From an uncultured Pseudomonadota bacterium (lineage in GTDB: Bacteria; Pseudomonadota; Gammaproteobacteria; Steroidobacterales; Steroidobacteraceae), in NCBI GenBank assembly GCA_946479515.1, contig CAMLGF010000030.1, forward strand, positions 1-40,136: a stretch of 40,136 nucleotides of DNA. Reading direction: 5' to 3'. The notes below the pieces were generated by a model, which was not told the DNA's origin, did not search any database, and worked only from the letters and a program-made list of their open reading frames with translations. Both the position numbers and the translations under genes were made by a program. Positions 1 to 40,136 of the stretch are shown here, in pieces; position 1 is the first letter of the stretch, and each line of letters opens with the position of its first letter.

Positions 1-653
1 CCTGCCTCACCGACGACGAGCGCGAGCTCGGCGTCTGCATCATCGACATCGGCGGTGGTACCACGGACCTCGCCGTGTTCTCGCAGGGCGCGATCCGCCA
101 CACCGCGGTGATCCCGATCGCCGGCGACCAGGTCACCAACGACATCGCGGTCTCCATGCGCACTCCCACGCAGTACGCCGAGGACATCAAGGTGCGTTAC
201 GCCTGCGCGCTGTCGCAGCTCGCCAATCCGGACGAGAGCATCGAGGTGCCGAGCGTGGGCGATCGCCCCGCGCGCCGGCTCGCGCGCCAGACGCTCGCCG
301 AAGTGGTCGAGCCGCGCTACGAGGAACTCTTCGGCCTGGCACGCGAGGAACTGCGCCGCTCGGGCTTCGAGGAGATCATCGCCAGCGGCATCGTGCTCAC
401 CGGCGGCAGCGCCAAGATGGAAGGCGCGATCGAGCTCGCCGAGGAAGTGTTCCACGTGCCGGTGCGCCTCGGCGTGCCGCAGCACATCAAGGGGCTGTCG
501 GACGTGGTCCGCAATCCCATCTATTCCACCGGCGCGGGCCTGCTGCTGTACGCGCGCGACAACGCGATCGCGGGCAACCGCGGCAAGTCGATCGCCGGCA
601 ATGCGCGCTCGATGGCCGAGCGCATGAAGAACTGGTTTCAGGGGAACTTCTGA
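1..653 (+). CDS. ftsA: Cell division protein FtsA (3' part)
   Basis: Actin-like ATPase that anchors FtsZ to the cytoplasmic membrane and recruits later divisome proteins. The gene is cut by the left edge; reading begins in frame at base 3. The phosphate-2 motif of the actin fold (DIGGGTTDLAVF) lies at about bases 48-83, and the adenosine motif GIVLTGGSAKMEG is seen at about 388-426. The protein ends in an amphipathic segment (SMAERMKNWFQGNF) of the kind FtsA uses for membrane binding, so the C terminus looks intact. ftsZ starts 81 bases downstream on the same strand, the classic end of the dcw division cluster. Family assignment is firm; the missing N-terminal half cannot be judged. Confidence 0.97.
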   Translation, partial: CLTDDERELGVCIIDIGGGTTDLAVFSQGAIRHTAVIPIAGDQVTNDIAVSMRTPTQYAEDIKVRYACALSQLANPDESIEVPSVGDRPARRLARQTLAEVVEPRYEELFGLAREELRRSGFEEIIASGIVLTGGSAKMEGAIELAEEVFHVPVRLGVPQHIKGLSDVVRNPIYSTGAGLLLYARDNAIAGNRGKSIAGNARSMAERMKNWFQGNF

Positions 654-734
654 CCCGGGTCATGCCGGGTGGAAGTCGTTGTAGAGAGAGCACGAAGCTG
701 ACAGCATCGTCTAACTAGTGAAGGAGCGACACAA

Positions 735-1946
735 ATGTTCGAACTGATGGACGCTTACAGCCAGAACGCTGTAATCAAGGTCATAGGGGTGGGTGGCGGC
801 GGCGGCAACGCGGTCGCGCACATGGTCACGAGCGGCATCGAGGGCGTGGAGTTCCTGTGCATCAACACCGATGCCCAGGCCCTCAAGCACTCGAAGGTCA
901 AGACGTCGTTGCAGATCGGCTGCAACATCACCAAGGGTCTGGGCGCCGGCGCCGACCCGGAAGTCGGCCGCCAGGCCGCGATGGAAGATCGCGATCGCAT
1001 CATCGAGATGATCGAGGGCTGTGACATGCTGTTCATCACCGCCGGCATGGGTGGTGGCACGGGTACGGGCGCGGCGCCGGTGGTGGCGCAGTGCGCGAAG
1101 GAGCTCGGCATCCTCACGGTGGCCGTGGTCACGCGTCCGTTCGAGATGGAAGGCGGCAAGCGCACGCTGGTCGCGAACCACGGGTTGGCCGAGCTCGGCA
1201 AGTACGTGGACTCGCTGATCACCATCCCGAACCAGAAGCTGCTCACGGTGCTCGGCGCCAAGACCACGCTGCTGGATGCGTTCAAGAGCGCCAATCACGT
1301 GCTGCAGGGCGCGGTGCAGGGCATCGCGGAACTGATCACGCGTCCGGGCCTCATCAACGTGGACTTCGCCGACGTGCGCACGGTCATGAGCGAAACCGGC
1401 ATGGCGATGATGGGCTCGGGCGTGGCGCGCGGCGAGAACCGCGCCAAGGAAGCGGCCGAGATGGCCGTGTCCTCGCCGCTGCTCGAGGACATCAATCTCT
1501 CCGGTGCGCACGGCATTCTCGTGAACGTCACCGCGGGCATGGATCTCTCCATCGGCGAGTTCCAGCAGGTGGGCGAGATCGTGAAACAGTTTGCGTCCGA
1601 AGACGCGACCGTCGTGGTGGGAACCGTGATCGATCCGGAGCTGTCGGACGAAATGCGGGTCACGGTGGTGGCCACCGGCCTGGGCCGACCCGAAGTCGCG
1701 GCCGTCGGCCGCTCGCCTTTCGGCCGCGATGTGCCCACGCTTCAGAAGGCCCCCCAGCAGGCGATTCCCCAGGCGGAACCCCCCATGCGGGTGGTGCCGC
1801 GACGTCCGTTGACGGCCGCCGACTACGCCGCGCTCGACAAGCCGGCCGTGCAGCGCCAGCGGGCCGTGGGTGATGGCCTGAGGGCCGAGGTGGAATCCGA
1901 GGACGTGCTGGACATTCCGGCCTTCCTCCGCCGCCAGGCCGACTGA
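735..1946 (+). CDS. ftsZ: Cell division protein FtsZ
   Basis: Tubulin-like GTPase that polymerises at mid-cell to form the Z ring. The 403-residue length is normal. The N-terminal glycine-rich loop ([10 protein letters not shown]) is at residues 18-27 and the tubulin signature GGGTGTG at 106-112. The T7-loop region includes [11 protein letters not shown]. The C terminus has a variable Pro/Arg-rich linker followed by the conserved tail [15 protein letters not shown], the docking site for FtsA and ZipA, and in this lineage presumably for ZapD, which is also encoded in this window. The ATG start at 735 has a strong ribosome-binding site (AAGGAG, 721-726, 8 bases away). It follows ftsA and precedes lpxC with 163 bases between. 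Confidence 0.99.
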
Positions 1947-2109
1947 GGGCTCGGATCGAAGGGTTCGGAAGTGTGTTAGGGTAGCGCCCCTTTTGTGGGC
2001 ACGGCGGCGACTCCTCCACCCCGGTGGGTCGCCTCGCTCCCCGTGCCGCCCGGCAGGGCGGCGCTACCCCGGCACGTCTCGACCGGCCGGAGTGGAAGGA
2101 CAGGAACAG

Positions 2110-3036
2110 ATGCTCGGACAACGCACACTCAAAAATTCCATTCGCGCCCAGGGTGTGGGTCTGCACACGGGTCAGAAGGTGCTGATGACGCTGCGGCCCG
2201 CGGCGCCCGATACCGGAATCGTGTTCCGCCGCACCGACTTGAATCCACCGGCCGAAGTGCGCGCCTACGCAGAGAACGTCGGGGACACGCAGCTCGGCAC
2301 GACGCTCATCGACGGCGAAGCGCGCGTCTCGACGGTGGAACACCTGCTGTCGGCCTTCGCCGGGCTCGGCATCGACAACGCGCATGTCGACGTGAGCGCG
2401 CCCGAAGTGCCGATCATGGACGGCAGCGCCGGACCGTTCGTCTTCCTGCTGCAGTCCGCGGGTTTCGAGGACCAGCGCACGCCCAAGAAATTCGTGCGCA
2501 TCAAGCAGCGTGTGCGCGTCGAGGACGGCGACAAGTGGGCGGAATTCCGTCCCTTCGACGGCTTCAAGGTGAATTTCGAAATCGAGTTCAATCACCCGCT
2601 GTTCAAGCGCCGCGGCCAGAAGGCCTCGATGGACTTTTCCACCACTTCCTTCCTGAAGGAGGTTTCCCGGGCGCGCACTTTCGGGTTCATGCGCGATCTC
2701 GAAATGCTGCGGGCACGCAATCTCGCGCTCGGCGGCAATTTCGACAACGCCATCGTGCTCGACGATTTCCGCGTGCTCAACGAAGACGGCCTGCGCTACG
2801 AGGATGAGTTCGTGAAGCACAAGATCCTCGATGCCATCGGCGATCTGTATCTGCTCGGGCACAGCCTCATCGGCGAATTCAGCGGCTTCAAATCCGGCCA
2901 CAAGCTCAACAATCAGCTGCTGCGCAAGCTCATCTCCGAGCCGTCCACCTGGGAGTCGGTGGTGTTCGAGAAGCCCGCGGACGCGCCCATCGCCTACGTG
3001 CAGCCGCCGCCGGTGCCGGTCGGCTCGGCCATCTGA
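2110..3036 (+). CDS. lpxC: UDP-3-O-acyl-N-acetylglucosamine deacetylase LpxC
   Basis: Zinc amidase that carries out the committed step of lipid A synthesis in the cytoplasm. At 308 residues it matches the family. The zinc ligands are visible as His78 (VEHLLSAF), His237 and Asp241 (HKILD), and the catalytic histidine as His264 (SGHKLNN), each one lower than in E. coli. The frame stays open upstream to 1993, but the ATG at 2110 is chosen because it gives the canonical MLGQRTLKN start and has an AGGA element at 2097-2100. Its place after ftsZ is conserved in gammaproteobacteria. It confirms a Gram-negative outer membrane with lipopolysaccharide. Confidence 0.98.
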
Positions 3037-3216
3037 TCCCCGGTACTGCGTCACATCGGCCCGGCAAGGCCCTGCCCGGCCTGTAGTCCGTTTTCGACGC
3101 GAACCAATACCTTGATGCGGCGCACGTCCGCGCCGTCCAGTTCACTGCACTTTTGCCGATAACGCGGGCTGGAGAACCCCTCCAGAGAGAAGGTCGTGTC
3201 GGAGAAAGACGGAACA

Positions 3217-3759
3217 ATGAATCGGCGGGCGCTGTTGCTCGGCGCCGCGGTGCTCCTCGGCGGAGCAGCCGCGCTGTCGCGCTTCTCGCGCAAGACCCCC
3301 GGGGTGATCACCGCGGCGGGCCCGGCGATGAGTGCCGAGCAGTTCGCGCTGCTCGAGCAGATCACCGAGGTGATGATCCCCACCACCGACACGCCGGGCG
3401 CCATCGCGGCGGGTGTGCCGGCTTTCATCCGCCAGATGCTGGGCGACTGGGCTTCGGCGGCCTCGCGCGCGCAGATCGCCGGCGTCATCGAAGGCGTGGA
3501 GAAAAATGCCTGGGAGAAATTCGGCGCTTCGTTCGTGGAACTTTCGCCCGAGCGACGCCACGAGGTGGTGCGCGGCTTCGACGCGGACCGCGCCAGTCGC
3601 CACGACCCGGCCTACGGCAAGTTCAAGTATCTGGTGCTGGTGGGTTACTACCTGTCGGAGGTCGGCGCGACGCAGGAGTTGCGCTACGAGCTCATTCCCG
3701 GCGCCTGGCGTCCCTGTGTGCCGTTTTCCGAGATCGGCCGCGCGACCGCGGTGGGTTAG
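3217..3759 (+). CDS. Gluconate 2-dehydrogenase subunit 3-like small subunit
   Basis: About 180 residues. The N terminus has a twin arginine and a hydrophobic stretch (NRRALLLGAAVLLGG), consistent with export or membrane anchoring, possibly by Tat. The mature part resembles the small (gamma) subunit family of membrane-bound sugar and gluconate dehydrogenases, including the typical ITEVMIPTTDTPGAIAAGV segment, which usually escorts a GMC-type FAD subunit. That partner follows 12 bases downstream. The ATG at 3217 is preferred (GGAG at 3201-3204); an in-frame GTG at 3196 adds seven residues and is possible. No cytochrome c subunit is encoded nearby, so the electron acceptor is unknown. Confidence 0.8.
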   Translation: MNRRALLLGAAVLLGGAAALSRFSRKTPGVITAAGPAMSAEQFALLEQITEVMIPTTDTPGAIAAGVPAFIRQMLGDWASAASRAQIAGVIEGVEKNAWEKFGASFVELSPERRHEVVRGFDADRASRHDPAYGKFKYLVLVGYYLSEVGATQELRYELIPGAWRPCVPFSEIGRATAVG

Positions 3760-3771
3760 GACGCGCGCGCC

Positions 3772-5463
3772 ATGGACTTCGATGCCATCGTCGTCGGTTC
3801 CGGAATCACGGGCGGCTGGGTCGCCAAGGAACTGTGCGAGCGCGGCCTGAAGACGCTGATGATCGAGCGTGGCCGCCACGTCAATCACAAGAGCGATTAC
3901 CTGGATTTCGCCACGCCCTGGGAAGTGCCCAACCGCGGCATGGTGCCCGAGACCGAGGCGGCCGAGCACTACGCCATCCAGAGCCAGTGCTATGCATTCA
4001 ATTCGGCCACCAAGCAGTGGTTCGTCCGCGACAGCGAGCATCCCTACGAAACGCCTGAGGATCGGCCGTTCCTGTGGACGCGCGGCTATCACCTGGGTGG
4101 CCGCTCGCTGAGCTGGGGACGCCAGACCTACCGACTCAGCGATTACGATTTCAATTCCTTCAAGATCGACGGGCAGGGCGCCGACTGGCCCATCCGCTAC
4201 GCGGACCTCTCGCCCTGGTACGACCGCGTCGAGCGCTTCGCCGGCATCTCGGGTTCCAACGAGGGCCTCGAGCAACTGCCCGACGGGCAGTTCCTGCCGC
4301 CCATGGACCTCAACTGCATCGAGGTGGCCTTCAAGAAGAAGATCGAGGAGGAGTATCCCGGCCGCCGGGTCACCACCGGACGCTGCGCGCACCTGACCGA
4401 ACCGACGCGCGAGCACATCGCGCTGGGCCGGGGTCCATGCCAGCTGCGGTCGCATTGCGAACGCGGCTGCGGCTACGGCGCCTATTTTTCCTCGCTGTCG
4501 GCGACGCTGCCGGCGGCGCAGAAGACAGGCAATCTCACCATCGTCACCGACACCATCGTCGAGAAGCTCGATTACGACCAGGCCAAGAAGCGCATCTCGG
4601 GCGTGCGCGTCATCGATGCCAGGACGGGGCAGGGCCGCTCGTATCAGGCGCGCGTGGTGTTCCTGTGCGCCTCGACGCTCGGCACCGCGCAGGTGCTGCT
4701 GAATTCGCAGTCCGAGTATTTCCCCGACGGGCTCGCCAACCGGTCGGGTGCGGTGGGCCGCTATCTCATGGACCACGTGTCCAACATCGGCGCTGCCGGC
4801 ACGCATCCCGGCTTCCTCGATCGCTATTACTATGGTCGGCGGCCCACGGGCTTTTATCTGCCGCGCTACATCAATATCACCGAAAAGCAGGACGTCGATT
4901 TCGCACGCGGCTTCGCCTTCCAGGGCTACTCCAGCCGGACCACCTGGGACCGGGCCGCGGACACCGTGGGCATCGGCGCCGAACTCAAGCAGCAGCTGCG
5001 TTCCCCCGGCCGCTGGGGCATGCAGCTCATCGGCTTCGGCGAGATGCTGCCGCGCGCGGGCAACCGCGTGACCCTGCACCCGTTCCGCAAGGACCGCTGG
5101 GGTATTCCGCTGCTGCACATCGACTGCACCCACGGCGAGAACGAACGCAAGATCGCCGAGCGGGCGAACCAGGACGCCGTGCGGATGCTGGTCTCGGCGG
5201 GCTTCGAGAATGTCGCGCCGTTCAGCAGCGTGCGCGCCCCGGGTGGCGCTGTGCACGAGATGGGCACCGCCCGCATGGGCCATGACCCGGCGACCTCTGT
5301 CCTCAATGGCCGCAACCAGGCACACGACGTGCAGAACCTGTTCATCACCGATGGCTCATGCATGGTGTCCACTGGCAGCACCAACCCCTCGCTGACCTAC
5401 ATGGCCTTGTCGGCCCGCGCGGCAAACTACGCCGCGGACCTGCTCGGAACCGGCGAGATCTGA
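3772..5463 (+). CDS. GMC-family FAD-dependent oxidoreductase
   Basis: A 563-residue flavoprotein dehydrogenase, expected to oxidise an alcohol or sugar and pass electrons to the respiratory chain. The Rossmann motif GSGITGG is at residues 9-15, followed by the acidic end of the fold (MIERG). A CEYG-type region (CERGCGYGAYF) is present. The C-terminal GMC domain carries HEMGTARMG and ITDGSCMVSTGSTNPSLTYM, which hold the expected catalytic His and Asn region. It is coupled to the small subunit ending 12 bases upstream and may be exported with it by Tat, since it has no signal of its own. The gene ends 19 bases from the converging dciA gene. The substrate cannot be read from the sequence. Confidence 0.9.
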   Translation: MDFDAIVVGSGITGGWVAKELCERGLKTLMIERGRHVNHKSDYLDFATPWEVPNRGMVPETEAAEHYAIQSQCYAFNSATKQWFVRDSEHPYETPEDRPFLWTRGYHLGGRSLSWGRQTYRLSDYDFNSFKIDGQGADWPIRYADLSPWYDRVERFAGISGSNEGLEQLPDGQFLPPMDLNCIEVAFKKKIEEEYPGRRVTTGRCAHLTEPTREHIALGRGPCQLRSHCERGCGYGAYFSSLSATLPAAQKTGNLTIVTDTIVEKLDYDQAKKRISGVRVIDARTGQGRSYQARVVFLCASTLGTAQVLLNSQSEYFPDGLANRSGAVGRYLMDHVSNIGAAGTHPGFLDRYYYGRRPTGFYLPRYINITEKQDVDFARGFAFQGYSSRTTWDRAADTVGIGAELKQQLRSPGRWGMQLIGFGEMLPRAGNRVTLHPFRKDRWGIPLLHIDCTHGENERKIAERANQDAVRMLVSAGFENVAPFSSVRAPGGAVHEMGTARMGHDPATSVLNGRNQAHDVQNLFITDGSCMVSTGSTNPSLTYMALSARAANYAADLLGTGEI

Positions 5464-5482
5464 TGAAGCCCCTGTGCTCGTT

Positions 5483-5836
5483 TCAGCCCTTTCGGGCAGT
5501 GCCGCGACGCGGCCGTACGCGCACCTGCACGGCCTTGAACTGCGGCGTCACGGCGGCAATGGGCGCGGTCTCCGCCAGCGCAAATCGCATGCGGGCGCCC
5601 CAGGCGGGGGAGTCCGCCACCACCGTGATCGTCCCCTTTTCGAGGGTGCAGCGATTTACCTTATTCGCCAGCTCCGGGCCCAACGCCTTCAGTACTGCGA
5701 CGTGCCACTCGGACGTCTCGGGAGCCGACGAGGCACGCTGCGCCAGGGCTGGGAGCCGCGCGGAAATCAGGTCGCGGGCCGTGGTTGGCCTGCCCGGGCG
5801 GGCGCCTTGCTTGTCTCGGTGGGGTCTTTTGGGCAT
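5483..5836 (-). CDS. dciA: DciA-like protein (DUF721)
   Basis: Small basic protein of about 117 residues resembling the DUF721 family. In bacteria without DnaC or DnaI, DciA helps load the replicative helicase DnaB onto DNA. The conserved centre reads WHVAVLKALGPELANKVNRC, then TITVVADSPAWGARMRF, followed by a basic C-terminal tail (VRVRPRRGTARKG). The ATG at 5836 (MPKRPHRDKQG) is preferred; a TTG at 5875 would add 13 residues but has no ribosome-binding site. Its position between lpxC and secA, divergent from an M23 peptidase gene, is typical of several gammaproteobacteria. Family call by eye only. Confidence 0.75.
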   Translation of the reverse strand: MPKRPHRDKQGARPGRPTTARDLISARLPALAQRASSAPETSEWHVAVLKALGPELANKVNRCTLEKGTITVVADSPAWGARMRFALAETAPIAAVTPQFKAVQVRVRPRRGTARKG

Positions 5837-5952
5837 AGTTTCGCGCCCGCTGGGCCTTACGGTTTTGTCGGTCAAAACTTCGAACGGTAACGAACGACGA
5901 GGATGCCAGCGGTGCGCAAGTCTCTGAAGTATATGGTTGTGGAGCGGGCGCG

Positions 5953-6861
5953 ATGAACATCATTTTCTTTTCGCGCCGGGAAGGTCGAGCCCGTCATTTC
6001 AATCTGGCCCACCCGTTCGCGGTCGGCGCCTTCGCCACCGTCGTCATGGCCATCCTGGCCGCGGCATTCAGCCTGGGTCTGAAGATCGGCGAGGGCAAAT
6101 CCAGCCCGCGCGGCGTCAGCACCTGGTCTGCGACGCTGGCCGAGCAGCAGTCCGAGATCAAGGAACTGAAGGCCGAGCTGCAGCGCCGAGTGGATGCGGT
6201 GGCCATGCGCATCGGCCAGATGAACGCCCACATGATCCGCCTCGACGCGCTGGGCAAGCGGCTCACGCAGATGGCCAATATCGACCGGCGAGAATTCGAT
6301 TTCGACAGCACTCCGGCCCTCGGCGGCCCGGAATCCGACATCGGCGCGGCCATGCAGGCGTCCGACCTGAATTCCCTGCTGGGCGGGCTGGAGCAGAAGA
6401 TTTCCTCACGCGATGCGCAGCTCGCAGCGCTCGAGAATGCGCTGCTTTCCAAGAAGCTGGATGAGCAGATCAGGCCGGACGGCCGCCCCGTTCGCGCCGG
6501 GCACATCTCTTCGTATTTCGGTGAGCGCCAGGATCCTTTCACCGGCCACCAGGCCTTCCACAAGGGCATCGATTTCGCCAGCGCCCAGGGCTCCGACGTG
6601 GTCGCCGTGGCCGCCGGCGTGGTGACCTTCGCGGGCGAAAAGGCGGGCTACGGCAACCTGGTGGAAGTCAGCCATGGCAATGGCCTGATCACCCGCTACG
6701 GCCACAACCAGGCGCTGGCCGTGGGCGTGGGCAAGACCGTGGCGCGAGGCGACACCCTGGCCTTCGTGGGCTCCACGGGCCGCTCGACCGGCCCCCACGT
6801 GCACTTCGAAGTGCTCAAAAACGGCCGACAGATCGATCCGGTGTCGTTCATTGGCCGTTAG
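5953..6861 (+). CDS. M23 family metallopeptidase (murein endopeptidase)
   Basis: A 302-residue zinc peptidase predicted to cut peptidoglycan cross-links in the periplasm. It has one N-terminal membrane anchor (about residues 22-44). A periplasmic coiled-coil-like region (about 60-165) is rich in Glu, Leu and Gln. The C-terminal M23 (LytM) domain carries His203 and Asp207 (HKGIDFAS) as zinc ligands, then His251 and the His282-x-His284 motif (HVHFEV). All ligands are present, so it is likely an active enzyme and not a degenerate activator. The start has GGAG at 5941-5944, 8 bases before ATG. It sits directly upstream of secA and is followed by a terminator. Confidence 0.93.
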   Translation: MNIIFFSRREGRARHFNLAHPFAVGAFATVVMAILAAAFSLGLKIGEGKSSPRGVSTWSATLAEQQSEIKELKAELQRRVDAVAMRIGQMNAHMIRLDALGKRLTQMANIDRREFDFDSTPALGGPESDIGAAMQASDLNSLLGGLEQKISSRDAQLAALENALLSKKLDEQIRPDGRPVRAGHISSYFGERQDPFTGHQAFHKGIDFASAQGSDVVAVAAGVVTFAGEKAGYGNLVEVSHGNGLITRYGHNQALAVGVGKTVARGDTLAFVGSTGRSTGPHVHFEVLKNGRQIDPVSFIGR

Positions 6862-6890
6862 GCCGCGGCGCGCATTAAATCCGCTTCACG

Positions 6891-6916
6891 AAGCCCCGCC
6901 CACCGGCGGGGCTTTT
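6891..6916 (+). terminator. Rho-independent terminator after the M23 gene
   Basis: A perfect GC-rich hairpin (AAGCCCCGCC, 4-base loop, GGCGGGGCTT) is followed by a T-rich run, 30 bases after the M23 stop codon. It separates M23 from secA, so secA should have its own promoter between 6917 and 7079. Confidence 0.85.
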
Positions 6917-7079
6917 CGTTTTGGCGCCCCCGCCACTTGGAATTCGCCGCGGCACCCCGACAACCGCTCACCGGCACCACTCGCAGTGGCCATGGTCTAT
7001 CCGTAAAATACCGGGCCCCGCAATGGGCTCTCTGCCGTAAGTGGCTGTCCGCGTTGAAGTTTCTCTCAAGGATTCCCCA

Positions 7080-9896
<2,817 letters not shown>

Positions 9897-9897
9897 T

Positions 9898-10317
9898 TTG
9901 GCCGCGGAGAAGCCGCGGCTGCGCGTGGTCGCGGCGGCATTGTTCGACGCCGGCGGCCGCGTGCTCATCGCCGAGCGTCCGGCCGGCAAGCACATGGCGG
10001 GCTGGTGGGAGTTCCCGGGCGGCAAGGTGGCCGGAGGCGAGAGCGATTCCCAGGCGCTGGTGCGCGAGTTGCGCGAGGAGCTGGGAGTGGAGACGCGTGC
10101 CGTCGGCGAGATCATGACCCTGTCGCACGAGTACCCGGACCGCATCGTCGACCTGGTGCTGTGGCGCGCGGAAATCACGGGCGGGGAGCCGCAATCCCTC
10201 GACGGGCAGCGCCTCAAGTGGGTGGCGTGCGGGAATCTCGGCAATGAGCGCCTCCTGCCGGCCGACGCGCCGTTCATCGAGGCGCTGCAGTTGTTATCAT
10301 TCAAGGCACACATCTGA
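9898..10317 (+). CDS. mutT: MutT-type Nudix hydrolase (8-oxo-dGTP diphosphatase)
   Basis: About 139 residues. The complete Nudix box lies at residues 42-64 (G-x5-E-x7-REL-x-EELGV), preceded by the MutT-typical WWEFPGGK. Enzymes of this family remove oxidised nucleotides such as 8-oxo-dGTP and prevent A:T to C:G mutations. A TTG one base after the secA stop is taken as start because it precedes the first beta strand (LRVVAAALFDAGG); a GTG at 9925 is less likely. Adjacency to secA is conserved in many gammaproteobacteria and supports the symbol. Translation is probably coupled to secA. Confidence 0.88.
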   Translation: MAAEKPRLRVVAAALFDAGGRVLIAERPAGKHMAGWWEFPGGKVAGGESDSQALVRELREELGVETRAVGEIMTLSHEYPDRIVDLVLWRAEITGGEPQSLDGQRLKWVACGNLGNERLLPADAPFIEALQLLSFKAHI

Positions 10318-10331
10318 CGACCGGAACCGCC

Positions 10332-10721
10332 ATGGCCCAGGACCAGCAGCAACTGCCCGACATCAAGCTCGATGCCACGCAACTGTATCGCGAGGAGATC
10401 TTCACCGACCGCAAGGCGGGGACGCTGCGGCGGCTCACACCGGTGAAGTCCGATGGCAGCGACGATGCCTCGCGCCCGGTCCTGTTCTCGGGGCAGACCC
10501 AGCTGCTGACGCCCATGGGCGTGCTGCCGCTGGCGTTCGAGCTCGACGCCACGACCATCGAGGACGCCTGCGCCAAGTTCCCGGACGCCGTGAAGGTGGC
10601 CATCGAGCAGGCCATTGAAGAAGCACGCGAGATGCGCCGCGAGCAGGCCTCACGCATCGTCGTCCCCGAAGCCGGCGGCGCCATGGGCGGCCCCCCCGGC
10701 GGCGGCCGCATCAAGCTTTAA
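10332..10721 (+). CDS. Conserved hypothetical protein downstream of mutT
   Basis: Reading frame of 129 residues, 14 bases after mutT and probably co-transcribed with it. I do not recognise a named family. The first 95 residues look like a compact mixed alpha/beta domain, including RKAGTLRRLTPVKSDG and QTQLLTPMGVLPLAFELDA. They are followed by a charged helix (VKVAIEQAIEEAREMRREQA) and a flexible Gly/Pro-rich tail. There is no signal peptide or membrane segment, so it is probably cytoplasmic. Codon use matches its neighbours. Its TAA overlaps the stop of the converging peptidase gene in a shared TTAA (10718-10721). Confidence 0.7.
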   Translation: MAQDQQQLPDIKLDATQLYREEIFTDRKAGTLRRLTPVKSDGSDDASRPVLFSGQTQLLTPMGVLPLAFELDATTIEDACAKFPDAVKVAIEQAIEEAREMRREQASRIVVPEAGGAMGGPPGGGRIKL

Positions 10722-13090
10722 TGGGGACATTCCTCATTTGCTGCAGATGAGGAATGTCCCCAATTCCCAATTTCGCGGTCGAAGAAGCGCACGATGTTCG
10801 CGTGCGCATGCAGCCCGGGGCCGGACTGCCGGATGAGCCCGTGCTTGCCGCCCGGGTAAGTCATCAGATCGAAGGGCTTCTGCAGGTCCTGCAGCCGCTT
10901 CATGAGAGCGGTGCTGTGCGCGAACAGCACGTTGTCGTCGGCCATTCCATGCACCAGCAACAGCGGGCGGCGCAGCGCATCGGCGTGCTCCAGCACGTTG
11001 CTCACCCGGTAGCCGGCGGCGTTCGCCTGCGGAGTAGATAGATATCGCTCGGTGTAATGCGTGTCGTACAGCGACCAGTCGGTGACCGGCGCACCGGCCA
11101 CGCCGGCGGCGAAGTACTCGGGTGCCTGCATCAGGCACATCAGCGTGAGATAGCCGCCGTAGCTCCAACCGAAGATGCCGATGCGCTTCGGATCCACGTA
11201 GTCCAGGCCCCGCAAGAATTCCACGCCCCGGACCTGGTCCTGCACCTCCACGCCGCCCAGGCGCCGGCCCTGGGACGTGATCAGCGCCGTCTCGAACCGC
11301 ATGCCGCGCTGACCGCTGCCGCGGTTGTCGAGCTGAAACACGACATAGCCGTGCTGCACGAGATACTGGTGAAACAGGCTGCCCCAGCTGTTCGTCACGC
11401 GCTGCACGCCCGGGCCGCCGTACACATCGACGAGCACCGGATATCGGCGGCCCGGCTCCAGGGTCCGCGGCTTGAGCAGCCGGTAATACAAGCGCTGTCC
11501 GTCGGCGGCCGCGATGCTGCCGAATTCCGCCGGCGCATGCTCGGCCACGTAGGGCGCATACGGATGCCCCGGTCCGATGCGCCCCGGCAGCAGCTCGGTC
11601 CGCAATTTTCCCGTGATGTCGCGCAGCGCGACGCTGCGCGGTGTTTCGGCGTTGCTGTACGTGTCCACGTACAGGCGCGCGTCCATCGACAGGTTGATGC
11701 TGTGCCAGCCTTCGCCCTGCGACACGCGTCGCGGCGCTCCCGGCGAGTCCAGCGAAACCGAATACAACTGCCTTTCGAGCGGTGAGGGCAGGCCCGCCGT
11801 GAAATAAACCCGTCGCCCACGCTCGTCGACAGCCTGGATCGCCGCGTCCGGCGACTCGCCCAGCACCATGTATTCGCCCGACGTCAGCTGCCGGATCAGC
11901 CGCCCGTCGTTGGCATAGAGATAGAGATGCTGAAAGCCGTCGCGCATGGATGCCCAGAGAAACTGCGGCGCGCGCTGCAGGAAGGTGAGCTCGTGATGCA
12001 ATGGCACCCAGCTCGTGCTGTGCTCGGCCAGGATCGTGCGGCCGCGGCCGGTGAGCGCATCGAAGCGCATCAGCTCGAGCGTCTTCTGATCCCGGCTCTG
12101 GCGTTGCACGGCGATGCCACGACTGTCGGGAAACCAGTCGACGCGCGGTAGATAGTAATCGCCGTCGCCCAGCTCGAGCGCCAGCCGGCTGTCGGCGGCG
12201 AGATCGGCGACCAGCAGGCTCACCTTCGCATTGGCGGCGCCCGCGGCCGGATAACGCTGCCGCACCGCGCGCGCGCCCGTGGCCTGGATCTCGAAGCGCT
12301 CGATCTCGGCCACCGGGGCTTCATCCACGCGCGCGAACACGATGCGCCGCTCGTCCGGCGACCACCAGTACCCCGTGTCGCGGTCCATCTCCTCCTGGGC
12401 GATGAACTCGGCCATGCCAAAGCTGATGAGGCCGCCCCCTTCGGTGGTCACGGCATGCTCCTCGCCGCTGGCGAGCTCGATGACATACAGGTTCTGATCG
12501 CGCACGAAGCTCACGTACTGCGAGTGCGGTGAGAAGCGCGCGTCGGTCTCGAAGCCCTCGGTCCGAGTCAGCCGTCGCACCGCCTGAGCGGAATGACCGG
12601 CGCCCTGCTTCGCGCCCAGGTCGTATAGATAGAGGTCGCCGTTCAGCGGAATCAACAGGTGCCGGCTGTCGGGCGCGAAACTGTATTCGACGATGCCGGA
12701 AAGCGCCGCCGTGCGCTGGCGTTCGCGACGCGCCTCTTCCTCGGCGGACAGTGCCTGGTCCGCGCCCGCCAGCGTGCGCGAGTCCACGAGCTGGCGATGG
12801 CGCGAGTGCGCCACGTCGTAGGCCCACAGATCATATCGATCCTTGTCATCCGCGCGCGCCTTGAGATAGGCGATGAGCTTGCCGTCGGGCGAGAACTTCA
12901 CACCCCGCAATGTCGGGCCATTGAGATCCGGCGCCGCGAAGATGCGCTCCAGCGTGAGCTTCTCCGCCTCGGCAGGCAGGGAAACCAGCAGAGCCGCCGC
13001 GAACATGGCGGCTGCGCCCACCCGAAAAGAAAACGCGTCGCGCCGGACGGGCCTGCGCACACCCTTTGTTACACTGCCGGGAAATTTCAT
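10718..13090 (-). CDS. S9 family peptidase, dipeptidyl peptidase IV type
   Basis: Exported serine peptidase of 790 residues expected to remove X-Pro dipeptides from peptides in the periplasm or outside. The basic N terminus and hydrophobic stretch ending in LVSLPAEA form a signal peptide (about residues 1-41). A beta-propeller (about 60-510) contains FSPDGKLIAYL-type repeats and the Glu-containing GMAEFIAQEEMDRDTGYWWSP segment that binds the substrate N terminus in DPP-IV. The alpha/beta hydrolase domain has Ser643 (GWSYGGY), Asp718 (HGMADDN) and His750 (GGKHGL). The final residues GHSSSAANEECPH are encoded by a palindromic repeat and are probably not ancestral. Divergent from a second prolyl peptidase 15 bases away. 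Confidence 0.93.
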   Translation of the reverse strand: MKFPGSVTKGVRRPVRRDAFSFRVGAAAMFAAALLVSLPAEAEKLTLERIFAAPDLNGPTLRGVKFSPDGKLIAYLKARADDKDRYDLWAYDVAHSRHRQLVDSRTLAGADQALSAEEEARRERQRTAALSGIVEYSFAPDSRHLLIPLNGDLYLYDLGAKQGAGHSAQAVRRLTRTEGFETDARFSPHSQYVSFVRDQNLYVIELASGEEHAVTTEGGGLISFGMAEFIAQEEMDRDTGYWWSPDERRIVFARVDEAPVAEIERFEIQATGARAVRQRYPAAGAANAKVSLLVADLAADSRLALELGDGDYYLPRVDWFPDSRGIAVQRQSRDQKTLELMRFDALTGRGRTILAEHSTSWVPLHHELTFLQRAPQFLWASMRDGFQHLYLYANDGRLIRQLTSGEYMVLGESPDAAIQAVDERGRRVYFTAGLPSPLERQLYSVSLDSPGAPRRVSQGEGWHSINLSMDARLYVDTYSNAETPRSVALRDITGKLRTELLPGRIGPGHPYAPYVAEHAPAEFGSIAAADGQRLYYRLLKPRTLEPGRRYPVLVDVYGGPGVQRVTNSWGSLFHQYLVQHGYVVFQLDNRGSGQRGMRFETALITSQGRRLGGVEVQDQVRGVEFLRGLDYVDPKRIGIFGWSYGGYLTLMCLMQAPEYFAAGVAGAPVTDWSLYDTHYTERYLSTPQANAAGYRVSNVLEHADALRRPLLLVHGMADDNVLFAHSTALMKRLQDLQKPFDLMTYPGGKHGLIRQSGPGLHAHANIVRFFDREIGNWGHSSSAANEECPH
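10722..10762. repeat. REP-like palindrome with GGGGACAT ends
   Basis: Perfect inverted repeat with 16-base arms (10722-10737 and 10747-10762) around a 9-base loop. The outer ends are GGGGACAT and ATGTCCCC, as in the larger element at 39361-39467. It begins directly after the stop of the hypothetical gene and lies inside the 3' end of the converging S9 peptidase gene, encoding about its last 13 residues. It may act as a two-way transcription terminator. It resembles the REP elements mobilised by RAYT transposases, but no transposase gene is in this window. Confidence 0.85.
13067..13075 (+). promoter_or_regulatory. Extended -10 promoter candidate for the prolyl oligopeptidase gene
   Basis: TG-T-TACACT is a good extended -10 element, 31 bases before the ATG at 13106. 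No convincing -35 was seen. It lies inside the 5' coding end of the divergent DPP-IV-type gene if that gene starts at 13090, so the two genes would share an extremely compact control region. Confidence 0.4.
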
Positions 13091-13105
13091 CCGTGGAGTT
13101 TAGGG

Positions 13106-15292
13106 ATGCACTTCAATCCTCGCCACACGGTCGCCGCCCTCGCGGGCGCGCTCGCGGCTCTGCTGGTCGCATGCGCCACCTCGACATCCTCGTCGCCCCG
13201 GGCGCAGAACACCGCGCCGACGATCGAAGCGATTCACTACCCACCAGCCGCGCGCGGCACCGTGGTCGACGACTACCACGGCACGAGGGTGCCGGACCCT
13301 TACCGCTGGTTCGAGAATCCGAACGCACGCGCTACCCAGGAATGGGTGGCCGCCGAAAACACCGTCTCGCAGCCCTTCCTCGAGCGGCTGCCACAACGCG
13401 CGTGGCTCGGCGAGCGACTCAAGCAGCTCTGGACTTACGAGCGCTTCGGCGTTCCGCGCCGCGAGGGTGGCAAATATTTCTACCTGCGCAACGACGGCAC
13501 GCAGGATCAGAGCGTGCTGTACGTCGCCGACTCGCTGGATGCGCCGCCGCGGGTGCTGGTCGATCCCAACGGCAACCGCGAGGACGCCACCATCGCGCTC
13601 ACGCAGTGGGAGCCGAGCCCCGACGGCCAGATCCTGGCCTATGCGCTCTCCGATGGCGGCACCGACTGGAACACCTGGCATTTCCGGCGCGTCAGCGACG
13701 GCGTGGATCTTCCGGTCGTCATGAAGTACAGCAAATTCTGGCCCGTCTCCTGGGCGCGCGACAGTTCGGGCGTGTACTACAGCCGGTACCCGCTCAAGCC
13801 CAACCAGTCCCCCGAAGACACCCGTGGTGACGACGCCGGCCGCCCCGACATCTATTTTCACAGGCTCACCGACGAACAATCCGCGGACAAGCTCATCTAC
13901 CAGGTGACCGATCACCCGACGCGCGTGCCCTCGGGCCAGGTCACCGAGGACGGCCGCTGGTTCATCATCGGTCTTTTCGACGGCTACCAGAGCAATGCCT
14001 GGCTCGTGCAGGATCTGCACAAGCCGGGCGCCAGGCCGCAGCCGCTGTTCGTGAAATGGGATGCGCTGTACAACTTCCTGGGCTCCAGAGGCGACCAGCT
14101 ATATTTCCAGACCACGAAGGATGCGCCGCGCGGCCGCGTCATCGCGGTGAACGCCCGCGATCCGGCGCCCGACAAATGGCGCACCGTGGTGCCGCAGGGC
14201 GACTACAGCATCAACAACGCCACGTACGTCGGTGGCCGCGTGGTGGTCGAGTACACGCGGGATGCGCGCAGCCTGGTGCGCCTGTTCGAGGCCAGCGGCG
14301 CGCCGGCGGGTGACGTCAAACTACCCGGCCTCGGCAGCGCCGCGGGCTTCCAGGGCAGCGGCGATGACCCAGAGACCTTCTTCTCGTATTCGGACTATCT
14401 GTCACCCACGCGCATCCTGCGCCTGGACGTGAGCACCAACAGCGTGAGCAACTTCCGCACACCGCAGGTGCCCGCGGACTTCACCCCGTATGTCACCGAG
14501 CAGGTGTTCTACCGCAGCAAGGATGGCACGCGGGTACCCATGTTCATCACGCGCCGCAAGGACGCGCCACGAGATGGCAACCAGCCCGTCATGCTGTACG
14601 GCTACGGCGGCTTCAATGTGACCCTGTCACCCGCGTTCAACCCCGCCATCCAGGCCTGGCTCGAAATGGGTGGAATCTATGCCGTCGCCAACCTGCGCGG
14701 CGGCGGCGAGTATGGCGAGGAGTGGCATCTGGCCGGCACGCGGCTGAAGAAGCAGAACGTGTTCGACGATTTCATTGCCGCGGCGGAATTCCTGATCCGC
14801 GAGAAGTACACCAGCAGCAAGCGGCTCGCCATCCTCGGACGCAGCAATGGCGGCCTGCTGGTGGGCGCCGCGCTCACGCAGCGGCCCGATCTGTTCGGCG
14901 CCGCGCTGCCCGGTGTCGGCGTCATGGACATGCTGCGGTATCACACCGCCAGCGCGAACGCGCGCCAGTGGTCCAGCGATTTCGGTCTCTCGGAAAATCC
15001 CGAAGAGTTCAAGGCGATCCGCGCGTACTCACCGGTGCACAACGTGAAGCCGGGCGTGTGCTACCCGCCCACGCTCATCACCACCGCCGATCGCGACGAT
15101 CGCGTGGTGCCCTGGCACAGCTACAAGTTCGCCGCCGAGCTGCAGCACGCGCAGAGCTGCCCCAACCCCGTGTTGATCCGCATCGAGACGAGGGCGGGGC
15201 ACGGCGCCGGCAAGCCGGTGTGGATGCAGATCGAAGACATCGCCGATCAGTTCGGGTTCGTGGCGAATGCATTGGGTATGGCGGGAGGCTGA
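13106..15292 (+). CDS. Prolyl oligopeptidase family lipoprotein (S9A)
   Basis: Serine peptidase of 728 residues that should cut after proline in short peptides. The N terminus is a lipoprotein signal (hydrophobic stretch ending [11 protein letters not shown], Cys about residue 22), so the enzyme is predicted to be membrane-anchored in the periplasm. The propeller domain starts with the family motif [16 protein letters not shown]. The hydrolase domain has Ser580 (GRSNGGLL), the catalytic Asp in [11 protein letters not shown] and His699 (AGHGAGKP). The ATG at 13106 has GGAG at 13095-13098; the open frame further upstream is antisense to the neighbouring peptidase gene and is rejected as coding. 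Together with the DPP-IV-type neighbour it suggests use of proline-rich peptides. Confidence 0.94.
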
Positions 15293-15311
15293 GAGGAACC
15301 GCCGTTCCTCT
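15292..15311. terminator. Hairpin between converging peptidase and Rhs genes
   Basis: An 8-base perfect stem (AGAGGAAC, 4-base loop, GTTCCTCT) starts at the last base of the prolyl oligopeptidase stop codon. It lies just before the end of the converging Rhs fragment. The T run is short (TT), so it is a modest terminator candidate working on either strand. Confidence 0.5.
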
Positions 15312-15359
15312 TGTCACAGAGGCACCCGCTGCATGCGCGGTGTTCGCACAGACCGGATC

Positions 15360-15432
15360 TCAGCCCGACGGGATCCTCTCAGCATATCGCCCGACCGCCG
15401 GATCGCAGGCTCTGAAGTAGTTGTGGTGTGAT
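15360..15432 (-). pseudogene. Frame-shifted remnant of another Rhs core end
   Basis: Read on the minus strand in a different frame from the surrounding Rhs fragment, this segment gives HHNYFRACDPAVGRY followed by a few residues and a stop. That is a decayed copy of the core end NYFRDYDPAVGRY found at 15520-15590 and again in the second Rhs gene. It lies exactly where the toxin tip should be and looks like a displaced orphan tip or core end left by recombination. Confidence 0.6.
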
Positions 15433-15489
15433 CGACGAGAAGGCCAGTTGGATCGTCAAGAGAGACTGGGTTCGCGTTAACGCAAAGGT

Positions 15490-16037
15490 ACGTGTTGAGG
15501 CCGCCAGCCAGTCTGATGGGGTCGCTCTGCACGTATCGCCCAACGGCTGGATCGTAGTCTCTGAAGTAGTTGTAATGCAGCCCGACGATCTCATCGTACT
15601 GCTGCCCCGCGAACCGCAAGCTGTAAACGAACGCCCCCAGTGAGGACGGGTTCTCATCCGGCGCCGTGGTGCCGAACGGATCCGAGTCCCACCGCCAGCG
15701 GATGTTGTTGGCCGTATCCGTGACCAGCCTTGGCGTGTTCAGGTGATCGGCATGCACGTAGTACACGACCACTCCCCCTGATCCATCCGGGCGCAGCGTG
15801 GTCACGGGCGTGTCGCCCAACCACACGGTCTCCTGGATCAGGTCCCCGGCGCCGGTGTACTCACCGGCCAGATGCCCGGCCTCGTCGTACACGTAGAGCG
15901 TGGTGACGCCGCCGTGGGTGACGCTGGTCATGCGGCCGCGGTGGTTGTACGTGAACGTGGCGCCGCCGAAGGCCAGCGTGTTGCCGGCGTTGTCGTAGGC
16001 GTAGCTGCGCGCGAGCGAGCCTGCGATCGAGCTCACG
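15490..16037 (-). repeat. Rhs core direct repeat, copy 1
   Basis: Same orientation as the copy at 17420-18042 and clearly similar in both DNA and protein. The proteins share GSLAR, YNHRGRM, VHADHLNTPRLVTD, NIRWxW and the RYVQSDPI end. Copy 2 has an extra segment around YNALGQRVKRSTSTET. Recombination between the copies would delete the PLA2 tip and the ankyrin gene. Confidence 0.75.
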
Positions 16038-16443
16038 CGGTTGCTGGTGGGGGAGTTGGCGTAGCTGCTCGGGCTGCTGCCGGTCTCGCTGAGGCGGTTG
16101 CCGTTGGCGTCGTAGGTCCAGCCCTGGGTCACGCTGGCCGAGGTCGCCGAGGACAGCCGGTCGAGGGCGTCGTAGCCGTAGTTCCACGACAGCGACGGGT
16201 CCAGCGCATCGTCGATGCCGGTGATGCGGAACGCGTCGTCGTAGGCGTAGTTCTTGAGGCTCGCGCCGTTGGCGTTGTCTACCTGCGTCACCTTGCCGTC
16301 GGCGTCGAAGCCGGGCCCCAGACACAGACGGGAAAGCCGATGTGAATACAGGTCACGAATATGGCCGAACTGTTCGGACTCGTAGCTCACGCAATGCGAA
16401 TCATGGCACCGGGTTGCGATTCGACGAATGTAGAATGTTCGCG

Positions 16444-17055
16444 TTACTCGCGGGCTCCATAACGCCTCAGTACCTCTTCAACTCTTGAATGGCGTCCTTG
16501 CACGGCCCGAGTGAGGGCGGTGCGGCCATCTTTTGCCCGAGAATCCAGGTCCGCGCCGGCCGCAACGAGCTGTTCCACCACTCGCTCATGGCCTTTCCAT
16601 GCTGCGAATATCAGCGGCGTATACCCATAGCGTTCTTCTGAAGTGTTCGGATTAGCGCCAGCCTTGATTAAGGCGTCGACAATTTCATCCTGCCCCAAGT
16701 ACGAAGCCTGCATTAGCGGAGTGTTTCGACCAATGCCTTCAAGATTTGGCGACGCACCTTTGGACAACAGATATTGAACGATTGCGACGTGCCCATTTTC
16801 AGTTGCACGCAATAACGGCGAATCCAAAGTGGCCGGCAACTGCGCGTTAACTAGGTCAGCCCCTGACCCCTCGACGATTCTTCGGACGGATCCCTCGTCA
16901 CCAGTTGCACAAGCATTCATGAGATCTACAAGAGTGTCCGTTCTTGAGTCCGAGCCGCCTGTTACAGCTGGACCTCCAGCAGGCGATTCCAAGCCACAGC
17001 TGCAAAGAACCGCAGTCGCCAGGACCATGACTAGAATGAATTGTAGTCGCAGCAA
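16444..17055 (-). CDS. Ankyrin-repeat lipoprotein, probable immunity protein
   Basis: About 203 residues. The TTG at 17055 is chosen because it has a strong ribosome-binding site (AGGAG, 5 bases away) and gives a lipoprotein signal ending LATAVLCSC, with the lipid Cys near residue 20. Four to five ankyrin repeats follow, for example NGHVAIVQYLLSKGASPN, GQDEIVDALIKAGANPN and GHERVVEQLVAAGADL. The gene starts inside the last codons of the PLA2-tipped Rhs gene (25-base overlap), the usual arrangement of a toxin and its immunity gene. A lipid-anchored periplasmic location would suit protection from a phospholipase acting on membranes. Base composition is less GC-rich than in flanking genes, suggesting transfer. 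The immunity role is inferred from context. Confidence 0.8.
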   Translation of the reverse strand: MLRLQFILVMVLATAVLCSCGLESPAGGPAVTGGSDSRTDTLVDLMNACATGDEGSVRRIVEGSGADLVNAQLPATLDSPLLRATENGHVAIVQYLLSKGASPNLEGIGRNTPLMQASYLGQDEIVDALIKAGANPNTSEERYGYTPLIFAAWKGHERVVEQLVAAGADLDSRAKDGRTALTRAVQGRHSRVEEVLRRYGARE

Positions 17056-18047
17056 TTGCTCTCCTTTTGTGCCGCAATATAGGCCCCGCGCCCACCCCAC
17101 CTAAGTGCCAGGAAATACCTAAGAGCCAGCTTTCTGCAGATGCTGAATTCCCGGGCATCGAGAAGGTGCGGATTCTTGCATGCATCTCGCGCATCCTTCA
17201 GAAAATCCAAGTCGCAGCTCCAACGGCTTCTTCCGCAAGTGCCGTAGCATGCATCGTGGTTGCGGCACGCGAAGTAGAAGCTGAAGGTGCCGTAACTCAT
17301 CGGAAACTTTTGTCCTCCATCAGCACCGCAAATACTGGGGCCGGTGAGTGATGGACCCCAATCCAATCCGTCTCCTGGCACACTCGTGCTCAAGCCGCGT
17401 TGGTCAATTTTGCTATTCGGTTGAACGTTCGCATATGCATAGGTGTTCAGCCCTCCCCTGAGTCCAATCGGGTCCGATTGGACGTACCTGCCTACCGCCG
17501 GATCGTAGTCCCTGAAGTAGTTGTAATGCAGCCCCACGACCGCATCGTACTGCTGCCCCGGAAACCTCAAGTTGTAAATGAACGGACCGAGCGATGATGG
17601 ATCCTCATTGGGCACACGAGTGCCGAACGCATCCGACTCCCAGCTCCAGCGGATGTTGTTGCTGGTATCGGTGACGAGCCGCGGGGTGTTGAGGTGGTCG
17701 GCGTGAACGTAGTACAGAACCACGCCGCCGGAGCCATTCGGGCGCAACGTCGCGATGGGCATGTCCCCCAGCCACACGGTCTCCTGCACCAGCGAGCCAG
17801 CCGCATCGTATTCGCCCACGAGATGCCCGGCCTCGTCGTAGACGTAAAGCGCGGTTTCAGTCGATGTCGAGCGCTTCACGCGTTGGCCGAGCGCGTTGTA
17901 AATATAGGTCGCAGTGACGCCGCCGTTGCTCGCGGTGAGCATGCGGCCTCGGTGGTTGTAGCTGATCGTCGCGCTCCCGTAGCTCAACGTGTTACCGGCG
18001 CTGTCATAGCCGTAGGTGCGCGCGAGTGAGCCCGAAATCGAGTTCAT
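17031..18047 (-). CDS. Rhs core fragment with phospholipase A2-like toxin tip
   Basis: A 338-residue protein from ATG 18047. Residues 1-200 are the end of an Rhs shell (YDSAGNTLSYG, VHADHLNTPRLVTD, NYFRDYDPAVGRYVQSDPIGL). After the DPIGL boundary the tip (about 205-338) is Cys-rich and resembles secreted phospholipase A2. It has CGADGGQKFP, then the catalytic His264-Asp265 in CRNHDACYGTCG, then CDLDF and further cysteines. Such tips would hydrolyse membrane phospholipids. The N-terminal delivery part of a real Rhs toxin is missing; the frame is open back to the zapD stop codon at 18111 but has no better start. An overlapping ankyrin lipoprotein gene follows. Whether the fragment is expressed or is an orphan tip module is uncertain. 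Confidence 0.8.
   Translation of the reverse strand: MNSISGSLARTYGYDSAGNTLSYGSATISYNHRGRMLTASNGGVTATYIYNALGQRVKRSTSTETALYVYDEAGHLVGEYDAAGSLVQETVWLGDMPIATLRPNGSGGVVLYYVHADHLNTPRLVTDTSNNIRWSWESDAFGTRVPNEDPSSLGPFIYNLRFPGQQYDAVVGLHYNYFRDYDPAVGRYVQSDPIGLRGGLNTYAYANVQPNSKIDQRGLSTSVPGDGLDWGPSLTGPSICGADGGQKFPMSYGTFSFYFACRNHDACYGTCGRSRWSCDLDFLKDARDACKNPHLLDAREFSICRKLALRYFLALRWGGRGAYIAAQKESNCCDYNSF
17420..18042 (-). repeat. Rhs core direct repeat, copy 2
   Basis: Second copy of the Rhs core DNA described at 15490-16037, in the same orientation, ending at the conserved core boundary just before the PLA2 tip. Confidence 0.75.
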
Positions 18048-18110
18048 CCGGACGTTGTTGATATGCTCGATTTTTTCGACGCCGGCGACGCCGGCGCGCT
18101 CAACGCCCTG

Positions 18111-19009
18111 TCACGTGCAGCAAGTCAGCGTGAACGGCACATCATCCGTCGTCTGCTGCGGCCGCGTCTGCAAGCCATTCCACGCCAGCAGCCGCACCGA
18201 GCAGCGGTAGTGAGAACCCGACGTCTCCGGATACAACCCCGAGTTCGCCGGCAAGGCGATGCGCACCAGCTGGATGGGCGTGTCGCGCTCGAAGGTGATG
18301 TGGTACACGCCGCCGCGGGCGATCTCCTGGCGCGGCTTGCCGTGCTGGCGCGTGATCCACAGCAGTTCGGCGATGGCGTCGCACAGCGGGCGCAGGGTAG
18401 TCAGCCACTCGTTGAACGAGCGCGAGCGTTGCTGCGTCTCCTGGTTCAGCCAGTAGAAGAAATCCGGCAGGTCGAACTCGCAGGTGCCGCCCGGGATGGC
18501 GCTGCGATGCTTGATCGCGGATAGGAACTCGGAATCCTTGAGGCTGGCGAGGTAGTTCGACCCGCAGGCGACGAGATCTGCGCGCAGGCGCAGCAGGTTC
18601 GACATGACGGTTCTCAGGCGCGCCGAATCGACGCCCGGCTTGCTCTGGAACACGTTGAGCTGCGCGAGATGGCGCTCGAGCTCCTTCATCACGTCGGCGC
18701 GCACGTCGCTGCGCGCGGCGATGGCGAGGATGTCGATGAGACTGCCCATGGCGGCGCGGCTGCCCCACTGGCTCTGCATCTCGTTGTGATACAGGGCCTG
18801 GCTGTAGAGGAAGTCGAGACGCAGGAAGGTGCGCATGCGCTCGTTGAGCGGCTGTTCGAAGATCAGCGGCGCGCTCTCGGCGACTTGCTCCGCCTGTGTT
18901 TCGTCTGTTTTCTGGGCCTCTTCCGGCATCTCGGTATTCTGCGCGCTCGCGCCGTCCGCCGTAAACCGCCCGGAATGGCCGCTATCGGGCTCGTCGCTGC
19001 CGTCCGGAC

Positions 19010-19013
<4 letters not shown>
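18111..19013 (-). CDS. zapD: Cell division protein ZapD (DUF1342)
   Basis: FtsZ-binding protein that bundles Z-ring filaments in the cytoplasm. The family core begins at about residue 50 (IFEQPLNERMRTFLRLDFLY) and continues with HNEMQSQWGSRAAM, IPGGTCEFDLPDFFYWL and the C-terminal GSHYRCSVRLLAW, all typical. At 300 residues it is about 50 longer than E. coli ZapD because of an acidic, low-complexity N-terminal extension. The GTG start at 19013 overlaps the coaE stop (GTGA), which supports the long form. Its usual neighbour yacG is not downstream; an Rhs fragment abuts the stop codon instead. Confidence 0.92.
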
Positions 19014-19651
<638 letters not shown>

Positions 19652-19653
19652 GT

Positions 19654-20547
19654 TCAGACCCTGGGCGCGAACAGCCCGAGGTAGCGGTCCACCACCTCAT
19701 GCCCCCAGATCATCGCCAGCCAACCGGCAATGGCGAGGAAGGGACCGAAGGCGATGGGCGTGTCCTTGCCGCGGCGCTGGCGGATCATGATGACGACGCC
19801 GAAGACGGCGCCGACGGCGGAGGCGAACAGGATGATGGGCAGCAACATCTGCCATCCCAGCCAGGCGCCAAGCGCGCCGAACAGCTTGAAGTCGCCGTAG
19901 CCCATGCCTTCCTTGCCGGTCAACAGCTTGAACGCCCAGTACACGCTCCACAGGCTGAGATAGCCCGAGGCGGCACCGACGATGCTGTCGCGCGGCGACA
20001 CGGGCGCCGCGCCCGCGGCCCATGCCGGATGCCAGAGGCTGACCAGCAGGCCCAGCCACAGCAGCGGATAGGTGAGCTGGTCGGGCAGAAACTGCGTGTC
20101 GAAGTCGATCATCGTCAGCGCGATCAGCAGCCAGGTGAACAGCAGGGCCGCGAGCGCGGTGACGCCGAAGCCAAAATGCCAGGCCACGAACCCCGAGAGC
20201 AGACCCGTGGCGAGCTCCACGGAGGGGTACCGGGCGCTGATCGGCGCCCGGCAGTTAGCGCATTTGCGCCCGAGCGCCAGCCAGCTCACCACCGGCACGT
20301 TCTGCAGGGCGGTCACGGGGGCCTTGCACGCCGGACAACGGGAGCGCGGGGTGACGAGGTTGAACTTTTCCGGTTCGGGCGCGGCCGGGTCCGCCAGCAG
20401 CGCGCATTCGTATCGCAACGCCTGTTCCATCATCACCGGCACGCGGAAGATCACCACGTTCAGGAAACTGCCGATGAGCAGCCCTAGCAAGCCGCATGCG
20501 GCGACGAACAGCGCGGGAAACTCGGCGAGGGGTTGAAGAATGTCCAT
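19654..20547 (-). CDS. pilD: Prepilin leader peptidase / N-methyltransferase PilD
   Basis: Inner-membrane aspartyl protease that cuts the leader from type IV prepilins after the glycine and methylates the new N terminus. The product has 297 residues and about eight membrane segments. The cytoplasmic zinc loop has two CxxC pairs (Cys71/74 and Cys96/99). The protease aspartates lie in TMIDFDTQFLPD (148/150) and GMGYGDFKLFG (219). It would process PilA, encoded upstream on the same strand. A strong terminator separates it from pilC, so it may be transcribed from a separate promoter or by read-through. Confidence 0.97.
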   Translation of the reverse strand: MDILQPLAEFPALFVAACGLLGLLIGSFLNVVIFRVPVMMEQALRYECALLADPAAPEPEKFNLVTPRSRCPACKAPVTALQNVPVVSWLALGRKCANCRAPISARYPSVELATGLLSGFVAWHFGFGVTALAALLFTWLLIALTMIDFDTQFLPDQLTYPLLWLGLLVSLWHPAWAAGAAPVSPRDSIVGAASGYLSLWSVYWAFKLLTGKEGMGYGDFKLFGALGAWLGWQMLLPIILFASAVGAVFGVVIMIRQRRGKDTPIAFGPFLAIAGWLAMIWGHEVVDRYLGLFAPRV

Positions 20548-20555
20548 GCGTCGCT

Positions 20556-20596
20556 AAAAAAAACGCCGCCCCAGTCCGAGAGGGAATGGGGCGGCG
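20556..20596 (-). terminator. Strong rho-independent terminator between pilC and pilD
   Basis: Read on the minus strand, a perfect 10-base GC-rich stem (CGCCGCCCCA with TGGGGCGGCG, 13-base loop) is followed by eight T residues (20563-20556). It starts 30 bases after the pilC stop and ends 9 bases before the pilD start. Confidence 0.92.
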
Positions 20597-20625
20597 CTTC
20601 CGTTTGAGTGGAACGTTCCTGCGGC

Positions 20626-21864
20626 TTACACCACGGCGCCCAGCTTGAAGATGGGCAGGTACATGGCGATGACCAGGCCGCCGACCAGCACGCCGAGGAT
20701 GGCCATGATCAGCGGTTCGAGCAGCGAGGACATGCTGTCCACGGCGTTGTCGACCTCCGCTTCGTAGAAGGTGGCCACCTTGCCCGACATGGAGTCGAGC
20801 GCGCCGGCTTCTTCGCCGACCGCGATCATCTGGATGACCATGTTGGGGAACAGGCCGGTGTTTTCCATCGCGCGCTGCAGGCGCTGGCCGGTGGCCACTT
20901 CGTCACGCATCTTGAGCACCGCGTTCTCGAACACGATGTTGCCCGTGGCGCCGGCCACGGATTCCAGTGCTTCCACCAGCGGCACGCCGGCGGCGAACAT
21001 GGTCGAGAGCGTGCGGGCGAACCGTGCCACGGCTCCCTTGTACAGAATGGGTCCGATGATCGGCAGCTTGAGCGAAGCGCGATCCAGCCATTCGCGCATT
21101 GCCCGCGATCGCTTCTTGAAGTAGACGAAGCCGTAGATGCCCGCACCGACGATGCCGAAGAAGTAATACCAGTTGTCCTGCAACCAGCGCGACATGTTGA
21201 TGACGAACTGGGTGAACGCGGGAAGCTCGGCGCCGAATCCCTTGAACAGCGACTCGAACTGCGGAATCACGAACAGCAGCAGGATGACGGTGACCACCAC
21301 GGCCACCACCATGACCGCCGCCGGATAGAACAGGGCCTTTTTGACTTTCTTCTTCAGGGCCTCGGTCTTTTCCTTGTAGGTCGCAATCTTGTCGAGCAGC
21401 GTTTCGAGCGCGCCGGCCTGTTCGCCAGCCTCGACCAGGTTCACGTACAGATCGTCGAAATGCAGCGGCTGTTTGGCCAGCGCCTCGTGCAGGGAAGTGC
21501 CGCCCTCGACGTCAGCCTTGATGTCGAGAATCAGCCTCTGCATGGCCGGCTTGTCATTGCCATTGCCGACGATCTCGAATGACTGCACCAGCGGAATGCC
21601 GGCGGCCAGCATGGTGGCGAGCTGGCGGCTGAACACCGCGATGTCTTCGGGTTTGACCTTGCCGCCGGACTTGAAAGCCTGCGACTGCTTCTTGATCTTG
21701 TTGACGGCGATGCCCTGCCGCCGCAGATCGGCGCGCAGCGCGGCCTCGTCGGGTGCCAGGCTCTTGCCGGAAACGCGGTTGCCCTTCTTGTCCATTCCCG
21801 ACCATGAGAATGGAACGTCGCGCTTGACGTTTTTGGCGCCCGTGGTTGCTACTGCTGTGGCCAT
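20626..21864 (-). CDS. pilC: Type IV pilus inner-membrane platform protein PilC
   Basis: Polytopic protein at the base of the pilus machine that couples the motor ATPases to pilin insertion and removal. At 412 residues it has the two T2SS-F domains of the family (about 75-200 and 280-400), each with the pattern FSRQLATMLAAGIPL or FARTLSTMFAAGVPL, and three hydrophobic segments (about 175-200, 225-245 and 380-405). The pilin-motor adapter start DVPFSWSGMDKKGNRVSG is typical. The gene follows pilB by 24 bases and is in the same operon. Confidence 0.96.
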   Translation of the reverse strand: MATAVATTGAKNVKRDVPFSWSGMDKKGNRVSGKSLAPDEAALRADLRRQGIAVNKIKKQSQAFKSGGKVKPEDIAVFSRQLATMLAAGIPLVQSFEIVGNGNDKPAMQRLILDIKADVEGGTSLHEALAKQPLHFDDLYVNLVEAGEQAGALETLLDKIATYKEKTEALKKKVKKALFYPAAVMVVAVVVTVILLLFVIPQFESLFKGFGAELPAFTQFVINMSRWLQDNWYYFFGIVGAGIYGFVYFKKRSRAMREWLDRASLKLPIIGPILYKGAVARFARTLSTMFAAGVPLVEALESVAGATGNIVFENAVLKMRDEVATGQRLQRAMENTGLFPNMVIQMIAVGEEAGALDSMSGKVATFYEAEVDNAVDSMSSLLEPLIMAILGVLVGGLVIAMYLPIFKLGAVV

Positions 21865-21888
21865 GCTGGCTGATCCTCGTTACCGCTC

Positions 21889-23637
21889 TTACTCGATCGT
21901 GACGCTGTTGACTTCTTCGAGACTGGTGAGGCCTTGCTTGACCTTCTCCAGGCCTGAGCGGCGCAGATCCCACACGCCTTCCTTCGCAGCCTGGTCGGCG
22001 ATGTCGATGGCATTGCCGCCTTCCATGATGATGCGGCCGATGGCGTCAGTGACCGGCATGACCTGGTAGATGCCGCAGCGACCCTTGTAGCCGTCGCTGC
22101 AAGATGAGCAGCCCTTGGGGCCGTAGATCTTCATGCCGGCGCGCACGTCGGCTTCCTGGAAGCCTTCCTTGAGCAGCGCCTCGGCCGGAATGTCCACCAG
22201 CGCCTTGCACTGCGTGCACAGCCGGCGCGCGAGACGTTGCGCGATGATCAGGCTCACCGACGTTGCGATGGCGTAGGGCTTCACGCCCATGTCCACCAGA
22301 CGCGTCATGGTCTGCGGCGCGTCGTTGGTGTGCAGGGTGGAGAGCACCAGGTGGCCGGTCTGCGCGGCCTTGATGGCGATCTCCGCGGTCTCGAGGTCGC
22401 GGATTTCGCCGACCATCACCACGTCCGGGTCCTGGCGCAGGAAGGCGCGCAGCGCGGCGGCGAAGGTGAGGCCCACTTTCGGGTTCACGTTCACCTGGTT
22501 CACGCCGGGCAGATTGATTTCGGCTGGATCTTCTGCCGTGGAGATGTTGGTGTCTTCGCGGTTGAGGATGTTCAAGCCCGTGTACAGCGATACGGTCTTA
22601 CCCGAGCCGGTGGGGCCGGTTACGAGGATCATGCCCTGCGGTTTGGCGAGATTCTTGAGATAGAGCTCGCGCTGGAAGGGCTCATAGCCCAGCGAATCGA
22701 TGCCCAGCATCGCCGAGGACGGGTCGAGAATACGGCAGACGATCTTTTCGCCGAACAGGGTGGGGCAGGTGCTCACGCGGAAGTCGATCGCGCGAGTCTT
22801 GGAAAGCTTCATCTTGATGCGGCCGTCCTGCGGCACGCGGCGCTCGGCGATGTCCAGGCGCGACATCACTTTCAGGCGCGCCGAGAGCTTCATGGCCAGC
22901 TGCACCGGCGGCTGCGCCACTTCTTTCAGAATGCCGTCGATGCGCAGACGGATGCGGTACATCTTCTCGTACGGCTCGAAGTGGATGTCCGACGCGCCGC
23001 GGCGGATGGCATCGAGCAGCAGCTTGTTGACGAAGCGCACGATGGGCGCGTCTTCGATGTCGTCGCGGGAAACGCCCGCGCCTTCCATCTCGTCGTCGCC
23101 GCCCGAGGTTTCGAGGTTCTCGAGGTCGAAGCCGGTCTCGTCCTCCGCGAGATTCGGCATTGCGGTATCGGCTTGTTCGGCGGCCTTGTCGATTGCCTTC
23201 TGCAGCTTGTCGTCTTCGACGACCACCGCTTCGATACCGAGGCCGGTCTGGAACTTGATCTCGTCGATGGCGTGCAGGTTGGTGGGATCCGCCACGCCGA
23301 GGAACAGGCGCTTGCCGCGTCGATACAGGGGCAGGCAGCGATGCTTCTGCAGCAGCTTGTCCTGCACGAGCTTGACCACGTCGAGGTCGACCTGGTGAGA
23401 GTCGAGGTCGTACAGGGGTACGCCGAATTCGGCGGAGGCGGCGATGGCGATGTCACGCGCCTTGGCGGCCCCGGCCGAAATGAGGTGTGTAACGAAACTC
23501 GACTTGCGGTCCTTTGCGGACTGCAAGGCGGTGAGCATGGCGGCTTCTTCGACCACACCATCCTGGACCAGGCGCTGCGGCAGTCCGCCGAGCCCGGAGC
23601 GATTGCCACCGAGTGCTAGAGATGCGTTGTCGTTCAT
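21889..23637 (-). CDS. pilB: Type IV pilus extension ATPase PilB
   Basis: Hexameric cytoplasmic motor that powers pilus assembly. The product has 582 residues, with an N-terminal T2SSE/MshEN domain (about 60-150) and a secretion ATPase domain. Walker A GPTGSGKT is at 341-348, the Asp box (AEDPAEINL) follows, Walker B (DVVMVGEIRD) is at about 405-414, and the His box (TGHLVLSTLHTNDA) completes the site. The zinc-binding cysteines of assembly ATPases are Cys474/477 and Cys510/513. These cysteines and the length distinguish it from the retraction ATPase PilT. It lies between pilA and pilC. Confidence 0.96.
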   Translation of the reverse strand: MNDNASLALGGNRSGLGGLPQRLVQDGVVEEAAMLTALQSAKDRKSSFVTHLISAGAAKARDIAIAASAEFGVPLYDLDSHQVDLDVVKLVQDKLLQKHRCLPLYRRGKRLFLGVADPTNLHAIDEIKFQTGLGIEAVVVEDDKLQKAIDKAAEQADTAMPNLAEDETGFDLENLETSGGDDEMEGAGVSRDDIEDAPIVRFVNKLLLDAIRRGASDIHFEPYEKMYRIRLRIDGILKEVAQPPVQLAMKLSARLKVMSRLDIAERRVPQDGRIKMKLSKTRAIDFRVSTCPTLFGEKIVCRILDPSSAMLGIDSLGYEPFQRELYLKNLAKPQGMILVTGPTGSGKTVSLYTGLNILNREDTNISTAEDPAEINLPGVNQVNVNPKVGLTFAAALRAFLRQDPDVVMVGEIRDLETAEIAIKAAQTGHLVLSTLHTNDAPQTMTRLVDMGVKPYAIATSVSLIIAQRLARRLCTQCKALVDIPAEALLKEGFQEADVRAGMKIYGPKGCSSCSDGYKGRCGIYQVMPVTDAIGRIIMEGGNAIDIADQAAKEGVWDLRRSGLEKVKQGLTSLEEVNSVTIE

Positions 23638-23672
23638 GCGGTTACGTGCGAGCGACCAGACCCGCTGCGGCT

Positions 23673-23700
23673 AGTCTACTCAGAGGCCGGAGGCAGGCAA
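23673..23700 (-). promoter_or_regulatory. Weak sigma-70 promoter candidate for pilB
   Basis: On the minus strand, TTGCCT and TAGACT are separated by 16 bases, with the predicted start of transcription about 30 bases before the pilB ATG. The match is only fair, but the terminator after pilA makes a separate pilB promoter likely. Confidence 0.3.
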
Positions 23701-23781
23701 TTGTTAAATCTGCGGCCAATGGTCGCATAGGGATCGCCGGGTCCGCGTGACGATTCTCCCAAAAGGAGAAGCCCCGAAAAG

Positions 23782-23809
23782 AGAAAGCCCCTCCGAGGAG
23801 GGGCTTTCT
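23782..23809 (-). terminator. Terminator after pilA
   Basis: A perfect hairpin (AGAAAGCCCCTCC with GGAGGGGCTTTCT, 2-base spacer) is followed by CTTTT on the minus strand, 21 bases after the pilA stop. It would limit pilin transcript read-through into pilB, as expected where pilin is needed in large excess. Confidence 0.85.
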
Positions 23810-23829
23810 GATCGGACAGCAACTCTCGA

Positions 23830-24315
23830 TCAGGCGCCGGTGCGGCAAACCTGCGGGAGATACTTCTCGTCGAGGGTGCCGGCGGTCGGGTCGACCGGGG
23901 TCGAGATGCCCGAGGGCGTGTCGTGCGCGCCGCAAATCCAGGCCACATCGCCATTGATGCTGGTGCCCGGGGTCAGGATGGCGGTATCACCGTCGATCTT
24001 CGTGTTCGCCTGCTTGCCGTAGGCAATCGTGATGACGCCGCTGGCCACGGTCACGGAAGTCACATACTTGCCCGTGATCGCGCTGGGGCTGCCGATGCCG
24101 GCCGCGGTATTGTCAGCCGGGAACGCGCCGGTATTCGCATAGACTTCGGCCACCGAAGCCTTGGCGGGGGCCGCCAGGTTCATGCCTTCCGTCACCTGCG
24201 AGCGGATCGTGTAGTCCTGGTAGGCCGGGATGGCGATCGCGGCCAGGATGCCGATGATGGCAACCACGATCATCAGTTCGATGAGCGTGAAGCCTTTTTG
24301 AGTAGCCTTAATCAT
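23830..24315 (-). CDS. pilA: Type IV major pilin PilA
   Basis: Type IVa pilin precursor of 161 residues. The ATG at 24315 has AGGAG 8 bases upstream and gives a short leader (MIKATQKG). Cleavage after Gly8 exposes [20 protein letters not shown], with the Glu5 needed for assembly. The region before the disulfide is short. Cys128 and Cys157 form the C-terminal D-loop near the end (QVCRTGA). An in-frame extension to 24408 would place the leader internally and is rejected. A sigma-54 promoter lies 77 bases upstream. The adjacent phosphotransferase-like genes raise the possibility that this pilin carries a phospho-modification. Confidence 0.97.
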
Positions 24316-24391
24316 GCGTGGAGCTCCTAACAAAGAATTTGGGTGAGACCGGGCGTCACCAGCGCGTGCGCCGGTCCGCTGGACGTGATGA

Positions 24392-24407
24392 TGCAATCGC
24401 GGTGCCA
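24392..24407 (-). promoter_or_regulatory. Sigma-54 promoter of pilA
   Basis: On the minus strand the site reads TGGCAC, 5 bases, TTGCA, so the invariant GG and GC are exactly 10 bases apart (consensus TGGCAC-N5-TTGCA). Transcription would start near 24381, leaving a leader of about 65 bases. The window also encodes the matching NtrC-type activator PilR and sensor PilS. Confidence 0.88.
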
Positions 24408-24477
24408 ACGGCGCTGTGCGCCAAGTCGCTGAAAATGAACCAGTATTGCGCGCTTTGCCATAAACATTCTTCGCCAG

Positions 24478-24498
24478 AAGTGACCAATTTGGTCACTT
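24478..24498. promoter_or_regulatory. Perfect palindrome upstream of pilA (operator or terminator)
   Basis: AAGTGACC, 5 bases, GGTCACTT. It is centred about 107 bases upstream of the predicted pilA start of transcription, a distance suited to a sigma-54 activator such as PilR. It also spans the stop codon of the upstream sulfatase-fold gene and is followed by T residues on the plus strand, so it could instead be a terminator hairpin. Confidence 0.45.
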
Positions 24499-26610
24499 TT
24501 TGACGCTGGGCGGAATAGTTTGGTCCTGATTGGCGACAGGGATTCCGGCGACAGCTTGCCGGTGCAGCAGTACGTCGTCGAACTGCGCGTGCAACGCATC
24601 CCAGAGCGCGCGCAGTTCCGGCTCCTCTGCCGCCGGTTGGCTCGTCAGGCGCCGAAGTGCGCCATCCCTGAGGCGCGCTGCCAGGTAGTTGTAGCCCGCC
24701 CCGTCGAAGTTCGGAAAAGCCGCGACCAGGTATTCGGCGCCCACGGCGGCGTATTCCCTCTCCATGAGCAGGTTCTTCAGCAGGGACTCCTTCACGCTGA
24801 CCCGGTCGGTCGACGGATCGATGCTGTAGACCCGCATCGCTTCGCGCATCTTGTCGGCATCGATGTGTCCTTCCTGCGTCGCGAAACCCACCGGCATCTG
24901 GTACTCGGTCTCCATGAAGCGGACGCGCCCGGCAAACGCCTGCTCAGCCCCTTCATGTCCCTCGATCAGGGGTAACAGCGAGCGACCGTCGAAGCGGCCA
25001 GGGGACTTCACACCGAGCATCTCGTGGATCGTCGGTGCGATGTCCTCGAATGACACCGCCGCCGATACCGTCGGTACCAGCCGAAGATCGCCACCGAAAC
25101 GGCGTACGCCGAGCATGATGTGGTACTGATCCAGTGCGAGCACGGAGGTGCCGTGCCCCCAGGCGGGCCTGCTCAGGCTGAGCTCCTTCATGATCGGGTT
25201 GTCGTCGGAGGCGATCGCCTGGTCGGGCGCGTCGAACGTTTCGCCATGGTCGGAATAGACGACGACAATCGCGTTCCGCAGCAGACCTTTGTTCCGCAGC
25301 ACCTCGAGTATATCGCCCATCTGCTGGTCCACACGATGCGCGGCCGCCAGGTAGTAAGGCGGCCAGCGTGCAGTCTTGTCGCCCACCTTGGGCGGCGCGC
25401 CCGCCCAGCTGTAGGGCCAATGGTCCAACGTGAGATGCACGGTGAGGAACAGGGGCCGCGTCGGCCGCAGTTCCCGTTCGATCCGCGTCACGAAGGAATC
25501 CGGGTCGTAGCTCTTTGCCACGCCCCGATTCGCATGCGCATGCGGAAACAACCAGCTTCCCAGGCGGGTGTTCATCACCAGATTGCTGAGGGGCGTATCG
25601 ACCACCTTCTCGATCAGGAACTCGGACGCGCCGATCGGGGGAGTGATGGTCTGCTCGAAGCCATAGGACGTATCGATGTTCGCGAAACGGACTTCATCCA
25701 TCGCATACACCGTCTCGTATCCCAGCTGGGCCAGCGTGCGGGGCAGGGAATCGGTGTCATCGATGACCTCGCGCGGCAGCAGATTCATGATCGCGCCGGA
25801 ATGGTGCGGATGCCGGCCGGTCAGCATCGCGAGCATGGAAGGAAAGGTACGGGCCAGAGGTGTCAGGGCGTTGCTGAATCGTGTTCCGCCTTTCATGAAC
25901 GCTTCCACGTTCGGGGTGGCGTGCGGCGACAGTCGCTCGTCGACGAGATCGGCGCGCAGCGAATCGAGCCCGATCAGGATCACATTGGGTTTCGCGGCGA
26001 CGACCGGCGCCATCGTCTGATGACGCGAAAAGGCCGCGAGGCCGATGGAAGATATGCAGGTGGCCGCGAGTATCGTAATCGACTTGCGGGAAAGCCGACC
26101 GCCGGCATTCCACCAGCGCAGTGACGCGACCGCGGCGGTGAGGCCGGCAGCAGCCAATGCGCAGAACCACAGCCCGCTGCCGAGACGGACGCCAAGCAGG
26201 GCGCGTGTCATGGTCGCCGCATACGGTTCACCGAGCGAACTCGTGGAAAACACCGCGGCGTTGTTTGCCAGCAGGCCGATGGTGATGACGACGAACCAGA
26301 GCAGCAGGTGCTGCCGGGGAGTGGCTTTCAGGGACGGCCAGGCGGTCACCGACATTCGCGCGAGCACCCAATAGGCGAGCCCGAGCAGCGCATGCAGGAA
26401 GACCATGGCCAGTGAAAAGAACACCAGGTTGTAACCCAGTTTGGACCCCCAGATCGGGCCCGCGAACACCGAGTCGAGCACGTGATCGTGAAACAGCATT
26501 GACTGGCTGTCACCCACGATGCGCGCGTAGGACAGCAGCAATAGAAGCAGGGCCAGACCTTGGGCGGCCAGCAAGCCGTCGAAGCGGCGAGGTGAAGTAG
26601 CGGGGTTCAT
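24493..26610 (-). CDS. Membrane-anchored sulfatase-fold protein with Thr nucleophile
   Basis: A 705-residue member of the alkaline phosphatase/sulfatase superfamily. Four to five membrane segments (about 13-30, 58-85, 100-120, 140-165 and 178-195) precede a periplasmic catalytic domain. Metal-binding motifs are seen as NVILIGLDSLRAD (Asp216) and, later, VVVYSDHGETFDAPD. The sulfatase CxPSR signature is replaced by TFPSM (Thr255) before LAMLTGRHP. Thr is the nucleophile in phosphoethanolamine and glycerophosphate transferases such as EptA and LtaS, so a phosphotransferase or phosphodiesterase is more likely than a sulfatase. It is directly upstream of pilA and divergent from a CDP-activation operon. 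The substrate is unknown. Confidence 0.85.
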   Translation of the reverse strand: MNPATSPRRFDGLLAAQGLALLLLLLSYARIVGDSQSMLFHDHVLDSVFAGPIWGSKLGYNLVFFSLAMVFLHALLGLAYWVLARMSVTAWPSLKATPRQHLLLWFVVITIGLLANNAAVFSTSSLGEPYAATMTRALLGVRLGSGLWFCALAAAGLTAAVASLRWWNAGGRLSRKSITILAATCISSIGLAAFSRHQTMAPVVAAKPNVILIGLDSLRADLVDERLSPHATPNVEAFMKGGTRFSNALTPLARTFPSMLAMLTGRHPHHSGAIMNLLPREVIDDTDSLPRTLAQLGYETVYAMDEVRFANIDTSYGFEQTITPPIGASEFLIEKVVDTPLSNLVMNTRLGSWLFPHAHANRGVAKSYDPDSFVTRIERELRPTRPLFLTVHLTLDHWPYSWAGAPPKVGDKTARWPPYYLAAAHRVDQQMGDILEVLRNKGLLRNAIVVVYSDHGETFDAPDQAIASDDNPIMKELSLSRPAWGHGTSVLALDQYHIMLGVRRFGGDLRLVPTVSAAVSFEDIAPTIHEMLGVKSPGRFDGRSLLPLIEGHEGAEQAFAGRVRFMETEYQMPVGFATQEGHIDADKMREAMRVYSIDPSTDRVSVKESLLKNLLMEREYAAVGAEYLVAAFPNFDGAGYNYLAARLRDGALRRLTSQPAAEEPELRALWDALHAQFDDVLLHRQAVAGIPVANQDQTIPPSVKK

Positions 26611-26629
26611 CGATGCGACTTATAACAAA

Positions 26630-26643
26630 GGGGCTTCGGCCCC
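26630..26643. other. GGGGC-TTCG-GCCCC hairpin in the divergent promoter region
   Basis: Perfect 5-base stem closed by a stable TTCG tetraloop, midway between the divergent sulfatase-fold gene and the cytidylyltransferase operon. On the minus strand it is followed by TTTG. It may be an RNA leader hairpin or a barrier between the two promoters; no clear operator was seen in the remaining 26611-26740 bases. Confidence 0.3.
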
Positions 26644-26740
26644 CCAGTGCATGGTGCTCAAATGGAAGTCAAATGCCCGTCGGCCGGATCATGTGATTCG
26701 ACGCACACCGTAGGGGTTCCAGATATGACTTAATGCCGGC

Positions 26741-27721
26741 ATGCGCGTATTTACCACAGGCGTGTTCGACATACTCCATCGAGGGCATTTGAATATCCTG
26801 ACCCAGGCCGCCGCGCTGGGTGAGCTCACGGTCGGAATCATGACCGATCAGGGGGTCGAGGATACGAAAGGGGTGCGACCCATTCTGTCGTTGGAAGAGC
26901 GCGATGCCCAGATCCGCTCGTTGCCATTCGTAGCCAACGTCATTCACTACACCGACGTCGACCAGCGCGGCAATTATGCGGCGCTGCGTCCGGACATCGT
27001 CGTACAGGGAGACGACTGGTTGTTTTCGGCCGATCGGACCACGGCCATCAATTTTCTGCGCGAGAACTCCATCCGCCTGGTGCTGCTGCCGCGCACCCAG
27101 GGCATTTCGACAACCGAGATCCGTCGCCGCGTGGCGCGCTCGGGGCGCCGCGACGAGCAGATGTTGCGCGAACGTCTGCGCATGGTGCCGGTGGCCGATC
27201 TGCGCCGTTACGAGGCCCACGACGAGACGAAAGTGGCGCGGTTGGTCGCGAAGATCGAGGCGGAAGGAGTGTTCTTCAATCCGCTGTCGGTGGTGCGCGA
27301 GCTCATCGTCATCGATGGCGCGAATCGCTTCGAGGCGCTGCGGCGCCTCGGTGCGCGCCATGCGCCCTGCGTCGTCTACGACTATTCGGACGTGGATCTG
27401 CTCGCCAACGTGCATTTCATCAATGACGGCGTGAAGACCCGCCTGTCGGAATTCGCGCGCGAGCAGGGCGAGCGCATCGAGTTTCCCCGCCGCACACCCG
27501 ACGACATTCGCGCCGCCGTGGAGAAGGGCGAGATCATTCCCAATGGAGAAACCTTCCACCGCGTGCCACTGAGCGTGATCCGGCTGCCGATTCCACTGGC
27601 CGCGCTGCGTGCGGAACAGCCCTTCGAGCTGGGGCCCTTCATCGACCGCCGCATCCGCGATGGCAACGTTCGCTTCTTCCAGTCCAGTGTCTATGTCTGC
27701 GATGAATGGGAACCTGCATGA
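26741..27721 (+). CDS. Cytidylyltransferase fused to a ParB/SbnI-like kinase-type domain
   Basis: Two-domain protein of 326 residues. Residues 1-130 are a small nucleotidyltransferase of the TagD/glycerol-3-phosphate cytidylyltransferase type: GVFDILHRGHLNIL with HxGH at 13-16, and the signature ISTTEIRRR at 122-130. These enzymes make CDP-alcohols from CTP and a phospho-alcohol. Residues 148-290 resemble the ParB/sulfiredoxin fold of SbnI and SerK, free serine kinases: VPVADLRRYEAHDE (Glu158 as possible catalytic residue), NPLSVV, then VIDGANRFEALRRLG and IIPNGETFHRVPL. The natural reading is a kinase and cytidylyltransferase in one chain. First gene of a five-gene operon; its stop overlaps the next start (ATGA). 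The fusion and its role are inferred by eye. Confidence 0.8.
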   Translation: MRVFTTGVFDILHRGHLNILTQAAALGELTVGIMTDQGVEDTKGVRPILSLEERDAQIRSLPFVANVIHYTDVDQRGNYAALRPDIVVQGDDWLFSADRTTAINFLRENSIRLVLLPRTQGISTTEIRRRVARSGRRDEQMLRERLRMVPVADLRRYEAHDETKVARLVAKIEAEGVFFNPLSVVRELIVIDGANRFEALRRLGARHAPCVVYDYSDVDLLANVHFINDGVKTRLSEFAREQGERIEFPRRTPDDIRAAVEKGEIIPNGETFHRVPLSVIRLPIPLAALRAEQPFELGPFIDRRIRDGNVRFFQSSVYVCDEWEPA

Positions 27722-28314
27722 GCACCGAGACCGCGACCAGCTATTGGAAGTCGCAAACGCATTATCCGTTCGCATTCACGCGCCGCAGGCGCATTCACGA
27801 GCTCAACTACCTCGTGCCGCGTCTCGCCGCGACCGGCGGTACCCGCCTCCTGGACCTCGGGTGCGGCGATGGGTCGCTGCTCGAATGCCTGCTGCGCACC
27901 ACCGAGTTCGAAGAATTCCATGGCTACGACGTGGCTGCGGATCTGCTGCGCGACATCGATCCACGCATCAGGACGGCGGTCTATGACATCGCGCACCCGG
28001 GGCCGCTGCCGCGTGTGGATGCGGTCATCGTCGCGGGCGTCATCCAATACATTTTCGACGACGAGGTGGTGGCCGCACTGCTGCAACGGATCGATGCGCC
28101 CATCCTGTGGGTTCGCTCCACCTGCACGTTGCAGCCGCGGCGCGAGCTGGTCGAGAACGATGGCTACGCTTCCTGCTATCGCACCGTGCCGGAGACTCAT
28201 GCGTTGCTCTCGCGGGAGTTCACCGTGAGTTCGGTGGATCGCATCTATCCGGATGAAATCGAATCGGCCTACGGTACCAAGCAATTCTATTTCGAGGCGC
28301 GCCGCCCGCGCTGA
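27718..28314 (+). CDS. Class I SAM-dependent methyltransferase
   Basis: A 198-residue Rossmann-fold methyltransferase. Motif I is LLDLGCGDGSLL (about residues 44-55), followed by the acidic strand end (FHGYDVAADLL) and a later VDAVIVAGVIQYIF motif. The ATG at 27718 overlaps the previous stop codon (ATGA), indicating coupled translation. The size and the absence of membrane segments indicate a soluble small-molecule or sugar methyltransferase. In context it may methylate the activated phospho-compound or the sugar acceptor; the substrate cannot be read from sequence. Confidence 0.85.
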   Translation: MSTETATSYWKSQTHYPFAFTRRRRIHELNYLVPRLAATGGTRLLDLGCGDGSLLECLLRTTEFEEFHGYDVAADLLRDIDPRIRTAVYDIAHPGPLPRVDAVIVAGVIQYIFDDEVVAALLQRIDAPILWVRSTCTLQPRRELVENDGYASCYRTVPETHALLSREFTVSSVDRIYPDEIESAYGTKQFYFEARRPR

Positions 28315-28318
28315 CGCC

Positions 28319-29626
28319 ATGCGGATTTCACGCGCCTTCTGCCTGGCACTTGCGCTCGGGCTCGTAGCCGAGCCGCAAACGGCCTCTGCGTACATCGATC
28401 CGGGTACCGGCAGCGCGCTGTTCTACGTGGTCACGGGCGTCGTGGTGTCGGCGTACTTCGCGATTCGCGGCCTCTACTATCGGTTGCTCGATCTGTTGTT
28501 CCGCGCGCGCTTTCGTCACTCGCGCTGCGCCATCGCCATCCATTGCGAGGATCCGCGCTACGAGATCACGTTTCTGCCCATACTGCAGCACCTGACGGAA
28601 CAGGGTATCGCGCCCACTTTCTTCACGATGTACGAGCGCGACGATACCTTCGAACCTCTGCCAGCCCGGGTCGCTCATCGCGCGATTCCGCCTGGGATGG
28701 TCGGGTACGCATACCTCAATCACATCGAGGCGACCGTGCTTGCCACGACCACGCCGCAGCTCGACGTGATGACGTTCCGCCGGTCGCGTCGGGTGCACAG
28801 CTACGTGATGGTTCAGCATGCGCTGGGCGAGTGTCGCTTCGTCCGTCCCTTCGCCTACGATTACTTCGACGTCGTGCTTTGCTGTGGCGAGGTCCTGAAG
28901 AAGAACATCCGCCGGATGGAGGCGTTGCGTGGTTCCAGGCCGAAGGAATTACTCGATACCGGCCTGCCTCACTACGAGGCGTTGATCGCCCGTCGCGACG
29001 CGGCCCCGGCTCGTTCCGGGCGCACCTGCGTGCTGGTGGCACCGAGTTGGGGGCCGCTCAGCATGTTCGAGGCGTATGGCACCGATTTCATTGCCGGAAT
29101 CGCCCGGCGATTCCAGGTAATCGTGCGACCGCACCCGCAGATGCGGGTGTCGCAGCCATCGCTGTACGCGCGAATTCTCGCGACGCCGGGAGTGGAAGTG
29201 GACACCAGCCGGACGCCTTCCGAGGCCATGTCGCGCGCGGATATCCTGCTCAGCGACATTTCGGGCATCGCCCACGAATTTGCGTTCATCTACGAGCGCC
29301 CCGTGGTGGTGATCGATCGGCACCTCGAACCCGGCGGACTCGAGGGAGAATTGCTGGGCGGCGAGAGCGAGATCAAGCAGCGATGCTCGGCGTTCATCGT
29401 TTCGCTGCCCGGATCGCGCATCGGTGAGGCGTCGGATGAGCTGGCGCGCGTGCTCGAAGCGCACGCGCCCGACCGTCTGCGCCGTGTGCGCGAAGAACTC
29501 ATCTACAATTTCGGTTCCGCAAGCAAGGTGGCTGCATGCCAGCTCGCGGACATATACCGGCGTGAGCTCGCGCTCAGCGGCGCATCCCGGCGCGTGAGCC
29601 GCGTCCTCGGACAGGACGCGGCCTGA
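28319..29626 (+). CDS. CDP-glycerol glycerophosphotransferase-like protein
   Basis: About 435 residues. The N terminus is a signal-like segment ending TASA, followed by the motif YIDPGTGS (25-32) and one membrane span (33-55), which would put the catalytic part in the cytoplasm. The C-terminal domain resembles TagB/TagF-type enzymes that move glycerol phosphate from CDP-glycerol to teichoic acid: APSWGPLSMFEAYG, IVRPHPQMR and ADILLSDISGIAHEFAFIYE, containing the expected RPHP and SD-x-S residues. The ATG at 28319, 5 bases after the methyltransferase stop, is preferred over an overlapping upstream start. In this operon it is the likely user of the CDP compound. Substrate and acceptor are unknown. 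Confidence 0.85.
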   Translation: MRISRAFCLALALGLVAEPQTASAYIDPGTGSALFYVVTGVVVSAYFAIRGLYYRLLDLLFRARFRHSRCAIAIHCEDPRYEITFLPILQHLTEQGIAPTFFTMYERDDTFEPLPARVAHRAIPPGMVGYAYLNHIEATVLATTTPQLDVMTFRRSRRVHSYVMVQHALGECRFVRPFAYDYFDVVLCCGEVLKKNIRRMEALRGSRPKELLDTGLPHYEALIARRDAAPARSGRTCVLVAPSWGPLSMFEAYGTDFIAGIARRFQVIVRPHPQMRVSQPSLYARILATPGVEVDTSRTPSEAMSRADILLSDISGIAHEFAFIYERPVVVIDRHLEPGGLEGELLGGESEIKQRCSAFIVSLPGSRIGEASDELARVLEAHAPDRLRRVREELIYNFGSASKVAACQLADIYRRELALSGASRRVSRVLGQDAA

Positions 29627-30327
29627 TGCTGCACTTCCTGCACGACCTGCTGGTACTGCCGCTGATGCAGCTGTATGCACAGCTGTTCGACCTGCCGAGT
29701 TGGCTGTCGGTGGGTACCCGCATCCTCATCTTCTCGGTGTCCATCAATCTCATCCTCGCGCCTGTCTACGCGCAGATGGAACTGAGGTCCCGCGCGGGCC
29801 GCGCGAAGCGCGCGGCGGTGGCGCAGGACGTGCAGCGCATGCGGCGCTATTTTCGCGGCCGCGAACGCTACTTCTACATCCGGGCCGTCTATCGCCAGCA
29901 CGACTACCGGCCGTTGTCGCAGCTCTGGGCGTCTGGCGACCTGTTGCTGCAAATCCTGGTGTTCGCCTCGGTGTTCCACTTCCTCCACGGTCTCGAGTCT
30001 CTCCGGGGCGCATCCTTCGGGTTCTTGCCCGACCTGTCCAGGCCCGACGGCATGCTCGGCGGGATCAACGCACTGCCGCTGCTGATGACCTTGATCAACG
30101 TCGCCGCCGTCGTGGCATACGTCGAGGACAGCACTCGGCGAGTGCAGGCGGCCGCGCTCGCCTTGTTGTTTCTCGTCCTCCTGTACGCCAGCCCTTCGGG
30201 ACTGGTGCTGTACTGGACGATGAACAACCTGTTTTCGCTGGTTCGCAACCTGTTGAGGCGCCGCGCGCAGTCGGGGGCGGACAGGCCCGGCCTCCGGCCG
30301 CTGGCCGAGCTCCGCGAACAACAATGA
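29626..30327 (+). CDS. Divergent YidC/Oxa1-family membrane protein
   Basis: A 233-residue membrane protein. By eye it aligns with the conserved YidC core: ILIFSVSINLILAPVYAQ (first core span), a basic cytoplasmic hairpin, VYRQHDYRPLSQLW, LRGASFGFLPDLSRPDG and ASPSGLVLYWTMNNLFSLV. These correspond to the E. coli YidC segments VRGIMYPLT, LRQAPFALWIHDLS and PSGLVLYYIVSNL. The groove arginine important in YidC appears to be replaced by Asn41. The large periplasmic domain of Gram-negative YidC is missing. The start overlaps the previous stop (TGATG). A role in inserting or assisting the neighbouring membrane enzymes is possible but unproven; this is not the housekeeping yidC. Confidence 0.8.
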   Translation: MLHFLHDLLVLPLMQLYAQLFDLPSWLSVGTRILIFSVSINLILAPVYAQMELRSRAGRAKRAAVAQDVQRMRRYFRGRERYFYIRAVYRQHDYRPLSQLWASGDLLLQILVFASVFHFLHGLESLRGASFGFLPDLSRPDGMLGGINALPLLMTLINVAAVVAYVEDSTRRVQAAALALLFLVLLYASPSGLVLYWTMNNLFSLVRNLLRRRAQSGADRPGLRPLAELREQQ

Positions 30328-30337
30328 GCCGTCGAGC

Positions 30338-32383
30338 ATGAGCGGCATCGCATTTTTTCTGGGTCTGCTGGCCTCGATGGCCATCTGCCGCCTGCTGGCC
30401 GACACGGTGGGTCGCCGTACCACGCTTCGCGTCGCATGTGGTTCATTGCTCATGAGCGCGGCCGCGCTGGCGACGCTATGGCTCTTTCCCCTGCAGGGCA
30501 CGTTGCCCGCGTTCATCGGTGGCGCAGCGCTCGGCACCGTCGCCATACCGGGTGAAGGACTGCGCGCCCTGACCCAGGGGCTGGCGAATTCGCGACTTGC
30601 CCTGTATCTGCTGTCGGTTGCCACGCTGGCTTCCCTGATCTATCTGTTCGTCCCGATCACGACGTTCCTGACTTCGCCCGGAGAGCTGGGCATCCATCTC
30701 GACTACTTGATGTCCAACAACGCACGTGACGCGGTCACGGTGTTCTACGTGGCCATCGTGTTCTACCTGCTGGCGCCGAACTCCCGCATACGCACCGCGC
30801 TCACACTGCTGTCGCTGGCGGCATTGTCGTTGGCGCTTCTGTATACCTACCTGCTGCCCTTCGGCTATCCCATGATGACGGGCCTGGTGTTCGAACAGGT
30901 CGGCATCGGCGCCACGGACCGATATCTGCGTTTCGCCCTGGATGCCCTGGTGATCGTTCTGGTCGCGCTCGCACTGCGCGCCGCGCTGCTGCGCTTCGGT
31001 GGCAGGCCGTTCGTCGTCGGACTCGTGCTGCTCGACCTGGGGCTTTGTGGAGCGGCGGGCATCGACGTCCATCGCGAGCGCTTTGGTGGCAGCGGTGGTC
31101 TCGAGACCGCGCAGGCGCCGGAGCGTCCGCTGCGATTCTCGCGCAGCGAGCCCAACGTGCTGTTCATCTTCCTGGATCGATTCATGGGCTCGTATGTGGA
31201 AGAAATCCTGCGCGCCGAACCGCAGCTCGCTGCGCGCCTCAGCGGCTTCACCTGGTACCCGCGCACGGTATCGGCGGGCGAGAATTCCATCGCCGGCGTG
31301 CATGGCATGCTCGGCGGCTACGACTACACGCCCGACGCGATCAATGCCCGGCACCGTCCGCTGCGCGACGTGTCTGTCGAAGCCTTCTCCATTCTGCCGT
31401 ACAACTTTTCCCAGAAGGGTTGGCGCGTCAACGTGGTGAGCCCGCGTGGACTCGGTTTCACCATGGCCGGTGATTGCAGTTTCCTTGATTTTTCGGGCGT
31501 GACCTGCACGCACATACCCAAGAGTCTCAGCAGGGTGGCCGCCGGGAAGATGGGATTTCCGCTCATGGATCTCGCCAAGTCGAACTACTCGGAACTGCTG
31601 GAGTTGCTGGGTGCCATGCGCAGCGGCCCTTACGTGACCAAGGAACTGCTCCTGGAGCGCGGGCCCTGGCGGAATTTCCTCGATCATTCCGCGGGCACCA
31701 CGTTCCGCGAGTGGGCGGAGTTGCGTGGCTGGCCGGCGTTGACGGACGTGTCGGCGCCAGGCTCGAACATGAATTTCATCTCCAACATCCTGCCGCACGA
31801 GCCCTACTACATGGGAGAGGACTGCCTGCCGCATCGCTCGCGGCAGATGCCGACCGACGAGGTGCTGGCGTACTTCGGGAACGATTTCGCCTGGGTGCAT
31901 GCGGTGACCGCGCGCTGCACCCTGCTGGCGGTCGCCGACTATCTCGACTATCTGAAATCGCAGGGTGTGTACGACAATACCCGCATTCTCATCGTGTCGG
32001 ACCATGGCATCGTCGGACCGGTCGAGGACAGGTCCTCGCGTGCGCGGGCCGGCGGCACGCAGGCCCCGGAGTTCGTGCGCACGCGCTCGCTGCTGCTGGT
32101 GAAGCCGCGCGCGGCCGCCGGACCTCTGCGGGTCTCCGAGGAATTCATGCCGAATGCCGAAGCGCCGCGAATCGCCTGCGAGGAAATCGGCGGATGCACC
32201 AACCCCTACCTGGGCGGCAGGCCCATTGCGACACTGGGCCGCGACGATCCTTTCCGCGTGACCATCGTGCCCTGGCAGTTCAATCTGCAGAAGCGGGATT
32301 CGTTCATCGTGAAGGAGCAATACCAGCTCATCGGCCGCGACCCCTACGATGCGCGCGGCTGGCAGCGCCTGCCCGCAGATTGA
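30338..32383 (+). CDS. Membrane-anchored alkaline phosphatase superfamily protein
   Basis: A 681-residue protein with about seven membrane spans in the first 240 residues and a large periplasmic domain. The metal-site motif NVLFIFLDRFMGSY (Asp280) and the later ILIVSDHGIVGP mark the sulfatase/phosphatase superfamily. The nucleophile region reads AGENSIAGVHGMLGG, which places a Ser (about 317) at the catalytic position by hand alignment. This layout matches LtaS- or OpgB-like glycerophosphate transferases and related phospho-transferases, though overall similarity is low. Last gene of the operon, 10 bases after the YidC-like gene; it ends 3 bases from the converging pilR gene. Function inferred only at superfamily level. 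Confidence 0.8.
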   Translation: MSGIAFFLGLLASMAICRLLADTVGRRTTLRVACGSLLMSAAALATLWLFPLQGTLPAFIGGAALGTVAIPGEGLRALTQGLANSRLALYLLSVATLASLIYLFVPITTFLTSPGELGIHLDYLMSNNARDAVTVFYVAIVFYLLAPNSRIRTALTLLSLAALSLALLYTYLLPFGYPMMTGLVFEQVGIGATDRYLRFALDALVIVLVALALRAALLRFGGRPFVVGLVLLDLGLCGAAGIDVHRERFGGSGGLETAQAPERPLRFSRSEPNVLFIFLDRFMGSYVEEILRAEPQLAARLSGFTWYPRTVSAGENSIAGVHGMLGGYDYTPDAINARHRPLRDVSVEAFSILPYNFSQKGWRVNVVSPRGLGFTMAGDCSFLDFSGVTCTHIPKSLSRVAAGKMGFPLMDLAKSNYSELLELLGAMRSGPYVTKELLLERGPWRNFLDHSAGTTFREWAELRGWPALTDVSAPGSNMNFISNILPHEPYYMGEDCLPHRSRQMPTDEVLAYFGNDFAWVHAVTARCTLLAVADYLDYLKSQGVYDNTRILIVSDHGIVGPVEDRSSRARAGGTQAPEFVRTRSLLLVKPRAAAGPLRVSEEFMPNAEAPRIACEEIGGCTNPYLGGRPIATLGRDDPFRVTIVPWQFNLQKRDSFIVKEQYQLIGRDPYDARGWQRLPAD

Positions 32384-32386
32384 GCA

Positions 32387-33745
32387 TCACTCGATATCGA
32401 GCTTCTGGATCTTGTAGCGCAGGGCCCGATAAGTCAGGCCGAGTAGCTTGGCGGCCGCCGTCTTGTTGTAACGCGTCTGCTCCAGCGCCTTGATGATGGC
32501 GTCGCGTTCCAGATGCTCGAGCTGGCCGCTCAGGCCGACGGCGACCTCGACTGGCGCGGCGGGGGCCACCGCCGGCGTCGCCGTGCCGCTCACCCGCGGC
32601 GCAGAACGCAAACGGATGTGTTCGGCTTCGATGGTACCGCTGCCGCTGAGCGTGGCGGCGCGTTCGAGGACATTTTCCAGCTCACGAACGTTGCCCGGAT
32701 AGTCGTAACTCTCCAGGGCGTGCCAGGCCTCGGTGCTGAGCGCCAGGCCATGGATGCCCATGCGCTTCTCCAGCCGCCCGAGGATCGTCTCGGCCAGCGG
32801 ACGGATGTCCTCACGGCGCTCGCGCAGCGGCGGTACGCGGATCTCGATCACGTTGATGCGGTAATACAGGTCTTCGCGGAACCGGGCTTCGGCGACCAGC
32901 TCGGCGAGATTCTTGTGGGTGGCCGAGACGATCCGCACGTCGATGGGCGACTCGCGCTGCTCGCCGATGGGCCGTACGGTCTTCTCCTGGATCACCCGCA
33001 GCAGTTTGACCTGCATGTGCAACGGCAGGTCGGCGACTTCGTCGAGGAACAGTGTGCCGCCCTCGGCGGAGGGAATCAGGCCGACCTTGTCGGCGACGGC
33101 ACCGGTGAAGCTGCCGCGCTTGTGTCCGAAGAGCTCACTTTCCATGAGCTCGGAAGGAATCGCGCCGCAGTTCACGGGCACGAAGGGCCCATCGGCGCGC
33201 GGACCCGAGGCATGGATCATGCGTGCCACCAGTTCCTTGCCGGTGCCGGACTCTCCGGAGATGTGGACCGGCGCCTGGCTGCGGGCCACGCGCAGGATGA
33301 GCTCGCGCAGGCGTTCCATTGCCGGCGCATGTCCGATGATCTGCGTGCCGGTGCGCGTCGCCACGGCACCCTCGCTGCTCTGCGAGAGCTTGAGCGCGGT
33401 GGACACGATCCGCCGCAGCACCCCGAGGTCCAGCGGCTTGGACACGAAATCGAACGCGCCGAGCTTGAGCGCGCGCACCGCGGACTCGACGTTGCCATGG
33501 GCGGTGATCACGGCGCACGGCACCCCGGGGCAATTCACCGTTATCCACTCGAGCAGGTCGAGGCCGTCGCCGTCGGGCAGCCGCATGTCGGTGAGACACA
33601 GATCGAACTTGTGCGCCTTGAGAAGTCGCTTCGCGGTCGCGACGTCACCTGCCGCCTGCGTGGCGAGCTGCATGCGTGAAAGCGTCAGGCTGACCAGCTC
33701 GACCAGGTCCGGCTCGTCGTCGACCACCAGCACCAGGGGCTGCAT
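32387..33745 (-). CDS. pilR: Sigma-54-dependent response regulator PilR
   Basis: NtrC-type activator of pilin transcription, 452 residues. The receiver domain has acidic residues at 9-11, the phosphorylated Asp53 (LTDMRLPDGDG) and Lys103. The AAA+ domain has Walker A GESGTGKE at 164-171 and the sigma-54 contact loop GSFTGA at 211-216 (Ser in place of the usual first Ala). A Fis-type helix-turn-helix ends the protein (NKTAAAKLLGLTYRALRYKI). Its start follows the pilS stop with no gap (TAAATG). The sigma-54 promoter of pilA at 24392-24407 is the obvious target. Adjacency to sucC is like that in Xanthomonas. Confidence 0.94.
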   Translation of the reverse strand: MQPLVLVVDDEPDLVELVSLTLSRMQLATQAAGDVATAKRLLKAHKFDLCLTDMRLPDGDGLDLLEWITVNCPGVPCAVITAHGNVESAVRALKLGAFDFVSKPLDLGVLRRIVSTALKLSQSSEGAVATRTGTQIIGHAPAMERLRELILRVARSQAPVHISGESGTGKELVARMIHASGPRADGPFVPVNCGAIPSELMESELFGHKRGSFTGAVADKVGLIPSAEGGTLFLDEVADLPLHMQVKLLRVIQEKTVRPIGEQRESPIDVRIVSATHKNLAELVAEARFREDLYYRINVIEIRVPPLRERREDIRPLAETILGRLEKRMGIHGLALSTEAWHALESYDYPGNVRELENVLERAATLSGSGTIEAEHIRLRSAPRVSGTATPAVAPAAPVEVAVGLSGQLEHLERDAIIKALEQTRYNKTAAAKLLGLTYRALRYKIQKLDIE

Positions 33746-35368
33746 TTACGCCACCCAGCGTTCCGGGTCGCGGAACACGATGCGGAACAGGCTGCCGCCG
33801 CTGGTGCGCGGCTCATAAATAAGAGTGGCGCCATTGGTCTGCGCCAGTTCGCGGGCGAGGAACAGTCCGAGGCCCGTGCCCTTTTCGTTGCCCGTGAAGA
33901 AGGGCTCGAAGATCTTCTCGCGATGCTGCGCGGCGATGCCGGGGCCGCGGTCCGCCACCTCGAGCACGGGGCGCGCGGTCGACGCCATGCGGCCGACGCG
34001 CAGCTCGATGGTGTCGGTGCCCGGCTCCTTGGCGCCGTATTTGACCGCGTTCTCGCACAGGTTCCAAAGGATCTGCCGCAGCTGCGAGGGATCGACCTGC
34101 ACTTCCACGTCGCCGAGCAGCGTGGAGATCGCGAGGCGCGCCGGCGGAATCTGCATGGTCGCGCAGAATTCCTCGCGGAAGCCTTCCAGCCAGCCGCCCA
34201 GCACCAGCCGCTCGGGACGCGAGTTCTCGCGGCGCGCCATGGACATCACGTTCTCGATGATCTGCCGCACGCGCTCGCCATTGGTGCGCACGATTTCCGT
34301 CAGACGCTTGTCCTCGGCGGAAAGGGACGGTGACTCCGCGAGCAACTGTGCCGCGTGGCTCATGGCCCCGACGGGATTGCGGATCTCGTGGGCGATGCTG
34401 GCCGAGAGCCGGCCGAGGCCCGCCAGCTTCGATTGCTGGATCTTCGCCGCGAGCAGCTCGGTGTCTTCGAGGAAGATGATGACGGGCGAGGGCTCCGAAC
34501 CGCCGAGCGGCGCGAAATGCGGCTGGATCACGTGACCGCCGTCGGCGGCAACGAATGTCTGCGAGGGCGCCGCGGGGTTGGCGGTGCGCTGCCGCCAGGT
34601 CTCGAGCAGATACAGCAGCTGCGGTGACGCCTCGCCGAGCAGCGCCCCGGGAAACGCGCCGCGGTCGCCCAGCATCTGCGCCGCGGATTCATTGATGAGC
34701 CGGATGCGGTTCTCGTGGTCGACCACCACGATGCTCTCGCGCAGGTTCTGCACGATGTACTGCGAGAGCTGCGCCAGGTTGGCGAGGTCCACCTGCTGGC
34801 GGCGCACGGTGGCCTCGGAATCGCGCAGCCGGCGCGCCAGCGGCCAGGCAAGCAGCGCCACCAGGAACACGATGCCGCCATAGATGCCGGCGCCGACGTA
34901 GTCGTAGATCTCCGCGTTGCCGGTGAGATGCGCGGCGATCTGCTGGCCCAGCAGCGCCAGGGTGGCCAGGGCGGCGAGCACGAACGAATCGCGGCTGTCG
35001 GCCAGCAGCGCCATGGCTCCCACGGGCACCACGAACAGGATGCCCAGCCCACTGCTGATGCCGCCGCTCGAGAACAGCAGCAGACTGATGGCCAACGCAT
35101 CGACCATGGCGTGCACGAAGGTGGTCGCCCTGAGATTGGGCATGAGTCGCCGGCCGCCGATCACGATGGCGATGCCGGCCGCGAAATACACCAGGCAGGC
35201 CCACAGGAACAATTCGGGATAGCTGGCGCCGATGGGCGTATCCGCGCCGAAATAGAGCGAAAGCGAGAACAGCGCCGGTGGGATCAGCAGGCGATAGAGA
35301 TTGACGAGGCCGATGACGCGCCAGGCGAGATCGGTCGGTGCGGGCGGGGCGGCGGCGACGAGCGGCAT
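33746..35368 (-). CDS. pilS: Sensor histidine kinase PilS
   Basis: Membrane sensor that phosphorylates PilR, about 540 residues from the ATG at 35368. Six hydrophobic segments lie in residues 15-180, then a PAS domain (about 200-300, ESIVVVDHENRIRLINES). The dimerisation domain has His327 (SIAHEIRNPVGAMSHAA), and the ATPase domain has an N box (LWNLCENAVKYG), DRGPGIA and GTGLGLFLAREL. The frame continues open upstream to 35734, but that part is antisense to sucC and is rejected. In Pseudomonas PilS senses pilin levels in the membrane; the same role is likely here. Confidence 0.93.
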   Translation of the reverse strand: MPLVAAAPPAPTDLAWRVIGLVNLYRLLIPPALFSLSLYFGADTPIGASYPELFLWACLVYFAAGIAIVIGGRRLMPNLRATTFVHAMVDALAISLLLFSSGGISSGLGILFVVPVGAMALLADSRDSFVLAALATLALLGQQIAAHLTGNAEIYDYVGAGIYGGIVFLVALLAWPLARRLRDSEATVRRQQVDLANLAQLSQYIVQNLRESIVVVDHENRIRLINESAAQMLGDRGAFPGALLGEASPQLLYLLETWRQRTANPAAPSQTFVAADGGHVIQPHFAPLGGSEPSPVIIFLEDTELLAAKIQQSKLAGLGRLSASIAHEIRNPVGAMSHAAQLLAESPSLSAEDKRLTEIVRTNGERVRQIIENVMSMARRENSRPERLVLGGWLEGFREEFCATMQIPPARLAISTLLGDVEVQVDPSQLRQILWNLCENAVKYGAKEPGTDTIELRVGRMASTARPVLEVADRGPGIAAQHREKIFEPFFTGNEKGTGLGLFLARELAQTNGATLIYEPRTSGGSLFRIVFRDPERWVA

Positions 35369-35413
35369 CGGCCGCGACTGTATCAGGCCGGCCCCCGCGG
35401 GACGAGATTCCCT

Positions 35414-35419
35414 TAGAAT
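35414..35419 (+). promoter_or_regulatory. Possible -10 element of sucCD
   Basis: TAGAAT lies 38 bases before the sucC start in the 88-base divergent gap between pilS and sucC. No convincing -35 hexamer was found at the proper distance. Confidence 0.25.
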
Positions 35420-35456
35420 GCACCTCCTTTTTCGCAACCTACCCCCTCGGAAGCTG

Positions 35457-36629
35457 ATGAACCTCCACGAGTACCAGTCGAAAGAAGTGTTCCGCGAGTA
35501 CGGCATACCCGTGCCCGCCGGCAAGGCCGCCAGGAGCGCGGAAGAAGCAGTGGCCGCCGCACAGTCGTTAGGCGGCGAACTCTGGGTGGTCAAGGCCCAG
35601 GTGCACGCGGGCGGCCGCGGCAAGGCGGGCGGCGTCAAGCTGGCGCGCGATCTGGATACCGTGCGCAGCGCCGCCGCCGACATGCTCGGCCAGCGCCTGG
35701 TGACCAAACAGACCGGTCCGGAGGGTCTGCCCATCGAGACGGTGTACGTCGAGAGCGGCTCGCAGATCGAACGCGAGATCTACCTGTCGCTGACGCTCAA
35801 CCGCGAGAAGGGGCGCATCGCGGTGATCGCCTCGGCCGCGGGCGGCATGGACATCGAGGAAGTGGCCGAGCATTCGCCCGAGAAGATCCTGCGGGTGGAC
35901 ATCAGCCCCAGCGCCGGGCTGCAGGGCTATCAATGCCGCAAGCTGGCCTTCGGGCTCGGCTTCAAGGGGCCGCAGGTGGGCAAGTTCCAGTCCATCCTCA
36001 CCGCGCTGTACCGCATTTATCTCGAGCGCGACGCGTCGCTGCTCGAAGTGAATCCGCTGATCGTGACGAAGAGCGGCGAGCTCATGGCGCTGGACGCCAA
36101 GATCAACATCGACGCGAACGCCCTGTTCCGCCAGAAGAAGCTGGCGGAGTATCGCGATCCCTCGCAGGAAGATCCCATCGAGCGCCAGGCGGCCGAACAC
36201 GATCTCAACTACGTCTCGCTCGACGGCGACATCGCCTGCATGGTGAACGGCGCCGGTCTCGCAATGGCGACCATGGATCTCATCAAGCTGCACGGCGGCA
36301 ACCCGGCGAACTTCCTCGACGTGGGCGGCGGCGCGACGGCCGAGCGTGTGACGGCGGCCTTCAAGCTGATCCTCTCCAACAAGAAGGTGAAGGCCATCCT
36401 GGTGAACATCTTCGGCGGCATCGTCCGCTGCGACCTGATCGCCGAGGGCGTGATGATCGCGGTCAAGCAGGTGGGGGTGGCCGTGCCGGTCGTGGTGCGG
36501 CTCGAAGGCACCAACGCCGACAAGGCCCGCGAGATGCTGGCGCACAGCGCGCTGGCCATCACGCCCGCCACCGATCTCACCGACGCGGCCCGGAAGGTCG
36601 TGTCCCTCGCCGCCGGCAAGCAAGAGTAA
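35457..36629 (+). CDS. sucC: Succinate-CoA ligase, ADP-forming, beta subunit
   Basis: Citric acid cycle enzyme that interconverts succinyl-CoA and succinate with formation of ATP or GTP. The product has 390 residues (E. coli 388). The ATP-grasp domain begins [16 protein letters not shown] and contains [19 protein letters not shown]; the C-terminal ligase domain has [17 protein letters not shown] and [16 protein letters not shown]. The ATG at 35457 is chosen because it gives the canonical N terminus, with GGAAG just upstream; the longer open frame runs into the divergent pilS promoter. sucD follows after 7 bases. Confidence 0.98.
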
Positions 36630-36636
36630 AGATTCA

Positions 36637-37692
36637 ATGAGCATTCTGGTCAACAAGCACACCAAGGTCATCTGCCAGGGCTTCACCGGGCAGCAGGGCA
36701 CGTTCCACTCCGAGCAGAGCATCAAGTACGGCACGCGTATGGTCGGCGGCGTCACGCCGGGCCGCGGCGGCGAGAAACATCTCGACCTGCCGGTGTTCGA
36801 TACGGTGGCCGATGCGGTAAAGGACACCGGCGCCACCGCCAGCGTCATCTATGTGCCGGCGGCCTTCGCGGCCGATGCCATCCTCGAGGCGGCCGATGCC
36901 GGCATCGAACTCGTGGTGTGCATCACCGAGGGCATCCCGATCAACGACATGGTGAAGGTGAAGGCCACGCTGGCGGGCACGGGCACGAGGCTCATCGGCC
37001 CGAACTGCCCCGGCATCATCACGCCCGGCGAATGCAAGATCGGCATCATGCCGGGCTTCATTCACAAGAAAGGGCGCGTGGGCATCGTCTCGCGCTCGGG
37101 CACGCTCACTTATGAAGCCGTGTTCCAGACGACCAACGCCGGGCTCGGTCAGAGCACCTGCGTGGGCATCGGCGGCGATCCGGTGCGCGGCATGAACTTC
37201 ATCGACGTGCTCGAGCTATTCGAACGCGATCCGCAGACCGAAGGCATCATCATGGTGGGAGAGATCGGTGGCACCGACGAAGAGGCCGCCGCCGACTTCA
37301 TCCGCAGGTACGTGACCAAGCCGGTGGTGGCGTACATCGCGGGCGTCACCGCGCCTCCCGGCAAGCGCATGGGTCACGCCGGCGCGGTCATCGCCGGCGG
37401 CAAGGGCACGGCGGCCGACAAGTACCGCGCGCTGGACGCCTCCGGCGCGCGCACCGTGAAGTCCCCCGCCGATCTCGGCAAGGCCATGGCGGAACTGCTC
37501 GCCAGGCGCCGCGCGAAGTCGGTGAAGAGGCCGGCCGGACCGAGCGTGCTCATCATCGAGCCGCGGAAGAAGTCGGCGAAGAAGCCGGCCAGAAAGCCGG
37601 CTAAGAAAGCCGCGAAGCGGCCCGCCAGGAAGGCCGCACCGCCCCGCACGATGCGCAAGTCGAAGCCGGCGAAGGCCGCGCGCAAGAAGTAG
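36637..37692 (+). CDS. sucD: Succinate-CoA ligase alpha subunit with Lys-rich tail
   Basis: Partner of SucC that carries the phosphorylated histidine. Residues 1-289 are a standard subunit: N-terminal CoA-binding Rossmann domain ([16 protein letters not shown]), CoA contact [17 protein letters not shown], and active-site His247 ([13 protein letters not shown]). The family usually ends near residue 290. Here about 60 extra residues follow, dominated by Lys, Arg, Ala and Pro ([18 protein letters not shown]), similar in style to histone H1-like bacterial tails. The tail is in frame, ends 9 bases before nadE and shows no sign of frameshift. It might bind nucleic acid or other polyanions; this is speculation. 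Confidence 0.96.
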
Positions 37693-37701
37693 CCCGCCGA
37701 G

Positions 37702-39384
37702 GTGGCCACGCCCCCCAAGCGACTGCGGCTCGCGCTCGGGCAGCTCAACCTGCTCGTGGGCGACGTCGCCGGCAACGCACAGAAGATCGTCGCCGCGGCG
37801 GAGCGCGCCTGCCGTGACCTGGATACCGATCTTCTCGTGCTGCCCGAGCTCACGCTTTCCGGCTATCCACCCGAGGACCTGCTGTTCCATCGCGGCTTCC
37901 GTGTCGCCATCGAGAAAGGCATGCAGACGGTGCGCGGCGCGCGCGCGAGCTGCGGTTTCCTGGTGGGGTTTCCGGAATACGCCGGCTCGCAGATCTTCAA
38001 TTCCGCCGCGCTCATCGAGGGCGGGCAGGTGCGCGCCACGCATCGCAAGAGCTGCCTGCCCAACTACAAGGTGTTCGACGAAAAGCGGTATTTCCAGACG
38101 GGCAGCCAGCCGACCGTGGTGGATTTCCGTGGCTTTCGCATCGGCATCCTGATCTGCGAGGACATCTGGGAACCCGAGCCCGCGCAGCTGGCGAAGTCCG
38201 CGGGCGCGGAGATGTTCGTGGTGTTGAACGCCTCGCCCTACGAGATCCACAAGCAGCGCAATCGCGAGGACATCGTGCGCCGCTGCGTGCGCGATCTCGG
38301 CCTGCCGGTGGTGTACGTCAACATGCTGGGTGGCCAGGACGAACTGGTGTTCGACGGCAATTCCTTCGTGATGGATGGTGCGGGCGCCGTGGTGATGCGT
38401 GCGCCGCCCTTCGAAGAAGGCCTGTACACGGTGGATTTCGAGCACGTCGACGGCGTCGCGCGGCCCGTGCCGGCAGCCGTCGCGCCCGAGCTGCCGGACG
38501 CCGAGAGCGTCTACCGCACGCTGGTGCTGGGCGTGCGCGACTACGTGGCCAAGCACGGCTTCCCGGGCGTGGTGCTGGGGCTGTCCGGCGGCATCGATTC
38601 GGCGCTCACGCTCGCCATCGCCGTCGATGCGCTCGGCAGGGACAAGGTGCATGCCGTGATGATGCCGTCGCCCTACACCTCGCAGATGTCGCTGGACGAT
38701 GCCCGGGGGCAGGCGGAGCAGATGGGCGTGAAGTACAGCGTGCTGCCCATCTCCGAGATGATGAAGGCCGCCGAGCACACGCTGCGCGAGGAATTCGCGG
38801 GCCGCAAGCCGGACACCACCGAGGAGAACATCCAGAGCCGCTGTCGCATGGTCCTGCTCATGGGCATCTCCAACAAGACCGGCAAGATGCTGCTGACCAC
38901 GGGCAACAAGAGCGAGATGGCCGTGGGCTATGCCACACTGTACGGCGACATGGCCGGCGGCTTCGCGCCGATCAAGGACTGCTCCAAACTACTCGTGTAC
39001 CGGCTGGCGGAGTACCGGAACTCGGTGTCGGCGGTGATTCCGCAACGCGTGATCACGCGCCCGCCATCGGCCGAACTGAGACCCGATCAGAAGGACAGCG
39101 ATTCGCTGCCGCCGTACGAGGTTCTCGATCCGATTCTCGAGGCATTCATCGAAGATGACCTGTCGGTGGATGAGATCTGCGCCAGGGGCTTCGAGAAGGC
39201 CACCGTCGTGCGCGTGCTGGACCTGGTGAAACGCAACGAATACAAACGCCGCCAGGCTCCGCCGGGCGTGCGCGTCAGCCGCCGCGCCTTCGGGCGGGAC
39301 TGGCGCTATCCAATCACCAGCGGGTATCGGAAGCCGGGGGAATTGGCGAGGATGGGGGAAAAAATCGGGGACATGTCTAATTAG
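37702..39384 (+). CDS. nadE: Glutamine-dependent NAD+ synthetase
   Basis: Makes NAD+ from nicotinate adenine dinucleotide, ATP and glutamine. The 560-residue product is the two-domain form. The nitrilase-like glutaminase domain has the triad Glu49 (VLPELTLSGYP), Lys123 (LPNYKVFDEKRYF) and Cys152 (ILICEDIWEP). The synthetase domain has the PP-loop LSGGIDS at 294-300, then TTGNKSEMAVGYATLYGDM. The GTG at 37702 is the likely start, 9 bases after sucD, although its ribosome-binding site is poor. The final residues (KIGDMSN) come from a palindromic repeat that has replaced the original gene end. Confidence 0.96.
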   Translation: MATPPKRLRLALGQLNLLVGDVAGNAQKIVAAAERACRDLDTDLLVLPELTLSGYPPEDLLFHRGFRVAIEKGMQTVRGARASCGFLVGFPEYAGSQIFNSAALIEGGQVRATHRKSCLPNYKVFDEKRYFQTGSQPTVVDFRGFRIGILICEDIWEPEPAQLAKSAGAEMFVVLNASPYEIHKQRNREDIVRRCVRDLGLPVVYVNMLGGQDELVFDGNSFVMDGAGAVVMRAPPFEEGLYTVDFEHVDGVARPVPAAVAPELPDAESVYRTLVLGVRDYVAKHGFPGVVLGLSGGIDSALTLAIAVDALGRDKVHAVMMPSPYTSQMSLDDARGQAEQMGVKYSVLPISEMMKAAEHTLREEFAGRKPDTTEENIQSRCRMVLLMGISNKTGKMLLTTGNKSEMAVGYATLYGDMAGGFAPIKDCSKLLVYRLAEYRNSVSAVIPQRVITRPPSAELRPDQKDSDSLPPYEVLDPILEAFIEDDLSVDEICARGFEKATVVRVLDLVKRNEYKRRQAPPGVRVSRRAFGRDWRYPITSGYRKPGELARMGEKIGDMSN

Positions 39385-39467
39385 GGTTGTAACAATTGCA
39401 CATGACCTCTTTGTGCTGGGGTGCATCGCCAATTGTTACAACCCTAATTAGACATGTCCCCGATTTT
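39361..39467. repeat. Large palindromic element with perfect 38-base arms
   Basis: The arms at 39361-39398 and 39430-39467 are perfect inverted copies; the 31-base centre contains a smaller hairpin (GCACA/TGTGC). The core ends read GGGGACATGTC and GACATGTCCCC, matching the shorter element at 10722-10762. It supplies the last codons and stop of nadE and ends 18 bases before the end of converging bamD. It would make a strong two-way hairpin in RNA. A further CTGTCCCC at 39471-39478 may be a second partial unit. Its appearance suggests a REP or MITE type mobile repeat. Confidence 0.92.
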
Positions 39468-39484
39468 CGCCTGTCCCCAACCCT

Positions 39485-40136
39485 CTACGACGACAGCCAC
39501 AGCTTGTACCACTTGCGCTTCGCCCCCGGCACCTTGCCTTCGCCGATCTCGCCTTCGTAGTTGGCGCGATACATGGCGCGCGTCTGCGCGGCGAGTTCCT
39601 TGAGGTCCATCTTCTCGTAGCAGAGCACGAGAAGTTCCAGCGCCTGTCGCACGGCGGGCGCGCCGTCGAACTCCTCGATGGCGGTCTTGGCGCGCTGCGC
39701 GGCGGCGACATACGCACCGCGTCCCACGTAGTAGTGCGCCACGGCAATCTCATAGTCCGCCAGGCGATTGCGCAGGTACACCATGCGGCGGCGCGAATCG
39801 TGCGCGTATTCGCTGTTCGGGAACTGTTCGACCACCGTCGCGAACGCGGCGAACGACCGGCGCGCCTGAGTGGGCGGGCGCTGATTCAGATCCACGCGGA
39901 ACCAGCGCTCCAGGAAGTTCGGCATGCGTTCGAAGTCCACCAGCCCCTTGAGGTACCAGGCATAGTCGACGCGCGGATGCGTCGGGTTCTCGCGGATGAA
40001 GGTGTCCGCGGCGTCGATGGCCGAATCCGCCTCGCCCGCCCGGTAGTAGGCGTAGATGACGTCGAGGCGCGACTGGCGGGTTTCCTCGGCGAAGGGATAG
40101 CGCGCCATCAGCGCCTCGTAGACGCGGATGGCAAAC
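39485..40136 (-). CDS. bamD: Outer membrane assembly lipoprotein BamD (C-terminal part)
   Basis: Component of the BAM complex, which folds beta-barrel proteins into the outer membrane. About 217 residues are inside the window; the N terminus with its lipoprotein signal lies beyond the right edge. The visible part is a chain of TPR-like helices including DAADTFIRENPTHPRVDYAWYLKGL, split here across repeats 2 and 3, and the BamD-typical QFPNSEYAHDSRRRMVYLRNRLADYE and RRGAYVAAAQRAK-like helix. An in-frame ATG at 40108 is internal. The C terminus (KWYKLWLSS) is just outside the palindromic repeat. Confidence 0.93.
   Translation of the reverse strand, partial: FAIRVYEALMARYPFAEETRQSRLDVIYAYYRAGEADSAIDAADTFIRENPTHPRVDYAWYLKGLVDFERMPNFLERWFRVDLNQRPPTQARRSFAAFATVVEQFPNSEYAHDSRRRMVYLRNRLADYEIAVAHYYVGRGAYVAAAQRAKTAIEEFDGAPAVRQALELLVLCYEKMDLKELAAQTRAMYRANYEGEIGEGKVPGAKRKWYKLWLSS

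Follow-up and report, generated by a model that had tools for sequence, protein, structure and literature searches.

Six genes that lie between pilA and pilR in the window (the whole stretch of 40,136 nucleotides that was analysed) may make a phospho-amino-acid tag and deliver it at the periplasmic face of the membrane, with type IV pilin or a glycan on pilin as the likeliest target; we judge the chances of this to be about even. The best reading of the locus, held with evenly balanced confidence and drawn by analogy, is that it encodes a variant of Type A phospho-amino-acid decoration that is linked to the pilus, works on the membrane side and uses CDP-serine as the donor. The basis is the gene content, the family matches, the active-site motifs and the fold models, together with the recurrence of three of the genes (g4-g5-g6) near pilA and the conserved-order homology of the donor cassette in two related loci, L089 and L090, to a flagellin cassette of P. 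aeruginosa.

Organization of the locus

All six predicted ORFs (g1 to g6) were confirmed at 24493-32383. They are flanked by pilA on one side (Pilin, 2e-23) and by pilR and pilS on the other, the latter two by family matches. The families named in the initial annotation are present, with some matches falling under the curated cut-off. The features are as follows.

23830..24315, minus strand: pilA, major pilin and candidate acceptor (ORF list and family match)
24392..24407, minus strand: sigma54-type -24/-12 site 5' of pilA (sigma54-like; pilA's own)
24496..26610, minus strand: g1, membrane protein with an alkaline-phosphatase (AP) superfamily domain (families, alignment)
26741..27721, plus strand: g2, cytidylyltransferase (about residues 1-135) with a SerK/SbnI-type free-serine kinase domain (about residues 142-326) (families, alignment, model)
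27718..28314, plus strand: g3, SAM methyltransferase (Methyltransf_12, 1e-7)
28319..29626, plus strand: g4, CDP-glycerol glycerophosphotransferase-like GT-B protein with an N-terminal YIDPGTGS membrane segment (families, model)
29626..30327, plus strand: g5, small YidC/Oxa1 paralogue of 233 aa (60KD_IMP)
30338..32383, plus strand: g6, polytopic membrane protein with an AP-superfamily domain (families, alignment)
32387..33745, minus strand: pilR, response regulator flanking the block (family match)

The start of pilA was set at the ATG within a TTG-extended ORF. Genes g2 to g6 form a co-oriented run of five, and g1 lies opposite, divergent from them across 130 bp and codirectional with pilA. 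The ATGA and TGATG coupling and the short gaps described earlier hold: g2 and g3 overlap by ATGA at 27718-27721, a gap of 4 nt precedes the ATG of g4 at 28319, g4 and g5 meet in TGATG at 29624-29628, and 10 nt separate g5 from g6. Genes g6 and pilR are convergent and end 3 nt apart.

The fusion protein g2

The N-terminal half of g2 matches CTP_transf_like (PF01467, 3e-17), and similarity to SbnI (5e-9) and SerK (1e-8) is located in the C-terminus. The best PDB match of the predicted structure (mean pLDDT 81, pTM 0.56) was SbnI 5uje (4e-10), followed directly by the Fom1 cytidylyltransferase, and SerK 5x0b ranked sixth; among solved structures the Fom1 enzyme is closest to the N-terminus, with 37% identity. 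E158 of g2 aligns with a Glu in SbnI and, through it, with position 30 of SerK, the catalytic Glu. All 18 aligned sequences, namely the window protein and 17 picked homologues, keep E158 and the DGxxR motif (D192-G-x-N-R196) unchanged. The domain that had been called 'kinase-like' can now be described specifically as a relative of free-serine kinases. It shares with SerK and SbnI the ParB/Srx-type fold, the position of the catalytic Glu and the DGxxR motif; unlike them, it is fused behind a cytidylyltransferase. SerK has its role in the biosynthesis of cysteine and SbnI in that of staphyloferrin B. From its sequence, g2 is predicted to make O-phosphoserine and then CDP-serine. No counterpart of this predicted fused serine kinase/phosphoserine cytidylyltransferase was met in the literature searched.

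The scores of g2 are far below the NCBIfam equivalog cut-offs for SerK (34.5 of 380 bits) and SbnI (35.9 of 350 bits), and a 2025 study describes a SerK-like protein from an archaeon that bound CTP and did not bind ATP (PMC12704722), so the C-terminal domain could be nucleotide-binding or regulatory. The ParB/Srx-fold half would then not be a kinase, and the other half would activate glycerol-3-phosphate, phosphoethanolamine, phosphocholine or a sugar phosphate for a teichoic-type or phospho-alcohol decoration. The N-terminal half does resemble heptose-phosphate, glycerol-phosphate and ethanolamine-phosphate nucleotidyltransferases as well; its nucleotide and substrate are not fixed by the sequence, since its best NCBIfam match is a heptose-phosphate adenylyltransferase domain (76.6 of 181.5 bits). 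We regard this explanation as unlikely, given that the catalytic Glu and DGxxR are kept in all 18 sequences, that the corresponding locus L091 has a separate SerK-like gene between two nucleotidyltransferases (NCBIfam SerK 6e-9, under the cut-off), and that g2 reaches 62.1 bits with the glycerol-3-phosphate cytidylyltransferase model, for which the cut-off is 165.4. Teichoic-acid synthesis by a TagD/TagF pathway is ranked behind serine activation because the curated cut-offs are unmet; for g4 the values are 18.3 of 22.1 bits (Glyphos_transf, 1e-3).

The g2 protein had 276 matches in the protein collection, and the taxa shown among the 120 listed are Steroidobacteraceae, Povalibacter and Peristeroidobacter. 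A profile scan of genome contigs with the g2 alignment gave no full-length g2 among the best 80 loci, where heptose-type cytidylyltransferases dominate. None of 369 genomes of a class-level sample had g2 at 1e-25, a null that is uninformative as the sample contained no positive genome, and the 2 of 117 found in an order-level sample at 1e-20 were both partial and probably PepM-CT fusions. In these searches, g2 itself was thus seen in the protein collection alone. Among plasmids, 89 records matched g2, none covering 80% of it, and searches with g3, g4 and g6 gave no match. Viral contigs held no relative of g2 or g4.

Co-occurrence of g2 and g4 was assessed indirectly, from homologues that have an identical longest-contig size. 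Among 86 g2 and 108 g4 listed clusters with contigs of at least 2.5 kb there were 38 such cases, one of them the window's own protein, which is above chance (jittered null mean 0.6, maximum 5). For g1 the signal was weak: it had an exact longest-contig size in common with g2 6 times (null maximum 6) and with g4 7 times (null maximum 5), and these values were 4 and 5 when contigs were at least 2.5 kb.

Membrane enzymes and the methyltransferase

The model of g4 has TagF 3l7i as its first PDB match (7e-11), followed by other GT-B enzymes with similar scores, and g4 is a candidate CMP-donor phosphotransferase. The g5 protein scores above the 60KD_IMP (YidC) cut-off (5e-18, 66 bits vs 35) and is predicted to belong to the insertase family, without the large periplasmic domain. 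The methyltransferase g3 has a weak similarity to that of the P. aeruginosa flagellin cassette (24% identity, E=1e-6) and, by analogy, is a candidate N-methyltransferase of a phospho-amino acid.

Two of the genes encode AP-fold proteins. The g1 protein has about 5 predicted TM segments and matches the Sulfatase/AP fold at 4e-29; Thr255 at the nucleophile position, D216, D454-H455-G456 and H486 are invariant, and it is a candidate periplasmic phospho-group transferase or phosphodiesterase. The sulfatase formylglycine motif is C/S-x-P-x-R. A sulfatase function for g1 was rejected: each of the 10 aligned sequences has T-F-P-S, which includes Thr255, in place of the formylglycine motif. The match of g6 to Sulfatase (1e-4) is under the cut-off, with the SDHG motif kept. 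D280 and S554-D555-H556-G557 are invariant in g6, and the presumed nucleophile position is Ser317, replaced by Thr in three distant homologues.

The Neisseria PptA, EptA and LtaS-type transferases resemble g1 and g6 in having a membrane-anchored AP fold with Thr or Ser at the nucleophile position. Neither g1 nor g6 is close to the models of these named enzymes, however, and the window also carries genes for a dedicated CDP-donor pathway.

Recurrence of the transfer module

The genes g4-g5-g6 are found with their order kept in three other genomes, all of the Hydrogenophaga genus (loci L089, L090 and L091), with identities of 61-65, 56-58 and 53-56%. As in the window, some 2-8 kb at most separate pilA from g4-g6 in L089, L090 and L091 together with L097. 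In all three loci a TfpX/TfpZ-type gene and one or two AP-fold proteins adjoin pilA. These AP proteins are homologous to one another, and g1 has no tblastn similarity to them at 1e-4. The initial annotation had named dispersal of the homologues as evidence against a pathway; g2 with g4, by the indirect measure above, and g4 with g5 and g6 in close relatives are instead found together.

The link to pilin that had been proposed fares less uniformly. It is favoured by pilA near g4-g6 in the three Hydrogenophaga-genus loci, but pilA was found near none of ten distant g4 loci (5-20 kb examined each). One of these, L110, is an exosortase-type polysaccharide locus by family match, and L112 and L113 are 80-84% identical to it; being near-copies, the three are counted as one lineage. 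The lack of pilA in all ten distant loci, three of them exosortase-type, means that the g4/YidC/AP module is not pilus-specific. In L094, L107 and L108, also distant, the g5-like YidC and the AP domain form one ORF. A sigma54-regulator in L094 (38% to pilR) was considered as a pil linkage and rejected; it is taken to be a paralogue. None of 11 named-locus genomes had g4.

It is possible, though we lean against it, that the CDP-serine chemistry is as proposed and that the acceptor is lipopolysaccharide, exopolysaccharide or a lipid, the nearness to pilA reflecting a common insertion site. The distant sets in exosortase-type loci and the missing pilA in the distant loci are in keeping with this, as is the fact that no pilin-dedicated glycosyltransferase was seen. 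That the module lies near pilA both in the window and in the three loci of the Hydrogenophaga genus, and that in those three a TfpX/TfpZ-type gene and further AP proteins adjoin pilA, argues for pilin or a pilin glycan.

Comparison with Type A flagellin modification

The C. difficile Type A cassette builds GlcNAc-phosphate-N-methyl-threonine on flagellin, and CDP-threonine as the donor is a hypothesis of the authors (PMC10714395). In L089 and L090 the g4-g6 module is followed by methyltransferase-HAD-nucleotidyltransferase genes. The counterpart cassette of P. aeruginosa, located between flgL and a fliC annotated as B-type flagellin, has the identical gene order; the methyltransferase, HAD and nucleotidyltransferase of L089 have 40, 48 and 39% identity to it (E 9e-50, 2e-66 and 3e-46), and the HAD and nucleotidyltransferase genes overlap by 25 nt in both. 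The similarity of g4 to the transferase of the P. aeruginosa cassette is weak (E 4e-4 for the window, 5e-8 for L089).

The window resembles the Type A systems (C. difficile CD0240-CD0244, P. aeruginosa PA1088-PA1091) in having a TagF-like phosphotransferase, a nucleotidyltransferase and a methyltransferase, and in the closeness of the cassette to a filament-subunit gene. However, a fusion of a serine kinase with a TagD/Fom1-type cytidylyltransferase replaces the HAD and the LicC-type enzyme. The phosphoserine-phosphatase-like HAD of L089, which would supply the phospho-amino acid and is present in L090 too, has no relative in the window at 1e-2, nor has the NTP_transf_3 (LicC-type) nucleotidyltransferase of L089, a type present in the relatives. 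The window also adds a YidC paralogue and AP-fold membrane enzymes, and it has pilA rather than fliC. A core glycosyltransferase was not seen; among the six genes no glycosyltransferase family apart from g4 was found.

Comparison with other donor pathways

These comparisons give good support to the idea of a CDP-activated phospho-compound that is made and passed on to a structure at the cell surface, and Type A decoration is a closer analogy than the methyl phosphoramidate pathway first suggested. The Campylobacter capsule pathway for methyl phosphoramidate (Cj1415-Cj1418, Cj1421/1422) has a similar logic of kinase, cytidylyltransferase and transferase, but its PEP-synthase-like kinase and C26 hydrolase are not among the six window genes. 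A possible phosphoramidate-type set is seen in one distant g4 locus only, L111, which has PPDK_N/PEP-utiliser, Peptidase_C26 and nucleotidyltransferase families that we take to correspond to Cj1416-Cj1418. The L111 kinase has no relative in the window.

Phosphonate systems with PntC/Fom1-type cytidylyltransferases, including phosphonoglycan loci, also activate a small phospho-compound with CMP, and PepM occurs in some related g4 loci. CMP-phosphonoalanine or CMP-aminoethylphosphonate, which have been proposed as donors in related loci, would be consistent with the PepM genes beside g4 in L094, L107 and L114, accompanied variously by phosphonopyruvate decarboxylase-like, aminotransferase and nucleotidyltransferase genes. 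PepM is over the cut-off in 4 of 10 distant g4 genomes (in one on another contig) and in 2 of 46 background genomes. For the window such a donor is very improbable: no relative of PepM, the decarboxylase or the AEP-transaminase is present in the 40 kb (tblastn, 1e-2), PepM over the cut-off was found in 0 of 3 Hydrogenophaga-genus genomes, and a phosphonate would leave the serine kinase pointless. The predicted product of g2 is a phosphate ester.

Proposed pathway

With CDP-serine as the donor, we infer the substrates, the methylation, the acceptor and the role of the YidC paralogue as follows. The SerK-like half of g2, judged from homology, would convert L-serine to O-phospho-L-serine, from which the cytidylyltransferase half would form CDP-serine. 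The g3 protein may then methylate the compound, by analogy on the amino group. With CDP-(N-methyl)serine as donor, the membrane-anchored TagF-fold enzyme g4 would add phosphoserine, at the cytoplasmic face, to a carrier lipid or to an acceptor that is linked to a lipid. Moving the group and transferring it on the outer face may fall to g5, the YidC paralogue, and to the AP-fold proteins g6 and g1. The extra membrane proteins would be explained if the substrate, unlike flagellin, is modified after membrane insertion.

More tentatively, the locus may belong to a general envelope-tagging system that has not been described so far. In such a system, CMP-activated phospho- or phosphono-amino compounds would come from donor cassettes that can replace one another (serine kinase-CT fusion, HAD-CT, PepM or phosphoramidate-type), and a TagF-fold enzyme would load them on a membrane carrier. 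The dedicated YidC paralogue would bring them across the inner membrane as a lipid scramblase, not a protein insertase, and the AP-fold partner, fused to YidC in some species, would carry out transfer to pilin or glycans.

Implications

Phospho-form modification of pilins is already known. A 2023 survey describes PptA as placing phospho-alcohols on pilin, and the donor that it uses as a knowledge gap for which phosphatidylcholine is one suggestion (PMC10434233). In the window, the genes of a dedicated CDP-donor pathway stand together with those of a transferase and of AP-fold enzymes next to pilA, so that the question of the pilin donor can be tested directly. The general tagging system, if true, would be a candidate source of the donor for pilin phospho-form transferases. 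CDP-L-serine itself is not new, being cited in the C. difficile study (PMC10714395) as reported from other prokaryotes; what the locus adds is the predicted fused enzyme. On the reading preferred here, the locus would take amino-acid decoration of a Type A-like kind beyond flagella, in the direction of pili, and a member of the YidC family would gain a likely role tied to a single pathway.

The gene block between pilA and pilR

The initial annotation had claimed six open reading frames between pilA and pilR, and all six were found in place, with the following family matches.

24496-26610, minus strand: g1, membrane protein with an alkaline phosphatase (AP)-superfamily domain
26741-27721, plus strand: g2, cytidylyltransferase domain and SbnI/SerK-related C-terminal half
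27718-28314, plus strand: g3, SAM methyltransferase
28319-29626, plus strand: g4, CDP-glycerol glycerophosphotransferase-like protein
29626-30327, plus strand: g5, small YidC/Oxa1 protein
30338-32383, plus strand: g6, membrane protein with an AP-superfamily domain

The genes g2 to g6 share a strand and are tightly spaced (junctions in order: ATGA, 4 nt, TGATG, 10 nt), and the end of pilR is 3 nt from the end of this run. g1 has the opposite orientation and is transcribed towards pilA, which has a sigma54-like site of its own upstream. The few named nearest homologues among the matches listed include Steroidobacteraceae, Steroidobacter, Povalibacter and Peristeroidobacter.

Co-occurrence within the window's own group was assessed indirectly, from clusters of two genes whose longest contigs are exactly equally long, using the best 120 of each search. 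Thirty-eight g2 clusters agree with a g4 cluster, including the window's own (null mean 0.6, maximum 5). g1 agrees with g2 in 6 cases and with g4 in 7, against null maxima of 6 and 5 when every contig is taken, and 4 and 5 when the contigs are limited to those of 2.5 kb or more. On these counts, membership of g1 in the set is likely but weaker.

Elsewhere in the window, two Rhs-core fragments (15317-16390 and 17034-18047, within 15317-18047, minus strand) lie in or beside a lower-GC stretch (0.58-0.59 at 16-18 kb). The small ORF at 16447-17100 resembles MzaA weakly, below the cut-off; for a large protein at 10721-13090 (minus strand) the Atxe2 family of lasso-peptide isopeptidases gives a match, again below the cut-off.

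A serine-kinase-like half in g2

SbnI and SerK are free-serine kinases with a ParB/Srx-like fold. Sequence likeness relates both to the C-terminal half of g2: the NCBIfam matches are 5e-9 for SbnI and 1e-8 for SerK, both far below the curated cut-offs, and the matches to PDB sequences are 7e-8 and 2e-6. Compared with PDB structures, the AlphaFold model of g2 (mean pLDDT 81, pTM 0.56) has SbnI 5uje as its top match, followed by the Fom1 cytidylyltransferase in second place and SerK 5x0b in sixth. The printed alignment sets E158 of g2 opposite a Glu of SbnI, and extending the ungapped SerK alignment would place E158 at SerK position 30, the residue altered in the E30A/E30Q structures that are among the PDB matches of the model. 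Across all 18 aligned sequences, the window's own and those of 17 picked homologues with 69% identity or more, E158, D192, G193 and R196 do not vary, and neither do H13 and H16 in the cytidylyltransferase half.

Two observations count against this reading. The best NCBIfam match of the N-terminal half is a heptose-phosphate adenylyltransferase domain, below the cut-off. A 2025 ParB-fold survey describes a SerK-like archaeal protein that bound CTP and not ATP (PMC12704722). SerK itself, the phosphonate cytidylyltransferases and methyl phosphoramidate are the subjects of PMC5120207, PMC6697681 and PMC3907429. Within the open-licence full-text literature, which leaves most subscription papers outside, no description of a serine kinase-cytidylyltransferase fusion was found, nor a link between YidC, glycerophosphotransferases and phosphonates.

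Relation to Type A flagellin modification

The closest known system is the Type A modification of C. difficile flagellin, given in PMC10714395 as GlcNAc-phosphate-N-methyl-threonine. Its authors hypothesize that CD0242 makes CDP-threonine, that CD0243 N-methylates and that the TagF-like CD0244 transfers; the paper also names P. aeruginosa PA1088-PA1091 as homologous to the C. difficile cluster and CDP-L-serine and CDP-L-glutamine as already reported elsewhere. Through homology to the HAD-family protein of L089, one of three Hydrogenophaga-genus loci (L089, L090 and L091), a P. aeruginosa cassette was located with the order flgL, methyltransferase, HAD, nucleotidyltransferase, CDP-glycerol glycerophosphotransferase-family protein and fliC (annotated as B-type flagellin). 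From gene order and annotation we infer that it is PA1088-PA1091. The record, NZ_CP131792.1, was deposited as an 847-kb plasmid and bears a flgG-fliC flagellar region; it may represent chromosomal DNA or result from misassembly.

The methyltransferase, HAD and nucleotidyltransferase have 40, 48 and 39% identity to the P. aeruginosa cassette in L089 and 37, 43 and 36% in L090, with order conserved, and the HAD/nucleotidyltransferase overlap is alike in the three (25 nt in P. aeruginosa, 25 nt in L089 and 28 nt in L090). In the window, g3 has 24% identity to the cassette methyltransferase (E=1e-6), and g4 is weakly related to the transferase (E=4e-4). No HAD was found in L091; a 128-residue SerK-like gene (6e-9) is present there. 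Its row at 2011-6662 reads nucleotidyltransferase, SerK-like, second nucleotidyltransferase, DUF711, methyltransferase and cysteate-racemase-like (1e-40, below cut-off), and may hint at a D-configured or otherwise altered phosphoserine. Judged from gene content, a serine-kinase-like protein would thus replace the HAD step in two settings, L091, where it is separate, and the window, where it is fused to a nucleotidyltransferase of a different class.

The transfer module in other genomes

Full-length relatives of g2 were found in 0 of 369 sampled genomes, and a second sample gave 2 of 117, both partial; g4 was therefore chosen as the outward query. Within the genus of one Hydrogenophaga locus, 3 of 67 genomes have g4 homologues, and all three loci keep the order g4, g5, g6 (61-65, 56-58 and 53-56% identity). 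pilA lies about 2 to 8 kb from the module in each. It is adjoined by the gene of a pilin accessory protein of TfpX/TfpZ type (NCBIfam 2e-64 for L089, 1e-61 for L090; the copy in L097, which goes with L091, is 67% identical) and by one or two extra AP-fold membrane proteins. Both extra L089 proteins match Pfam Sulfatase, and their L090 and L091 counterparts are 46-76% identical to them. According to PMC11841053, P. aeruginosa TfpY-like proteins help pilus assembly and are not modification enzymes, which counts against TfpX/TfpZ as such having a role on pilin.

In a wider sample, 9 of 369 genomes had g4-like genes at 1e-30, and the family of one Hydrogenophaga-genus strain (399 genomes, 1e-40) gave one more g4 genome besides the centre. 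The ten distant loci (L094 and L107-L115) represent about eight lineages, since L110, L112 and L113 nearly duplicate one another, with 80-84% identity both in g4 and in the polysaccharide genes. A YidC-like gene is present in 8/10 (absent from L109 and L115), an AP-fold protein in 8/10 (absent from L109 and L111; called from below-cut-off Pfam matches in L110 and L113 and from homology to g6 in L108) and a cytidylyl- or nucleotidyltransferase in 7/10 (absent from L108, L109 and L115). The L109 contig is 5.4 kb long, and the g4-like genes of L108 and L115 are close to contig ends. pilA was found in 0/10 of the distant loci at 1e-4 (stretches of 5-20 kb). L110, L112 and L113 are exosortase-A type polysaccharide loci with nucleotidyltransferase, g4-like, YidC-like and AP-like genes; this set may serve to decorate an exosortase-associated polysaccharide with phospho groups.

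Each of the 13 loci outside the window has a YxDPxxGS membrane motif. It forms the g4 N-terminus in seven (L089-L091, L094, L107-L109); in L110-L115 the g4-like protein is without it and a separate small membrane protein has YLDP(G/S)TGS.

Donor cassettes beside g4

The genes beside g4 vary. L094 has a PEP mutase (1e-124, above cut-off), an aspartate-aminotransferase-like enzyme and a nucleotidyltransferase. L107 has LicD and, at 10108-13772 on the minus strand, a cytidylyltransferase-PEP mutase fusion (1.7e-125, above cut-off) and a cytidylyltransferase fused to a weakly PhnW-like domain (1e-16, below cut-off), which flank a phosphonopyruvate decarboxylase-like gene (below cut-off); this stretch looks like a compact CMP-aminoethylphosphonate pathway. 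L114 has a PhnW/AepZ aminotransferase (1.9e-109, above cut-off) with a nucleotidyltransferase; some 1.9 kb ahead of the aminotransferase lies a match to PEP mutase. L111 has a PPDK_N/PEP-utiliser protein, Peptidase_C26 and a nucleotidyltransferase, which we take to be a phosphoramidate-type set.

PEP mutase above cut-off is present in 4/10 distant g4 genomes, beside g4 in three and on another contig in one (G202), compared with 2/46 background genomes (Fisher p=0.007; 0.018 for 4/13); genome G103 has two partial matches below cut-off. None was found above cut-off in the three Hydrogenophaga-genus genomes, nor any in the 40-kb window, and the pilus-linked members of the module appear to do without PEP mutase. 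By the varied cassettes and the PEP mutase counts, the g4 module accompanies small CMP-activatable phospho(no)-compounds.

A proposed mechanism on the outer face

For the Neisseria pilin transferase PptA, the donor is described as not known in a survey of phosphorylcholine modification (PMC10434233). A preprint (PMC10491306) reports in vitro lipid scrambling by insertases of the Oxa1 family, E. coli YidC among them, which makes a flippase role possible for g5. The plainer reading is that g5 serves as an insertase dedicated to g6.

A membrane segment is predicted in g4. In the AP domains the nucleophile position is taken by Thr or Ser and the metal-ligand motifs are retained, positions that we assign by presumed likeness to EptA-type enzymes. 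In three distant loci a single ORF carries YidC-like and AP-superfamily domains, an unusual fusion (L094 6581-9226, L107 5900-8779, L108 1423-3915). Cytoplasmic modification of flagellin can precede its export; pilin, in contrast, is lodged in the inner membrane and its head lies on the outer side. In a Type A-like phosphoserine decoration of pilin or the surface via CDP-serine, the extra membrane proteins would solve this topology, given the g4 membrane segment, the AP active-site motifs and the fusion of g5 counterpart and AP domain elsewhere.
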